Translations under genes and position numbers: made by a program
Notes under the pieces: model-generated
The model's database searches: none
What the model was told of the DNA's origin: nothing
The model's input: the letters and a program-made list of their open reading frames with translations, nothing else
Part shown: piece after piece, positions 1-64,000 of the stretch
Layout: each line of letters starts with the position of its first letter
Numbering within the stretch: position 1 is the stretch's first letter
NCBI GenBank assembly: GCA_003116975.1
Contig: BGKB01000030.1
Span: 313,399 to 377,398 of the forward strand
Direction: 5' to 3'
Length of the DNA: 64,000 nt
Source of the DNA: Aurantiochytrium sp. KH105
Taxonomy: Eukaryota; Sar; Bigyra; Thraustochytrida; Thraustochytriidae

Positions 1-41
1 AAGACCGCGACCAGGACCGCCACCGCCCGCGTCGCGCGCAT
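1..41 (-). CDS. 5' end of a paralogue of the neighbouring FG-GAP/ephrin-like gene (partial)
   Basis: Reading the minus strand from position 41 gives an ATG followed by 12 more codons that run off the window: M-R-A-T-R-A-V-A-V-L-V-A-V. The gene starting at 6220 begins [13 protein letters not shown], so both encode the same type of signal peptide. The roughly 160 bases upstream of the two starts are also nearly identical. What is seen is a shared start codon, leader and upstream block. What is inferred is a tandem, same-strand gene duplication whose second copy lies left of the window. Whether the rest of the copy is intact cannot be told from here. Confidence 0.72.
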   Translation of the reverse strand, partial: MRATRAVAVLVAV

Positions 42-517
42 TCTTCACCTCGCTCTCGATCTCCGTGTCTGTCGTGTGCGCCGCCTCGCCTTGGCGCGAA
101 TGCGGTCTGTACTCGAATGCTAAAGTCGACTGCAGAAAGCGCGTGCAAGTCTTGCAATGGAATTACGTGATTCAAAGGGAAGTCCACCGAGACCTTCCCT
201 ACACTGACGAAGTGCGCGCGGCCGGAAATTATAGAGCACAATTGTTGGCCTCGACTAAACAGTGCCACATCTGATACACGCGCCAGCCCGTACGCTGAGA
301 GAAGCGCCTTTGCCTCGAGATATGTTCCGCATGGTTTCTGGTGCGGACTTTCGAGTGAGAGGAAAAGGGCACTTCCACATGAATGAAGCGGTGATGTGAA
401 AGCTTATACTGAATTATACAGCAGAACAAAAATAAACAGTTCTGTAGATCAGGATCAGTGCGCCCTCGCCAGTCAGTCTCATTTTTGAATCGGACCAAGA
501 CATGATACACATTATCG
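42..517. promoter_or_regulatory. Intergenic region with duplicated promoter block (42 to about 205)
   Basis: The stretch from 42 to about 205 is the presumed promoter/5' UTR of the partial paralogue and aligns with 6221 to about 6366 upstream of the second gene. Blocks around 'gctaaagtcga' and 'atggaattacgtgattcaaa' are almost unchanged. The remainder (about 206-517) is the 3' flank of the gene ending at 518 and is visibly more AT-rich. I see no gene there. Confidence 0.6.
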
Positions 518-3500
518 TTACGTTCTCGAAAGACTAAACGCAGCACGCGGATGAGACTCTGCATCTTCAGAACCTTGCTCTTCACACACGGATGCTTCTC
601 GTGCTTCCGGGCTGTTCGGCGGAACAATGGTCACGAGGCCATCGCTTGACCCGGTCAAAATGAGCTTGAGCGAGGGTGTCTTCTTTGAGTCCGGATTAGA
701 GTCAACCGCTCGACTTTCTTTCCGCGCGTCCTCCACATCGCTCGCGTTTCCATCGACATCATCTTGATCTCGCACACCAGCAAGAGTGCTGCCCAGAAGA
801 GTTGTCAAAACGAACGCGACAAGCTCGAGTGAGCAGATCCACACCACGACAGGTGATGTCGTGGTGGGCGTGATTAAACTCACCCCTGTCAGCGAGTTCA
901 CACCAAGAGCCAAAGCGACAAGCAGCACTTGCGAGATGATCTCGAAACACTCATCGTCCGCACGCGCATATGGCTTGAAGTAGAGAAGAACACACAAGAA
1001 GAAGACGCTTGACGCGATCAGGTAGTTTGACGCCAGTCGAAAGCTCGCGAGTAGCATCAGCAGAAACCCAGAGGTCAGCATCAAACGACGGATGAGCTCC
1101 AGACATGCATACCATCCGAGTCCGCTTCGATACTTGCGCTGCACACAGCGTGCCGCAGTCATCAACACCCCTCGCCATCCGCGTGCTTTCGAAATTTTTT
1201 CACCAAACCTCCGCTCCATGTGAATGCCAGCTGCCAAAAGTAACACCACACCCACCGGATACACGCCGATCATCGCACCTGCGTATACACCCATCGTTCG
1301 ACTTACATCGCTGTCAAAGTTGATCCTCGGGTCGCGCTGAAGCACCCGCAAAGGCCGCGGATCAGGATTGCCATCTGCATCGCGCTCATAGTAGCTGATG
1401 GAGTCGTACACGAAGACAGACAGAATCGTCGCCGAGATGCCAGGGTACATTAGAACGATGACCTCTGTGAACACACGCACTGCAAGATCACGGACCAAGT
1501 CTCGGCTCAGTCCCATACATTTGCATATCAACACTGTCACAATCAGCCCCAGCGCGCACAGCATTGGCCACACAGTGACCACAATGACTATTACGTAGTA
1601 GTTCACCTCTGCAACGCAGCCCATCGTGAAGACATGAAGAAGTGTACCGACATTGGCATTTACAATCGCCGTCACAGCAGTCCCACCGTAGCTGATCATG
1701 CCCACAATAGTGCCAATCTCGAGAACGATCTGCGCAAATTTGAGAAAAATTAGCGCCTTCCCGCGACTTGCTGCCACAAATCGCTGCAAGAACGAGCCCG
1801 GGGAGCCAGAAGCGCGAGTGCATGATCCGATGCAAGATACGACCGTGCACGAAAAGCAACGCTGCTTTGTCTTTGCTTCTGTAGCGGCTCGCTGTCTTGC
1901 GATTGACGTAGAGATCACAAAGATCGCAGGAGCCAGCGTCAAGATGAGCACGATACTCGCCCATGCAACAGCCTTGGCCATGTCCTGCGACTTTCGAGCA
2001 GAGCCGCACTCGCGGCATCGTGAGCGTCCGTCGAGCGCAAAGCCGTCCTCGCAGCTCGCGCAGAGCGTGCCGATATGATGTGGCGAGCAGTATGGGTCCT
2101 GAGGTGAAGTCGACGCTGCGCTGGACCGTTTCAACGCCGTCGGTTCGCAGAATACAGGCTCCGGGCAGGCTCGCACGTCCAAGCTCGTGTTGGCAATGCG
2201 CCAGTAGTGCTGCTTGATGGGCAGCATCTCGATCACAAGGCCTTCTTTGCTGCAGTTCGCGCCGACGCGGAGTTTCTCATAGCTGTCGCAACTCAGCGCA
2301 GACGTCTCGTTTCCGCTGACAACATATCCAATACCGGCCACGCAATCGACCAGCGAGGTAGCTCCTGTTGATGCGGTGCTGTCTCGATCTGCAGGACACG
2401 GATAGCAGGCCGCTGCCGTGATATCCTGACGAAAGTAGCCTCGAGGACAAGGAACGCAGGATTGGGCATTGGAGTCGCGCTCGTAGCCAAGCTCGCAATG
2501 TTCCGGCTCACACGAAGTTTGCCCAGATGAAAACGTGGTCAAGCCTTCGGGGCACGACGTACATGGCTCAGTTCCGGCACTCGACTTGTTGTGGCCGAGC
2601 CTACATTCTCGGCAGACGCTGCTGGTCGTATCGAGCTCGAAGCCAGGACCACAGGTGCAGGCGTCTTCGTGCAACTCGAACGTCGTTTGACATTCGCACT
2701 GCACCTTGCTGATGGCACCAGGCTCAGTTGTGTCAGACCAGTCCGGACATGGAGTGCAAGGGTCAAGGCCATAAGAGGCTTTATAAAACCCTCGCGAGCA
2801 TGACTCACATGTTGTTGTATTTGCTTTGAAGGTGGTGCCCGGAGCGCATGCGCATTCACCCGTCTGCTCCTCGTTTACACTGAAGGGGTCGTGCACAAAG
2901 GTGTCGGTGCAAACGCACTGAGACAAAAGGCTGGCTCCACTGCTCCCGGTGTCAGTCCTCTCTGGACATGGCGTGCATGCATCAAGACCATAGGACGATT
3001 TGAAGGTCCCGCGCGAGCATGACTCGCATGTCGTTGTTTCAGCGTTATAGGTTGTGCCAGGAGCGCATGTACAATCTCCCGCCTGTTTCTCGTCGGAGCT
3101 GGATGGACCGCGAACGAAAGTGCTTGTACACGTGCACTGAGACAAGAGACTAGCACCACTTTTCTCAGTGTCGGTTCCCTCCGGACATGCTGTACATAAA
3201 TCAAGGCCATAAGACGATTTGTAGGTCCCGCGCGAGCATGACTTGCAAGTCATCGTTTCAGCGTTCAAGGTGGTGCCAGGAGCGCATGTACAATCGCCCG
3301 TCTGGTCCTCATTGGAGCTGGAGGGACTACGCACAAAGGTGCTGGTGCAAGCACATTGTGACAAAATGCTGGCTCCACTAATGTCAGTGTCGGTTCTGTC
3401 CGGACATGCAGTGCAGATTTGCAAGCCAAAAGAACTTTTGTACGTGCCTGGAGAGCAGGGCTCACAGTCTTGACTCTCATCACCAAGATAGAAACCTGGC

Positions 3501-6220
3501 GGGCAGGTGCACGCTTTGTCCGCAGAGCTCGTGTCAGGCTCGAAGTCACCTTGACACTCGCATTGTGATACGTCTGTAGCTCCAGTGACTGTCGTGACCA
3601 TTCGGTCAGGACACGCTACACATGCATCGAGTCCAAGCGTTGATTTGTAAAAACCTCGTGAACATGGTTCACAGGTGTCCAAATTGGTATTGTATGACGT
3701 GCCAGCTGGGCAAGTGCAAGAATAAGACTCGTCCATTTCAAACGGTGAAAGGCACACGCATGCGTCGATGCTCGGATAGAATGGATGGATGAACGATCCT
3801 GGCTGAAGGCTGGTCGTAGACCGTGCTGGACAGGTGCTTGCACAGTCAGGGCCGTAGCGACCTGGGGCGCATTGCTCGCACGCGACACCTTGGAACTGAG
3901 AAGAACAAACGCAGGCCCCTGCTGCGAATGCTGCCCCAGAAAGCCCCTGGGCATGCTGAGCAAGAAGGAAAATATCAGATGTGTCTGCATTCTCGCTGGA
4001 AGCGCATGTGCCACGTCCACCTGAACACTGAGACGCACAGTCTGTGGCTGTGTTGATGATTGGGATAAACCTTGGAGGATCCCACGTGACGATGTCAAGG
4101 TCGCCATCGCCATCGAGATCCGCCACAGCGACAATGGCTGCGTTAGGGAATTCTGTCGTTGAAGGGAGACTGACTTCCATGAAGCTTTCATTGTTGATGT
4201 TCCTCAAGATTCGGAGTTTTTCTGTCGTCGGCTTGCTTGTCATGGACACGACCGCTTCTGCGTGGTTGTCATTGTCGAAGTCTGCGAAAACTAGGCTTCC
4301 AGCAGTATTAAAAAAGAAATCGCTGCCTTCAGCATTGGCGAACAATCCGAAACGACTGTTCGCCTCCTGATTGTGCACATACGTATCTCGCACGTAAAAT
4401 CCTCCGATGTTCCATACGACAAAGAATGCATAAAGTTCACCAGGTATTGCGTATCCGAGGGTAATATAATAAGTGTAGAAAGTATCGTCTTCAAGAGGCC
4501 GGAATGGATGTTGGTGATCTGGAACCTGGATGAAGTTGCCTTCGTCATTTTCGAATAACCGAACGGCAAGATTAACATCCCCAGATGGCCCAGTCAAGAC
4601 CATGTCGAGGTCACCGTCGTTGTCAAGATCCACAAAAAATGCAGCAGACTTACGTTCATCCTCAAGACGAGATATATCGCCCAGTTCGAAAAATTCTGCG
4701 GGTGACCCATGAGAAGAAGCAGCTGCTCCTTTCACAAGGATGAATCTCTGGTAGTCCTCATTTCGGATGAATGTCATGACTCCATGTGTATCGTTGAAAT
4801 TCCGAACGCAAATCACGTCCGAGTCCCCATCGTTATCATAGTCCACAAAATTCACTGAGGCGCTGCTCAGACAATGGTTGAGGCCCCAAGGCTCGAGATA
4901 GCTATCTATACTTTCATCGTTAACAAGAGAAAACGACGCGAGATAGGAAGCCGTACGAGCAAAATACCAGACCTGCTCTTTACCGCGGATGAAGATCTCA
5001 TCACGACCCTTTCCAAAGATATCGGCAACAAGAAAGGAGGTTGCGCACTCTTTTACCACAGGCTCCGAGCAAGTTGGGAGGCCCACAACAGTATAGACTC
5101 GCTCAGAATTCTCAGGTGCAGAGAATCGAGGCCAGGAAGGCCTGCCCACATTGAGCAAGAGCTGGACTCCATTTTCATCCAGCACAAACACATCAATAAG
5201 GCCATCTCCGTCGATATCACTTAAGGCAATGTCGAGCACTCGTGATTCTGTTGGCACCGACATTTGAAAGCCTTTCTCCCACTTCTGACGGTCCGGCGAA
5301 CCAACATTTGGCCAAAAGTGAATCTCACCCGAGGCAAGGACCAAGACCAGGTCGTTCAGCCCGTCACCTGTAAAGTCAGATACCTGAACGCGCAGAACCG
5401 GCTCGGTGTTGTCTCCTGCTACAACGCCAACATCACCAAGCGCAAAGGTAGCTTCGTCTTTCTCTTCTAAAAGGATGGCGTACCCATCACCCTCGAAGTC
5501 GGGAGTTTGGAAGAAGCGAAGCGTATTGGTAGACCCTTTGACGCAGGGTATGATCCAGTCTGGCTCGCCGTCGCCATCGATATCGGCGAACGTATGCGAA
5601 GACCGACAATCGGACAGGGGGTTCGCGTCGCTATTCCATGAAATTCGTTTCTGTTTTCCATAGTCAAACGCATCACTTTCGTGATCGAGCACATAGCTAA
5701 GCATCTCAGTCGAATCCTCGATTGTAAGCAGGACTGCGTTGCCATTGCGGATGAGCAGTGACACAACTCCATTCTTACCGCCATATATGATATCGCCAGA
5801 TTGAACAAGGTTCCCAAAGGCGTCTGTTTCAGTTCTGGTGAATTGCACGACGCCTTGGAACCTGCAAGGTCCCTGCGCGGTGGCATTTACGTGTCCGTCG
5901 AAACACGCGCCGCACGTCTCCTCGTTGGGACCCTCTTCCCGATGAAGCGCGCTGCAGTCTGGCTTTGGGCGAACACATGCATTCTCTTCCACGAGGCATG
6001 TCCAGTCGCTGCTCACAGGCGTCAGCACCGTGCCGTCCTGCTCGTGACACCGCGCCAGGATCGGCTGCTCGCCCTCGCCGCAGTCCGGGTCGCGCTCGCC
6101 ACAGCCGCAATCGCAGCCATCTCCGCTGCCTTGCCTCGCTTCATCGCACGTCCACGCTGCTTCGCACACGAAGGCGATCAAAAACGCGACCAGGGCCGTC
6201 GCCGCCCGCGTCGCGCGCAT
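518..6220 (-). CDS. Large secreted/multi-pass membrane protein with FG-GAP repeats and ephrin-receptor-like Cys-rich repeats
   Basis: A 1,900-residue open frame without introns. It opens with a signal peptide (residues 1-22) and a Cys-rich knot containing [14 protein letters not shown]. Residues about 200-750 hold about seven FG-GAP/VCBS calcium-binding-loop motifs (for example [36 protein letters not shown]), the type found in integrin-like beta-propellers. An EGF-like patch follows near 760. Residues about 835-1300 are tandem ephrin-receptor-like (GCC2/GCC3-type) repeats of about 73 residues with the pattern [19 protein letters not shown]. From about 1410 to 1810 there are eight or nine hydrophobic segments, then an acidic, serine-rich cytoplasmic tail. 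Expected role is a cell-surface adhesion or sensory protein; no ligand can be named. The start is supported by the signal peptide and by the identical start in the paralogue at position 41. Family-level function remains unknown. Confidence 0.9.
2520..3720 (-). repeat. Tandem DNA repeat of about 219 bases encoding the ephrin-like modules
   Basis: Inside the FG-GAP/ephrin-like gene, near-identical units recur about every 219 bases (for example around 3010 and 3232). They encode repeats containing CAPGTT, SCSRGT and GASLLSQC. The middle units are far more alike than the flanking ones, which suggests recent unequal exchange or gene conversion. The number of copies may vary between strains. Confidence 0.75.
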
Positions 6221-6574
6221 TGTTCACCTCGCTCTCGATCTCCGCGTCTGTCGTGTGCGCCGCCTCGCCTTGGCGTTCCGTGCGCCTGTACTCAAATGCT
6301 AAAGTCGATTGCGGAAAGCGGGTGCAAGTCTTGCCATGGAATTACGTGATTCAAAAGAGAAGTCCCGGAAGATCGCGCGCACCGAAACATCAGCTTCTGG
6401 TGAACAATACATCTTGCTGGCTATGAAAACTTGGACGCCAATTTCATTGTAATAGCGTCCGTTTGCTTGTGTAAGACAATAGAGAAGTGCTATCGAATGT
6501 AGAATGTATAACAAGAGAAAAGAAAAAGGTCCCGAAATTTCCCCAATGTTAATCAGATTTGGCGAAAGTCTTCT
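6221..6574. promoter_or_regulatory. Intergenic region with the second copy of the duplicated promoter block
   Basis: Positions 6221 to about 6366 match 42 to about 205, running from the 'tcacctcgctctcgatctcc' segment next to the ATG to the block 'ggaattacgtgattcaaa'. Beyond that the similarity fades. The rest is the 3' flank of the GH3 gene that ends at 6575. No TATA element is obvious on the minus strand. Confidence 0.6.
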
Positions 6575-9136
6575 TTATTTGTATGGAAAATCGACAGGGA
6601 TGGAGGCAGCCGCCAGAAATGCTTCCGCAGAAGACTCAAATGCAAGGGGATCAGAGCCTTGGAGTTCCAAGGTCCAGGGGTCGTGACCATTATCGAGGGA
6701 ACGAGCCGCAGTATCATTCGTGCCTGGGTACAAGACCAAATCGCGTTTGAGGAGAATAGAAACTTCAAACGATTCCGTGTCGCCCGGGGCAAGAACGCCA
6801 GTGCGATGGAAAGTGTGTAACTTGCGAATAAGATCACCGTGGATCCCCGCATCTGCGGCGCTCCTTGGTGGGCGCAGATAGGCAAGAGACACATGCGCTC
6901 CAGCGTGACGACCCGTATTATGTACTTTGACAGTGAAGCAAGCGCTGTGCTTGGACTGCAGCTCGAATGGCCTGATCTCGTACGCGAACGTAGTGTATGA
7001 AAGGCCGTGGCCAAAAGGCAAGACTACAGGGCCCTTGTAAAAGCGATACGTACGCCCAGGGAAATCCTCCTCATCAGAAGGGTGCATGTCCATGCGGTCC
7101 ATGGGGACGCTTGAAATAAAAGACTCGGGATAAAAGGTCTGCGTGAGTCGACCGCTTGGGTTATTATCGCCAAAAACTGTCTCAGCGACCGCTGTCCCAC
7201 CCGACTGCCCAGGATACCCTGCCCACAGCACAGCGCCAACATGCTCGTCGGACAGAGTACTTGATAAGTCGATTGCGCCGCCGGCAACCACAACCACGAT
7301 CACGGGCGGTTTACCAGCAACGCGCGCAGCGCGCGCAACCCGTTTAACAAGCTCCTCTTGACGGCCGGGTAGACGAAGAGAGGTGCGGTCAAGGCCCTCG
7401 GCCTCCTGATCTTGGCCAATTCCAATCGCCAAAATTGTCTGCGCTGCCTGGCCTGCAGCCTCAACCGCAACATTAAAATCATGGTCATCTTGGTGCTCTT
7501 TGGTCACAGACGAGTCCAACGCGCATCCTTGAAAGACTTGCAGAGATTTGGCGTAAGCGTGGAGACCGTCTTCGATAGATACAAGAAAAGGGGCAACACC
7601 AAAGTAATTGCCCTGCAATGCTTTCGTGGAAGTTGCGTGCGGTCCAATGAGCGCCACAACGTCAGCCTTGGCCAGCGCGCGAGAGTCCAGAGGAAGTGCA
7701 TTTTGGGCATTTTTCAAAAGAATCATGCCTTGACGAGCGGCTTCGAGCGCCAGTGTTCGGTGCGCTGGGGTATCGATGGCCTCGGGGCCGATTCGTCGGA
7801 ATGGTTGCAGCTCATCGGCGTCGAAAATGCCGAGCCGAATTTGGACTTGAAAGAGATTTAGCAGCGCACGATCCACGAGATCTTCGGGCACCACTCCTTC
7901 TTGAACAGCGGCAACAAGATGTTGCGGAAGAAAGCCGCCACAGTCGATATCGACCTGTGCACGGAGCGTGTCGCTGACAATCTCCTCCTCTGTGTGATTC
8001 TGAAAGTGGAATTTATAGAACAAATTGTCCACGGCGCCACAATCGCCAGTAATGTAGCCCTGAAAACCCCACTTTTTGCGAGCAAGCTCGTCCATTAAAT
8101 TGCCGTTCACGCACGAAGGCACGCCGTTCATTGCATTGTAGCTACACATGAGCGCACTCACGCGTCCGTCCTTGACGCACCTCTCAAACGCAGGAAGATA
8201 TGTCTCGTGCAGATCTCGTGGAGACACGACCCCATTAAAGCTGAAACGATCATGCCCGTGCCAGTTCTCGATGCTATATGCTGCAAAGTGCTTGCAGCAC
8301 GCCGAATTCTTGAGTCGCGAGGGATCTGCCTCGTCCTCTTGAAAAGCGCGTACAAAATCTGCAGCGTACTGTCCGTTCACATACGGGTCTTCGCCCGGCG
8401 TTTCCTGGCCTCTGCCCCAACGCGGATCTCGAAACACATTAATGTTGGGTGTCCAATACGTAAGGGAGGCGCGACCGGCATTATTGAACGCTCGAGCTTC
8501 CGTTGAGATAGCTGCCGCGATTTTACGCACAAGTGTGCGATTCAGAGCCGCTGCGGTGGTCAAAACTTGGGGGAAGGAAGTTGCATGAGCGCAAGGTTCG
8601 ACAAACGCCACGCCAGGTGAATCTGCCACCCCATGTAAACCTTCGCTCCACCACTCGTAAAAGCTAATGTTCAGACGTGGTACCTCTTTTGCGTCATTGC
8701 CCATCAAAGAAGCCTTTTCATCTAGACGCAGGGCCTTGACGAGCGTCTGTGCTCGTCCTTCGACACTCAAACTACGATCGCACCATGGAAAAGGTGGCGG
8801 TGCATCCGCAGACGCTGCCAAGCACGGGTTCCACGTCTTGGGATGGCGTTGCTGGACTTGATGCCGATCTGTAGCCTGCTGCACCCCTTCTTTACCAGTG
8901 TTGGCACGAAGATTTTCAGCTCCAGTCCACGAGACTTTGTCCAGGTTCGCGCGAATATCGCTCCCCCCTCCCGCCACAATCGCAAACACCACGATGACGA
9001 CGACCGCCGCGACGCCAACGACCCCCACCCCAAACGTCCTTTTCTCCTCCTCCTCCTCCGCCTTCGCGAGCGGCGTTGGCACCGACGATCGCGGCGACGT
9101 TGGCGGCGCAGCCAGGGGCTCGCGCAGGGCCTGCAT
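6575..9136 (-). CDS. Glycoside hydrolase family 3 beta-xylosidase / alpha-arabinofuranosidase-like, membrane anchored
   Basis: An 853-residue single-exon protein. Residues 1-34 are a short charged tail, and 35-55 form one strongly hydrophobic helix, so the enzyme looks like a type II membrane protein with a luminal or extracellular catalytic part. The GH3 domain starts near residue 116 (PFPWCDRSLS) and contains the plant-BXL-like stretches WWSEGLHGV, TYWTPNINVFRDPRWGRGQE and TPGEDP. Asp365 in YITGDCGAV sits where the GH3 nucleophile is found. The second domain has the EAEGLDRTSLRLPG motif, followed by a fibronectin-III-like C-terminus. Expected activity is release of xylose or arabinose from oligosaccharides or glycoproteins; the exact sugar cannot be decided from sequence. 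It is head-to-head with an HPAT-like glycosyltransferase. GH3 beta-glucosidase is a less likely alternative. Confidence 0.92.
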   Translation of the reverse strand: MQALREPLAAPPTSPRSSVPTPLAKAEEEEEKRTFGVGVVGVAAVVVIVVFAIVAGGGSDIRANLDKVSWTGAENLRANTGKEGVQQATDRHQVQQRHPKTWNPCLAASADAPPPFPWCDRSLSVEGRAQTLVKALRLDEKASLMGNDAKEVPRLNISFYEWWSEGLHGVADSPGVAFVEPCAHATSFPQVLTTAAALNRTLVRKIAAAISTEARAFNNAGRASLTYWTPNINVFRDPRWGRGQETPGEDPYVNGQYAADFVRAFQEDEADPSRLKNSACCKHFAAYSIENWHGHDRFSFNGVVSPRDLHETYLPAFERCVKDGRVSALMCSYNAMNGVPSCVNGNLMDELARKKWGFQGYITGDCGAVDNLFYKFHFQNHTEEEIVSDTLRAQVDIDCGGFLPQHLVAAVQEGVVPEDLVDRALLNLFQVQIRLGIFDADELQPFRRIGPEAIDTPAHRTLALEAARQGMILLKNAQNALPLDSRALAKADVVALIGPHATSTKALQGNYFGVAPFLVSIEDGLHAYAKSLQVFQGCALDSSVTKEHQDDHDFNVAVEAAGQAAQTILAIGIGQDQEAEGLDRTSLRLPGRQEELVKRVARAARVAGKPPVIVVVVAGGAIDLSSTLSDEHVGAVLWAGYPGQSGGTAVAETVFGDNNPSGRLTQTFYPESFISSVPMDRMDMHPSDEEDFPGRTYRFYKGPVVLPFGHGLSYTTFAYEIRPFELQSKHSACFTVKVHNTGRHAGAHVSLAYLRPPRSAADAGIHGDLIRKLHTFHRTGVLAPGDTESFEVSILLKRDLVLYPGTNDTAARSLDNGHDPWTLELQGSDPLAFESSAEAFLAAASIPVDFPYK

Positions 9137-9624
9137 CTCTACTCGCCTCCGCGCGGCGGTCTGCGAGCGAGCGACGCCCCGAGCGAGGCTCGGTTCTGCA
9201 AAGATACTCCGTCCTGTCGCGCCAATGCCGCCTCGGCGAGCGCGCGTGCGGTGGCCAGCCCGCAGCCCGCGCAGCAGGGCCTCGCGAGCGAGCTGGCGTG
9301 CGAGCGAGCGGGCGGCCCCGTTCGGTTCTGCTGCGGCTGCGTGGCGTTGCGTGGCGTGGCGTTGCGCCGGCCGGAGTTGGTCGGCCTATCGCGCAGTCCT
9401 GCGAGCCTAGATGTATCTTCTTTCTCCTGGCAGGGCGCGGCTCGGCGAGCGAGGCGGGGGTCGGTCAACGGCGGCAAACCTCGAACAAGCAGCGCGCGAG
9501 CGGTGCCGTGCCCTCGCGCTGCGCTGCGCCGCGCCGCGTCTGCGTCGCGCATTGCGCTGCGCCGCGCCGCGCCGCGCCGCGCGCTTGCTCCTCGCGCCTC
9601 GCGCAGAGAGGACGCCGGAGGGAG
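9137..9624. promoter_or_regulatory. Shared divergent promoter region (GH3 enzyme / HPAT-like transferase)
   Basis: 488 bases between two outward-facing start codons. The sequence is very GC-rich, with many GCGAGCGAG clusters (about 9164-9320), a GGCGT-type run near 9340-9365 and a GCGCCGC-rich run near 9520-9590. No TATA box is visible. Long open frames here are side effects of the base composition. Confidence 0.55.
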
Positions 9625-11512
9625 ATGCAGCATCGACGCGGCGTCGTGGCCGGCGGCGGCAGCCGCGCAAGGTACAATGACCTGGAGGACCCCAAGTACG
9701 GAGAAAAGGGGAGACTCGTGGTGACGAAGCGAGGCCTCATGACGGCCATGGTTAGCATGGTCTGCCTCTGCGCCCTCTACCTCGTGGTGAACTCAGATGC
9801 GGCGGCCAGAGGAAGTGCGAGTGCCACCCTGGACAGAGCCGAAGTGGAGGGTCAGATTCTGGCCAGCCCACCACAGACGCACGGCAAACTGCGTAGCTTT
9901 GACAGCCTGCCGCCGCCAGAGTACAACAAACTCAGCTGGACGGGGCCCGATGGATCCCCCATGGGCTACGTGCGCATCCCCAAAATTCCCCCCGGCCAAA
10001 AGACGGGCGACGACGGTAAACTCCATGTCATCTTTTCTTCGGGATGCAATAACTTCCAGCATTGGCAGTCCGAACTGCTTCTTGCATCCGCTTACCTGGC
10101 AGGCCAACGCGGTCGCATCACGCGAATTGTCAGCGGCTGTCACGACAAGTCCGCAGAGACGGTGCGCCACCAGCATCAGACATTTCCGCAGGGTAAAAAC
10201 GACCTCCTTGTGCCCCTTGAAATCCTCAATCGCTCCGTTAACGAGAACTTTGGCCTTTACATTACGCCATCATTCGACGGCGCTCGCGACTTCCCGTGGA
10301 TCAACAAGGTAAGCTAAAAAGCGCCCTTTCCCTCCCCTTCTTTTGTTGTTCAAGAATGGGACGTTTTGGTGGGCTCCGATTTTTCCAAAAAACTAACAGT
10401 GAACCGCACTTCCAACCCCAAAACAAACCCAAGCCGTCTTCGATTCAATACTTTATGGAACACGCGAGACCCGAGCTAGATCGGCTCGGAGAAACGGTGA
10501 TTGCGATTCTGGACCCAGACTTTATCTTTCTCAAGCCTCTTACGCAGACCGGAGAGAGCCTCGATAACATTATTATATCGCGTGATATCGACAAGGATCG
10601 AGGCGTCCTGCCACCCATTGATGTCGTTCGCAAAGGCCGGCCTGTGGCGCAGCGCTATGGCCTGGAGAGCGGCTGGAAGGCGTCCAAGTTCGATCTTGAC
10701 GCCATCACAGGTGACCCAGACACTCCTGCAAAGACGTGGACGCACGAAATGGCGACAAAATACACTAGCGTTGGCCCGCCACTTATGCTTCATGTAGATG
10801 ATATCTCGCGTTTGAGCGTGCTCTGGGAAAAGTACATGCGACCGGTGCTGGCCATGGGTCCGAATATTCTCGCAGACATGTGGGCGTACTCGATTGGCGC
10901 GGCGCATTTGGACCTGCGGCACACGATTCTCGATCATTACATGATTTCCACCTGGGGAGATCGCGGTGAGGCCTTTTCTTGGGTCGACGCATGGCAAACC
11001 ATGTCGTGCAAGAATCCGCAACCCAAACCCGGCGACAAGATGCCAACCTTCATTCATCTTGCGTCTAACTACAAGGCCCCTGACGAGAAAGGGCCGTGGA
11101 TGTTCCACAAAGGCCACGTGCCTGCAACGTAAGTTTCTCGTTCTCCCCAAAGTCCGCGTGCGCTGCACGTTGTATGATCCACCAACTGACACCTTTATCT
11201 CCTGACGATAGCATTCTTGACTGTGACATGCCGCTTCTTGTCGAGGCTCCAGACGACCTGTTCGATGTCTCTCTCTCCAGACACCGCAGGCAAGCGGCCT
11301 GGGTGCTGTGCCACACCGTCGCCAAGATCAACCGTATCTTGCTCATGTACAAGCAAAAGTTTTGTCCAATTGGCTATGAGACTCGCAAGCTCGTTCGTCT
11401 CATTCAAAGAAAGACCCAAGACAGGTCATGTTCCGAGCGCACCGACAAGTGGTGCTTCCCTCTGGCCCAGATCGAGGGCCTCCCAGACAATTGGCGGGAT
11501 CATGCCATGTGA
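9625..11512 (+). CDS. HPAT/SGT1-like Golgi glycosyltransferase (three exons)
   Basis: Joining 9625-10308, 10434-11128 and 11212-11512 gives a 559-residue protein with a continuous frame. Introns are GT-AG, phase 0 and phase 2. The chosen ATG gives a 37-residue cytoplasmic tail, one transmembrane helix (about 38-56) and a luminal stem, as in type II Golgi enzymes; the upstream in-frame ATG would overlap the neighbouring gene. The catalytic part starts near residue 132 (VIFSSGCNNFQHWQ) and has a DxD-like motif at 255-257 (ILDPDFIFLKPL). These features match the family of plant hydroxyproline O-arabinosyltransferases and peptidyl-serine alpha-galactosyltransferases. Expected role is sugar transfer to Hyp or Ser of secreted proteins. 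Donor and acceptor cannot be assigned. Its partner across the promoter is a GH3 xylosidase-like enzyme. Confidence 0.82.
10309..10433 (+). other. Intron 1 of the HPAT-like gene
   Basis: 125 bases, donor AAG|GTAAGC and acceptor CCCAAG|CCG, with a branch-point-like CTAAC at about 10393. Removing it joins ...WINK to PSSIQYF in frame, in agreement with the family pattern 'INKP'. An AG at 10398-10399 would give an immediate stop and is unlikely to be used. Confidence 0.8.
11129..11211 (+). other. Intron 2 of the HPAT-like gene
   Basis: 83 bases, donor CAAC|GTAAGT and acceptor GATAG|CATT, with an ACTGAC branch-point-like sequence near 11184. Its removal joins HVPAT to ILDCDMPLL, restoring the frame that runs to the stop at 11510-11512. 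Confidence 0.8.
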
Positions 11513-11852
11513 TTTTAACTCTGCAAGTAAATCATCATCACTCGCGCAGCTTCTCATCTTCTTTTTCTTTTGGGGGGAACTTGATAGATTCAGAGATTTG
11601 CGATGCACGTTCTAATATTTCTTGATCACATTGTTTTACACAAACAAACACACTTGAATTGTGTTAGCGCACCCTCCCTAGCAGCCAGACAATTTCTATA
11701 CATGCATGTCGCAGGGCTGCGAGCCTGACTTGCTTGCTAGAATCCCGGAATACAATAAGTCTTGGGCAAAAAGAAAGAACAAACGAAACACACGACGCAG
11801 CATCTTATCGTGGTCGGGCCAATATCTCGACATCAAGCCCAATATCTCGACA
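11513..11852. other. Tail-to-tail intergenic region
   Basis: 340 bases between the stop of the HPAT-like gene and the stop of the TPS-TPP gene, which point toward each other. It is AT-richer than the flanking genes and contains only 3' flanking sequence. A 20-base tandem duplication spans its right end and the stop codon of the TPS-TPP gene. Confidence 0.6.
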
Positions 11853-11858
11853 TCAAGC
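11819..11858. repeat. 20-base tandem duplication over the TPS-TPP stop codon
   Basis: The unit 'ccaatatctcgacatcaagc' occurs twice with a 20-base period. On the minus strand the first-read copy holds the TGA stop (11853-11855) and the second lies just after it, so the duplication adds a second potential stop in the 3' UTR. Confidence 0.8.
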
Positions 11859-14800
11859 ACGGTCCTCTTCGCCGGAGGCACTGGCCAAGACTTCGAGCAC
11901 ATCCACGACACCATCCGTGTCGTTCACGTAATACTGCGCACCCGTCGGTTTGCGGCCCACGGTGCAGGTGAAAGCGTCTGCAAAGGTCCCTCCCTCGACA
12001 GCACCATTGTTGCTTTGGGACCCCAGAAAATCAAGTACTGCAGTATACATGCGCTCGTCCGAGGTATCATCGCCCACGCAAAAGCAAAATTGCGGGACAA
12101 AGTCTAGGTGAGCCTTGATCTCATCCAGGATATGGTGCACGGCCTCACCTTTGTCGACACCTTTTGGCAAGAGTTCCACGGTGTGTTTCTTGCGGCCCAC
12201 CACGACAGGAATATTCACGGCCATAATGGCCTCCTTGAGCTCGTTCTCGAGCTTGACAGCCTGCATCCCGCCCCATTCCGGGTCTGCCTGCCGGAATTGC
12301 CACGAGGCAGACACGGAAGTCTGTCGCCAGGCACTGCCACCAGTGCGCCACGTGTAGTCCTCCAAAATGCTCGGAACATCAGCCGCCTTCATCCAACTGT
12401 CCCAATCTTTATCCACGCCGGGAAGAATGAACTCCCAGCCATCCGAACCCACGGCGGCCGACGCCGAGACTGGCACAGCGGCTTGTGAGTCGGCGTCCTC
12501 ACCTTCGGCGTCGCCCTGGGTGTCATTGTCGGCATCGCTGTTTCCATCGTTCTCCTCCTCGTCGTCACCATCGTCGTCGTCATCGCCCGTGGCGCTGATC
12601 TGCAGGGCAGCCGGGACACTCCCTCCCGACTTGCGGCCTTCCACGGACAGACCTCCCCAGCGAATCATCATGCCAGAGTGCGCAACGAGGCCAAGCGATG
12701 AGCACGGGTCATCGAGAACCTCGGAAAAAGCCAAGCGCAGCACGCGCGTGCGATTCCCTGAAATTACAAAAACCACATTGCGCTTGTCGCTGCAGAGGCG
12801 ACGCAGAATGCGCGAGACGCGCGGTGAAAGCTTTCTCTTGGAAACGCCCAGAAAATCGCGCTTCACGGCTAGATTGCCAAGCTCACGCGGCGTCAGTGTT
12901 CCCGCATAATCAAGCAAAATGAGACGCTTCTCGCACCGTTTGTAGCTGCGCAAAATCTCAGTCGTGCTCAAGGCATGACAGAATCCCTCGTGCACAATGT
13001 TCTCAAAGGCCACCACGCTGTGATACTCGGATCCCTGCAAGATATCCTTGTCAATGCTCGTGAGTGCCTCGATCTGGCCCTGCACACCAAGCTCCACGTC
13101 CTGGAGAATATTGCGCGTCCACTCTGCCGACGAACGGTTCGAAATGTACGAGCAATCACGATCTCTACGCGCGTTGCGCTCTTCCGTCGTCATGCACAAA
13201 GCCTGATCCATGGCCTGCGACACCTCCTTGATATCGTAGCAATTGACGCGAATGGCGCCATTGAGCACGCGAGAGGCTGCTGAAAATTCAGACATAATCA
13301 CAACCCCTGCAGGGTCCCGGTGGCAAAATGTGTACTCGAGAGGCCGGAGATTCAGGCCCTCCATAACGGGCGTGCACACCATAATGTCTGCCGAGGCCCA
13401 AATCGCGGCGCGTTCCTCGACAGATGGCCAGTTGTGAGGCGCGTATTCCTTGTAAAAGACAACTGGGCCATACACGCGGTTAATACGCTCGCACAGCTGC
13501 TTTACCTCCGCAACAGCGCGCTCGATGCCATAATTCGTAATGATCTCCTCTTCCTCTTCCTCTTCCTCCTCGCCGTTGCCGTCCCCGTTGTCCTGTTCTG
13601 GCTTCGTCGTACCCTGACGACCTGGCCGCGAGCGATCTGCCATGGACATGAGTGTCTCGTTAAGAACGAGAAGGCCATGCTGAATGAGAACGACCTTGCC
13701 ACGGTACCGTGGACACTCGAGCAAGAGCCGCTCGAACGCGAGAAGTTTGAGGGGCACGCCCTGGAGACGTGTCATCTCGTCCATGGCAACAATGACTGTT
13801 TTGCCACGGTGCGCATTGCGGATAGTACCGGCGCCCTCTTGGCCCTTTCGCGAGAGAACTGCGCTGTCCAGTAAATGTTTCTCGACACCAACGTGGGAGA
13901 TGGCCACCAAAACGGCTCGGTCCATGTGATCCACCACGAGACGCCCGCCCTTTTGCGAGTGAAACTGAAGACCCAAAAAGCGCTTGCACGAGGTAATAAA
14001 GTGCCGCGCGTGATCAAACGTGTGGAAACCGACCACATCCGCGCCAAGCATGCCTTCGAGCAACTCGTTACGCACCGAGACAGTGCGAAAGATCTCGGAT
14101 GTTGGAAATGGAGTGTGCAAGAAAAACACAATCTTTGGCTGCATCTTGCGCGAGAGCCCGCTCGCGGCTGCACGCTCACGCAACAGCTCCGGGACCAACA
14201 TGAGTGGAAAGTTGTGCACCCAGACAAGATCCCGGCTGCTTACGTCCTTGAGGACGAGCTCCATGATTACGTCCGCAAAAATGTGCGAGGTCCGAATAAA
14301 ACCCACCCAGCGATCCCTCTTGGAATAGACCTCATCTGCGATTGAGCCATCGCTCGCCGTGCTGCTCCCACTTGCATAACGCTTGTATGGCCGAGGAGAA
14401 GCGCTCGTCTTGGAGGATCCTTTGGCAGATCGTTTCAGTCGTCGCATGTCTTCACGCGAAAGGTTAACGTTGAGAACATTATGAAAGATGTCGCGAAAAC
14501 GCATCAGACAGCTCCTTACATAGTGGTCCACAAAATCCTCGCGCGAGAGGAAGATTGGAACGCAGTCAAAAGCATGCAGCTTTGTGCGGATCTCCTCGCG
14601 ATCGGCTTCGTTCAAACGCCACACCAGCTCTGGATCCTCGTGTCGAATCACATACGGTGTAATCGCTCCCACCCACATTACTTCGTGGTCGTAGGCTACA
14701 GAGCCTTCAGACTTGCGCGAAATGCTGTCTGGGTTCCACTCTGCCGTCCATTTGTTGCCCTCTTCACCATGCTCGTTTGGGTAAATGTTCACTGGCAGAT

Positions 14801-15878
14801 TAAACGACACAAGAAACATGCGGTATTTGTGGGGAAGACCGACGTTCGACGAAACCGTTGGCGTGCTGGTGGGTAATTTGGCTGTTGTCGTCGCCAGCGT
14901 CTTGCTCACAGTGCTCGGCGGTGGCCACGCAGCGGCAGGGTCTTCCGCGTGCAGTGCGGGCGGCGGAGGGAGTGGTGGGACCACGGAGGTCTCGGGCAAA
15001 TTCACTGGCCTTGACGCAGGAGACCCCGCCGTTACAGCAGGCGTCGTGCTCGTGACCGAGGTCGCCGACTGCCCATCGGCAGACAGAGTTTCCCCAAAAG
15101 ACGGCAAGGTGTCGGGCGAAGAGGAAAGTTTTTGCGACGTTGAGCTCAAGTCAAAACGAACGTGCGGATGAATGTTACCTCGTGCCTTTCGCCCGGATCG
15201 CCCAAAGGCGGAAGGGGCGACGGGACGTTCAGAGGTCGACGTCGTTTGCTCTTGTTGCGCCATGGGATGTGCATCCTGACTTTGCTGCTCGCTCGAAGCA
15301 AGTTGCTTGGCGTCGACAAACGCGAGATCAGGAGTGATTCCAGAGGCCTGGCTGTTACTGTCTGAAAATCGATCCGCAGTGTCTTCGCCAGCAGCGAGCT
15401 TGCCTTGGTCCCCCGAAGTGGGCGCCCCTGCATGAATCGGGCCAATGGATTCGGGAATTTTTTCTGAGGCGCCGTCAAGCCCCGATACCCGAGCGACCAC
15501 GGGCTCGACGTGATCATCCAGCGCGTATTCCGCTTCATCGGGTTCCTCGTACATGCCGATTTCGTCAGTGACGGTCATTTCCCAACCTTCGGGTACAATG
15601 ACGCGGGCCTGGGCAGCGATTGGTTCCCAACCGTGAAACTGGCCTCCGCTCATGATCACATATTTGTACGAGAGCGGGAGTCCTCGCGGAAGATTTACAG
15701 GCCGACTTGTGCGCCAGATAGGGTACTCTTTAGGAGTCGTCACAAGGTCGACGCCCCGATTCGGGCTGAAAGAGCCGAGATTCACAGAGTCGCCGGTGAT
15801 GCGCACATTCTGGCCAATGTCTAGGTCTGCCTTCACCTTGAAGGTGATGCGCGTGAGATTCGGCATCTTTCCCTGCAC
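11853..15878 (-). CDS. CBM20-TPS-TPP fusion, class II-like, probable pseudoenzyme
   Basis: 1,341 residues, no introns. Residues about 5-115 form a CBM20 starch/glycogen-binding domain (ITFKVKADLDIGQNVRITGD, then the GWEP region). A low-complexity Ser/Pro/Thr linker runs to about 350. The GT20 trehalose-6-phosphate synthase domain (about 350-925) keeps FFLHTPFPTSEIFRT and VVGFHTFDHARHF. A HAD-type trehalose-phosphatase domain (from about 985) ends the protein. Key residues are changed: the UDP-glucose-binding Arg/Lys pair of GT20 aligns to Glu and Gln in VAMDEMTRLQGVPLKL, the Asp of DGMNL is Glu in MEGLNL, and the HAD motif DxDGT is LDYAGT, so the general acid/base Asp is Ala. GDDTSDERM is intact. 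Two acidic inserts are present. I infer a non-catalytic, glycan-binding regulator or trehalose-6-P/UDP-glucose sensor. Met5 is an alternative start. Confidence 0.9.
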   Translation of the reverse strand: MQGKMPNLTRITFKVKADLDIGQNVRITGDSVNLGSFSPNRGVDLVTTPKEYPIWRTSRPVNLPRGLPLSYKYVIMSGGQFHGWEPIAAQARVIVPEGWEMTVTDEIGMYEEPDEAEYALDDHVEPVVARVSGLDGASEKIPESIGPIHAGAPTSGDQGKLAAGEDTADRFSDSNSQASGITPDLAFVDAKQLASSEQQSQDAHPMAQQEQTTSTSERPVAPSAFGRSGRKARGNIHPHVRFDLSSTSQKLSSSPDTLPSFGETLSADGQSATSVTSTTPAVTAGSPASRPVNLPETSVVPPLPPPPALHAEDPAAAWPPPSTVSKTLATTTAKLPTSTPTVSSNVGLPHKYRMFLVSFNLPVNIYPNEHGEEGNKWTAEWNPDSISRKSEGSVAYDHEVMWVGAITPYVIRHEDPELVWRLNEADREEIRTKLHAFDCVPIFLSREDFVDHYVRSCLMRFRDIFHNVLNVNLSREDMRRLKRSAKGSSKTSASPRPYKRYASGSSTASDGSIADEVYSKRDRWVGFIRTSHIFADVIMELVLKDVSSRDLVWVHNFPLMLVPELLRERAAASGLSRKMQPKIVFFLHTPFPTSEIFRTVSVRNELLEGMLGADVVGFHTFDHARHFITSCKRFLGLQFHSQKGGRLVVDHMDRAVLVAISHVGVEKHLLDSAVLSRKGQEGAGTIRNAHRGKTVIVAMDEMTRLQGVPLKLLAFERLLLECPRYRGKVVLIQHGLLVLNETLMSMADRSRPGRQGTTKPEQDNGDGNGEEEEEEEEEIITNYGIERAVAEVKQLCERINRVYGPVVFYKEYAPHNWPSVEERAAIWASADIMVCTPVMEGLNLRPLEYTFCHRDPAGVVIMSEFSAASRVLNGAIRVNCYDIKEVSQAMDQALCMTTEERNARRDRDCSYISNRSSAEWTRNILQDVELGVQGQIEALTSIDKDILQGSEYHSVVAFENIVHEGFCHALSTTEILRSYKRCEKRLILLDYAGTLTPRELGNLAVKRDFLGVSKRKLSPRVSRILRRLCSDKRNVVFVISGNRTRVLRLAFSEVLDDPCSSLGLVAHSGMMIRWGGLSVEGRKSGGSVPAALQISATGDDDDDGDDEEENDGNSDADNDTQGDAEGEDADSQAAVPVSASAAVGSDGWEFILPGVDKDWDSWMKAADVPSILEDYTWRTGGSAWRQTSVSASWQFRQADPEWGGMQAVKLENELKEAIMAVNIPVVVGRKKHTVELLPKGVDKGEAVHHILDEIKAHLDFVPQFCFCVGDDTSDERMYTAVLDFLGSQSNNGAVEGGTFADAFTCTVGRKPTGAQYYVNDTDGVVDVLEVLASASGEEDRA

Positions 15879-15987
15879 CTGGCCGGATCTGCGCTCTTCG
15901 AGAAAGCAGCACGCTCAACACTCAAAGCTCAACGCTCAAAGCTCAAGAATCGACGCTCCTCTTAAACCCGCTTTGCGCCCAGCGACG

Positions 15988-16018
<31 letters not shown>
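15988..16018. repeat. (CAAG)n microsatellite
   Basis: About 7.5 copies of CAAG in uninterrupted array, in the promoter region of the TPS-TPP gene (5' UTR distance about 110 bases from its ATG). Confidence 0.9.
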
Positions 16019-16456
16019 CCCCGGAGCGAGCGCCGACGCCGACGCCCGCGCGCTTTCCTGCACGCTCGAGCCGCTTTTTCTCCAGGTCTGTCTCCTCGCC
16101 GGGTCACGCGGCGCGATCAGCGAGTTCTGACGGCGTGCTGGGTGGCGGGGCGGAAGGCCACGCGCGGGGTGACTGGGTGCGCCGTCTCCGCGCGCGCGCC
16201 GGGTTCGCGAGGTGCGCGCCCACTCGCTCGCTCGCGCGCGCGCTCTCGCTTGCGGCGATTCTCTCCGGCCGAGTGGATTTGGTTTTGCTCGCGAGCCGCC
16301 AGCGAGGCGCCGCCGCCCGCAAGTGGGCTATAGCCCCCCGCGCAAGTCGGCCAATTACGGCCCGCAAGTCGGCTATCCCGCGGCACAAATGGCGCCCACG
16401 GCGATGCGTCGCCGCCCCCGCCTGACGGTCGCCGCCCGAGAGAAACGAAACGATAC

Positions 16457-16477
16457 GATCGATCGATCGATCGATCG
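16457..16477. repeat. (GATC)n microsatellite
   Basis: About five copies of the palindromic unit GATC in the divergent promoter region; each unit is a potential hairpin and an adenine-methylation context. Confidence 0.85.
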
Positions 16478-17111
16478 GCGCGCCTCGACTCGAGCAGCCG
16501 CCGCGGATGGCGACGAGCAGCGCCGCAGGCTCTCAGAAGCCGAGTCTGGTATCTACAGGGCGGCCAGCACGGGCGAGACGAGCATCTATCTCTTGGATTC
16601 GTCTTGCACCGTTGTTGGTCTGGCTGGTGGTTGCTTCGTGTTCGGGACGCGCCGCTACAAGTGAACTTTATTCGGATAAGTCTGTTCTCCACACTTGCAA
16701 GTGCAGCAAGACGTAGGGCAGGTGTCCTTGCTCGCACATGCCATGTAAACTTCGACGGCTTAGAATGATCGTGATGGGCCTAGAGTCCGAGGCGGGCGAC
16801 GCTCCTCGAGCACCAAGGGGGCTTTGTTCGCCCGTACTCTCGTCGCGCGGAGCTTCGTGGTCTCCTTGCGGACGTGCATGCCGTGTCCCCCATCCTCGTG
16901 GCCTCTTGCTCGGCCTCTTGCTTGGCCTCGTACAATTTTGGCCTCGTCAACGAGTCTCGCTCACTCGCTTGCAGAACATACCTAGCGCGGAGGACGAGTC
17001 CGCCGAGGCACGAGGCGCCCACGGCGGGAGGAAAGCAGCTGGCGCACGGGTGGGCCTCTCTCGCGCGCGCGAGAGGAGCAGACCAAAAGGTCAGTCAGAG
17101 ACAATCTCGTC

Positions 17112-20100
17112 ATGAACCTGGTAAATGTTGGTGGCGAGGAGCTCACGAGGCGGTTCGTGGTCGCCACGCACGGGCTCTTCAACGGCGGGGCCGGTGTAGG
17201 CACAACGGGCGGCGAGACGAAAAGGGCTCAATTCAACAAGTACTTGACAGAATTTGTGCGCACGAAAGAGGCTTGGGCCGTCTGTTGTGGCGTCCTACAA
17301 AGCACGCCAGAGTCCTTGGTCGCAGGTGCCGCCCCAGAACTGGCTGCGCAATCTAATCAGGTATGGGCGACAACAGTACTCTTCGCCAGTCAGTCCCTAC
17401 AAGGAATGGCGCGTCGTTCGCGCCAGCTTGTGCATGCAGCAGAAACTTGCGGTGGCTTGGAGGAAGTAGAAGTTTACCTTCGCAAAGCCATCGCAGCTTT
17501 CGCCAATCCGACATCCGTAGCGGCTGCGGTAGCTCCGCGTGTGCGAACACAGCTCTTTCTTGCCTATGGTGCTCTCGCCGTCCGCTCATGGCCAGAAAAA
17601 GAACTGGTTCCACGCATCTCTGCCGCCTTCAACGACACTGATCTCCTGCAAGGTTTGCGTGTCGTGGCCGAACTTGTCGGGGAAGACGGCCTTTCGCTCG
17701 GTCGCCGCCGACAAGACGAAATTAGGGCCGCTCTTACTGAGACCGGCCCTGACGTTCTAAGATTACTTGTGAACGCAAGCCAGCAGGCCGCTCGAAGCGC
17801 GCTCAACGATGAGTCACCGCGAGCCTCGGACGCAGCCAATACACTTCTATCTTGTTTGAGTGCCTGGCTTGCCCTCGGTGCTATTCGCGTCGAGCTGTTG
17901 GCTAACTCTGCCATAACAGGCTTTCTTTTTGACTTTATGGACCATCTCGCCCCCTTCGCGAGTCCAGACTCGCCGCAAAGATCCGCGCTGTTGACGAACA
18001 TCCTTGGCAATATTGACCTGGTGGCGACATGCGCCACTCTTCGTGCCGACCAAATCGACAAAGTCTCCGCCTCTGTTCGCGAGTGCGCGGTATATCGTCG
18101 TAAACTTCGCGAGGGTCTGCCGCTGGACCCCCTCCTGAGAACTTTGCGACATGTTGCCGTGACGGACTCTTTCGATACGAAACTTGCCGCAAATGTTTGC
18201 GCAACTCTCGTTTCCGTAGCATTAGCTCGCCTCTCAATTATTTGCGAGCATGCGGTGGACTCTTTCCCTGAGCACGCGTTTGACGCACATGTGGAAGCCG
18301 TTGTGGGCTGCGTCACCGCCTGCGTTAAGCCGGACCTTCCGGGAGACGTCATCAGCGCTACCTTCGAATTCTGGCGCGCTTGTCATGAAATTTGCGAGTC
18401 TATTTATAAGACAAATGTGGCAATTCCACAGCACTTTGCAGACTCGCTTCGTCAAAGTTGGGAGCAGGCCACGGCTACATACTGTACGGACGTGCTAGTC
18501 ATTCCTGCCGACGAGATCTACGTCGTTAAATGGGATGCCAACGATCGAGGCGAATTCCGAGGTTTGCGCAGAGAGTTCCGCAACCTCTTGCGAACCCTAT
18601 TTTCCGATGCAGAGTCTCCGCCTCGTCTGGCATCTTGGATTCGGCATCGTATCTACGACATGGACAGTACTTCTCCTTCTTCTTCTTCTTCATCATCATC
18701 ATCGTGGCGTCTTCAAGAGTCTGGCCTTCACGCACTGAGCGCGCTCGCTCAGCAGCTTTCGAGCCAGAATGGCGATATTCAAGTCATTCTGGAGCGGACC
18801 GCGCGGCTTGCCAGCGGAAAGGCTGGCCCACAGCACCGTGCTCTCTTGCGCACTGCAGCAGTTTTAGCATGGGCCATGAGTGCAGCTGCGCAAGACGCGC
18901 CTGCGCAATTTATTGGTCATTTGTTTATGTGCGCACGAGCGAGTCTCTTTGCCCAAGAGGAAGACAATGTCTTTCCGATGCGCGAATCTGAAGATCATGT
19001 CGGAGTCGTGGCTCTTGCCAAACTTTGCGCATTTGAAAGCTGCGCCCTGGTCCTTGCGGACTTGCGTCGCGAAACGTCTTTTCCTGGCGGGGGAGGAGAA
19101 GGCAGCACCGACACATTTCTCTTTCTCGATCTGCACGAAATTCTGGCGGCGCATTGCGCAGCTATCGATGCTCCGCGCGCATTGCAAGGGGAACGAGTCG
19201 TCCATGTAAATGGGCCCATGTCCCGAACCGGGAGAAATCTGTCTCTGCGTAGTATTGACCTCCTCTTGCAGTCGCTTGCCTACTTCGCCTTTCATTGTCT
19301 ACGCGAAAACGTCGGTGCCGACCACAGAGTTGTTGACGCTATCATGAGGCCGATCAATTGTATTTTTCAAGAATGCGGGTCGTCACCCGCCCTTTTGCGA
19401 CACGGCTTTCACTTGAGTATGGTCGTCATCGGAGCTGCCAACAGATTACGCGACGAAAGAACTGGCATTTCCGACGAAGGCAACAACAACACCAGCGCGC
19501 ACAATGCCTTTGTACAAGCGAATCTTCCCATCTTCCAACTCACGCGCAACGTTGTGCAAAACGCTGCGCAGGCGCATGGGTTGTCTCACGAAGAATTTGA
19601 TGTCCTCGAGGCTGCCTTTTCTTTTATGTCGACCTTTTGCGCCGGCACGCTTCCTGCGCATGCAAGCGATCTACAGGTGGCCGTACATGACGCGCAGGGG
19701 GTTGCGATTGCCAAGATTACAGACTCTTCCGGCGCTTCGACTCTCGCGCTAAGGTTCCTCGTTTCCTTCGTCCGTCAAGCCGAAGTGCTCTCCTTGGATC
19801 ACGTGTTACTTACGACTTTGCTCGACTGCTGCCTCGCGCTTCTGCAGCGCGCCTCGACACCTTCCAGTGACTTACTTTCCTGGATGGATGCATGCCCGGA
19901 CATTGCGCGTCTCGTTCTGCAGCTTGCGCGGGCCTTGCTACGATGCACAGCTTTGCCCCGGCGGTCTCGAGAACATACTCCGGCCTCCAGCGTTCTCGAG
20001 TCTCGTCTCTTGACTCTGCATCAGGCCACCTGCGATACTGTGATTGTTATGCTCAATGATCAGTCCGGGGAAATCGAGGACCAGGATCTTGCACTGGAGA

Positions 20101-20561
20101 TTGTTCAGACTGCGCGAGTTCTTGTTCTTGGTTGCTGTGCGGATCACGAGGACGTTTTTCAGCAACCCATTCCGACAATGCCGTCCTGGTTCAAGGCGGT
20201 CCGCGACAGGTCTCTCGAAGCTCGTGGCGCAGGTCTCACGCGAGGGCTTCTTTGCGCGGGAGGAGGTCGTATGCCGGCGTGGGCCATTGATCGCCTTTCG
20301 CTCTGCCTTCGAGCCATTCTCGGTCAATTCCGCGACCATGCCTGCGATTGGCTCCGTTCAGCCTTGAGCGAGCCATCGATACCTCGCGCTGGTGCGAGCA
20401 ATTCTGCAAAGCGGATTTTCTTGGAGAAACTTGATGAGGTTGCCAACGCCGCAATATTCAAGCGCCACCTCAAGCAGCTTTGCGGCGGAAAGCGCAAGGG
20501 TGCTCAAACACAGCGACCCAAGGTCGGGCAGGCTCGAAAGAGCTTTGTCGAAGCCACATGA
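17112..20561 (+). CDS. Importin-13/transportin-3-like karyopherin-beta
   Basis: 1,149 residues in one exon, mostly alpha-helical, as expected for HEAT-repeat nuclear transport receptors (usual length 920-1,100). The N-terminus follows the TNPO3/importin-13/Mtr10 pattern: a first helix (ATHGLFN), then RAQFNKYLTEFVRTKEAWAV matching 'xxWLxEFQRSxxAW', then VWATTVLFASQSLQ and a segment VRTQLFLAYGALAV matching the 'xRTQLCLALADLAL' helix. A serine run (about 18668-18702) is a loop insertion. These receptors carry SR proteins and other cargo between cytoplasm and nucleus with Ran-GTP; the cargo here is unknown. Family assignment rests mainly on the N-terminal 150 residues because HEAT proteins diverge fast; exportin is the alternative. 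Confidence 0.72.
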   Translation: MNLVNVGGEELTRRFVVATHGLFNGGAGVGTTGGETKRAQFNKYLTEFVRTKEAWAVCCGVLQSTPESLVAGAAPELAAQSNQVWATTVLFASQSLQGMARRSRQLVHAAETCGGLEEVEVYLRKAIAAFANPTSVAAAVAPRVRTQLFLAYGALAVRSWPEKELVPRISAAFNDTDLLQGLRVVAELVGEDGLSLGRRRQDEIRAALTETGPDVLRLLVNASQQAARSALNDESPRASDAANTLLSCLSAWLALGAIRVELLANSAITGFLFDFMDHLAPFASPDSPQRSALLTNILGNIDLVATCATLRADQIDKVSASVRECAVYRRKLREGLPLDPLLRTLRHVAVTDSFDTKLAANVCATLVSVALARLSIICEHAVDSFPEHAFDAHVEAVVGCVTACVKPDLPGDVISATFEFWRACHEICESIYKTNVAIPQHFADSLRQSWEQATATYCTDVLVIPADEIYVVKWDANDRGEFRGLRREFRNLLRTLFSDAESPPRLASWIRHRIYDMDSTSPSSSSSSSSSWRLQESGLHALSALAQQLSSQNGDIQVILERTARLASGKAGPQHRALLRTAAVLAWAMSAAAQDAPAQFIGHLFMCARASLFAQEEDNVFPMRESEDHVGVVALAKLCAFESCALVLADLRRETSFPGGGGEGSTDTFLFLDLHEILAAHCAAIDAPRALQGERVVHVNGPMSRTGRNLSLRSIDLLLQSLAYFAFHCLRENVGADHRVVDAIMRPINCIFQECGSSPALLRHGFHLSMVVIGAANRLRDERTGISDEGNNNTSAHNAFVQANLPIFQLTRNVVQNAAQAHGLSHEEFDVLEAAFSFMSTFCAGTLPAHASDLQVAVHDAQGVAIAKITDSSGASTLALRFLVSFVRQAEVLSLDHVLLTTLLDCCLALLQRASTPSSDLLSWMDACPDIARLVLQLARALLRCTALPRRSREHTPASSVLESRLLTLHQATCDTVIVMLNDQSGEIEDQDLALEIVQTARVLVLGCCADHEDVFQQPIPTMPSWFKAVRDRSLEARGAGLTRGLLCAGGGRMPAWAIDRLSLCLRAILGQFRDHACDWLRSALSEPSIPRAGASNSAKRIFLEKLDEVANAAIFKRHLKQLCGGKRKGAQTQRPKVGQARKSFVEAT

Positions 20562-20725
20562 TCAGACGGAAGAGCAAAAAATACTTTGGTTGTGGAGCAA
20601 CACGAGAGCCACAAGTAAAGCACTGCGCATGGTCCTTAAGATGGAAAAACAAAACATTTTTATGTATAACCTTGGTAAAAGAAAGATTCATCTGATTTGA
20701 TGGGGGCAAAACCTCGCGAGACACT
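20562..20725. other. Tail-to-tail intergenic gap
   Basis: 164 bases between the stops of the karyopherin gene and the polycystin-like gene. AT-rich 3' flanking sequence only, so both 3' UTRs must be short or overlap. Confidence 0.6.
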
Positions 20726-23700
20726 TTAGAGTCCAGCTTCGAGCATGTCGGCGGCGAGCTCCAGCAAGACTGTATTATCTGAGCCCTTCTTCTTCTCCTT
20801 GCGAGCTCCGCGCTTGCCCGAATGGTCGTAGAAGTATTCGGAAAGACGAGACTTGCGCCTGTCGAGCGTGGACCCCTGGTTGCTGTCGTCGTCATCGTGG
20901 GCGTCGCCGGGTTCCACATCAGTGCCATCAGCTTGGTCGCTCACGGTGTCCGAGTTATGTCCGAAGCGAATGAGAATGTACGGGAAGAGCGCGTAGCGCA
21001 AAAAGAAGATGGTTGGCTCCGCCACAACGTAGCCAATGATGATACCAGATGCTGCCGTGCCGAGCCATATGAGAAGAATTTCATTTTCTGCCGCGCCAGA
21101 CCCAACACGATCCGCGCGCGTAAGCACGAAACGAGTTACATAAAAGGCGGAGAAAGCGTAGAAGCAGAACATGATGAACCAGGCCACGTACTTGAAGGCA
21201 GCGCCCAGCATAGGTCGGCGGGGCTTGCCGACAACCTGTGCCTCATCCGAAAGAAGAGCTGTGACACGCATAATGGCGCTCTTTTGCTTCCGAACACGAT
21301 TAATGCGCGCAATCGCGTCCTCGGTTCGCAGCGTACGCCACTCCGCGTTCGCATTGCGCGTACGCTGGAGTAGCGCCAGTTTCGCCTCTCGATGCTCATT
21401 AAGAGCGTCTTCCAGGCTAGTCTGCAGCTCCTCGAGGGAACGAACCTCAATCGCCTGCTCCGAGTCCGTCTCGCCACCCCCAGGCGATCCAGGTACCAGA
21501 GCGGCGGCCTCGACCGCTGCTTGGCTTGTGATGGCTGGCGTCTGTCGCTTGGCGAGGCGGATTTGGGCGCGAAGGGAAGCCACCTGGGCTTTGGCGCGGA
21601 AAACGCGGTTGTAGCACAAGAGGAGAGCTACTTCCGACTCGTCCATGGGACGCTCCTCGATATGCGAGAGCGCCTCAAAGGCGGTGCTCACGCGAGAACC
21701 ACGAGAACCCTCCTGCAAGTCTGAGATGCGGAAGAGTGCTTTGACAAAGACGCGAATCGGGATGGAAACGAAGAGCGAACACATGATGATGGTGCCAAAG
21801 AGGAAGCCAGTCGACACATCTTCGGCGGTCTTGAGCTCGAAAAAGATGGAAGCAGCAAGGGCGTTGCCCATGCAAATGGCCACAAAGACCGAGACCCGCT
21901 GCATTCGGCTGTAGTGAGCGTCGTACTTGATGAGACCAAGAAGACTGTGCTCGTAAACAATGGCAAGGAAGAAGTTCTTGCAGATCGAACGGTTGAACAG
22001 GGGCCGCGGGCGGTGCGGGTTGGCCTGCAGGTCCTTGTAAGAGTCCAGGTCGCTGACATTTTGCTGGTCACGAACCATGGCCTTGAGATTCTCAAAGAAT
22101 CTGCGCTGCTGCGATCGCGCTTGCATGCGGCGCAAGTACATCATGCCAATGGCGCCCTTTTGAATCGAGTTGGCATCGGTCTTGTCTCGTCGGTTCGCCC
22201 ACCACAGACCGACAATCCAGACGAAGAATATCGATGGGAACAACACACCGAGAAGGAGCAGAGCAATGGATGTGACAGAGGTAATTGGATCCGAAAACGT
22301 TTGACGCACATCGTCCGTGAACGCGTGCCATACCGCATAGTCGGAGGCATGGTTGCAGACACAGGTCACGAAACTGTCAGGATCCGTCTGGTTGCCAGAG
22401 AGCTCGCACCCCGACGTGGACCATTCATTCGTGTCTGGATCAAAGAAGCCGCACACCAGTTCCGTAGCATTCTCCACATCTTCGCAAAGGTCCGCATCCA
22501 GGACGTCGTTGCGCGGAACTTGGATGGTGATGCCCTCGTCCAGTCCGCTCGGGTCAAAGCGGCGCTCCGGGTCGCTCGTATCAACAAAGTCGAGAGAAAC
22601 CACGTCCGTCACTTCAGACACAGGGCCCGTGTACTGGACGATCTCGGAAGTAAGGTTGCACTCGTCCTCGCTGTTTCCGTCTGCATCGATGAGGGTCACG
22701 TTGAAAACAACCTCGCAGCGGATGTTCATGCTGTAGGATACCGCAATGAGATCAATCTCCGAGGGGGCATCCGCGTCGCCAAAGTCCATGCCGCTCACAA
22801 TATCGGCCGGGAGCACAAACGAGCCTCGCGAGCTTGAAGAGCTCGACGACGTGGTGTTACTCGACGCGCTCTTACCGGTCTTTGATCCAGGAAGCGCCAC
22901 AGAAGACAGACCATCGCCGCCTTCACTGCCCGTTCCAAGGGCAGACGTGCTCTCGCGGGCCGTCGCCAATTGAATGCCCGAAGATTGAAACTGGCGCGCC
23001 GCGGCGCCCTCGGCGTAATTTTGCAAAGACAACCGTGCTAGCTCCTCAATTGTACTACGCGTGAGAGAAACGATTCCGCACGAAGCCTCATCTGACAACA
23101 TGCGCGCGCGTCCAGAGAGCCGACGAGCTGAAGATTCGACAGTTTCGCGCGCCGCTGCAAGAATGCGCGTGAGACTTTCGAGCGTGTTGTCCTGCACCGA
23201 CGAAGGCAAGATGCCGACTGCTGCCGGGTCGTCCTCGGCTCGTCGGTTCGCGATGATTGTCTGGTTCGCCTGGTCGATGAAATCACGAAGCAAAGAAATG
23301 CTCTGGTCCTGGAAGTCGGTGTCGATGGTCGACGCCTCACCGCTCACGAGAGTGAGCAGCAGGTTGATCTGCAAAGAGACCATGAACGGGTCTTCACGCT
23401 CCGTTACGTTGACACCTTGCAGGTAGCCCAAGGCTGCATTCCGGGTCGACGTAGCCCAGGCCTCGAGGTTCTCGACGTTGCTTCCCGCGGCAGAATTGAC
23501 AAGTGACCCGAGGGAAATGGCAGCGCGCAGGAGGTCCTCCTCCTTTCCGCCCTCTGCCGTGACGTTCTGCAGCTCATTCACAAAGTCAGGGGGAGCCCAC
23601 AAGGGGCTCTTGATCGGATTCTGAAGCGTAATGGCGAGAAAGTTTACTCGCTGGCTCTCTGCACCAAGCGCGTCACGCGCAACCACCGTGATGTACATCG

Positions 23701-26700
23701 TGGCGCTCCCGTTTACCCCGGCAGCGGCAGCTGGGAGCTCGAGCGAGGTCCGAAGCGTCGGGCTCGCAGAGAATGGACCAAGCGAATAGGTATCTTCGGG
23801 ACGAAGGATACCGGTCGGCTTTTGGAACGTGTACTCGAAGGAATAGGTCAATGGCGTATTGTCGTCGCTAAATCCCGTTGCGACAAAGGTAAAGTCGGTA
23901 TCGTACGCGAATCCGGTCGTGAGCGCCGACGAAACGTAGCCATTCGATGGCGGTTTGTTCACTGTAAAGGTGACCTGAGCAAAGGGATGATTATTGCTGC
24001 TTTCGGAGCACTCTTGACGCGCTGTGAGACGAAAGGTATACGTGGTCCCGGGAGTGAGAGACGCCTTGGACAAGACCAACTGAGGCCGACTGACCACGCT
24101 GGCAAAGCTTGTTGCGCTCTGCGCGACAAGCGTGCCGGCATCGTCTGTGACCATGCGCTGCCAGATCAGCTTCACTGTGTTTGTCGAAGCTCCGGGAACG
24201 TAGTTGCTGACAGACCCCTTGAGCACGACGCCAGCGTTTGGAACTGTGAGCACCGGATCCACTGGAGCAATGGACACCGAGGGGATCACCGCACACGCAA
24301 TGGTAGGCCGGACTTCAATAGTGACAACCTTGCTCGCTTGCCCGTTCACTGTGGCCGTAAAATAGTACTGAATGCCCGCTACAAGTGTGTTGCTTGGCAT
24401 TGTCCATACAAGAGAAGTGCTTGCCGGGAGACTCAGTCCGCACGCCACGTTGTCAGATCGCGAGCAGGACCAGACAACCACTGGAGTTGAAAGGAAAGGT
24501 GTCAAGGCTGCCGCAGATCCAGCGGTTGCGCCAAATACCGGGTCGCAACCCACCGCGGCTGCGGGGTTGCAGCTGCGCGAGAAGTCGACGTTGAGAATCT
24601 CATTGCGGAAGATGGCACGGTAAAAGCCGCCGGTCGGAACTAGAGCCAGCTCGGGAGCATTGATGACCAGGTCGATTTCATCGTGCGCCTCGACTGAAGG
24701 CGAGTCCTTGACGCGAGTTGTGACCCGAAGTTTGAACGAGCCCACAGGAAATCTGTCAACCGCAAACTTTCGATAGGCCGACGAAGTGTATCCGTTCAGA
24801 GTGTTCGACGTAATCCAGTTGTCGCTGCTATATGTCCAAGCATACTCGTACGTCGTTGTTGGAAGGCCACATGTAAACTGCGTCGTGGCGTCCACAGTCA
24901 CACGTGTTACGCCGCGTGTCGCGACCAGCGGCGAAGCAGACTCGATGCTGATGGTGGGAATGTCCTCCGTAGCGACAGAAAAACTCCAGTACGCAATTGT
25001 AGAGATCTCGCCCAGCCAATTTGTTGCTTGGGCCGATGCCTCGTAAGACGCACCAGCGACAATGCCAGCATCCGTGAAGGAATACTCAAAGAGCGGTGAG
25101 GTCAGACCAGAGGCACTGAACACGGTAGCTTCGGATGTAGTATCATCAATTTGGAGAGTCCATGTTAAAGCTCGACCTGCAGCCCCGCTAGTTGCCAGGC
25201 CCGTAAGAGACAAGGTCTCCCCGCAAGGCGATACCTCTGAGACGCCACGCAGCGAAATTTGAGGAATTGGATACGCGCTAGCTCCCCACGACACAATGAG
25301 CGTTCCAGAGACTTCGGGTGAATATCCAGTCGCTGCCCGGATTCCATTACCAGCGAGGAAAGAGAGCTCGTCGTTAAGAGAGACTGTGCTCTGCGCGCTC
25401 AATGACACAAATAGTACCGTCGAGCTCGTCCAGTAACAAACACTATCCGATGCAGCCTCACTGGAGATGACGAAAATCTCTGCACACTCAACAACACCCG
25501 AGACGACGGATCCGAGCACCTGATTCGAAGGTGCATCAAAGGTAATTTCGATGCCTGTGCCATCTTCCGAAAAGTTGGCAGAAAGAGGGACGGGCGCGAT
25601 GGCAGTGTACAGCGATCCCGGGACCTCTTCCGTACGGCTCATGACTGCATCAAAATCGTATACAGTGACAGAACCATACGTGTCCGTGTCCGGGTCGAGC
25701 TGTACGACTGTGCCAGCAGCCGTCCTGTGCGCTTCGTTCCACAAAGTTCCCTGACCCGCGACAGAGTCCTGCGTGCATGTCACATTTGCAGACGCCTCAA
25801 AACAGAAGTCTTCCTCTCCCGTGTTACACGTGCAGGTTGAGTTTGCTGCCACAAAGGAGGCGCAAATAGCGTCACACCCTTCTGGCGTCGTCGGGTAATA
25901 TGGTACGTAAGTTTCGCTTCCGTTGACAAAGATATATATGTCGTATCCCGTGCAGGGGTACTCGAGAACGTTCCATTCGCAATATCCTGCATTTGTGCTC
26001 TCGCTGTATGAGGGCACGTAATCACCACAGGTTGGACACGAATCGCTGCTGATATCGCAAGACATTGGGGTAACTGAGCGTTCTTCACTCGAACGACCGC
26101 CATCGTTGCTGCAGCATTTGTTAAGAGTATCGTTGATGTCGATATAGGCATAAGGGAGATGCGCAGGACACGCCGAGGCAGTCAGGTTGACCTCGACAGT
26201 CAAGGTATAAGATTGTCGAAGCTCATCGAATCCAGTATCCTCTGGACAAGTATAAGTGCCAACACTTGGCTCCGTGCAGACATCCGTGGCCTGAAAGCAC
26301 TCGTAGTCCAGCGGGAGAGTCGGGTCGTATGGATGGACGCCAAGCGAATATCCGCATTCAGCCATACATGATTCGAGTGCGCTCACGTATTGGAGACCGG
26401 CCCCGTCGACGTAGCTATATTGTGCATGAAACTCTCCACCATAAACTATGGTGTTCGCCGTCTGGTACCCAACGCATACGGCATAGTCGCAGCTGATATG
26501 CTTCCCAATGGCCGTAGAGCAGTTTGTCGCAGACGTATAAGGATCGTATGTAGAGCCATAAGAAGAGCACTGGGGCAGTGTGAGGTTTGCGAAGCTTTCT
26601 TCGCATTCAGTGACGGATAGACCGTCATTGCAGGTCGTATCGTATGGGGAATTGGAATAGCAGTACACCTGAGAATCACTGAAGAGTGAGTCAATGGTCT

Positions 26701-29383
26701 GGAAAAAAACAGGAAGGCACGCGAGAAGGAGTTCTTCGGTGAGAGCTGGGACTTCCAGCGGCGCCGAGACACCGTCTGCAAGGACGAGATCAAAGAGGAG
26801 GCGGCGCACAGAAAGCAGCGAAAAGCGGTCGTCGAGCTCGAGACAAAGCTCTGGTGGGGCAATCGTGTCGCGCCACACGAAGGCGTCGAAAATGTAAGAG
26901 AACTCTCCCAAGCCTGTCGTCTCGCTTCCGTCATCGCTGTCGCCAAAGATGCTCGCAATGGGAGTACTAAAGTCGAAGCAAAAAGAGTCTTCGGCAGTCC
27001 CGGGGCAGGTATCGAGCAAGGTGTCTGCGCAGGTGCTAACGCCGTCAACGACGCCTTGAATAAAGGGCGCGACGAGGGCGACCTTGAGCTGCGACAGCTC
27101 AGAGGCCCCATTCTCGGAATCACATGTGTCAATCTCCACAGCGACGTCGAACTGGCTCACGCCGAAAGGCTCTGCGAGCGAAATCTCGAATCGAACTGGC
27201 GACGAGGGACCAGAAAGAAGATTCTCCACATTAAGGCTTTCGGCATTTGAAAACGTAAGCGGCTCAGAGTTCTCAAACTTGTAACCGAGTGTGGCATTTC
27301 CACGAGAGCTGATGTAGTCCCCGGGCATGAGGGCTCCAAGCCAAAAAGCAGGTTTCCAAAAGTCAAACGCCACCGTTGCATTGTCGCCAGCGAGAGCGGA
27401 CCAATTGCTGCCGCAGTCGTCCATCTGACGAATCGCGTTCTTGAGATGTGTCAAGGTCGAGTTCAGGTTCGGCATTGCAACAGCGACGGAAAGGAAGGGG
27501 TTGAAAAGGTTTGCGACGATGGTCCCGTCGCACAATGTATAGAGAATATTCGAGTCCGCAGGCGCAATGTCGGGTGTAAAGTGTGAGTTACCATCCTTGT
27601 CAAAGGTCGCCGGGTCGAGCGCCAAGGGGGAGACGAGGCCAGCTTGAGGAACTCCCGTCGTTAACGTGGCAAGAGGGCACGTCTCGAACGTAGGTCTCGG
27701 GCCGCAAAGCGCTTCATCTTCCGGGAACTCTCCGGCGATGGTCCAAGTGATCGCGTAATCGAATGGATAATCCCAACACTCGGAAACGTTCACCGGTGAT
27801 GCGCATGTGCAGAGCCTCTGCCGCGCCACGCTTTCGTCGCCATCGGCGCAGTCAAAGAGAACATTCCCGTTGCTATCGATGCTCGTGGCGCTAAAAAGGA
27901 CTGTCCCATTTACAATACCCCCCTCTGCCGTTTGCTCGCCGTTGATCGTGCAAAACCATTCGGGCCCGGAAGTTGCAGGTGGTTTTTCGCCACAGGCAGC
28001 AAACGCATCGTATTCAGAAAGGGTAGAGTTCGTGTCCACCGCACAGACATCTGCTGAGGGCTGTGCAGCAGGGAAAACGTCAAGGTACGAGGAGGAGGAG
28101 GAGTAGGTTGAAAAGCTCGCAATGAAGAAGCCATCGTAGGAGGTTTTGTTGCAGGTTGAGTAATCAGAACCGCTGACGCATTCGCAATTTGCACACTCAT
28201 TGCCATCGTAGAGGCACTCGGGAACATTGCACTTTGGATTGCAGTAGCCGTCGCCGAGGTGGCTGGGGTGGCATCCTAGACTCGCACAGTAACCAATGTC
28301 GAATCCAGGAAGAACCATTGCCGTGTCGGTGATTTCCGTCTTCACCTCGGTCGCGCTGAATGGGGGTGAGATCAGACCCAGAAGTGCATCCAGCGTACTT
28401 TCCGAGGAGGATGAGGAGCTGCCATCGCCCCCGTCGTACTCATCGTACCCACCATCATCGACGATGAGGTCACGCGCGATGCTGGCCAAGTCGTAGAAAG
28501 TCGGCGTGCATGTACGCATATCGAAGAGAAGACCAGGTTCTGCCTCAAGGCCGAAGATACCCAGAAGGATCTCGTCCGCGAAGACGGGCAGCTGGATCTC
28601 CCTACCGGCAGTGGCGCAGGTGGCGTCGTCGCCAACAGTGAAGCCGAGGTCGGCCATGAGCGCGATAGCATCTTCGGTGGTGTTGCCAAAGAAGCCTTTG
28701 CATGACTGAAATTCAGAAGTGCAGTCGGCGTCAGAATCGCAAGGCTGCACCAGCACCTGATCGCAGTCGGTGCCCTCACAGTCAATTGAGATGAAGGGCC
28801 AGGTGATTGAATCTTCGCAGCGGTCAATGACCACATTGAGCACGGTTGACTCGCTCTTCACCCACGTACTGTTGACCATGCCATTGAGCGTAAGCTGGCA
28901 GCCCTGTCCATTTTGAAGCGATTGATACGAGCACGTGCTCGGCAGTTCCACGCCGCTGAGCTTGGCCCCATCGATCACGGGAAAAGCCGAGCTTATTGCG
29001 GAGAAGACAGCCTGCACGCCGCTATCTGTGCCCGCGCAAGAGTTTTCAAAGGCGGAATCGTCCAGCGTGTACCCGCCGTTGCCGTCGTCCTGGTGTGCGA
29101 GCGCGGCGACGAAGAAGTCTGCCGAGGGCACGAAGCGGCGGATGAGCTCCGCGTCGGGCGCCTCTCCGCACGCGCACCGCGCGCGTTCGAGCCACTGCTC
29201 GCCCAGCAGGTTCGCCGCCGCCTTGAGGCTCGCCAGGTTCACGTGCGTCTCCAGCGGCAGGCCCTCGAGCACGTGCAGGCCTCCCTGGCAGTCCAGCGTC
29301 AGGATGTTCTCGCCGCGCGCGGGCGCCGCCAGCGCGGCCACCACCGCCGCCACCACCGCCAGCGCCGCCGCCGCCGCCCGCAT
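20726..29383 (-). CDS. Polycystin-1-like protein: LNR, REJ, GPS and five membrane helices
   Basis: The open frame continues upstream to 29485, but the ATG at 29383 starts a clear signal peptide (MRAAAAALAVVAAVVAALAA), so I use it; the protein is then 2,885 residues. A Notch/LNR-like Cys module lies near residue 370-410 (GDGYCNPKCNVPECLYDGNEC). Many Cys-rich extracellular stretches follow, then a REJ-type region (about 1690-1930), a GAIN-like region and a GPS (about 2340, TCVCNHASDYAVW). Membrane helices follow: one right after the GPS, a pair (about 2475-2550, beginning YEHSLLGLIKYDAHYSRMQR, very like polycystin-1 TM2-TM3) and a pair (about 2727-2800). The PLAT domain normally between TM1 and TM2 is absent, and so is the six-helix channel half. 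Expected role is mechanosensing, adhesion or gamete recognition at the surface. Inference: a regulatory polycystin without a pore. Confidence 0.85.
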   Translation of the reverse strand: MRAAAAALAVVAAVVAALAAPARGENILTLDCQGGLHVLEGLPLETHVNLASLKAAANLLGEQWLERARCACGEAPDAELIRRFVPSADFFVAALAHQDDGNGGYTLDDSAFENSCAGTDSGVQAVFSAISSAFPVIDGAKLSGVELPSTCSYQSLQNGQGCQLTLNGMVNSTWVKSESTVLNVVIDRCEDSITWPFISIDCEGTDCDQVLVQPCDSDADCTSEFQSCKGFFGNTTEDAIALMADLGFTVGDDATCATAGREIQLPVFADEILLGIFGLEAEPGLLFDMRTCTPTFYDLASIARDLIVDDGGYDEYDGGDGSSSSSSESTLDALLGLISPPFSATEVKTEITDTAMVLPGFDIGYCASLGCHPSHLGDGYCNPKCNVPECLYDGNECANCECVSGSDYSTCNKTSYDGFFIASFSTYSSSSSYLDVFPAAQPSADVCAVDTNSTLSEYDAFAACGEKPPATSGPEWFCTINGEQTAEGGIVNGTVLFSATSIDSNGNVLFDCADGDESVARQRLCTCASPVNVSECWDYPFDYAITWTIAGEFPEDEALCGPRPTFETCPLATLTTGVPQAGLVSPLALDPATFDKDGNSHFTPDIAPADSNILYTLCDGTIVANLFNPFLSVAVAMPNLNSTLTHLKNAIRQMDDCGSNWSALAGDNATVAFDFWKPAFWLGALMPGDYISSRGNATLGYKFENSEPLTFSNAESLNVENLLSGPSSPVRFEISLAEPFGVSQFDVAVEIDTCDSENGASELSQLKVALVAPFIQGVVDGVSTCADTLLDTCPGTAEDSFCFDFSTPIASIFGDSDDGSETTGLGEFSYIFDAFVWRDTIAPPELCLELDDRFSLLSVRRLLFDLVLADGVSAPLEVPALTEELLLACLPVFFQTIDSLFSDSQVYCYSNSPYDTTCNDGLSVTECEESFANLTLPQCSSYGSTYDPYTSATNCSTAIGKHISCDYAVCVGYQTANTIVYGGEFHAQYSYVDGAGLQYVSALESCMAECGYSLGVHPYDPTLPLDYECFQATDVCTEPSVGTYTCPEDTGFDELRQSYTLTVEVNLTASACPAHLPYAYIDINDTLNKCCSNDGGRSSEERSVTPMSCDISSDSCPTCGDYVPSYSESTNAGYCEWNVLEYPCTGYDIYIFVNGSETYVPYYPTTPEGCDAICASFVAANSTCTCNTGEEDFCFEASANVTCTQDSVAGQGTLWNEAHRTAAGTVVQLDPDTDTYGSVTVYDFDAVMSRTEEVPGSLYTAIAPVPLSANFSEDGTGIEITFDAPSNQVLGSVVSGVVECAEIFVISSEAASDSVCYWTSSTVLFVSLSAQSTVSLNDELSFLAGNGIRAATGYSPEVSGTLIVSWGASAYPIPQISLRGVSEVSPCGETLSLTGLATSGAAGRALTWTLQIDDTTSEATVFSASGLTSPLFEYSFTDAGIVAGASYEASAQATNWLGEISTIAYWSFSVATEDIPTISIESASPLVATRGVTRVTVDATTQFTCGLPTTTYEYAWTYSSDNWITSNTLNGYTSSAYRKFAVDRFPVGSFKLRVTTRVKDSPSVEAHDEIDLVINAPELALVPTGGFYRAIFRNEILNVDFSRSCNPAAAVGCDPVFGATAGSAAALTPFLSTPVVVWSCSRSDNVACGLSLPASTSLVWTMPSNTLVAGIQYYFTATVNGQASKVVTIEVRPTIACAVIPSVSIAPVDPVLTVPNAGVVLKGSVSNYVPGASTNTVKLIWQRMVTDDAGTLVAQSATSFASVVSRPQLVLSKASLTPGTTYTFRLTARQECSESSNNHPFAQVTFTVNKPPSNGYVSSALTTGFAYDTDFTFVATGFSDDNTPLTYSFEYTFQKPTGILRPEDTYSLGPFSASPTLRTSLELPAAAAGVNGSATMYITVVARDALGAESQRVNFLAITLQNPIKSPLWAPPDFVNELQNVTAEGGKEEDLLRAAISLGSLVNSAAGSNVENLEAWATSTRNAALGYLQGVNVTEREDPFMVSLQINLLLTLVSGEASTIDTDFQDQSISLLRDFIDQANQTIIANRRAEDDPAAVGILPSSVQDNTLESLTRILAAARETVESSARRLSGRARMLSDEASCGIVSLTRSTIEELARLSLQNYAEGAAARQFQSSGIQLATARESTSALGTGSEGGDGLSSVALPGSKTGKSASSNTTSSSSSSSRGSFVLPADIVSGMDFGDADAPSEIDLIAVSYSMNIRCEVVFNVTLIDADGNSEDECNLTSEIVQYTGPVSEVTDVVSLDFVDTSDPERRFDPSGLDEGITIQVPRNDVLDADLCEDVENATELVCGFFDPDTNEWSTSGCELSGNQTDPDSFVTCVCNHASDYAVWHAFTDDVRQTFSDPITSVTSIALLLLGVLFPSIFFVWIVGLWWANRRDKTDANSIQKGAIGMMYLRRMQARSQQRRFFENLKAMVRDQQNVSDLDSYKDLQANPHRPRPLFNRSICKNFFLAIVYEHSLLGLIKYDAHYSRMQRVSVFVAICMGNALAASIFFELKTAEDVSTGFLFGTIIMCSLFVSIPIRVFVKALFRISDLQEGSRGSRVSTAFEALSHIEERPMDESEVALLLCYNRVFRAKAQVASLRAQIRLAKRQTPAITSQAAVEAAALVPGSPGGGETDSEQAIEVRSLEELQTSLEDALNEHREAKLALLQRTRNANAEWRTLRTEDAIARINRVRKQKSAIMRVTALLSDEAQVVGKPRRPMLGAAFKYVAWFIMFCFYAFSAFYVTRFVLTRADRVGSGAAENEILLIWLGTAASGIIIGYVVAEPTIFFLRYALFPYILIRFGHNSDTVSDQADGTDVEPGDAHDDDDSNQGSTLDRRKSRLSEYFYDHSGKRGARKEKKKGSDNTVLLELAADMLEAGL

Positions 29384-29619
29384 CGCGCCCTCCGCTCCGC
29401 GCCGCGCCGCGCTCCGCCTAGCCGCCGTGCGCCGCGTTGCCGCTTTGCGCCGCGCGCGCCCGCACGCGGTGGCCGCTCCGGCCATCGATCGACCGCGCTA
29501 GCTCTGTCTGCGGAGCAGGCGGTAGACGTACTGCCCGCGCGCCGGCCCCGCTCCGCCCGCTCGCTCGCTCGCTCGCGCGCGGCCCGGCTGCGGCGCGCTC
29601 GCAGCGATTGCGCTTTGCC

Positions 29620-29658
29620 TGGCGTGGCGTGGCGTGGCGTGGCGTGGCGTGGCGTGGC
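29620..29658. repeat. (GGCGT)n pentanucleotide tract
   Basis: About eight copies of GGCGT. A shorter, imperfect version occurs in the GH3/HPAT divergent promoter (about 9340-9365). Confidence 0.85.
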
Positions 29659-29915
29659 TTTGGCTTGCCCGGCTTGGCGTGGCTCTGTCAGGCTTGGCTT
29701 GGTTGTTGCGCGCGGCGGGCGCCTGCGATGCTGCGCCTTTCGCGCTGTCAATCTGCGTCTCTTTCCTCTCTTCCCCGCTTCCTTTCCCCCTTTCTCCTTC
29801 CCTTCCTCCCCCCCCCAGCTCGGACTCCTCGCGCTGGCCGCCGTAATCGGTTTCCTAGACTTTAACATAGTAAACCCCTACACACGCGCCATGTCCCGGG
29901 GTGTGCGCCAAGCTA

Positions 29916-30535
<620 letters not shown>

Positions 30536-30700
30536 TTACGGAAGACTCCGACTCGACACGGACAGGAGCTGGAAACTGGCGCGTCCTTAGACGGAAGCGC
30601 GCTGTCCCCCCGCGCGTGCGTGTTTGCACATGTGTGTGTGTGTGTGTGTGTTGGCTCACAACGACTGACAGTGCCTGCGCTTTGGATCATAAGGCACAGA

Positions 30701-30800
30701 GCGGGAGCAAAACCCGAGACGTAGACGCGGTCGTGGAGGGCGGTCTCGGGGAAAGGTGCTGCTTGAAAGTGGCGGGAGCAAAACCGGCGACGTAAACGCG
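30701..30800. repeat. 29-base direct repeat, 71-base period
   Basis: Copies at 30701-30729 and 30772-30800 start 'gcgggagcaaaacc' and end 'gacgtaaacgcg' or 'gacgtagacgcg', with 26 of 29 positions identical. It is not a simple repeat and may be a duplicated binding-site block. Confidence 0.7.
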
Positions 30801-30917
30801 AGCGTCCAGCTCACTTTCTAGCGCAGTCTCGAGAAGAGCCTGCCGAATCGACGAAAAGAGAAAAAAATAACAACCGTGGCAACTCAAGATTTCGGACCGT
30901 GGCAGCTGCAGCAGGAC

Positions 30918-30930
30918 CTGCCTGCCTGCC

Positions 30931-31009
<79 letters not shown>

Positions 31010-31010
31010 G
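30918..31010. repeat. (TGCC)3-(TGTC)n tetranucleotide array
   Basis: Three TGCC units pass into about 20 TGTC units. Related CTGY tracts occur at 53096-53132 and 58457-58494. Confidence 0.92.
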
Positions 31011-31347
31011 CAAAGCAAGACTTATTACAGAGCGTGATAAGACCAGGGCAGCAGTCTGAGCGACGAGCGCTTGAGCGTGAGGCGAGAGCGAAGAGGCCCT
31101 TGCGCGAGGTGAAAAAGCTCGTAAACATTCTCATTGTTTTCACTTCTGAAGTGTTTTATCCTTTGTATGAGCTGTGCTTCGAGGAAAGGGTATCATCTTT
31201 TTTTTTTTTAACACGGAGTTCGCGAGTGAAATGTCCCAAAAAAAGAAGGCCAATCGGCACCTAGACCCCTCCGGCATTGATTTTTTTTTCGAATCGGTTG
31301 GTCGATCGTTCGCCCAACGGCGAGAAACGTCGATTGCCGGAGTCTTG

Positions 31348-31406
31348 GTTTGCAAAGTCAACTCGTTGCAAACTTTAGACCCGGGCGCACCGGGGCGCCC
31401 TATATA
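31348..31406 (+). promoter_or_regulatory. Inverted repeat plus TATA box upstream of the gap gene
   Basis: A perfect 8-base inverted repeat, GTTTGCAA (31348-31355) and TTGCAAAC (31366-31373) with a 10-base spacer, lies about 30 bases upstream of TATATA (31401-31406). The arrangement looks like an activator site next to a core promoter facing right. None of the other divergent promoters in the window has such a TATA box near a recognised start. Confidence 0.6.
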
Positions 31407-31598
31407 GCGGGCGCGTGAAGGGCGGAGCAGAACGGGGAGGGGCGGCGCGCCTAGCGCGGGAGCAGACGGGGATCGCAGGCTCGCGGTCCCGCCGCGGCTG
31501 TGCGGGCCTTGCTGCCCAGGGAAGCCTGCGAAGGGCGCGCGGTCAAGGGCAGCCTGTGCGCGTGGTTCACGCACGGGCTTGCGCGGGAACGAGGCCAT

Positions 31599-31646
31599 AT
31601 GGAGGCAGCTGAAGAGGCGGCGCCGCCGGTTCTGCTGTGCGGATGA
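31599..31646 (+). CDS. Short upstream ORF overlapping the next start
   Basis: An ATG at 31599 opens 15 codons (MEAAEEAAPPVLLCG) ending in TGA at 31644-31646. The stop overlaps the presumed main ATG at 31643 as ATGA. This is the geometry of a uORF that could meter translation of the main frame by termination-reinitiation. Expression is unproven. Confidence 0.35.
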   Translation: MEAAEEAAPPVLLCG

Positions 31647-31998
31647 TGCGCAGCGACCAACCTGAGTACGACGACGCGAGGGGCTTTGTCATCCCCATTG
31701 CAGACCGCAACCAGCCAGGCTGGGCGCACCGTCCCTCACACGGGAAGCTCTACGGCGAGAAGATCGACATGGAGCCGTGGCGAGCAACTATCCGCGAGAT
31801 CTTCGAGCGAGGTATCCGAGACAAAGGCGCCAAACAGTCCGCTTCACTTATTCTCGAGAGCTTGGAGAAGCGCTATCCCTTCAGGATGGACATACCTGGG
31901 GAAGCCGACATCAACACGGAGATCCAACGTCTTTTCAGACTTCAGAAGGAGGGTCGTCCTCTCGACACTCCAGCGGGCCGAGGTCTGGACAAGCGCTA
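31643..31998 (+). CDS. Unidentified protein, truncated by assembly gap
   Basis: An open frame from the ATG at 31643 (or the next codon, also ATG) to the N gap, about 118 codons. The protein begins M-M-R-S-D-Q-P-E-Y-D-D and contains ADRNQPGWAHRPSHGKLYGE, a probable helix with WRATIREIFERGI, and a segment YPFRMDIPGEADINTEIQRL that looks like a small helical, HTH-like unit. I recognise no family. Its promoter has a TATA box and a dyad. After the gap three frames reach stops at 32321-32388, and the correct one cannot be chosen. The gene faces the dynein gene tail-to-tail. Confidence 0.55.
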
Positions 31999-32269
31999 NN
32001 NNNNNNNNNNNNNNNNNNNNNNNNNNNNNNNNNNNNNNNNNNNNNNNNNNNNNNNNNNNNNNNNNNNNNNNNNNNNNNNNNNNNNNNNNNNNNNNNNNNN
32101 NNNNNNNNNNNNNNNNNNNNNNNNNNNNNNNNNNNNNNNNNNNNNNNNNNNNNNNNNNNNNNNNNNNNNNNNNNNNNNNNNNNNNNNNNNNNNNNNNNNN
32201 NNNNNNNNNNNNNNNNNNNNNNNNNNNNNNNNNNNNNNNNNNNNNNNNNNNNNNNNNNNNNNNNNNNNN
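31999..32269. other. Assembly gap (run of N)
   Basis: 271 undetermined bases. Frames that appear to cross it are not evidence of coding. The gap breaks the gene starting at 31643. Confidence 1.
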
Positions 32270-33190
32270 ATCAACTCCGCCAGTACCGTCGGCATTGTCG
32301 GCCAAGGATTGGTTCGTCAATGACGGGATATGTCTCACCAAGCTCACCAAGCTCCTCGACCAAAAGGACTTCTGTTGAAGTAAGGTGAACTTTGTCCTGG
32401 CTTCACGGCCCCCCCCCCCCCCCCAAAAAAACCGAGTCCGATGGGCTGCAGATCAGAGGAGTGAGGTGGCGCAAAGAGCACGCGATATCCTCTTCTCGAC
32501 GTTGCCTCCGGCAACACGTTTTCTTTGATCTAGATCATCTGCAGAACCTTTCGCTGCGCAGCTGTGCCCATCTTGTTAAGCGATCCCTCGTAATGCTCAA
32601 ACGTTGCGATAATCTTCTGTTTACGAAGTGTTGCGACGTCGGGTTATGAGTGGCTAATCAACTCGTTCATAAATCAATCATTCAGCTCTTGAAAACAGGA
32701 TCAAGTGTGGACCTGAAGATAGATGCCTTGGCTACTTCAGTATCGCATTGGTTCCTCGGTTTGCGAACTCTTTTCTTCTCCAAAAGCAAAAGCCAACAAA
32801 TCCTTTAGTGACGGACAGTACGCGTATTTGCAGCCATGATACGTTCCTACAACTTTCGAGCTCTGGCCGTCTACAGGCTTTGCGGATGGTGATTGATGCC
32901 TCAATTAAATCGCGAGACGCTAACAATGCTTTGGAAGGCGCGTTTCAGGACTCTGCTATTACCACTCTTGAATAACGCTGCCTCACGCTTTCTAGTTCAC
33001 CTCTTTTGGACGATTGAACATCAAGACAGCGAGCAATTTCTTTTCTCTTCAAGTTCGCCAAAAACGGCGCAACGCAGTCGACACAGCCGGAAACTTGTGA
33101 CCCAACACGAATGCTGGAATTGTTTGAGCAAAGGAAAGTAAAGTCGATGATCTATTGATTGAAAATTTCTTATACGCATAAAAGTTGAGT
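32270..33190. other. AT-richer tail-to-tail region with a 16-base poly-C
   Basis: Contains the unseen 3' end of the gap gene and the 3' flank of the dynein gene. A run of 16 C followed by 7 A lies at 32409-32431. From about 32430 to 33180 the base composition is clearly AT-richer than elsewhere, stops are frequent in all frames, and no protein is recognisable. It may be a decayed element or simply long 3' flanks. Confidence 0.5.
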
Positions 33191-36100
33191 CTACTCTTGG
33201 TTGCAAAGAACCGCGACGCCGCGCAAAGTCCAGTGCTCCGGGCTGACAGAGCCAGCTGGAAGATCCAGCATCGTAACAAGATGCTGACCTGTACGACGAG
33301 GGTAGGTGTAGAGAGGGCACTCGTACACCGACGTACTGGCGCGCGCGGCCATCTTTTGGGCCACCGTCGTGGCCGTAAGATACACCAAGGGCATTGGAGC
33401 AAAAAGCTGCTTCGGCTCCGACTCCGCAAGCCCAGGTTTGACCCAGCGCGCCCCCTCGAGAAACAGGCCGTGCACCAGGACGCCCTCCTTAGGCGGCGAT
33501 TTGGCCGCTTCCGGCCCTGCGAGGTCAGAGACCTCAGCAAACACCACAACATCATCGAGCGCCCACTCTTCGTCGCGATGAGCGCGCGCCACCGCCTGCA
33601 AAGTAGCCGTAATAAAGGCCTTTTTGTTCTGCAGACCAGCCAGCCAAAAGCTCGAGGGCGGGCCACTGTTAAGCCAGCTCCACAGCTGGTTGTGGCGACT
33701 GCACAGCGTCTCGAACCACGACGAAATCGAAGGCGCCATCCACGAACGCAAGTCCCCGGCCACCGTGTACAGCCAGTGACGAGGGACCGCACCATTTTGC
33801 ACGGCGTGCATTGCCGTGGCCAAGGTTTCCGTAAGTGTAATCTCGCCATCAATGGCCTGAACCAACTGCACGAGATCAAAGCGCGCCATGTCCACGACAC
33901 GCTGCAAAAGCGCGCATTCCTGCGAGAGAACGACGTTCAGCGGCTCGCCAAAACCGCCTCGCTTCTCGTTGATAATCTGCGTCACAACCTCAGTCGCGAG
34001 GTCCGTACTCGGCATGGAGCTGAGCAGCTCGTTGCACCGGTCCTTGGTCGCCTCCTCCACAGACCCGGCGCCAGAGACGACCGCGACGCCCGATCCAGGT
34101 TGTGTTGAGGTCACAGCGTCCACCAGCTCGCCCGCGGCGAGGAGACGATGCTTGAGCTCTGCATTGGGATGCAGGCCAAAGACACCGGCGGACTCCTCTT
34201 CCGGGAGAGCCTGGATGTGCCTCAAGTAGTCCGCGTGCTCCTGCTTGTCGCACACTGAGTATGAAAAGCTGTCCTCCGAGACATCCGTCTCGTTGAACCG
34301 GAAGTCTGCCGACAACACGCGCTCGTTGAGCCAGGCATCGGCATACGCTGTCATGAGACGTCTATCCAACGCGTCGGTGATTTTGCCACCGTACACGCAC
34401 TCGCCCACAATGTATGCCAGCGCTGGCCAGGCGATGCTCGTCGTAGAGCTAGAGTAGAGCGCCTTCTCGAGATATCCCACCGAGGCGACCATGTCGCCCG
34501 CGGAAAACTCGTACGGGACAGACCACCCAAGAGGACCAAACTTGCGACGCTCCGCGAGCGTGCAGTGCAGGAAGCATAGTGTGTACAGGAGCTGGCGCCA
34601 CACAGGCGCATCGACGCGGTCGATACGGTCCTGATCCACGAGCGTCGAAAACGCGCGAAGCATTCCCGCGCGAATACCCTGCGGCGCCTCGTTGGTAACC
34701 TTGATGCCCATTTGCAGAATACCCATGGGAAAGTGCTCGTTCGGCGCGGCTGTGAGAAAGACGCGACTCGCGCGCAGCGCATCCTGGTCATCCCACGACT
34801 TGGCCCACATGGCCTTGAGCGTTTCCTCGAGGCCAGCCATGAAGTTGAGCCCAAGGTCGCAATTCTGCAGCAAAACCCAGCCACCCGAGCGCATCGCCGC
34901 GTCAAGCGCCTTGAGTGCCACAGGCTCTTGCCCCTGGCCCATCGACACAGCGCTCACCGCGCGCTTCTTCTTCGCGCCGAGCTGCTGAATCGCGTCTGTG
35001 GGATCTGCGCCCAAACTGAGAAGGTATATGATTGGCGTCGAAAAGCTCGAGTCCTCGTACACGCTCTCGATCGTGTCCGTCACCGGATCCACGTACCGCG
35101 CCCCCATCGCCGGAACGGCGCGAACAAAGTTGCGCACAGCGGGAATGGTACGATCCACGCGAAGAGCGCGAATCACCTGTAGCTTGTTCCAGGCTCCAGA
35201 ACCAACGCCACTTGCCTCGAAGCGGTCTTCGTAGTCCGGGACCGTCATCGTTTCGGGTCGCGGGTTTTCGAACCACATCTTCCACATCGCTTCGCTCTTG
35301 CTAATGTCTTCCGGAAGCGTGCGGAAGAACGGCACGAGCTGCGCGAGTGCGTGAGCGTGAAGCCACGCCCCATCCGGCATCCATGCAGGCTTCTTCTTTG
35401 AGACGCGCTCCGGGTCCGCGGTCGCGGCACCACGAAAGAACGCCGCCATGTCCCGCGAAGTGAGCTCGCCGGCCACAAGCAAGACCTTCATGGTGACCAC
35501 AAGAACAAAGGTCAGCTTGTCCTTCTCGTACAGTCCACGATTAATGTAGCGGTACGTCAGGTACGTCAGTGCTTCAATGATATTGTGCACGCGCTTATGC
35601 ACGGATGCATTACGCGGCGCATAGTCTTCCAACGTTGACTTGAGGAAGAGCTCGTTGAACTGCTGCAGACTCGTCTGGTACATGCAATTGAGCGCCGAAC
35701 ACTCGACAATGCTAAAGTACAGGACCGCTCCGCGCGTCGCAACGGGACGATACTGCTCGCGCTTCTCGTTAATGGAAACACGGGTTTCCTCTGCATCGCG
35801 CAACTTCGTCTTGACAGTCTCTGCAGTCTCCTTGACCTTTTTCAGTACGGTTACGAGCTCTTCGTCATCCAGGAGGCTTCCCGAGTTTGATGTAAGCTTG
35901 TAGAGCAACTTGTCATTCTCCGACATGAGAAGCTTCGTATTCACGGCCACGTCCTCAATCACCTGCTCGAGCTGGTCTTGGAGAGCCTTTTGCTCGCGAC
36001 CAATCACCACGTCTAACAGCTGGTCTTCTAGACCCTTGAGCGTGACTGTAAAGTCCACGACAGTGGTCTTTGCCTGCAACTCAGGGCTAAAGTGCGGGTT

Positions 36101-39100
36101 CGGCAGCCGCGATACAAAGAAGGCTGTGAACTCCGGATGAAAGGCGCAAGCCTTGTCGGCAACGTTAATGTACAAGCTCTTGCCCTTGCGGACCACTTCC
36201 TTCTCCAGAACAGGATCCAGCATCGGATCAAGGTCTTCCTCCACGCCGGCAACAATGAGCGCCAAGCCCTCGCTCATGGCAAGCTCGAGGTGCTCGCGAA
36301 GCTTGGGAGAATTCATTTGCACCACGCCAAAGCTCGGAAGGCGCTCGGCGCGCGTTTCCTTGCGAACCAGCCAGTTCAATGCTTGTCCCTGAGGATCGAC
36401 GAGAAGCGGGTAGCGCGAACTCTGCGTCACCAAAATGCCGTTCTGTACGCTCAGAGGGTCCGAGGGGAGACCATCGAGACCCCAGTCGCTCACTGTTGCC
36501 GCATCGACGAGAAACGAAATCGGGTTCACCTCTTCCGACACAGGCACGCCCAGCGAAGCAGCCTCGCGCACCAGCTTGTGCTGCACAAGATCCTCTCGGA
36601 ATTCCTGATTAAAAGCGCCACAGTACGAGACGAATGCACACGAGACGGCAACGTCGCCCACAAGGCGACGTTTCTGTGCCGCGAACATGGCCTTGTCTTC
36701 ACTCCACCGCCGCCGCTCATTGGCAAGGCCGTTGATGAGCGAGGCTGCCTGCGTCATTTTCTTTTGCAGAAGCTTTGCGTTCTCTTCAATACCGGCCTTT
36801 TCGCGGAGCTTCGCGTTAAAAGAGTCCTGAAGCTCGTGCAACGTCTGCTTGCAGGCGTCGAGGCGCATCGAGGCCTCGTCGAGATTCGTCTGCGCCGTCT
36901 CAAGCTCGGAGGAAGCCAGCGCTAGCGCCTCGAGCTTGGGCTTGACAATCTTGGATGCCTCGTGGTACGATCGCATGGCATGAACCCAGGTGCACAGGCC
37001 TTCAGCCGCAGCAGACGCCGACTTGGCCACCGCAGGCGTAAAGTTGCTCAAGTTCAGGTAAGGCATCATAAACTCAATCGTTTCGTCGTTGATCAAGTCC
37101 TTGCCGGACTTGGAGAACTCGAGAAGGTCCTTGAGGAAGGATGCACTGCCCATCATCTTTTGCGCGTGCGAGTACGAGGGCTCCACAAAGGTCACCTGCT
37201 GCTTCTTCACGGTGAGCGTGCATTCCTTGACAGGATTCAAACGCGCCTTGAAGAGAATGAGCACTCCATCGAAGACAAGCTTGATGATGTCACTAGGCTT
37301 TGCAAGCTTTTTCACCTCGTTGATGTGCGCAGGTTTGATCGATTTAATCGCGCTCTCAGCTTGATCGAGGTACGGCTGCGCTTGCGCCAAATCCTGCTCG
37401 CATGCCTCCTTTTCAAGCTTGATGCGGGCGGCGTCCTCCTCGCAGTCGCCCTTGATCAAATTGACCTTGTCCTGCTCCTTTTTGGCTTCAAGACTCTTAG
37501 TCTCCAAGTCCCCGATCATTCGGTTCGTCTCCTTTGTGGTCTTGAGTAATTTCTCTTGCTCCTGCGCCAAAACGAGCTTGAGCTCCTCGACATCGGCCGC
37601 GCCCTGAATTAGCTTCTCGAGACCAAGACTGATGCGTTCCTCCTTTTCTTGCAAGCGGGCCAACTTGGTCTCGTACTGCACCTTGAAGGTGTCAATAAAC
37701 GAGAGATACGACTTGGGCGTCTGGTAAACCTGGCGTCGCATCTTCTTCTCATACTCGGTGCACGAGTCCACCACAATGCGATGCACAGAACCCATAAACT
37801 CCACCAAGCTGGCGCGTACAGCGGGGTCGTCGTCCGTGGAACCGTCCTCGGACCTCAAGTACATGCCATGTTCTCCAGGATGGTACGAGCCAATCAAGCC
37901 ATTCGCCACATCCTTGAGGGCTGCATCTGGCCAGCGCAGAAACCAATTGATGGTACAGCAGTTAATGAGACCAGGAAACTTGCGTGCGCGCTCCGCAAAG
38001 TGCACATTGACAGGTGACATGCAGAGTACGACATGCAGACGATCGCGGCATGAGTCAAAGAAGAATTGCCGCAGCGTGGCTGGACTGATCTCAAAGTCAG
38101 CGCCACGCTCACGCAGAGCGTGTTGCTCGAGGTCGGCCGTGAGGCCAATCATGTCCTCCTTCGAGAACAGTCCGGGAATCTCGCCCGTCATGAGAAGCAT
38201 ATTCAGCACCTCCAAAAAGCCTTCTTCCTTGATATCCTGATCCGTGAACAAAAAGGTCACGTCGCGTCGTTCCTGCCCCGCCACGCGATAAAGAGAGCGC
38301 AAGTCATCGAGCAGAGAACTAACGTTGTAAGACTTGGTCGGCGTAATCTGGAACAGATCGTAACCAGCAATGTAGGACGCCAGCTTGGTCAAGCTCTGCT
38401 TTCCACTGCCTCCCACGCCCACAAGGAGGGCCGAACCGCGCGGCATGCTAATGATACGGGAAATGCGAAGCAAGTTGTTGAGAGCGTCGTCAAAGAGCAC
38501 CAGCTTGAGAGCCTTCGACGGCTCCTCAGCGTTTTGCTTGAGCATAAAGTCCGCCACGCGCTCGCGGAGACCGCCCAGCCGCCCGCCGTGCTCGTACACC
38601 TTGGGGGCCTTGGCCACCACGTCTCCATCTGCGTCAAGAACGTCATCGCGCAGAAAGTTCACAAAAGGCTCAGCAGACTTCTTCACGATCTCCAGGCCCA
38701 TGTCGGCCTGCACACGTGCTGCGCCATCAAGGTCTTCGATTCCGCCTTCCACGGACCCGGAGCTGTTGGCGCCATTGACACCATCCTTGTGCTGCTGCTG
38801 GACAAGCTGGGAGTCTTCAAAATCGCTACGAATGGCCGTTTTCGCAGCAAGAGCGTCGCCAAAATTGTCCTGCAACACGATGGCAGCATGGTCAAGATAG
38901 CGCAGCTTATCTGTTTGATCAACAAGCTTGTCGCAGAACACACGCTCGCACTCGTGTTTCCAGAGCTTGACAAGGGTCAGCGCCTGGTCCTCGTTCGGTG
39001 CGGACACACTGCAGTTGAGAATTGTCTCCTTCGGGCAGAGCAAGATGCCCTGAAACACGCGGCTCACATCGCGCATGTTAAAGACGTAGTGGAACTTGCG

Positions 39101-42100
39101 CGGCGTAGGCAAGAACTTGCGCTGAGCCCACTGCCAAACCTGAATCGTGGCCGAGGTTAGCTTGCCGATCACCTCTTGTGCCGCACCTGACAGCATGCCA
39201 TCGTCGCCCGAGAACCGACCCGCCAACATCTGGCCATAAATGTTGTTGATGGACGTCATCGACGGGAGCACCATGTTAAAGATGAAAAAGTGCCGCTTCA
39301 ATCGGCTCGGGACGTCGTTGTGGCCACCACCCGGGTGAGCCATGGCCGCGACGTACTGAAGATCTTCGCAATGTTTCATGTCGCCGCGCTTGTCTTTATC
39401 CAGGAACGCAAAGCAATCGAACTCGATCAGCTGACGCGCAAACTCGAGGGTTGGCTGATCGCCCCACTCGTTGATCGAGGGCATGGAAATGTCGTCCAAA
39501 AAGACGGTCATCTTCTTTCCGCCAGCGGGACCAAAGTTCTTGCCGCCTCGTTTGTCGAGCTCGCTCTCGATCGCGTTCTGCAGACCAATCGGCTTGGTCG
39601 CCGAGCTAAAGTTCACGCGCTTCACGGTCCGGACAGATGGGTCAAGCTTGGCAAAAAACATGAGTGCCGTCGACGTCTTTGCCGTGCCTGAACCGCCGAC
39701 CATCATCACGGGAAGTCCCTGCTGATGCATGCTGTCAAGCAAGAAGCAAGCTCGCGTGCTATCCATAGTGGGGACAAGCAAATTGCTAAAGTCCAGCGTA
39801 CTCTCTGCGCCCAAGGCCTTGTTGGCGGAAAGCTCTCCACTGTTAAGGCCCTCTACGCCGTCGATAGACTCGCGTTGCGCCCGAGGGGTGGCCACACTAT
39901 CCGCATGTGACGATTTCGACTCAATTACAGGGTACTCCCAAGCCTCTGGGTCCCATGACTGCCACGTAAGCGATCCGAGATCCACAACATACTCAAAGGA
40001 GGTCTCATCTTGCTCCTCAAGCTCAGGAAGCATGTCACGGTCGATTGTTCGAAGGTAGTCGTCGAAACGCTGTCTACCCTCTGGCTCAAGATTGCCTCCA
40101 AAGGACCAGAGCAGCGACATCACAAAAAGCTTCTCAAGCTCTTCCTCCATCTCGACGACAGTATCACTCAGTTTCACCGAGGACATCATTGACGATAAGA
40201 GACTCAGAAGATTCGAGATCTTGCCCACGCGAGAAGTTTGGATGACCTCATCGCCAAAATCAGCGCGTGCAAGCTTTTGATAGAGCTCGCCCGGATCAGA
40301 GGGAGACCAAGTTCCAATCCACTTCGACAGCATCGTAGCAAGAAAGGCGGCGTGTTCCGGATCTTGCTTTTGCATCCACGATTTGGCCACGGCGTACCAG
40401 TCGAGGTCGCTTTCCGAAACGTAAATAATGCCAGCGCGAGATACTGTGGCGGGCGAAGCATTGCGCAAAGACTCAACCTCAAAAAGAATTCGGTTCTGGT
40501 CGGTCATTGGGATCCGGTCGCCGTTTGCAAGAGTGAGGATCTTGTTATCGTCCAAGACGGTGTTGAGATCCTCGATCCAGATCGCGTCGACAGGACCATC
40601 GCAAATGAGCCACGTGTTGAAACGGTTGCTTCGTTGATTCATCTTTGCCCATGTTGCAGCGAAGACACCCGTCGTCCACTCGCCGGACACTTTGTCGACC
40701 TCTCCGTACATTTCCGCAGCACGAATCGCTTTCGGATTGATACGCGCAAACTTGTAGGTCACGTCGGAGGCCTTTGAGAGTGCAGCCGCGAGCGTGTTGC
40801 AAATCTCCGTCTTGCCTCCACCCGTAGGCCCAACGAGCATAATGCCGTGACGAACCTTGTACGTTTCGTAGAGCTGAACAACCTTCTTCACCCAGGCGTC
40901 CTCAAGAATGAGGCCCTTGGCCAGCGCCACCTCCTTGATCGCCGGCTCAATCTCGGGATGAATCGAGACTGGAGGCGAGGTGCACTTGGGAAAGAGATCC
41001 GTGAGCAGAGAGAGAAAGAGCGGAACGTCCTGTGCGACGAGCTTCGACAGGTTCATGTCCCGAAGCGTGCGGTACATGAGAAAGTCTTCGGGCTTTTCAA
41101 GGTTCTCACGCTTATTGGCGCCGCACGTGCGCAAGACGCTGAGAATGTTGCGAAGACCAAAGTCGTAGTGCTTTTGCTGAGACAGCTGCTCCTCGCAAAG
41201 CTTGTAAAGCTGAGCAAACTTTTTCGCCAGCGAAGTAAAGGTTGTGTAGCCAACGCTGCAAAGTTTGACCTTCATAATGATCATGCGATCGGGAACCATC
41301 ATTGCGACACCACGGAAAAGCGACTTGAGGTTCTCAGGGAGCTCTTGGCGGCCAGCGTAGCCAGGGTTCATCGTGATGAAAAATCCGCAAACGGGATTCA
41401 GGTGGCACGGCGTTGGGTCTCCAGGAAAGGAAAACGAGGTCGCGTGTGCCTTTTTGGCATTCTGGATGGCGAGGACTTGCTGCGCCACCACAGAGAGAAC
41501 TGGCAATGTAATGCGATTAAATTCGTCAAAGCATCCCCAGAGACCGCCCTGGCACAGACCCTTGAAGATCTTTGCGCAATCCAAGTACGAGAATTGGTCG
41601 CTGCAGTTGCTGACCATGACATAAACACCCAATGCGCGTCCCATATCCTTGACGGTTTCGGTTTTACCCGTGCCGGCGGGACCCGCAGGTGCACCTCCAA
41701 AACCCATGCCGAGCGCCTGCGCAAGCGTGATGTAGCAGCGGTCGGTAAGCGGAGTGATGACGAGACGGTCACGGCATCCAAGGTACTCGTACGAGTAGTT
41801 GAACTCGATATCCGTGATGCTAATGGCGAGGGCACCACTGTCTGAGACGGCATCCTTGCCATCGGGTCGCCACTCAAAGCGGCACTGCTTTTGCCACTCA
41901 AAATCACTCGGATCGGAAATCTTCTTGACCTTGTGAAGCGCGGCAATGTCCGTAATGACATCGCGCTGGTGGACCTGAATCGTTACAAGGCTTTCCATCT
42001 TGATACGGTTCATTTTCGTGCCGAGATCGGTGAGACACCATGAAGAGAGTTCGGAGAGAATTTGCGCTGCCTTTGCGCTGCAGTCCTTGAGAGCGGTCTT

Positions 42101-45100
42101 CTTTTGCTTGCATACGTGAAGGGCCTCGGCGCAGTCTGCGCTCCAATTGAGCTGGATTGCCAACAAAGCAAATTGGCCAGGCAAAGCGTCCACAACGGGG
42201 CGCAACTGCGAAGCATCAGTGATTGCACCGGCACGTGTCGCGCAGTCGCGAGCCACGTCCTTCATCGTGTTGCGATGCTCCGCCAAAAGGTCCATGAGCC
42301 AGTCCTCAATGTTGCCCTTGCATTGGACACGGGCACTGAGAGGAATGCGCTCTTCGTCGACGCCAATACGAGAGAAGAAGCCCTCGATGAACTGCGGATT
42401 CTCTGCATCGTGAACAACTTCGTCGATGGAGTCGAAGATCTTCTCGTAGAACGGCTGAATAGCCAGCGGGTCGGAGCCTTGCGAAAGAACCTGCAAGAGG
42501 ACTGGATTCGATACAAAATAGAAGCGTGGGAACTTGTTTCGCTTCTGCTCAAGGTAGCCCTCGAGGCTCTTTTGGCACTTTTCCAGCTCGTTGTAAAAGA
42601 CAATGAGGTTCTGCTTCAGAATATCGTTCTGGCAGGCCTGAATGACATTCTTGGTTGCAAAGGCCTTGCGCATGACCTTGTCAAAGTCCTTGTCAATCTT
42701 CTGAAACTTCTTTGCTTCCATGGGCAGCTGCTTGGCAATGTCTCCACCAGAAAATACGCTCTCCAGAGAGCACCAGAGGGTCTGTACCTTGATCCAGCGC
42801 TCGAGGGTCTCGGCCGTGTCTGACGTCGTCACGAGCATGGCTTGCGCCTCGTTTTTGAAGGGAAACACATGACGCATCGTAAGCATGGTCTGAAGCTGCA
42901 TCTGGGAGTCCTCAAGGTCCTCGACAATGGGAAGAACGTTTTTGAAAACGTAGATTCCGCGAGATTTCCAAACAACAAAGTCGAACTCGCGGAGTTGCCA
43001 AGCCTCGGCAATTTCGGCAATCTTGTTTTGGATTTGGAGCTGTTTGTCAGCACTGTCGCAAATCTCCTCAATATCCTCTGCAACGGGGATAAGATTAGCG
43101 TCCAGCAGCGCGCAGAGGCGGAATTCAGGACCGACCACAAATTCCGTACCGCACTTGCGCGACACCTCGGTCCAGTGGCGCTGCATAATGCTTGGCTTGG
43201 CGAGCGCCTGTAGCAAAGGCAAGACCACCGTGAATTCGTCGATTTGTTTCTTCAGGTCCTTGTATGCGTCCCAGTCGCGAAGCTTACCGGGCATTTTCTT
43301 GCATCGCGTGGCAAAGGCGTCCATCTTGACGGCCATGGCATCAATCTCGTCACGGACCTTTTCCCACTCGATCTGCTTCCAGTCATCGATAGTGTCGATG
43401 ACGTCAGTGTACAGTTTGTACAGCTGGTCGAGCAGAACGAGCTCCTTTTTGGTCTTTGTCAACTCCGGGTAACTTGTTGCCTGAAGCGCAAAAAGTTCTT
43501 CTCCGTTGCGGTACAGGTTGAACTTGCGCTCACGAATCTCGTACTCTTCGTGGAACCTACGCAGACGATCGACAGCAACCTTTGGTGAGATCCCGGGCAC
43601 CATGGGGCCGTTAGCAACGAAATCGTTCCGAAAGACGATGACGTCATTGACAAACTCTTTGATGTCACGAAGCAGCTTGCGTTTGAAAGACTCCTGAAGC
43701 TCGCCAAGCTCGTCGGTGACGCGCTCTGCGTAGTCCACGAGGCACTCCCACCGGTAGCGAAGGACCTCTTTGTTGTCATTCTCCTGATCACCCAGACCCT
43801 GAGATCCAACAAAGCGCTCCAGCATGCTATACATGTCGAGAACGGGTGAAATTTCTTGTTCAATGCCCGATTCGCGCTCGCGAATTTCTCGCAAAACGTC
43901 CATGATGCTCGAGAGTTCTTGAAGCACGTCCGAGTTTGAGCTGCTTGACTCCTTGTGCACAAGCTTCTTGATGTTCTCGCTGCGCTTGAGCCGCTGCTCC
44001 GTCTGCTTCATGTAGTTGTAAAGATCTTCCATGTCGCCGCGCGCCTGCTCGTGGAGAAAGCGCGAAAAGGTGAGCTTCCAGGTCTGCACCTCGTAGCGCA
44101 AGTTGTTCTTGAGTGTGGACGTGTTGATTGACATTGCGCCAATGACATGCATGGAGGTAATCTCGTTGATTTGTCGATCGACCTCTTGGAACTCCATGAG
44201 CTTGGCCTCGTACTCGGGCAAGGTCGGCTTGGTGGCCATGAACTTGGAATAAGCACGGTCCTTGTCGTCACTCCAGAGCCATTGATACTCGTAGAAGCGC
44301 TCAAGGTACTTTGTGACGTTTTGTTTGAGGCCTTGGACTGAGCCGGTGAGGAGCAAGCACACGACGGCGATCTGCAGGTCGCACGTGATTTCGTCAAAAA
44401 AGGTTTTGCGCTCTGCCTCTGGAACAAGGTCTTGGTCCCAATCGTAGAGCGATTTGGAGCACTTAAGCACCGCGAGCGCAGACTTGTTGATGGCGCTTTG
44501 CACGTCTTCGAGATCCGGGGTGATCTGCACCTTGGGGGTCTGCAGGTTGACAAAAAGCTCAAAAAAGGGACGCTCCACAAAGAGGAAGCCGCCACCTGCC
44601 CCGCTCCCACGGTTTCCAACACGCTCCTTGATCATGTTGAGCGAGTTCTTGGTGCACTTGAGAAGAGCGCAATACATTTTGAAGCGGTAATTGCGCTTGA
44701 CATTGGTGATCTCTTCTTGAGAGACAGCGTCAATGTGAGGATCGAGAGGGTAGCTCTGCACCAGTTCCATGAGATCGTTGACGGCGTGCTCGATCTCGAC
44801 GTTCTTGCCATGGAGGAACTTGGACTGCACGCGGATGCGCTTCTCTTGCATTGCGACAAAGTCGCTGAGCTGCGTGCTGCGGTCCGAGGGCAGGTCGACA
44901 AGAACGGTCTTCGAGACGACCTTGAGGTTCTTTTCGATGCGGTTCTCGATAATGTCGTTGATGTTGGTGACGAGTTCCTCGAGCTTGGCAAGGCCTGTAT
45001 GAATGTGATGTTTGTATGCGTCAATGTTCATGGACGTCCAGGTGAGCGTAATCATGCCAGGACGCAGCTTGTACTCCATATCGCGCATGTGCGGTTTGAG

Positions 45101-47338
45101 GAGGTCAGCGGCCACGGGGATTACACGTCGCGTTACGCGCTCGTACTCTTTGAGAGCGTACTGTAGATCGTTGTAGTACGACTTGAACTTGGTCTCCTGC
45201 AAGAGCACGATCTTTGCCGACTCTGGGATATCAATGCCCATGCGGTCGAGACACTTGGCCTCGCGAATAAGCTGCAGAATCTCTTGATCAAAGTTGACGT
45301 AAAGACGGTCGTCGTCCGGATGGCGGATGATGAGCGTTGCCTGCAGACCGGCCTTTGCAGTCTCGATGCTCTGCTGCCAGGCCTGAAACCAGAGGTACTC
45401 AAAGGCCACGAGGGTCCTGGCGACCTTGTTGTACGTCTTGATAATGCGCTTGGCGTCCTTGGTGGAAAGCACATTCTGGTTTGACTCGAACTTCTTCATG
45501 GGCTCTTCGATACGCTTGAGAAGATGACGTGACCACATGATGTTGCCGCTCACAGGCGGTAGGTTTCGCGGAATTGGAGGGGCATGCTTGTGGCGCTCGT
45601 AAAGCTGTTGGACCACTTCGAGCTCGAGTCCATAGTTCTGAAAGATAATGTTGAACTTGGAGTCGAGGTCGGATTTGAGGTTTTCGCGCTGCAGGATGGC
45701 CTGGAATTTCTTCAAAAGGTTGAGCGAATTCTCAATAGAGGTGATTCGCTCAAAACTGTCGTTGATGAATTGCTGGAGCGAGGATTCGAGGTCCGAGATG
45801 GCAACGTTGAACTCCACGTAATCACGATCGAACTTGTTGTTGTGGTAGTCGAGTAGATCGTGATTCTTGCGTCGGAACTCGGAAATAATCTTTTGAAACT
45901 GGTCCGTGAGTGCCTCCATGCCCTCGAGCTTGTGGTTGGCGAGAGCGCGGAACTGGTGAATCGTGCTGAACATGTCGATGAGCTTGATGACGCGCCTGCA
46001 GAACAGGTCAAACTTGCCAAAGATTTGCTGCTCGCTAAAGTCAAACTGCTTGCCTTTTGGCATCGTAAGCAGCTTGTCCTTGGTGAGACGATAGTTCTCT
46101 TGGTATGAGTCGTTGAGTTTGAGGCAGGCTTCAAGACGCTGAACAAGGGCCTCCGGGTCTTGGGACCACAGGTCAGGATTCTCGACGAGGATGCATTTTT
46201 TGCAGCACGAGATCATCTGGTTGGTGATCTTGCTGAAAAGGTTCGTCATGCGCTCCATCGTGTTGTAGTACCTTGCGATCGTGTGAATCATCTTGATTGA
46301 GTTCATGAGAGCTGGCAGGGTGTCGACGACCGACTCTGGCGTCCCAGAGTAGAGCGGCTCAATGAACTTTTCCAGCGTGAAGAGATACTTGACATTGTCC
46401 TTGGCCTCGTTCGCGGCCTCGGTGATGTTGATGTCAATTTGCTTCCATCGCCGCAGGAGGGAAAAGACCTTTTGCCGGTTGCTATCTTGAGGATTTTTGG
46501 TGAGGCTCGAAAGCACCGCAATGACCGTCTTGCAGTCTTTGGTCTTGAGCTGCTCTGTGATGCTTGTGAGGCGCTGCATGCGTCGTTTCCAGGCCTCGAG
46601 CTCAGTCATGGGACCGGCATCAGGCGCAGAGCTTTCGTACGAATCGGCGCTTGTGCTCTCGAGATATGTCTCGATTTGGTCGCACCACTCCTCGAGGAGG
46701 CCTTCAAAGTGGTCAACGAGCTCCTGATCGTCTTTGGTGCGCTGCGCTAGATTCCGCCCTGCGCCGTCGATTTCAAAGCGCTTGTCTGGCTTGCGCAGCT
46801 CGAGACCGCCATAGAGACTCTTGATGGACTCTTTGAGTTCGGCGGAAACTTTGTTGCAGGCGTCGAGGAACTCACGCGTCTGCTCTTCGTCGGCCTGACC
46901 CCAGCTGGCTCGGCTCTCGCACAGCGGCTGGTACAGCCGTGAGAGCGAAAGTTCGAGGCTCTTGAGCGGGTCATCGCCCAGCTCGCCATGGACAAGGTTG
47001 TTGCACGAGCTTTGTTCCTTGTCGATGGGACCGAGTCTCAAAAAGTAACACGCCTTCTTGCCCCGCGCGCGGAGACGCCCGGGTTCCCACCCACGGGCAA
47101 AGACGAGTTGTGGTTCTGGGTTTTTAAGGATCCAATCGCCGCTGTCTGTCGGTTCGTAGACGGGTTGGTAAAAGACGAAGCAGCTGCTCGGCCCGCCCTC
47201 GGAGAGCACGCCGTCCAGAAGCTCAAAGCTGCCCTCTGCTTTGATTGCTTCGTCTACCACGGCGCCGTCTACGCCAAAAGTTTCCTGGATGCGTCCAATG
47301 CACCATCGCATGCGCGGCGTTACGATGCGCGACGTCAT
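33191..47338 (-). CDS. Axonemal outer-arm dynein heavy chain, gamma type (DNAH5/DNAH8-like)
   Basis: 4,715 residues in one exon of 14,148 bases. The tail carries stretches typical of the gamma chain (NIRMIxTIARYYNT-like: IKMIHTIARYYNTMERMTNL). The motor has AAA1 P-loop GPAGTGKTETV (about residue 1,880) followed by GCFDEFNRI, AAA2 GPTGGGKTE (about 2,170), AAA3 GGSGTAKTS (about 2,545) and AAA4 GVGGSGKQS (about 2,970). Next come the coiled-coil stalk with microtubule-binding domain (about 3,230-3,500), AAA5, AAA6 and the C-terminal domain ending HWTLRGVAVLCNQE. All four P-loops look intact. It drives flagellar beating as part of the outer dynein arm, which implies a flagellated life stage (zoospores). 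Low-complexity insertions lie between AAA2 and AAA3 and between AAA3 and AAA4. The start fits the family N-terminus (RIVTPRMRWCIGRI). Confidence 0.96.
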   Translation of the reverse strand: MTSRIVTPRMRWCIGRIQETFGVDGAVVDEAIKAEGSFELLDGVLSEGGPSSCFVFYQPVYEPTDSGDWILKNPEPQLVFARGWEPGRLRARGKKACYFLRLGPIDKEQSSCNNLVHGELGDDPLKSLELSLSRLYQPLCESRASWGQADEEQTREFLDACNKVSAELKESIKSLYGGLELRKPDKRFEIDGAGRNLAQRTKDDQELVDHFEGLLEEWCDQIETYLESTSADSYESSAPDAGPMTELEAWKRRMQRLTSITEQLKTKDCKTVIAVLSSLTKNPQDSNRQKVFSLLRRWKQIDINITEAANEAKDNVKYLFTLEKFIEPLYSGTPESVVDTLPALMNSIKMIHTIARYYNTMERMTNLFSKITNQMISCCKKCILVENPDLWSQDPEALVQRLEACLKLNDSYQENYRLTKDKLLTMPKGKQFDFSEQQIFGKFDLFCRRVIKLIDMFSTIHQFRALANHKLEGMEALTDQFQKIISEFRRKNHDLLDYHNNKFDRDYVEFNVAISDLESSLQQFINDSFERITSIENSLNLLKKFQAILQRENLKSDLDSKFNIIFQNYGLELEVVQQLYERHKHAPPIPRNLPPVSGNIMWSRHLLKRIEEPMKKFESNQNVLSTKDAKRIIKTYNKVARTLVAFEYLWFQAWQQSIETAKAGLQATLIIRHPDDDRLYVNFDQEILQLIREAKCLDRMGIDIPESAKIVLLQETKFKSYYNDLQYALKEYERVTRRVIPVAADLLKPHMRDMEYKLRPGMITLTWTSMNIDAYKHHIHTGLAKLEELVTNINDIIENRIEKNLKVVSKTVLVDLPSDRSTQLSDFVAMQEKRIRVQSKFLHGKNVEIEHAVNDLMELVQSYPLDPHIDAVSQEEITNVKRNYRFKMYCALLKCTKNSLNMIKERVGNRGSGAGGGFLFVERPFFELFVNLQTPKVQITPDLEDVQSAINKSALAVLKCSKSLYDWDQDLVPEAERKTFFDEITCDLQIAVVCLLLTGSVQGLKQNVTKYLERFYEYQWLWSDDKDRAYSKFMATKPTLPEYEAKLMEFQEVDRQINEITSMHVIGAMSINTSTLKNNLRYEVQTWKLTFSRFLHEQARGDMEDLYNYMKQTEQRLKRSENIKKLVHKESSSSNSDVLQELSSIMDVLREIRERESGIEQEISPVLDMYSMLERFVGSQGLGDQENDNKEVLRYRWECLVDYAERVTDELGELQESFKRKLLRDIKEFVNDVIVFRNDFVANGPMVPGISPKVAVDRLRRFHEEYEIRERKFNLYRNGEELFALQATSYPELTKTKKELVLLDQLYKLYTDVIDTIDDWKQIEWEKVRDEIDAMAVKMDAFATRCKKMPGKLRDWDAYKDLKKQIDEFTVVLPLLQALAKPSIMQRHWTEVSRKCGTEFVVGPEFRLCALLDANLIPVAEDIEEICDSADKQLQIQNKIAEIAEAWQLREFDFVVWKSRGIYVFKNVLPIVEDLEDSQMQLQTMLTMRHVFPFKNEAQAMLVTTSDTAETLERWIKVQTLWCSLESVFSGGDIAKQLPMEAKKFQKIDKDFDKVMRKAFATKNVIQACQNDILKQNLIVFYNELEKCQKSLEGYLEQKRNKFPRFYFVSNPVLLQVLSQGSDPLAIQPFYEKIFDSIDEVVHDAENPQFIEGFFSRIGVDEERIPLSARVQCKGNIEDWLMDLLAEHRNTMKDVARDCATRAGAITDASQLRPVVDALPGQFALLAIQLNWSADCAEALHVCKQKKTALKDCSAKAAQILSELSSWCLTDLGTKMNRIKMESLVTIQVHQRDVITDIAALHKVKKISDPSDFEWQKQCRFEWRPDGKDAVSDSGALAISITDIEFNYSYEYLGCRDRLVITPLTDRCYITLAQALGMGFGGAPAGPAGTGKTETVKDMGRALGVYVMVSNCSDQFSYLDCAKIFKGLCQGGLWGCFDEFNRITLPVLSVVAQQVLAIQNAKKAHATSFSFPGDPTPCHLNPVCGFFITMNPGYAGRQELPENLKSLFRGVAMMVPDRMIIMKVKLCSVGYTTFTSLAKKFAQLYKLCEEQLSQQKHYDFGLRNILSVLRTCGANKRENLEKPEDFLMYRTLRDMNLSKLVAQDVPLFLSLLTDLFPKCTSPPVSIHPEIEPAIKEVALAKGLILEDAWVKKVVQLYETYKVRHGIMLVGPTGGGKTEICNTLAAALSKASDVTYKFARINPKAIRAAEMYGEVDKVSGEWTTGVFAATWAKMNQRSNRFNTWLICDGPVDAIWIEDLNTVLDDNKILTLANGDRIPMTDQNRILFEVESLRNASPATVSRAGIIYVSESDLDWYAVAKSWMQKQDPEHAAFLATMLSKWIGTWSPSDPGELYQKLARADFGDEVIQTSRVGKISNLLSLLSSMMSSVKLSDTVVEMEEELEKLFVMSLLWSFGGNLEPEGRQRFDDYLRTIDRDMLPELEEQDETSFEYVVDLGSLTWQSWDPEAWEYPVIESKSSHADSVATPRAQRESIDGVEGLNSGELSANKALGAESTLDFSNLLVPTMDSTRACFLLDSMHQQGLPVMMVGGSGTAKTSTALMFFAKLDPSVRTVKRVNFSSATKPIGLQNAIESELDKRGGKNFGPAGGKKMTVFLDDISMPSINEWGDQPTLEFARQLIEFDCFAFLDKDKRGDMKHCEDLQYVAAMAHPGGGHNDVPSRLKRHFFIFNMVLPSMTSINNIYGQMLAGRFSGDDGMLSGAAQEVIGKLTSATIQVWQWAQRKFLPTPRKFHYVFNMRDVSRVFQGILLCPKETILNCSVSAPNEDQALTLVKLWKHECERVFCDKLVDQTDKLRYLDHAAIVLQDNFGDALAAKTAIRSDFEDSQLVQQQHKDGVNGANSSGSVEGGIEDLDGAARVQADMGLEIVKKSAEPFVNFLRDDVLDADGDVVAKAPKVYEHGGRLGGLRERVADFMLKQNAEEPSKALKLVLFDDALNNLLRISRIISMPRGSALLVGVGGSGKQSLTKLASYIAGYDLFQITPTKSYNVSSLLDDLRSLYRVAGQERRDVTFLFTDQDIKEEGFLEVLNMLLMTGEIPGLFSKEDMIGLTADLEQHALRERGADFEISPATLRQFFFDSCRDRLHVVLCMSPVNVHFAERARKFPGLINCCTINWFLRWPDAALKDVANGLIGSYHPGEHGMYLRSEDGSTDDDPAVRASLVEFMGSVHRIVVDSCTEYEKKMRRQVYQTPKSYLSFIDTFKVQYETKLARLQEKEERISLGLEKLIQGAADVEELKLVLAQEQEKLLKTTKETNRMIGDLETKSLEAKKEQDKVNLIKGDCEEDAARIKLEKEACEQDLAQAQPYLDQAESAIKSIKPAHINEVKKLAKPSDIIKLVFDGVLILFKARLNPVKECTLTVKKQQVTFVEPSYSHAQKMMGSASFLKDLLEFSKSGKDLINDETIEFMMPYLNLSNFTPAVAKSASAAAEGLCTWVHAMRSYHEASKIVKPKLEALALASSELETAQTNLDEASMRLDACKQTLHELQDSFNAKLREKAGIEENAKLLQKKMTQAASLINGLANERRRWSEDKAMFAAQKRRLVGDVAVSCAFVSYCGAFNQEFREDLVQHKLVREAASLGVPVSEEVNPISFLVDAATVSDWGLDGLPSDPLSVQNGILVTQSSRYPLLVDPQGQALNWLVRKETRAERLPSFGVVQMNSPKLREHLELAMSEGLALIVAGVEEDLDPMLDPVLEKEVVRKGKSLYINVADKACAFHPEFTAFFVSRLPNPHFSPELQAKTTVVDFTVTLKGLEDQLLDVVIGREQKALQDQLEQVIEDVAVNTKLLMSENDKLLYKLTSNSGSLLDDEELVTVLKKVKETAETVKTKLRDAEETRVSINEKREQYRPVATRGAVLYFSIVECSALNCMYQTSLQQFNELFLKSTLEDYAPRNASVHKRVHNIIEALTYLTYRYINRGLYEKDKLTFVLVVTMKVLLVAGELTSRDMAAFFRGAATADPERVSKKKPAWMPDGAWLHAHALAQLVPFFRTLPEDISKSEAMWKMWFENPRPETMTVPDYEDRFEASGVGSGAWNKLQVIRALRVDRTIPAVRNFVRAVPAMGARYVDPVTDTIESVYEDSSFSTPIIYLLSLGADPTDAIQQLGAKKKRAVSAVSMGQGQEPVALKALDAAMRSGGWVLLQNCDLGLNFMAGLEETLKAMWAKSWDDQDALRASRVFLTAAPNEHFPMGILQMGIKVTNEAPQGIRAGMLRAFSTLVDQDRIDRVDAPVWRQLLYTLCFLHCTLAERRKFGPLGWSVPYEFSAGDMVASVGYLEKALYSSSTTSIAWPALAYIVGECVYGGKITDALDRRLMTAYADAWLNERVLSADFRFNETDVSEDSFSYSVCDKQEHADYLRHIQALPEEESAGVFGLHPNAELKHRLLAAGELVDAVTSTQPGSGVAVVSGAGSVEEATKDRCNELLSSMPSTDLATEVVTQIINEKRGGFGEPLNVVLSQECALLQRVVDMARFDLVQLVQAIDGEITLTETLATAMHAVQNGAVPRHWLYTVAGDLRSWMAPSISSWFETLCSRHNQLWSWLNSGPPSSFWLAGLQNKKAFITATLQAVARAHRDEEWALDDVVVFAEVSDLAGPEAAKSPPKEGVLVHGLFLEGARWVKPGLAESEPKQLFAPMPLVYLTATTVAQKMAARASTSVYECPLYTYPRRTGQHLVTMLDLPAGSVSPEHWTLRGVAVLCNQE

Positions 47339-48196
47339 TTTCGAGGCTTGAATTGCTGAACGAAGTCACTGATGCCGGTCGTTGACGCCCGCCCGTACGT
47401 GCTTAAACAAAAGACGGCGAGATCAACGTCTTCAACGCAATTTTTCCCCTCGACGAAGTGGCGGGCGAAAGGCGAGACACCGCGTTATCCAGCTCGCCAG
47501 ACAGCCAGGCAGCCGCAGACCGTCCTTGCTCGCTCGCTCGCTCGCTCGCTCGCTCGCTCGCTCGCCCTCCCGCCCGTTCGCTAGTACCGGTCGATTCGCT
47601 GCCAACCTCGACGCAGCGAGGCGTGGGCGGCGTGCCACCCGATGCCGCGCCGCGCAGCGTCGCCCCGGCGCACCTCTCGATGGCGCTCTACTCCTCCACC
47701 TCGCCGCTCCCGCGCGGCGCCGCTGCGCCGCTGCGCCGCGCCCACTTAAGGCGGCTGCGCGCGCCTCCGCCCCTGCTTCCCACCCGCGCCGCCGCGCCAT
47801 TAGACCGTTAAGCCCCTGCTTGGCTCCCCGGAACCGCCCCGCCCGCGTAAGGTGGGCGGCGCCGCCCGCCCGGCCGGCCGCCGGGTTCTCGTTGCGCAGG
47901 TTCCCTTCGTTCCAGACCCTCCACGCCTCCCAAGGGTGCTGGCGCGCTCCCAGCCGCGGCTCCCGGCCAGGCAGCACAACGTGAATGAAGGCCGCTCCAC
48001 CCGCGACGGCGACGGCGCGCAGAACGACTCGGCCCGCGCCCGCGACGGCGCGAGAGGCTCCGGCGCGAGCGAGCGGCGCGGCGACCCTCGCCCCCCGGTC
48101 CCCCGCGCCCCTCCCTCCCGGCTTGCGCGCTGGCCGTGCTCTCTGGACGCGGCGCGCCGGTGGATGCGCGCGAGCCAGAGGCTCTTGGCGGCAACC
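47339..48196. promoter_or_regulatory. Shared divergent promoter region (dynein / helicase)
   Basis: 858 bases between outward-facing starts. A (GCTC)n tract fills 47528-47564. The rest is GC-rich, with CGCCGC-type sequence that keeps long frames open on both strands without coding. No TATA box is seen. Confidence 0.5.
47528..47564. repeat. (GCTC)n tetranucleotide tract
   Basis: About nine copies of GCTC. Shorter tracts of the same unit lie at 29559-29576, 58901-58923 and near 59083. Confidence 0.9.
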
Positions 48197-51100
48197 ATGC
48201 AGCGCGGCGGAGGGCGCGGCGGAGGGCGCGGCGGAGGCCGGCAGCGCGGCCGCGGGCGGGGACGCGGCGGCGGCGGCGGAGGCGGGCCGCGGAGACCCGA
48301 TCGCGGCGGTCGGGATGCACATTTCGGAGCTGCGGCAGAGCCTGGCCGTGGGTGGCGGGGAGGCGGCGGAAGAGGCAGATATGACTGGCGCAAACACCTG
48401 CCCGAGGGCCACCCGCAAAGGAACGGCGATGGCGTGTACCGCGACAGCACGGGCCGAGCTGTGGACAAGGAAACCTGGCATCAAGAAAAACGAATGAAGT
48501 CTTTGAATGCTTTGGCCAACCTTGGGATCGATGCCACGAAAAGACCAACCGCACCGTCGCCTGACATCAATTCCAACGACGTTGGCTTGTCGCAAGAAGC
48601 ATCTGCTCCAGCAGCACCAGCAAATATGACGACGACGACGGGGGCGACGACAACCACGGGCCAACGTAAGGGACTCGCAGTAAACACGAGATTGGTGGAC
48701 CAAGAGCCAGAGTCGCTAATTCTGCCTCCAACTTGCAAGCGGGAGCTCTCAGAAGCAATCGCCGCGCTGAAGCGGTCTGCTGCTGAAGAGGAGCCCTTGC
48801 CTTCTGGGCCTGGGCGTCGTGCTCACAAGGTGCAGCGCACAGGACAAGGGTTTGTGGGCGAATCGTCTTCGTCTGGGATAGTTTCCGTGGAAGACCTCGT
48901 CCGCAACGCGGCAAAACCTCACCCGGGCCTGGCCGCATTCCGCCAAGGCCTACCCGTGTATCGATCGCGCAAGGAGATTGTCGAAACGGTACGCGAGCAC
49001 CAAATCACTGTAATCAGCGGTGCCACAGGTTGTGGCAAGACCACACAGGTTCCGCAGTTTCTTTTGGACGACTTTTGGGCCCGTGGAGAGCACTGCAACA
49101 TTGTTTGCACGCAACCGCGGCGAATTAGCGCTATTGGCGTGTCTGAGCGCGTGGCAAAGGAGCGCGGAGAGAATGTCGGGACAGGAACGGTGGGCTATCA
49201 AATTCGACTGGAGCGCAGGGCGAACGAGCACACGCGTATGCTTTTCTGCACGACAGGTCTTCTCTTGCGCCGACTCCAAGTGGATCCGTCTCTGGATGAC
49301 GTGACACACATTATTTTGGACGAGGTGCATGAGCGTTCGATCGACTCGGACTTTTTGATTGTGATCCTTCGCGATCTCTTGGCGCGACGCAAGGATTTAC
49401 GCGTGGTGCTCATGAGTGCAACGCTCGATGCCGACATGTTTGCCAAATACTTTGAGACTGCCTTTGAAAGTAAGGTCCCAGTGCTGCATATTCCAGGGCG
49501 CACATTTCCAGTAGAGGCGCTGTATCTTGAGGATGCCGTTGAGGCGACGGGGTGCACGGATCTCTCGGCTGAGGGCTCCTCGGGCTCGCGGCGACGTAAA
49601 CCACCCCAACGCCGGGCCCGTCGATCGCGCGTCGACGATGGTGAGTCTGCGGCGGCAGAGTCTGATCTTCAGCAGCAGCGATATGTGGCGCTCAAACGGT
49701 CGTTGGAGCGGGACGGCATGTATTCGAGCGGAACTGTACGCGCTGTTTTGGAGAATTTCAACGAGGAAGAGATTCCGCTCCAGCTCGTAGGCCAGCTTCT
49801 TACTCACATTGATGAGGCACATCCGATGGACGAGAGCGAGGGCCATGCCGTACTTATATTCCTGCCAGGATGGGAAGACATTCGCAAATTGCACGACCAG
49901 CTGGAGTTTCTCAATGCCAGTCATCATCGCTGGGCACTTTTTCCATTGCATGGAGCAATGGGAACGGCCCAGCAGCGTGGTATTTTTGCCCCCCCACCAG
50001 CGGGTAAGCGCAAGGTGATTCTTGCGACGAACATTGCTGAATCGTCCATTACGATTGATGACGTGAGCTTTGTGATTGATTCGTGCAAACACAAGGAAAA
50101 GACGTACGATCCTGTGGCAAATATCAGCTGTCTGCTTCCCACTTGGGTTAGTCGAGCATCGGCGCTACAGCGACGTGGACGCGCCGGACGTGTCCGGGCC
50201 GGCAAGTGCTGGCATCTCGTACCGCGATTACATGTTGAAGACAATTTCGCGGAACATGCGCTTCCTGAAATGGTGCGAACGCCGCTGGAAGAGCTCTGTT
50301 TGCAGGTTCGCGCGCTCGAGGTGGCGCCAAAGCGCAAGGGCGGTCTGCTCTGGTTTTTGAATCGAGCTCTGACTCCACCAGCTGAGCAGTCTTTGGTGAA
50401 CGCCATTGACCTGCTGAATCGCATTGGAGCGTTGACGCGTGAGGACGAGGCGCTGACAGCCCTCGGACGTTGTCTCGCGACTCTTCCTGTTGGTCCTCAG
50501 ATCGGCAAGTCGCTGATCATGGGCTGTGTGCTGGGCTGTCTGGAGCCAATTTTGACGCTGACGGCCATTTTGTCGCAGCGCACGATCTTTGTCGCTCCTC
50601 TGCAGTCGAAAGAGGCTGCCGACAAGGCGAAGGCCGCGTTTGCCAATGGGTATCCGAGCGACCATATGGCCATGCTCAACGCATACATGCAGTGGGAGGA
50701 TGCCGAGAAGCATCGTCAGGGCAAGGACTTTGCGTGGCGCAACTTTTTGAACCACAATCAGCTCCTCATGGCGCGAGATATTCGAGAGCAGTACCTCACC
50801 CTTTTGCGGGACGCGCGATTGGTGTCTGCGGGACACGGTTCGAATGCGATTGACGCTCGGCTCAATCGAAACGCGAACGAGTGGGCCGTGGTCAAGGCGT
50901 GTTTGTTGGCGGGCTTGTATCCTCACGTCGGCCGACTCGACATCAAACGGAGGCGAGCGCTCATTTTCATCAAGGGATTACCCACCGTCAAAGCGCACCC
51001 AGGCTCGGTGAATGCCAAGACCCAAGGTGCGGAGTGGCAACATCGATGGGTTGCCTTTCATGACAAGGTCATGACTGCGGGTGGCGTCTTCTTGTACGAT

Positions 51101-51655
51101 ACTTCGGAGGTATCGCCACTGCCCATTGTTATGTTTGGCGAAGCCGCACTGGAGGACGAAGGTGTGACGGTAAGCTCACTCAAGGCTGTTTCTTCCTCGA
51201 CGGTGCGAGCTGCGAGTGCGGACCAAAAGGAAGCAGCTCGTTTGGTGCGGGAGATGATCGTCGCAAATGGGGGTTCGGTCCCGCTCGCATGGATGAGTCG
51301 GACTCTGCGTTCCGCGCGTCCAGACTTGAAATTAGCCATGGGTAAAGTGCGTTCTTTTCTGCCAACCCACGGATTTGAAGTGGAGAAGGTTGACGGGTCA
51401 TTTATGGTGACTGTTCAGAACAAGACTGCGCAGGAAAAGCGAATCATCAAGCTACAGGATTGGGTGTACTTTGGTTGCGAGGACCCTGAGCTACCTCGGC
51501 TCATCTCGGACTGCCGCTGGGCGGTGGACCGCGTGCTGCAGCGTGCGATGGGCCATCAGGAAAAGGCTTTGCCTTCGCAAGATGCCTTTATTGATGCTCT
51601 CTGTCGAGCTTTTACTGCCAACGAAGCCATTGCGTACGATGACTTTGATGACTGA
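48197..51655 (+). CDS. DEAH/RHA-family RNA helicase, DHX36/DHX57-like
   Basis: The frame is open from 47852, but the ATG at 48197 (context GCAACCATGC) starts an RGG/GGR-rich N-terminus directly, so the protein is taken as 1,152 residues. Motifs: I GATGCGKTT (about 275), Ia TQPRRISA, II DEVH (about 375), III SAT (about 406), V ATNIAESSITID and VI QRRGRAGR (about 660). HA2/winged-helix and OB-fold domains follow, the last ending with IIKLQDWVYFGC. DEVH and the Gly/Arg-rich N-terminus match DHX36/DHX57/DHX29-type helicases, which unwind structured RNA (including G-quadruplexes in DHX36). Between the OB-fold halves is an extra segment of about 65 residues (1012-1077) with a winged-helix look. Linker sequence (SRRRKPPQRRARRSRVDD) splits RecA1 and RecA2. 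Confidence 0.92.
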   Translation: MQRGGGRGGGRGGGRQRGRGRGRGGGGGGGPRRPDRGGRDAHFGAAAEPGRGWRGGGGRGRYDWRKHLPEGHPQRNGDGVYRDSTGRAVDKETWHQEKRMKSLNALANLGIDATKRPTAPSPDINSNDVGLSQEASAPAAPANMTTTTGATTTTGQRKGLAVNTRLVDQEPESLILPPTCKRELSEAIAALKRSAAEEEPLPSGPGRRAHKVQRTGQGFVGESSSSGIVSVEDLVRNAAKPHPGLAAFRQGLPVYRSRKEIVETVREHQITVISGATGCGKTTQVPQFLLDDFWARGEHCNIVCTQPRRISAIGVSERVAKERGENVGTGTVGYQIRLERRANEHTRMLFCTTGLLLRRLQVDPSLDDVTHIILDEVHERSIDSDFLIVILRDLLARRKDLRVVLMSATLDADMFAKYFETAFESKVPVLHIPGRTFPVEALYLEDAVEATGCTDLSAEGSSGSRRRKPPQRRARRSRVDDGESAAAESDLQQQRYVALKRSLERDGMYSSGTVRAVLENFNEEEIPLQLVGQLLTHIDEAHPMDESEGHAVLIFLPGWEDIRKLHDQLEFLNASHHRWALFPLHGAMGTAQQRGIFAPPPAGKRKVILATNIAESSITIDDVSFVIDSCKHKEKTYDPVANISCLLPTWVSRASALQRRGRAGRVRAGKCWHLVPRLHVEDNFAEHALPEMVRTPLEELCLQVRALEVAPKRKGGLLWFLNRALTPPAEQSLVNAIDLLNRIGALTREDEALTALGRCLATLPVGPQIGKSLIMGCVLGCLEPILTLTAILSQRTIFVAPLQSKEAADKAKAAFANGYPSDHMAMLNAYMQWEDAEKHRQGKDFAWRNFLNHNQLLMARDIREQYLTLLRDARLVSAGHGSNAIDARLNRNANEWAVVKACLLAGLYPHVGRLDIKRRRALIFIKGLPTVKAHPGSVNAKTQGAEWQHRWVAFHDKVMTAGGVFLYDTSEVSPLPIVMFGEAALEDEGVTVSSLKAVSSSTVRAASADQKEAARLVREMIVANGGSVPLAWMSRTLRSARPDLKLAMGKVRSFLPTHGFEVEKVDGSFMVTVQNKTAQEKRIIKLQDWVYFGCEDPELPRLISDCRWAVDRVLQRAMGHQEKALPSQDAFIDALCRAFTANEAIAYDDFDD

Positions 51656-51919
51656 TGAGAGAAGAGAGGTCTCCCTTCTTTCTTCCCCAGTAGGGCCTAG
51701 TGAAAGTATAAGCGTGCGAGGCACGTTGGAAAAGGAGAAAAGATAAATAAAAAAAGAGATGGAGAGTGTCTCTTACTTTCAAATTGGTGTTTCTCCGACT
51801 CGAACAATGAATGAGTAATAAAGAAAGAATCTATTTTCGTTCTTGGTGATTTCTTTGCAAGCAAGAGAAGAAGGGGACAATTGGAAGGGAGAGGACACCG
51901 ATGGTCTCGCACCCTTGAC
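51656..51919. other. Tail-to-tail intergenic gap
   Basis: 264 bases between the helicase and ornithine carbamoyltransferase stops. AT-rich, with an AATAAA-type sequence near 51745 that could serve as helicase poly(A) signal. Confidence 0.55.
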
Positions 51920-53014
51920 TTAGAGGGTGACACCAAGCTGCGTGGCCATGACGGCCATGACCGTGTACATGCGAGCCTCTGCCTCGTCGAAAACGACGGA
52001 GCGGTCAGAGTAAAAGACCTCGTCGGAGACCTCCTCCGGGTGGCGCGGGAGACAGTGCATGAAGATCCAGTCATCGGCAGCGCCACCCTTGGACATGAGC
52101 TCCGAGTTGACCTCGTAGCCCTCGAAGGCCTTGATGCGCTTGGCGGCCTCCTCCTCCTGGCCCATGCTAACCCAGGTGTCGGTGACGACAATGTTGCACC
52201 CGGCAACGCCCTCGATAGGGTCTGCGCCAACCCAGATGTCAGTGCCAAACTTTTGTGCAAGGGCCTCGGTGTCCTTCATGATGCCAGCGTCCGGGCGGTA
52301 GCCCTCGGGCGTGCAGATGCGAAGGTTGACACCCATGGGCGGGGCAGCAAGCATGAGATCGTGAAGGACGTTGTTTCCGTCGCCGACCCAGGCCAAGGTC
52401 TTGCCCTTGACATTCTCGGGACCAAAGCGCTCCTGGATGGTCATGAAGTCCGCGAGGGTCTGCAGGGGATGGTGCATGTCGCTGAGAGCATTGATGACGG
52501 GAACGGTGGCGTGCTCAGCGAGCTCGTGCACGGTGTCGTGGCCGAATACGCGCGCGAGAATGAGCGAGTTGAAGCGGGAGAGCACCAGGGCGGAGTCCTT
52601 GATGGTCTCGTTGACGCCAAGCTGGACGTCCTGCGAGGAGAGGAAGAGCGGGGAACCGCCGAGGAGGTTCATGCCGGTCTCGGTGGAGACGCGGGTGCGG
52701 GTGCTGCGCTTTTGAAAGATGCAGGCCACGGACTTGCCATGGAGGGCCTGGGGCACCTTTTCGGCCTTGACGAGATCCTTGAGGTGCCTCGAAAAGGCGA
52801 GGATGGCCTCGAGTTCCTCCTTGGAGTAGTCATCGATGCGCATCAGATGGCGACCCTTGACGCCCTCGAGGGTCTTGCGGTGTTCCTGCGTGTACTCGGC
52901 GGGGCCGCTCGTGGAAAACGCGCGCCACGCGAGCCGCGTCGTCGTCGTCTTCGTCGCCGCCGCCTGTGCGGGCCGCGTCGCCTTGGCGAGCGCCTGGATA
53001 CCTTGCATCATCAT
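51920..53014 (-). CDS. OTC: Ornithine carbamoyltransferase, mitochondrial
   Basis: 364 residues, one exon. Converts ornithine and carbamoyl phosphate to citrulline in arginine/urea-cycle metabolism. The first 35 residues lack acids and are rich in Arg, Ala, Thr and Ser (RPAQAAATKTTTTRLAWRAF), as in a mitochondrial targeting peptide. Carbamoyl-phosphate loop STRTR is at 104-108, HPLQ at 182-185, the ornithine-side motif DTWVSMGQE at 279-287 and HCLPR at 320-324 with the catalytic Cys. The residue before KRSTRTR is Gln where Glu is usual (F-E-K to F-Q-K). The length is normal. The start MMMQG offers three adjacent ATGs; any is possible. Confidence 0.97.
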   Translation of the reverse strand: MMMQGIQALAKATRPAQAAATKTTTTRLAWRAFSTSGPAEYTQEHRKTLEGVKGRHLMRIDDYSKEELEAILAFSRHLKDLVKAEKVPQALHGKSVACIFQKRSTRTRVSTETGMNLLGGSPLFLSSQDVQLGVNETIKDSALVLSRFNSLILARVFGHDTVHELAEHATVPVINALSDMHHPLQTLADFMTIQERFGPENVKGKTLAWVGDGNNVLHDLMLAAPPMGVNLRICTPEGYRPDAGIMKDTEALAQKFGTDIWVGADPIEGVAGCNIVVTDTWVSMGQEEEAAKRIKAFEGYEVNSELMSKGGAADDWIFMHCLPRHPEEVSDEVFYSDRSVVFDEAEARMYTVMAVMATQLGVTL

Positions 53015-53095
53015 CTTCTTGTCTCGACCGTGTGCGCCGCGCGCTCCCTGCCCGTCGCTCTAGCTCGCTCTGGCCCCGTCTGCGCTGTCCGTCCG

Positions 53096-53096
53096 T

Positions 53097-53131
<35 letters not shown>

Positions 53132-53132
53132 C
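53096..53132. repeat. (CTGC)n tetranucleotide tract
   Basis: About nine copies of CTGC, about 85 bases upstream of the OTC start. Confidence 0.9.
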
Positions 53133-53408
53133 GCTCTCTGCCTGCCGCTGTCGGAGGCCTGGCGGGCGAATGCGTCGAAAGCGGTCTGCTCTGCACAAAC
53201 CTGCCGCCGCCTCGCCTTGCACTGCGCTGCACATTACATCCGCCCTCCTTGCTTCCACCCGCCTCTCCCCCTCCCTCTCCTTCGCTCGCCGGCCTAGCAC
53301 GCACGCCGCGGCAACGTGCCGCGCTGCACAACAACTCGTGCTCCTTCCTCCTCGCATTCCTTCCTTCCTTCCTTCCTTCTCCTCTCCTGCACTGCACTGC
53401 TCCGCTCC

Positions 53409-53462
53409 GCTCTGCTCTGCTCTGCTCTGCTCTGCTCTGCTCGCCTCGCCTCGCCTCGCCTC
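53409..53462. repeat. (CTCTG)n then (CTCGC)n pentanucleotide tracts
   Basis: About six CTCTG units are followed by four CTCGC units. Reading the other strand, the first unit equals the GCAGA array near 30.1 kb. Confidence 0.9.
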
Positions 53463-53737
53463 TCCGCGCGCTCGCGTCGCGTTCCGGGCGCGCGAGCGGA
53501 GAAGCCTCGGCGGCGCCGCGCATCCTCGCAGCCGCAGAGATGGGGAGCGAGATCGACCATTAGATCAGGTTACTACAGTGTTAGTTAGATCACAGTTGGA
53601 TACAAACCAGTAGATACTGCGCTATGCATGGCGCCAGATCAGAAGGCGCCTTGCTCTTGATAGGAGGCCGGGCCCAGCATGCGCGCATTAGTTGCACCAG
53701 AGACGCAACGCGGGGGGCTTGGGAGCGCGCGGCGACC

Positions 53738-53838
53738 ATGTCTGCGAACGACCTGGAGGCGCTGCTGGACTACGAGGAGGACGAGGACGAGCAGCAGGAG
53801 CGGCAGCCGCAGCAGAAGCAGGAGCGGCAGCCGCAGCC

Positions 53839-53883
<45 letters not shown>

Positions 53884-55102
53884 GGAGGAGCCAAAACTCG
53901 AGGCCCCGGCCGCGTCTGCGCAGGCGTCGGCGTCTGCGGCGCGAGGCGAGGAGGGCGCAGGCGCGGGCGCAGGCGCGGACGCAGGCGCTGCGCTGCGCGC
54001 CAAGCTGCTGGCGAAGAAGCAGCGCGCGGAAGAAGCAGAAGCCAAGCACACCTCGTCGCCGTCCTCGCTCGCAGGCCTGGCAGACGCCGTGGCAAACGCG
54101 CGCAAACGCGCGGCAGAGAAGGGAGACGCGCGCGCGGACGCGGGTGGAGAACAGCACGCAGACCGAGCAGATGCGGACGAAAACAAGCCTCTCCCAGCGG
54201 TGGCGGTCATGGCCTCGGCAGCGCGGGCTCGAGCTGCGAAAGCAGCCTCAGCAACGCTGTACGTGACCCACATTCCTCGGGAGCAGTTCGAGGAGGAGAA
54301 GCTACGGTCTCACTTTGCAAGGTACGGCGCCGTGTCCAAAATAGACTTTCTTACGGAGGACTCGTGTCTGATAGTCTTCGAAAGCGTGGGCTCGGCCGGC
54401 AAGGCGTTCGTGAACCGCGCTCCGGTCTTTAAGAATCCAGCGATCCGCGTCTTCCGGGTCCCAGACCACGAGGTCGCGGACCGAGCGAAGGCCTTGGCCT
54501 CGGCAGTGGCCAGTCCCAATCGCAAAGTTGTGGCGGCATCGAAGCCAAGTGAGGGCACCGCGGGCATGAAGAAGGCCGGGGAGACGAGCGGCGCGGATGC
54601 AGGCCAAAAGGCTGCAGCATCGTCAGAAGCCAGAACAGCCGTGGATGAGGACGATTTGTACGGAAATATCAGTATGAGCGGTGGCCCTGCGGAGAGCGGA
54701 AATCTTGCAGGCTCAAATTCGGCTGCAGACGCAGCAGGGTCAGGACGGCGGCCCGAGAAGCGAACGTGGAGTCGGGCAGGGTTGGCAAACATGAACGACC
54801 CCGGTGTGATTCGAGCGAAAATAAAGGAGAAGCAGGCGATGAAGCAGCTTGGTGCTGCGAGAGAGCAAGTGACGACCTTGATGCAAGATTTGGACAAACA
54901 AAAGCAGCAGTTCAAGATGATGGGAACAGATGCCAAGACGATTGGAAAAGGTCTTCGAGCGGAACTCATGTCAAACATTAGTCTCCTCATGGCACAGTTA
55001 CGACACGCAAAAGCCTCGATTGAGAACGCCAAGGCCGGGGTGACCAGGGCGAAAAAGGATGTTGAAACAGCAGTCGAGGCGTCCAAGGCAGGATCATCGT
55101 GA
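53738..55102 (+). CDS. RRM-domain RNA-binding protein with poly-Q and C-terminal coiled coil (RBM26/27-like)
   Basis: The frame is open from 53624; I choose the ATG at 53738 (context GCGACCATGT), which begins MSANDLEALLDYEEDEDE, giving 454 residues. Q35-Q48 is encoded by a pure CAG run. An Ala/Gly/Ala-Gln-rich segment follows. A divergent RRM spans about 173-245: RNP2-like LYVTHI, then HFARYGAVSKIDFLTEDSCLIVF. The segment KRTWSRAGLANMNDPGVIRAKIKEKQ and a coiled coil (about 370-445) end the protein. RRM position and coiled coil recall RBM26/RBM27 nuclear RNA-decay factors, but the CCCH finger of those proteins is not seen, so this is only a tentative likeness. It probably binds RNA in the nucleus. 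Confidence 0.75.
53840..53881 (+). repeat. Coding (CAG)14 repeat
   Basis: Fourteen uninterrupted CAG codons encode poly-Q in the RRM protein. Pure CAG is more prone to length change than the mixed CAG/CAA used in the convergent Q-rich neighbour. Confidence 0.9.
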
Positions 55103-55261
55103 TGTGATGTAGGTATAGAAACAAAAGATTATGTAGGTCAACAGGCCGGACGAGTTTTCCTTGGTTGTAGTGTTTGTCATGATGCTGAACAATGGTAGAA
55201 ATCCAAAATTGTAAAAAAGAGTAGAAAATGTAAATCACGAGGTCAAACAAAAGAGCGCGCG
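55103..55261. other. Tail-to-tail intergenic gap
   Basis: 159 bases between the stops of the RRM gene and the Q/N-rich gene. AT-rich 3' flanking sequence only. Confidence 0.6.
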
Positions 55262-56283
55262 CTAAGACTTGCCACCGCGTTTGCGCATGCGCCCAGAATC
55301 ATTCATATCTCCATGCTGTCGTTTTGTCTGTCCGAACGATGATGCCGTTGATGGGTTTAGGTTTCCGTAGCCTCCTTGCGCCTGTGACCAATTTTTGAAA
55401 TCAAAATTCTGACCTTGAAGCATGCCCAAGTTCTGCTGCTGGGGGGCGAGCATTGGAGAGGATAAGAGGTTGTTCTGCATCGGCTGCTGCTGTTGTTGCG
55501 AGGAGTGCTGGTTTGGGTCTTGTTGTTGTTGTTGTTGTTGTAAGATCTGTTGAAAAGGCACCTGCATGCTGGAGAGCTGAGAGGATCCCTGTGTGTTGGT
55601 ATTGCTGAATTGGCTGTTGGAAATATCGTTGGAATTCGGCTGCTGCTGCTGCTGCTGCTGCGGCGGCATTCCAGCAAATTGTTGCATGGAGGAAAAATGA
55701 CCAGCGAGATGGTTGGGCTGTTGCTGCTGCTGCTGCTGGGCCGCTTGTATAATTGACGAGAGTCCTGAAGAGCCCATCACTCCCTGAGGCTGCTGCTGCG
55801 GTTGTTGTTGCTGCGGTTGTTGTTGCTGCTGATCCTGCTGTCGAGCTGCGCGAAGAATGAGATTCGCAGGAAAACCTGAGTTTTGGGTCAGGTCGTTCTT
55901 TGACTGTGACGTATTTTGCATGGACGATGAAAATGACGCCTGCACACCAGCCCGCAATGCATCGATCGCGGATTGCTGATTATTTGTGTTATTCCTGTCG
56001 TTGTTGTTGTTGTTGTTATTGTTGCTGGGGCCACTGGTATTGCTTCCGCTGCTGGCATGGCGCTGCGGTTGCAGATACACTGTCTGGTAGCCACTCCCCA
56101 TGGATACCTGAACGGGTACAAGCTGTTGTTGTTGTTGGTTGCCATTGTTGCTGCTCTGTGCCTGGGCCTGGGACACGGGCGCCCACTGCCATTGTTCAGG
56201 CCCCACTTGCACAGGAACAAAGTTCTGGTTCGAAGGATTCTGTGAGAGCATGGTGGACATTGGATTTGACACGGATGGCCACA

Positions 56284-56317
<34 letters not shown>

Positions 56318-57853
56318 TGACGGATCTGAAGACATCAACGGGCCTTGCTGTTGCTGTTGCTGCTGCTGTTGCTGTTGCTGCTGCTGCTGCTGCTGCATAT
56401 GATGATGATGCCGCTCTTGCGTGCCCGAGACAGGCGGATGAGATCCCGAGACGGATGAGTCGCGTTGGTCACGTGGCCGACGCTGCTGATTTGCGGCGGA
56501 TACCTCGGGCGCGTTGTTCTGGGCCGCAGAGTTGCTGCTCTCGCCGGAGTTGCCACTCATAGGCCCCGACTGCGCGCTACTGGCGTCCGATTCCGCGCCG
56601 TTGCCTGCACGATCGCCAGAGCTTGACCCGGACCCTGATCCGTTTGCGGCTTCGTCGTCATCATCTTCGTTCTCATCATCCTTGCGTTTCCTCGTCTGAG
56701 ATTTCGAACGCGAGGACTTGACCTTTTTGGAGTCACCCCTTTGCTTCGAGGAGTGACGGGCATCGTCTCGAGAAGAGTCGGACCCGGAGTTGCTTCCAGA
56801 AGAGGATTGCTCGCTGCTGTCACTATCGGAATGGCGCTTGTTCTTGGCTCTTGAGGCCCCTTCAAGAGACCGCTGGCGAGCTGCGTTCGATTCTGCGTTT
56901 GTGCCCCAGTAATGTAGAAACCGTGGAGAGTCCTGCACGACCATGCGGCGTAGACTGGACTTTGTGGGGTTCATGGTAATGTCGTTTCGCGCAACGAGAG
57001 CAAAAATGTATCCTTCAAGACGGTACGTGAGGCGTGTGGCTTCGTCAAGATTCCGAGACTTTGTTTTTCGCGGCAAGGCCTGCATTTTGCGGGCGACAAA
57101 GCCGCGGAGGGGATCTCGCGTGGACCACCATACGACGCCTTGGCCAAAGTCTTTGTACTTGACACTAAGTTCTCGTCCTCTGCCTTTTGTTGCGGGATTT
57201 CGATCACGCGTGCGGAGTCCGAGAATATAAAAGGATTTGGGACTGAAGCCATCGAAGGCATCCGTAGGGACGAGAATGGGAGAGGCTGTCGTGCGCACGG
57301 GTATGTCGTACCTAAAAATGCCTCTGTGTGCGTCGGCGAGGAACTGAACGATGTCGTCGTTGCTCATCTGACTGGTCATGCTACTATCTGAGGCCTGAAA
57401 GTGTTGTGGAGCTTGCTGAAGCGTTTGCAACTGAGGCTGGCCGCCTTGCTGGATGAAGGAGAGGGGTATTCTAGACATGTCCATGGTCCCGATTTGCATG
57501 CCTGCCGGCTGTCCCCCCGTTGCGGCGGAGGACCCGAGGCCGGCGGCGGCAAGGGTGTACATGTCCTGCTGTGAGAACTGCTGCTGGGGTTGTTGCTGTG
57601 TATGAATTTGCTGCTGAAAAGGTAACTGCGCCATGAGCTGCATCCCATGCTGCTGTTGCTGCTGCTGCTGCTGTTGATGTGGCTGTTGTTGCTGCTGCTG
57701 AGGTATTGAGCCCATCATTGTGAACGGCATGCCGCCCATCCCCATGGACTGCGGCTGCATCAACTGTTGCTGCATGTGTTGTGGTTGCTGCGGCTGCTGC
57801 TGCTGCTGTTGTTGCTGCTGCATCAGTTGCGCATCGTTGACGTTTTGGTTCAT
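55262..57853 (-). CDS. Q/N-rich low-complexity protein with a unique central domain
   Basis: 863 residues, one exon. The N-terminal 160 residues and C-terminal 350 residues consist largely of Gln runs, with Asn runs (N8-N10) and a His run before Q in the middle. Residues about 165-315 are of normal complexity and form the only folded-looking part: SNDDIVQFLADAHRGIFRYDI, then FYILGLRTRDRNP, KDFGQGVVWWSTRDPLRGF, YIFALVARNDITMNP and DSPRFLHYWG. A basic/serine/aspartate stretch (RAKNKRHSDSDSSEQSS, KKVKSSRSKSQTRKRK) follows and resembles nuclear localisation signals. The tail ends RMRKRGGKS. I do not recognise the central domain. The composition suits a transcription or RNA-granule scaffold. Gln codons mix CAG and CAA. 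Confidence 0.8.
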
Positions 57854-58973
57854 TGTCTCTTGACTCTGTCTTTTCTTTCTTTCTTCTCTCTCTGGTTTCT
57901 TTCTTTCTTTCTTTCTTTCTTACTCGGGGGCTGCCCTACGTCACTGGGTCAGCCTGCGCAGCAAATCTTATCTCAGCCGTTCTGTGGGAGCGTCTTTGCG
58001 TGCTTCTTCTTCTTTTCTTTCCACTGCGGAACACCACAGTCGAGGCGCGCCGATTAGGCACGGCTAAGTATTCCCCCCCTCCCCTCTTACCCAATGTGGG
58101 CTGCGGAGAAACTGCAGCGACGCGCTGCGGGGCCTCGTTGCGCCAGCGGCGAAGGTCCTTTTCCAGGGCCCGCCTACGTATCCCGCCAGCGCCCCCCTTG
58201 AATACAGAAGAAACGGACGGAGAGGAGCCGAGGCGCAATGTTCAGGGAGGCGAGGCAGCCGAGGAAAAAAAAAAAAACCGCGCCGCGACCCTGTGATGGA
58301 TGGTCGGCCGGTTGGGTATACGCTCGCTCGCTTGCTTGCACGCACGTACGCACGCACGCACGCACGCACGCACGAGGATGCTGCTGTGCGCTGCGCTGTG
58401 CAGACCGCGCCGGTGCAGCTTCCTGGGTGGCCGGCTGCGCGCCTGAGTGGCTGCCTGTTTGTTTGTCTGTCTGTCTCTGTCTGTCTGTCTGTCTAACTGA
58501 CTGTAGAGTCTGCTAAGGGCACCGACGAGCACAAACAGGACGAGTTGGGAAACCAAGCCAGGAAGGAAAGCTAGCGACGCGTCCACAAGACCGCTCTGAG
58601 CAGGGTTTCTTTCGCGCGAGCTTGCGCTTGCGAGCTTGCGTACGACGGACGAAAGAGGTCACCGCGTGAAGTGGGGTCGGGCACCGACGTATGTACGCGC
58701 GCGTCAACCGTAACGCTAGCTTGTCAGGGAAAAAAGAGGAGAGAAAGTGAGATAAGGGAGGAGAGAGAATGAAATTCGATCTTCGACGTCTTCTGTATTT
58801 CTCTCCTTTGATCTCTCGCCGTACTCGCTCGCTCGCTGGACCTGGTCTGCTTCGCTCTGCTCTGTCTCGCTTTCTGTAGCTGCGCTCAGGTCGACGAGGA
58901 TCGCTCGCTCGCTCGCTCGCTCGACGGGTTAGTTTCCGCTCCGAACGAAGGGGTAGCGAGTCGCGGGCGGCTT
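57854..58973. promoter_or_regulatory. Upstream region of the Q/N-rich gene with microsatellites
   Basis: Holds a TTTC tract (57895-57920; GAAA on the transcribed strand of the Q-rich gene), a 13-base poly-A (about 58264-58276), a GCAC tract (58338-58374), a CTGT tract (58457-58494), GCTC tracts (58826, 58901-58923) and mixed sequence. No coding region is supportable. Confidence 0.5.
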
Positions 58974-61276
58974 ATGGCAGGCAGGCAGGCAGGCAGTCCT
59001 GCCAGCTTTTTTGCCGCCTTCCTTGTGCTCCTCCTTGTGCTCCCCTCACCGGTCTCGCGCCTCTCTCCGCCTTTGCACGCCTCGCTCGCTCGCTCGCCCT
59101 CGCGGCGCCCTCGCGGCGCTCAGCGAGCGCGTGCGAGGCGAGGACTCGCTCCGCCAGCCCTCGCAGGACGGGGGCGGCCGCCTCGCCTCGCCTAGCCTCC
59201 CGCCGCGGCAGGGCCCGCGCGGCTCCGCCGGGGCTCTGCGCCCGCCCGCCCGCCCTCCCGGCCTGGCCTGGCCTCGCGCCTGGCCTCGCCGCCTCGCCTC
59301 GCCTCGCCTCGCGCGGAGCGGCCTGGCCTGGCCTGGGCGGGCTCGCGAGCCGCGCGGGCAGGGGACGGGAGGGAGGGAGGGAGGAGGGAGGGAGGGAGGG
59401 AGGCGAGCTCGCCAGGCAGCTGGAGCGAGCTAGCTGGAGCTAGCTGGAGCTCGGTAGCTAGCCGGAGAGGCGAGAAGGGAGGAAAGGAGAGGCCGGCCGG
59501 CCGGCCGGTGAGCGCGCCCGGGTGCCGCGGCGAGGAGAAGGCCTGCCTGCGCGCCGAGCCTGGGCGTGCGGGCGGCCTGCGCGGCGCTTCGGGCTCTGCG
59601 CGTGGCCGCGCTGGCCTGTCCTGTTCTGGCCTGGCCTGGCCTGTCCTCGCTCGCCGAGGAAAGAGGCAGGCAGGCAGGGAGGGCGCCTCGCTCGCCTGCT
59701 TGCTTGCTTTTCCTCTTGCTTTCTTTCTTCTCCAGGCGCGCGCGATGATGCCCCGCGCGCCCGCGCGCCCGCGTGCGCGCTCGCGCCTGCTCGCGCGCTT
59801 GGCCGCGCCTGGAGGCGCGGCCTCCCGCGCGCGCGCGCTGCCGACGCGCCGCCCGCGTGCCTCTCCGCCTGCGCAGCGCCCGCCTCGCCGCGCGGCCGCC
59901 GCTCGCGCGCGATGTTTGGTTTGCCGCCTGCTTGTTTCCGCTTTCCTTTCCGCTTTCTGCTTTCTGCCCGCTGCCTTCGCCTCTTCTTTCTTCCCTTTGG
60001 CCGGGCTTTCCCCAGCTTTCTGGCCTGCCTTCGGCCCTTTCTCGCTTGGCTGCCTGCCTTGCCTTGCCTTGCCTTGCCTGCGCTGCGCTGCGCCGCGCAG
60101 TACGAGCTGCGGCTTTGCTTTCTCCGGCCTGCCCCGCCTGCGCCCCTCCCGGACCTGCACATTTCTGTCTGCGGTCGCTGCCTTTTGGGCTGCTACGCAC
60201 GCCGACTCCGAGGGCCCGCAGCTCCACAGCGCGCCGCCCCCGCACCCGCGCGCTCTGCCCCGCCGCGCCTGCTTCGAAGCTAGCTCCCTTTCGACCCGCA
60301 CCTGCGCTTTCGCGCTCCCCCTCGCGCGACTACCTTCCTGATTGTGCTCGCGCGCGGAATACCGCGCCCTGTGGGATAGTACACCCCGCAGCGCCCGCCC
60401 GGCCCGCGCCTTCCCCCCGCCTCTACGCGGCTCATCGCCCTGCAGCTGGCTGCACGGAGCGCTCGCTCGCCACTCGCAGCAGCACGCACGCACGCGCGCC
60501 CGGCCGCCCACGCAGGCCAGCCTGCTCCCCCAGCGGCCAGCCAGTCAGCCGGCCGGCGCGGCGCCTTTCTCCCAGCAGCAGCATTGGCTGCGAAAAACGT
60601 AGAAAGTCAACGCCGCCTGACGTCCCGACCTTCAGCAAGCCAGCAGGAATAGTAGCAGGCCGGCACGAAAGCAGGTCAACAGCAGTGGCGCAGTGGGGCG
60701 GGGATGAAGGGCGAAGAGTGGAAAAAGAATGGGAGGAGAAGCGCTGGGGTGGTTTTGGGGGGAGGGGAAGGGGGGGGGGGGGGAAGGGGAGAAAGGTCGA
60801 AGATTGTAGAAAAATGAAAAAAACTCATAGAAAAAAAAAGAATGAAAAATCAGACTGAAGGAGTGAGGGGAAGAAAGATTGAGAGGCCGGCCACGGCCAC
60901 GGCTGGTCTGGCTTGGACGCAAAGGCAGGCAGGCAGGTAGGCAGGCAGGTAGGCAACCAGGCAGCCAGGCAGCTAGGCGCTCACAGCGGCGGCCAGCAGC
61001 AGGCAGAGGCCGCTGCTAGCACAGGTCTCGGCTGGAGGCTGTGGCTGGCGCCGGTGTAATCCACCCGCTGCCCCCGGCGCTGGCACTTTCTATCTTGCTA
61101 ACTTAGCCACGGCACGACTGCGGGCTGCCGCAGGTTACCTTCTCACCCATAACTACCTCTACCTTGCTGGTCGGCTGACTGGTGGATGGCTGCATTGTCG
61201 GGTGACTGGCTAGCAGAGTGGAGGGCCTGGCGGCCACTTCAGTGTGGCTGCGGCTATGCGAGCGATAGGTCATAGA
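58974..61276. other. GC-rich gene-free region with G-runs and short repeats
   Basis: Starts with a GCAG tract (58977-58996). Contains many CTCGC, GGCCTGGCCTGG and GCCGGCCGG (59490-59508) clusters, a (GGGA)n array at 59367-59403, alternating CG-rich sequence at 59740-59920, a G14 run at 60770-60783 next to an A-rich stretch, and a GCAG/GTAG tract (60922-60959). Frames up to 439 codons exist on the minus strand but are low-complexity Arg/Ala/Pro runs with no domain. Confidence 0.5.
59367..59403 (+). repeat. (GGGA)n array, G-quadruplex-prone
   Basis: Eight or nine runs of three G separated by one or two bases on the + strand, more than the four needed for an intramolecular G-quadruplex. Confidence 0.85.
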
Positions 61277-64000
61277 TAGTATATATATACATTTCCGCAG
61301 GAGGCGGGCTGATGCTTGGTCCCATGCTTTGCGTGCTATTTCAAGCCAAGCCAAGCCAAGCCGAGCCGAGCCGAGGCAACAGACTGGACTCGCTCGTTCA
61401 CTGTCATCGATAGCGCCTGGCAGGCTACGTTGAGTCTGGGCGTGGCCAGGCCAGGCCAGCCTGCCGACCAGGCAGCACCACAGACACCACAGCTGCATAT
61501 CACCTAAGCACCCTGACACCGCAGCGCGCCCTAGCTTGCGAATGCACTTTTCAGTGGGCCTTCCCGCCGCATCTGTCAGCCAGAAGGCAGAGCGCCGCGC
61601 CCTGGCCCCGCAGCCCATCTCCGGGCCGCCTCTGCCCCGGAGGAGTGTGTATAGGCCGCCCGTCTTTCGTCGACCGACGGCGACTGTGGTTCTATTCCTA
61701 CAGCGCACTGCCTCATGGCTCCGCCCGCCGGGGGAAGCTTGTGGTCCAGCGTGCTGCGGGACGACCGATCGCGGCTGTGGAGCTTGCCTACGGGGGGAGA
61801 TATGATGCGCGATTTGTGTTACTTTCGCCGCGCCAGGTCTGCGGCGGACGCCATCGGGCCGCCGCAGCTTAGCTTGCGCTCCGCGCCGGCCCACCTCTCC
61901 CCTCCCCTGCCGCTCTCCGCTCTCGGCTCTGCCTCAGCCCAGGCGCCTCGCGCGCGGCAGCGGCCTGCCCGAGTTTGCCCGTGCCTTCCGCGAGTTCTAT
62001 CTGGCTTTCTTTCTCGCTTAGGCAGTCTGTTTGACAGTGTATAATCCGCCCAACTGTGCGGCTGGCGGGTGGCGCATGAGGGACGCACGGCGCCCTGGCT
62101 TAGCGGTCGCAGCGGCAGCGGGCCCCAGCACGAAGCGCAGCGAGGCACTGCGAAGCACCGCCCCCCTCCCGCCGGCCTGCCGCTGCCGCTTCTTCAGCTG
62201 GCGGCTCCGGCGGGCTGGCCTCCGCAGCGCCTCGCCTTGTGGTGCTTCCTTTCCTCCGCCACGCGGCGCAAGACCCCACCGCCAGGATCAGGCTCAACGC
62301 GCGCAGCCTGCAGTCACGGCGGCCAAAGAGACTCGCAGACAGACAGAAATAGAGAGAGAGACACACGCAGACACGAGCGGGAGCGACGCGGAGCGAGGCG
62401 CGGCCGTGGAGGCTGTGAGATGGCTGGCCGGCTGGCGCGCAGGTTTTGCGGGAGAGACGAGGGACAGATAAGAAGCAGAGACCGCGGCCTCGGGCCGGCT
62501 AGCATAGGCAGTAACAGCACACAGCTGGGCGCGAGACGCGGGCGCGGAGGACGTGCGGTAGCGGCGGCGAGGCCAAACGACTCGGGATCGAGCGCCGGCG
62601 GCCTCCGCGAGCGCCAAGCCGCTGGCCCGCGGGGGCTGGCTGCGGACGCTCCGTCACAGAGGGGAGCGGGGCGAGATAAAATTGGCTGTGCGTTCAACAC
62701 CGCGCCACAGCGTAGTGGAGGGCGCCTCGCACAGCGTGAGCAGCCGGCTGCTCGGGGGTGTCCAGAGGACGGAGGCAGGGCGGCCGCCCTCTCGGCACGG
62801 CCACGGACACTCGCGCGCACGCACGCGAGCAAGGGGAACAAGGGGGAGAGAGGAGGGAGGGCCCCCTGAGGGACGAGGCCGCTTCTTCGGTTTCGCATTC
62901 CTCGCCTCTTCTCCTCAAGTTCTTTTCTAATGTTTTCCTAAATATAATTTTTATACATTCCTTCGTTTGTCTCCTGCTGATCGACTGTGGGCTTGCCGCT
63001 GTGACACGGTGGACGAAGAAGGCGCCACACGCTTTTGCTCCGTGCTTTTTCCACCTCTACTATCTTTCCACAGCTGGTCTTGACTGCGGCCAGCGGGGCG
63101 GGGCCGCCGCCTCTCTCTGCAGCTGCGGTCGACCGCCCTTCGCGCCAACGGCTCACCGCTTCACCGCAGCCGTGCGTTGCCCGCCAGCAAGGAGCGCTCC
63201 GCAGCGGCTCCGCCTGCCTGCTTCTCGCCGCGTGCCGAAATGCCTTGCCACCGGTGCCAGTGGCAGCTGCCCTCGTCCCGGCCCGTTGAGCATCACATCG
63301 CGCCCTCCTCCATCACTGCGGGCATCGCGTCCCGTCGCATGGCATCGCATCGCATTGCCCATGGCACGCCGCGACGTGACACGTCACGCAATCTGCATCT
63401 CCTCCGTGCTTTCTTCATTTCTTTATTCCTCGCTTGGTTTCTTGCTTGGTTGCTCTCCCCCTTCTCCCCCGCCTGCCCACGCCTCCGCCTCCGCGCGGAT
63501 CGTAGCCCGTGTGTCAGGCCAGATGTGTCAGGCCAGGCGAGGACCGCAGACTCACAGTCAAAGCGCCGCAGTCTTGGCGCCAGCCCGGTGCGGGGCTCGC
63601 CGCGGTGTGCAGCCGCGGGCCTGGCGGTGCCGCGCTGCAGCAGAGAGCGGCGGAAGCGGCGGTGATGGCGGCGGCCTCGCGCAAGGGGCCGTGGCATCAG
63701 CCTCCGCGCCTGCTACAATGGCCAGAGCCGCGCTCGCGCCACCTGGCTGCGAGAAGAAAAGCGATGGATTGGAAAGTAATGGAAGCGGGGACAGCGCGGA
63801 GGAAGCGCGGGGGCCGAGAAGGAGAAAAGCAAGCTGAGGCCGCCGCGTTGGCCGGGCCCCGCGGGGAGAAGGCAGGAGGAGGCTCGGGACTCCGCGCGAG
63901 GCCGCTCGGCGGCTTTCTTGCGCCTTCTTCGGTCGCGCTGCGAGTTTCTGATGCCTGCCCTCCAGACCCAGACAGACTAGGGCGCGCCGCTGTGGGGCGC
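61277..64000. other. Gene-free or unresolved right end
   Basis: A TATATATATA stretch at about 61278-61288 stands out in GC-rich surroundings and could be a core promoter for an unrecognised transcript. An AT-rich island lies at 62925-62960. Tandem CCAAG/CCGAG units occur at 61338-61375. From 63765 an ATG opens 78 codons to the window edge (MDWKVMEAGTARRKRGGREG), which might be the start of a gene continuing to the right; there is no family evidence. Confidence 0.4.

What the first reader, a model, noticed from the sequence alone, without database searches (positions are those of the whole stretch)
11853..15878. Starch-binding TPS-TPP fusion that looks doubly dead
Both halves carry substitutions at catalytic positions. 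In GT20 the Arg/Lys pair that binds the UDP-glucose phosphates is Glu/Gln, the N-terminal VSNRLPV signature is VSFNLPV, and DGMNL is EGLNL. In the HAD phosphatase DxDGT is DYAGT, removing the acid/base Asp while GDD is intact. An intact CBM20 suggests recruitment to storage glucan. A conserved, glucan-bound pseudo-TPS/TPP would be a sugar-status sensor, comparable in idea to plant class II TPS but more degenerate.
Basis: partly seen in the sequence, partly recalled or inferred. Interest (0 to 1): 0.72.

Follow-up and report, generated by a model that had tools for sequence, protein, structure and literature searches.

The report
Conserved dead trehalose-enzyme fusion, starch-binding
This protist gene encodes a protein built like a two-step trehalose-making enzyme with a starch-binding end, but catalytic residues of both steps are altered while evolution still guards the sequence, so it is probably a regulator rather than an enzyme.

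Summary
A single-exon ORF (11853-15866, minus, 1337 aa) encodes CBM20-GT20-TPP. Against 76 prokaryotic homologues and E. coli OtsA it has R9N, G22S, D130N, R262E, K267Q and D361E; in the phosphatase half the acid/base Asp is Ala, while the nucleophile Asp, Ser, Lys and GDDxxDE are kept.

Three such loci, each in two near-identical copies (taken as haplotypes), were found in the genome, and no other GT20 or TPP gene. All three have R262E and lose R9, G22 and the acid/base Asp (A/S/G). It is not decay: between copies the window GT20 domain has 25 synonymous and 0 amino-acid changes, the whole gene 72 and 12.

R9 loss, G22S and R262-to-acidic match published plant class II TPS (PMC9079074, PMC4203130), and CBM20-TPS-TPP proteins are known in red algae, a diatom, a brown alga and Toxoplasma (PMC6642608, PMC11414933). 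So: a known kind, degenerated further. New is the uniform acid/base loss where no intact TPS or TPP was found. Best reading: glucan-tethered pseudoenzyme, probably a scaffold. The window protein is a poor trehalose-6-phosphate sensor; paralog C a better one. Alpha-glucan and trehalase genes could not be searched.

The parts
11853..15866 (-). single-exon ORF, 1337 aa, CBM20-linker-GT20(TPS)-HAD(TPP)
   Evidence: same ORF on contig C140 (L011), 1325 of 1337 residues identical
15585..15854 (-). CBM20 starch-binding domain, residues 5-94; LGSF (W to F), SYKYV and GWEP kept
   Evidence: Pfam E 1.7e-14; PDB CBM20 alignments
13077..14831 (-). GT20 (TPS-like) domain, residues about 346-930
   Evidence: Pfam; AlphaFold2 model of residues 336-1337, mean pLDDT 77.4, best Foldseek match C. 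albicans Tps1 5hvl_B, TMt 0.89
14790..14810 (-). VSFNLPV in place of VSNRLPV (R9 lost)
13758..13781 (-). DEMTRLQG: R262 to E, K267 to Q
   Evidence: E at R262 in all three paralogs
13347..13361 (-). EGLNL in place of DGMNL (D361 to E); E369 just downstream kept
11916..12989 (-). HAD phosphatase (TPP-like) domain, residues about 960-1317, with an acidic insert
   Evidence: Pfam
12897..12914 (-). LDYAGT: nucleophile Asp kept, acid/base Asp is Ala
   Evidence: DYSGT and DYGGT in the two paralogs
12054..12074 (-). GDDTSDE, Mg2+ motif kept

Best explanation
A class-II-like pseudo-TPS-TPP. It folds as a TPS-TPP fusion but makes and hydrolyses no trehalose-6-phosphate. The CBM20 probably places it on alpha-glucan, and the GT20 and HAD folds act as protein-binding, and perhaps ligand-binding, platforms that adjust partner proteins of carbon storage or energy signalling. 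Shown here: domain order, residue losses, recurrence in three loci, purifying selection. Inferred: loss of both activities. Inferred and weaker: glucan tethering and regulation of partners.
For: Losses at R9, G22, D130, R262, K267 and D361, where 75 or 76 of 76 prokaryotic homologues agree. Acid/base Asp lost; replacing it abolished detectable activity in Brugia malayi T6PP (PMC4081830 passages). No decay: in the window gene 72 synonymous and 12 nonsynonymous differences between the two copies, GT20 domain 25 and 0, CBM20 8 and 0, TPP 21 and 3; one neighbouring exon gives 14 and 1. Complete TPS fold predicted. Shared class II signature with plant proteins reported inactive and associated with SnRK1 subunits (PMC12589705 passages; PMC9079074, PMC4203130 passages). 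In Toxoplasma, mutating a phosphosite of a CBM20-TPS-TPP protein changes amylopectin staining under bradyzoite-inducing conditions (PMC11414933 passages).
Against: No activity, binding or localisation data. A red-algal CBM20-TPS-TPP (PhTPS4) with the R262 equivalent changed to D, the G22 equivalent to K and the R300 equivalent deleted (my mapping) is reported to take part in (iso)floridoside synthesis (PMC6642608 passages), so such losses do not by themselves prove inactivity. The CBM20 has W to F at one binding position. Whether this organism stores alpha-glucan is untested, and stramenopiles, if it is one, mostly lack it (PMC5608401 passages).
Confidence: 0.62

Rival explanations
1. A re-specialised glycosyltransferase, for example a hexosyl-glycerol-phosphate synthase like that reported for red algal PhTPS4, with altered donor and acceptor.
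For: Same CBM20-TPS-TPP order; PhTPS4 has R to D at the R262 position, G to K at the G22 position and lacks the R300 residue, yet is reported active (PMC6642608 passages; position mapping mine). H154 and E369 are kept here. Strong purifying selection on the GT20 domain.
Against: The window protein has also lost D130 and D361, which PhTPS4 keeps, and R9 and K267, for which the passages name no change in PhTPS4. The paired phosphatase lacks its acid/base Asp.
Confidence: 0.15
2. A non-catalytic subunit of a trehalose synthase complex, like yeast Tsl1/Tps3 or Aspergillus TslA.
For: [quoted passage not shown]
Against: No catalytic GT20 or TPP partner was found: all 6 GT20-bearing ORFs (3 loci, 2 copies) are degenerate. 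The six-frame exon-by-exon search could miss a gene cut into short exons.
Confidence: 0.1
3. A direct trehalose-6-phosphate sensor through the phosphatase fold.
For: Nucleophile, Ser, Lys and Mg2+ motif are kept, so a phosphate could bind without turnover.
Against: R67, E131, K133 and H140 equivalents are replaced in the window protein; paralog C keeps R67, E131, K133, R142 and E180 (H140 is Q) and fits better (mapping mine). No T6P synthase was found.
Confidence: 0.08
4. A decaying pseudogene or assembly artefact.
For: Many catalytic losses.
Against: Open in both copies; pN/pS 0.05 overall and 0 in the GT20 domain; full fold predicted.
Confidence: 0.02

Closest known systems
Plant class II TPS (AtTPS5-11 and grass homologues)
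   Same: TPS-TPP fusion; R9 lost, G22 to S, R262 to an acidic residue (PMC9079074 Table 3, where the Arg is printed R162; PMC4203130, where it is R391; mapping mine); reported catalytically inactive
   Different: Sugarcane class II keeps D130, the D361 equivalent and both TPP aspartates; this protein loses D130, D361 and the second Asp, and has an N-terminal CBM20
CBM20-TPS-TPP proteins of red algae, Phaeodactylum and Saccharina (PhTPS4 group)
   Same: Domain order; acidic residue at R262; PhTPS4 placed close to plant class II in PMC6642608
   Different: PhTPS4 keeps D130, H154, D361, E369 and is reported active on other substrates; its TPP motif was not seen here
Toxoplasma TGME49_297720
   Same: CBM20-TPS-TPP; linked to storage glucan levels (PMC11414933)
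   Different: Its catalytic residues were not compared here; its authors think it may be bifunctional
Fungal Tsl1/Tps3, TslA/TslB
   Same: Doubly degenerate TPS-TPP with regulatory roles (PMC5405227)
   Different: They work beside active TPS and TPP and, as far as I recall, have no CBM20; no active partner was found here

Membership tests
GT20 trehalose-6-phosphate synthase (catalytic) | R9, G22, R262, K267, D361 present | tested here: not met
   N, S, E, Q, E at these positions
HAD trehalose-6-phosphate phosphatase (catalytic) | DxDGT with both aspartates | tested here: not met
   DYAGT; D at the second position in 72 of 74 prokaryotic ORFs
HAD superfamily fold | Nucleophile Asp, motif II Ser/Thr, motif III Lys, motif IV GDDxxD | tested here: met
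   all four present; Pfam Trehalose_PPase 110.9 bits over a cut-off of 27
Class II TPS | TPS-TPP fusion with R9 lost, G22 to S, R262 to acidic | tested here: met
   N, S, E (the G22 stretch aligns less surely); signature from PMC9079074 and PMC4203130 passages
Class II TPS | branches with class II in a tree holding plant and algal sequences | not testable with these tools
   no eukaryotic collection on hand; the tree holds only prokaryotic rows and A, B, C
Class II TPS | conserved phosphatase aspartates, usual in plant class II | tested here: not met
   A, S, G at the second Asp in the three paralogs
CBM20 | Pfam CBM_20 above cut-off | tested here: met
   53.8 bits, cut-off 23.3
CBM20 | two Trp and a Lys of the glucan site (W32, K87, W99 in laforin, PMC8703398 passages) | tested here: inconclusive
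   F, K, W by alignment to PDB CBM20s; the mapping onto laforin numbers is recalled
Fungal Tsl1/Tps3 regulators | works with catalytic TPS and TPP subunits | tested here: not met
   none found in the genome, within the limits of an exon-wise search

The most novel reading that the evidence does not exclude
An organism with no working trehalose-6-phosphate synthase or phosphatase keeps three class-II-like pseudo-TPS-TPPs under strong selection. Each phosphatase fold keeps its nucleophile and Mg2+ motif but lacks the acid/base residue needed for turnover, so it could hold a sugar phosphate, or a long-lived phospho-aspartate, as a switch. Two of the three carry CBM20; the third has a hydrophobic C-terminal tail that may anchor it to a membrane. 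The class II signalling part of the trehalose system would thus outlive the metabolite it is thought to read.
Probability: 0.2. Interest if true: 0.75.

Novelty: new variant of a known kind. Interest (0 to 1): 0.48.

Why it matters
What catalytically inactive class II TPS proteins do is an open question in plant sugar signalling. A unicellular organism in which only such proteins were found, with no active TPS in the background, would let their function be tested without confounding trehalose-6-phosphate synthesis. It also warns that GT20/TPP annotation alone should not be read as trehalose synthesis.

Tried and rejected
Decay was considered and rejected on comparison of the two copies. Membership in catalytic TPS or TPP was rejected on residues. 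Viral relatives: two scans of viral contigs found none. Rfam found nothing in the window at gathering scores. AMPK/SnRK1-like motifs were counted: 2 in the window protein against a shuffle mean of 1.7, so nothing. The R300 column could not be aligned with confidence in the window protein.

Not done: alpha-glucan phosphorylase (PF00343), trehalase (PF01204) and 18S rRNA (RF01960) in the whole genome. The genome search answered busy, and the fetch from genomes. I repeated the requests and waited in between with idle scripts. The neighbour-gene control meant for one search was run on a shorter stretch already held, L011.
Full report
What is there. The window lies in an assembly of 76.0 Mb in 367 contigs; size and gene content make it a eukaryote (inference). 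The finding is one open reading frame on the minus strand, 11853-15866 from the first ATG, 1337 residues. Pfam gives CBM_20 at 5-94, Glyco_transf_20 and Trehalose_PPase, each over its cut-off. The same frame is open on contig C140, 1325 of 1337 residues identical.

Three loci. A search of the genome with the GT20 profile found 12 matches in six ORFs, which pair up as three loci of two near-identical copies each: A (C30, the window, and C140), B (C146 and C42) and C (C181 and C70). I take the copies as haplotypes; homeologues are not excluded. The TPP profile matches at the same three loci only, and CBM20 at A and C only. These searches read six frames exon by exon and score only the best candidates; a gene cut into short exons could be missed, and the completeness of the assembly is not given.

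Catalytic residues of the GT20 half. Positions in published OtsA numbering; states in A/B/C: R9 N/V/F (R in 76 of 76); G22 S/P/S (G in 76 of 76; A, B and C align less surely here); D130 N/D/G (D in 76 of 76; a search pattern ran over this column but allowed D, N or G); R262 E/E/E (R in 76 of 76); K267 Q/R/R (K in 75 of 76, one R); D361 E/V/S (D in 75 of 76, one gap). H154 and E369 are kept in all three. The second copies differ from the first at none of these positions (amino-acid differences). Of 81 columns conserved in at least 95% of the 76, A, B and C keep 50, 50 and 51; OtsA keeps 66, so part of the divergence is not catalytic.

Catalytic residues of the phosphatase half. Against the 74 ORFs longer than 700 aa and OtsB: nucleophile Asp kept in all three; acid/base Asp A/S/G (D in 72 of 74; one N, one G); motif II Ser kept; motif III Lys K/R/K; GDDxxDE kept. 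In Brugia malayi T6PP replacing either aspartate abolished detectable activity, and the second Asp gives its main-chain oxygen to Mg2+ (PMC4081830, passages). So the Mg2+ and phosphate site may survive while turnover should not. Residues that bind T6P in C. albicans Tps2 (list in PMC9079074 Table 3, passages; positions matched by me through), states in A/B/C: R67 N/D/R, E131 R/W/E, K133 T/S/K, H140 Q/N/Q, R142 R/V/R, E180 E/T/E. Paralog C could still bind T6P; A and B much less likely.

Selection. Between the two copies (own Nei-Gojobori count): A 72 synonymous and 12 nonsynonymous (CBM20 8/0, linker 18/9, GT20 25/0, TPP 21/3); B 71 and 7; C 72 and 15. One neighbouring exon, a weak hydroxyproline-arabinosyltransferase match below Pfam's cut-off, gives 14 and 1 over 226 codons. 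The altered domains are about as constrained as that one neighbour. This is one pair of copies per locus.

Structure. An AlphaFold2 model of residues 336-1337, with 42 related sequences in the alignment, has mean pLDDT 77.4 and pTM 0.69; linkers and the acidic insert are low. Foldseek's best match is C. albicans Tps1 (5hvl_B, E 3.7e-34, TMt 0.89). No coordinates were at hand, so pocket geometry was not examined.

CBM20. Aligned to PDB CBM20s (1ac0 and cyclodextrin glucanotransferases), the LGxW Trp is Phe in A, while the Lys and the second Trp are kept. In C these read Gly, Arg, Trp (by eye). The site is plausible in A and doubtful in C.

Kinship. In a tree of 40 rows (36 of the 72 ORFs of 700-860 aa, OtsA, A, B, C) the three form one group, 100/100, but on long branches and without any other eukaryote. 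In plant class II TPS, R9 becomes Q/T/F/M, G22 becomes S and the R262 equivalent becomes D (PMC9079074, passages, where the Arg is printed R162; PMC4203130, passages, which reports Arg to Asp in all maize class II; mapping mine). A, B and C share that signature in kind. Sugarcane class II keeps D130, the D361 equivalent and both TPP aspartates; A, B and C all lose D361 and the second Asp. The CBM20-TPS-TPP order is described for red algae, Phaeodactylum and Saccharina (PMC6642608, passages) and for Toxoplasma, where changing Ser1073 to Ala or Asp lowers or raises amylopectin staining at pH 8.2 (PMC11414933, passages). Doubly degenerate TPS-TPP regulators are known in fungi (PMC5405227, passages).

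Mechanism. Most likely the protein is a scaffold: CBM20 for address, GT20 and HAD folds for partners and perhaps for a phosphorylated ligand. Plant class II proteins associate with SnRK1 subunits and several are phosphorylated by SnRK1 (PMC12589705, passages). The step from sequence to regulation is inference. Results against this reading: PhTPS4 is reported active with Asp at the R262 position, and stramenopiles other than Blastocystis and Cafeteria are reported to lack alpha-glucan genes (PMC5608401, passages), which would remove the CBM20's natural ligand if this organism is one. The organism was not identified, and the genome searches for alpha-glucan and trehalase genes did not complete.

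Novelty. A new variant of a known kind. In the listings of nine paper searches (open-licence papers only) and the passages I read of 13 papers I met no description of such proteins with DY[A/S/G]GT. Few of those searches named the motif, so this is weak evidence of absence, and relatives in other protists may share it.

Noticed in passing
L009:1774-5595 (+), paralog B: Lacks CBM20 and ends in a hydrophobic stretch (NFKLLLAGLAGASFTFVFL, Kyte-Doolittle mean 1.58 over 19 residues), a possible weak tail anchor; plant class II TPS5/8/9 are reported in cytosol and ER (PMC12589705).
   Followed up: partly
L012:1960-6606 (-), paralog C: CBM20-TPS-TPP that keeps most T6P-binding residues of the phosphatase half but has DYGGT; the best candidate of the three for a non-hydrolysing T6P binder.
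   Followed up: partly
window 6575-9385 (-): Glycosyl hydrolase family 3 protein (Pfam) beside the finding.
   Followed up: no
window 20726-29497 (-): Single frame of 2923 aa with Notch/LNR, REJ and GPS domains (Pfam), polycystin-like by eye.
   Followed up: no
window 33191-47365 (-): Single open frame of 4724 aa that reads like a dynein heavy chain (recognised by eye, not searched).
   Followed up: no
window 11200-11850 against L011: The two copies differ by 3.6% over 631 intergenic positions but by about 7.5% at synonymous sites of the adjacent gene; the reverse of the usual expectation, unexplained.
   Followed up: no
L027-L106: 2 of 74 prokaryotic ORFs also lack the second Asp of DxDGT (one N, one G); possible pseudophosphatases.
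   Followed up: no
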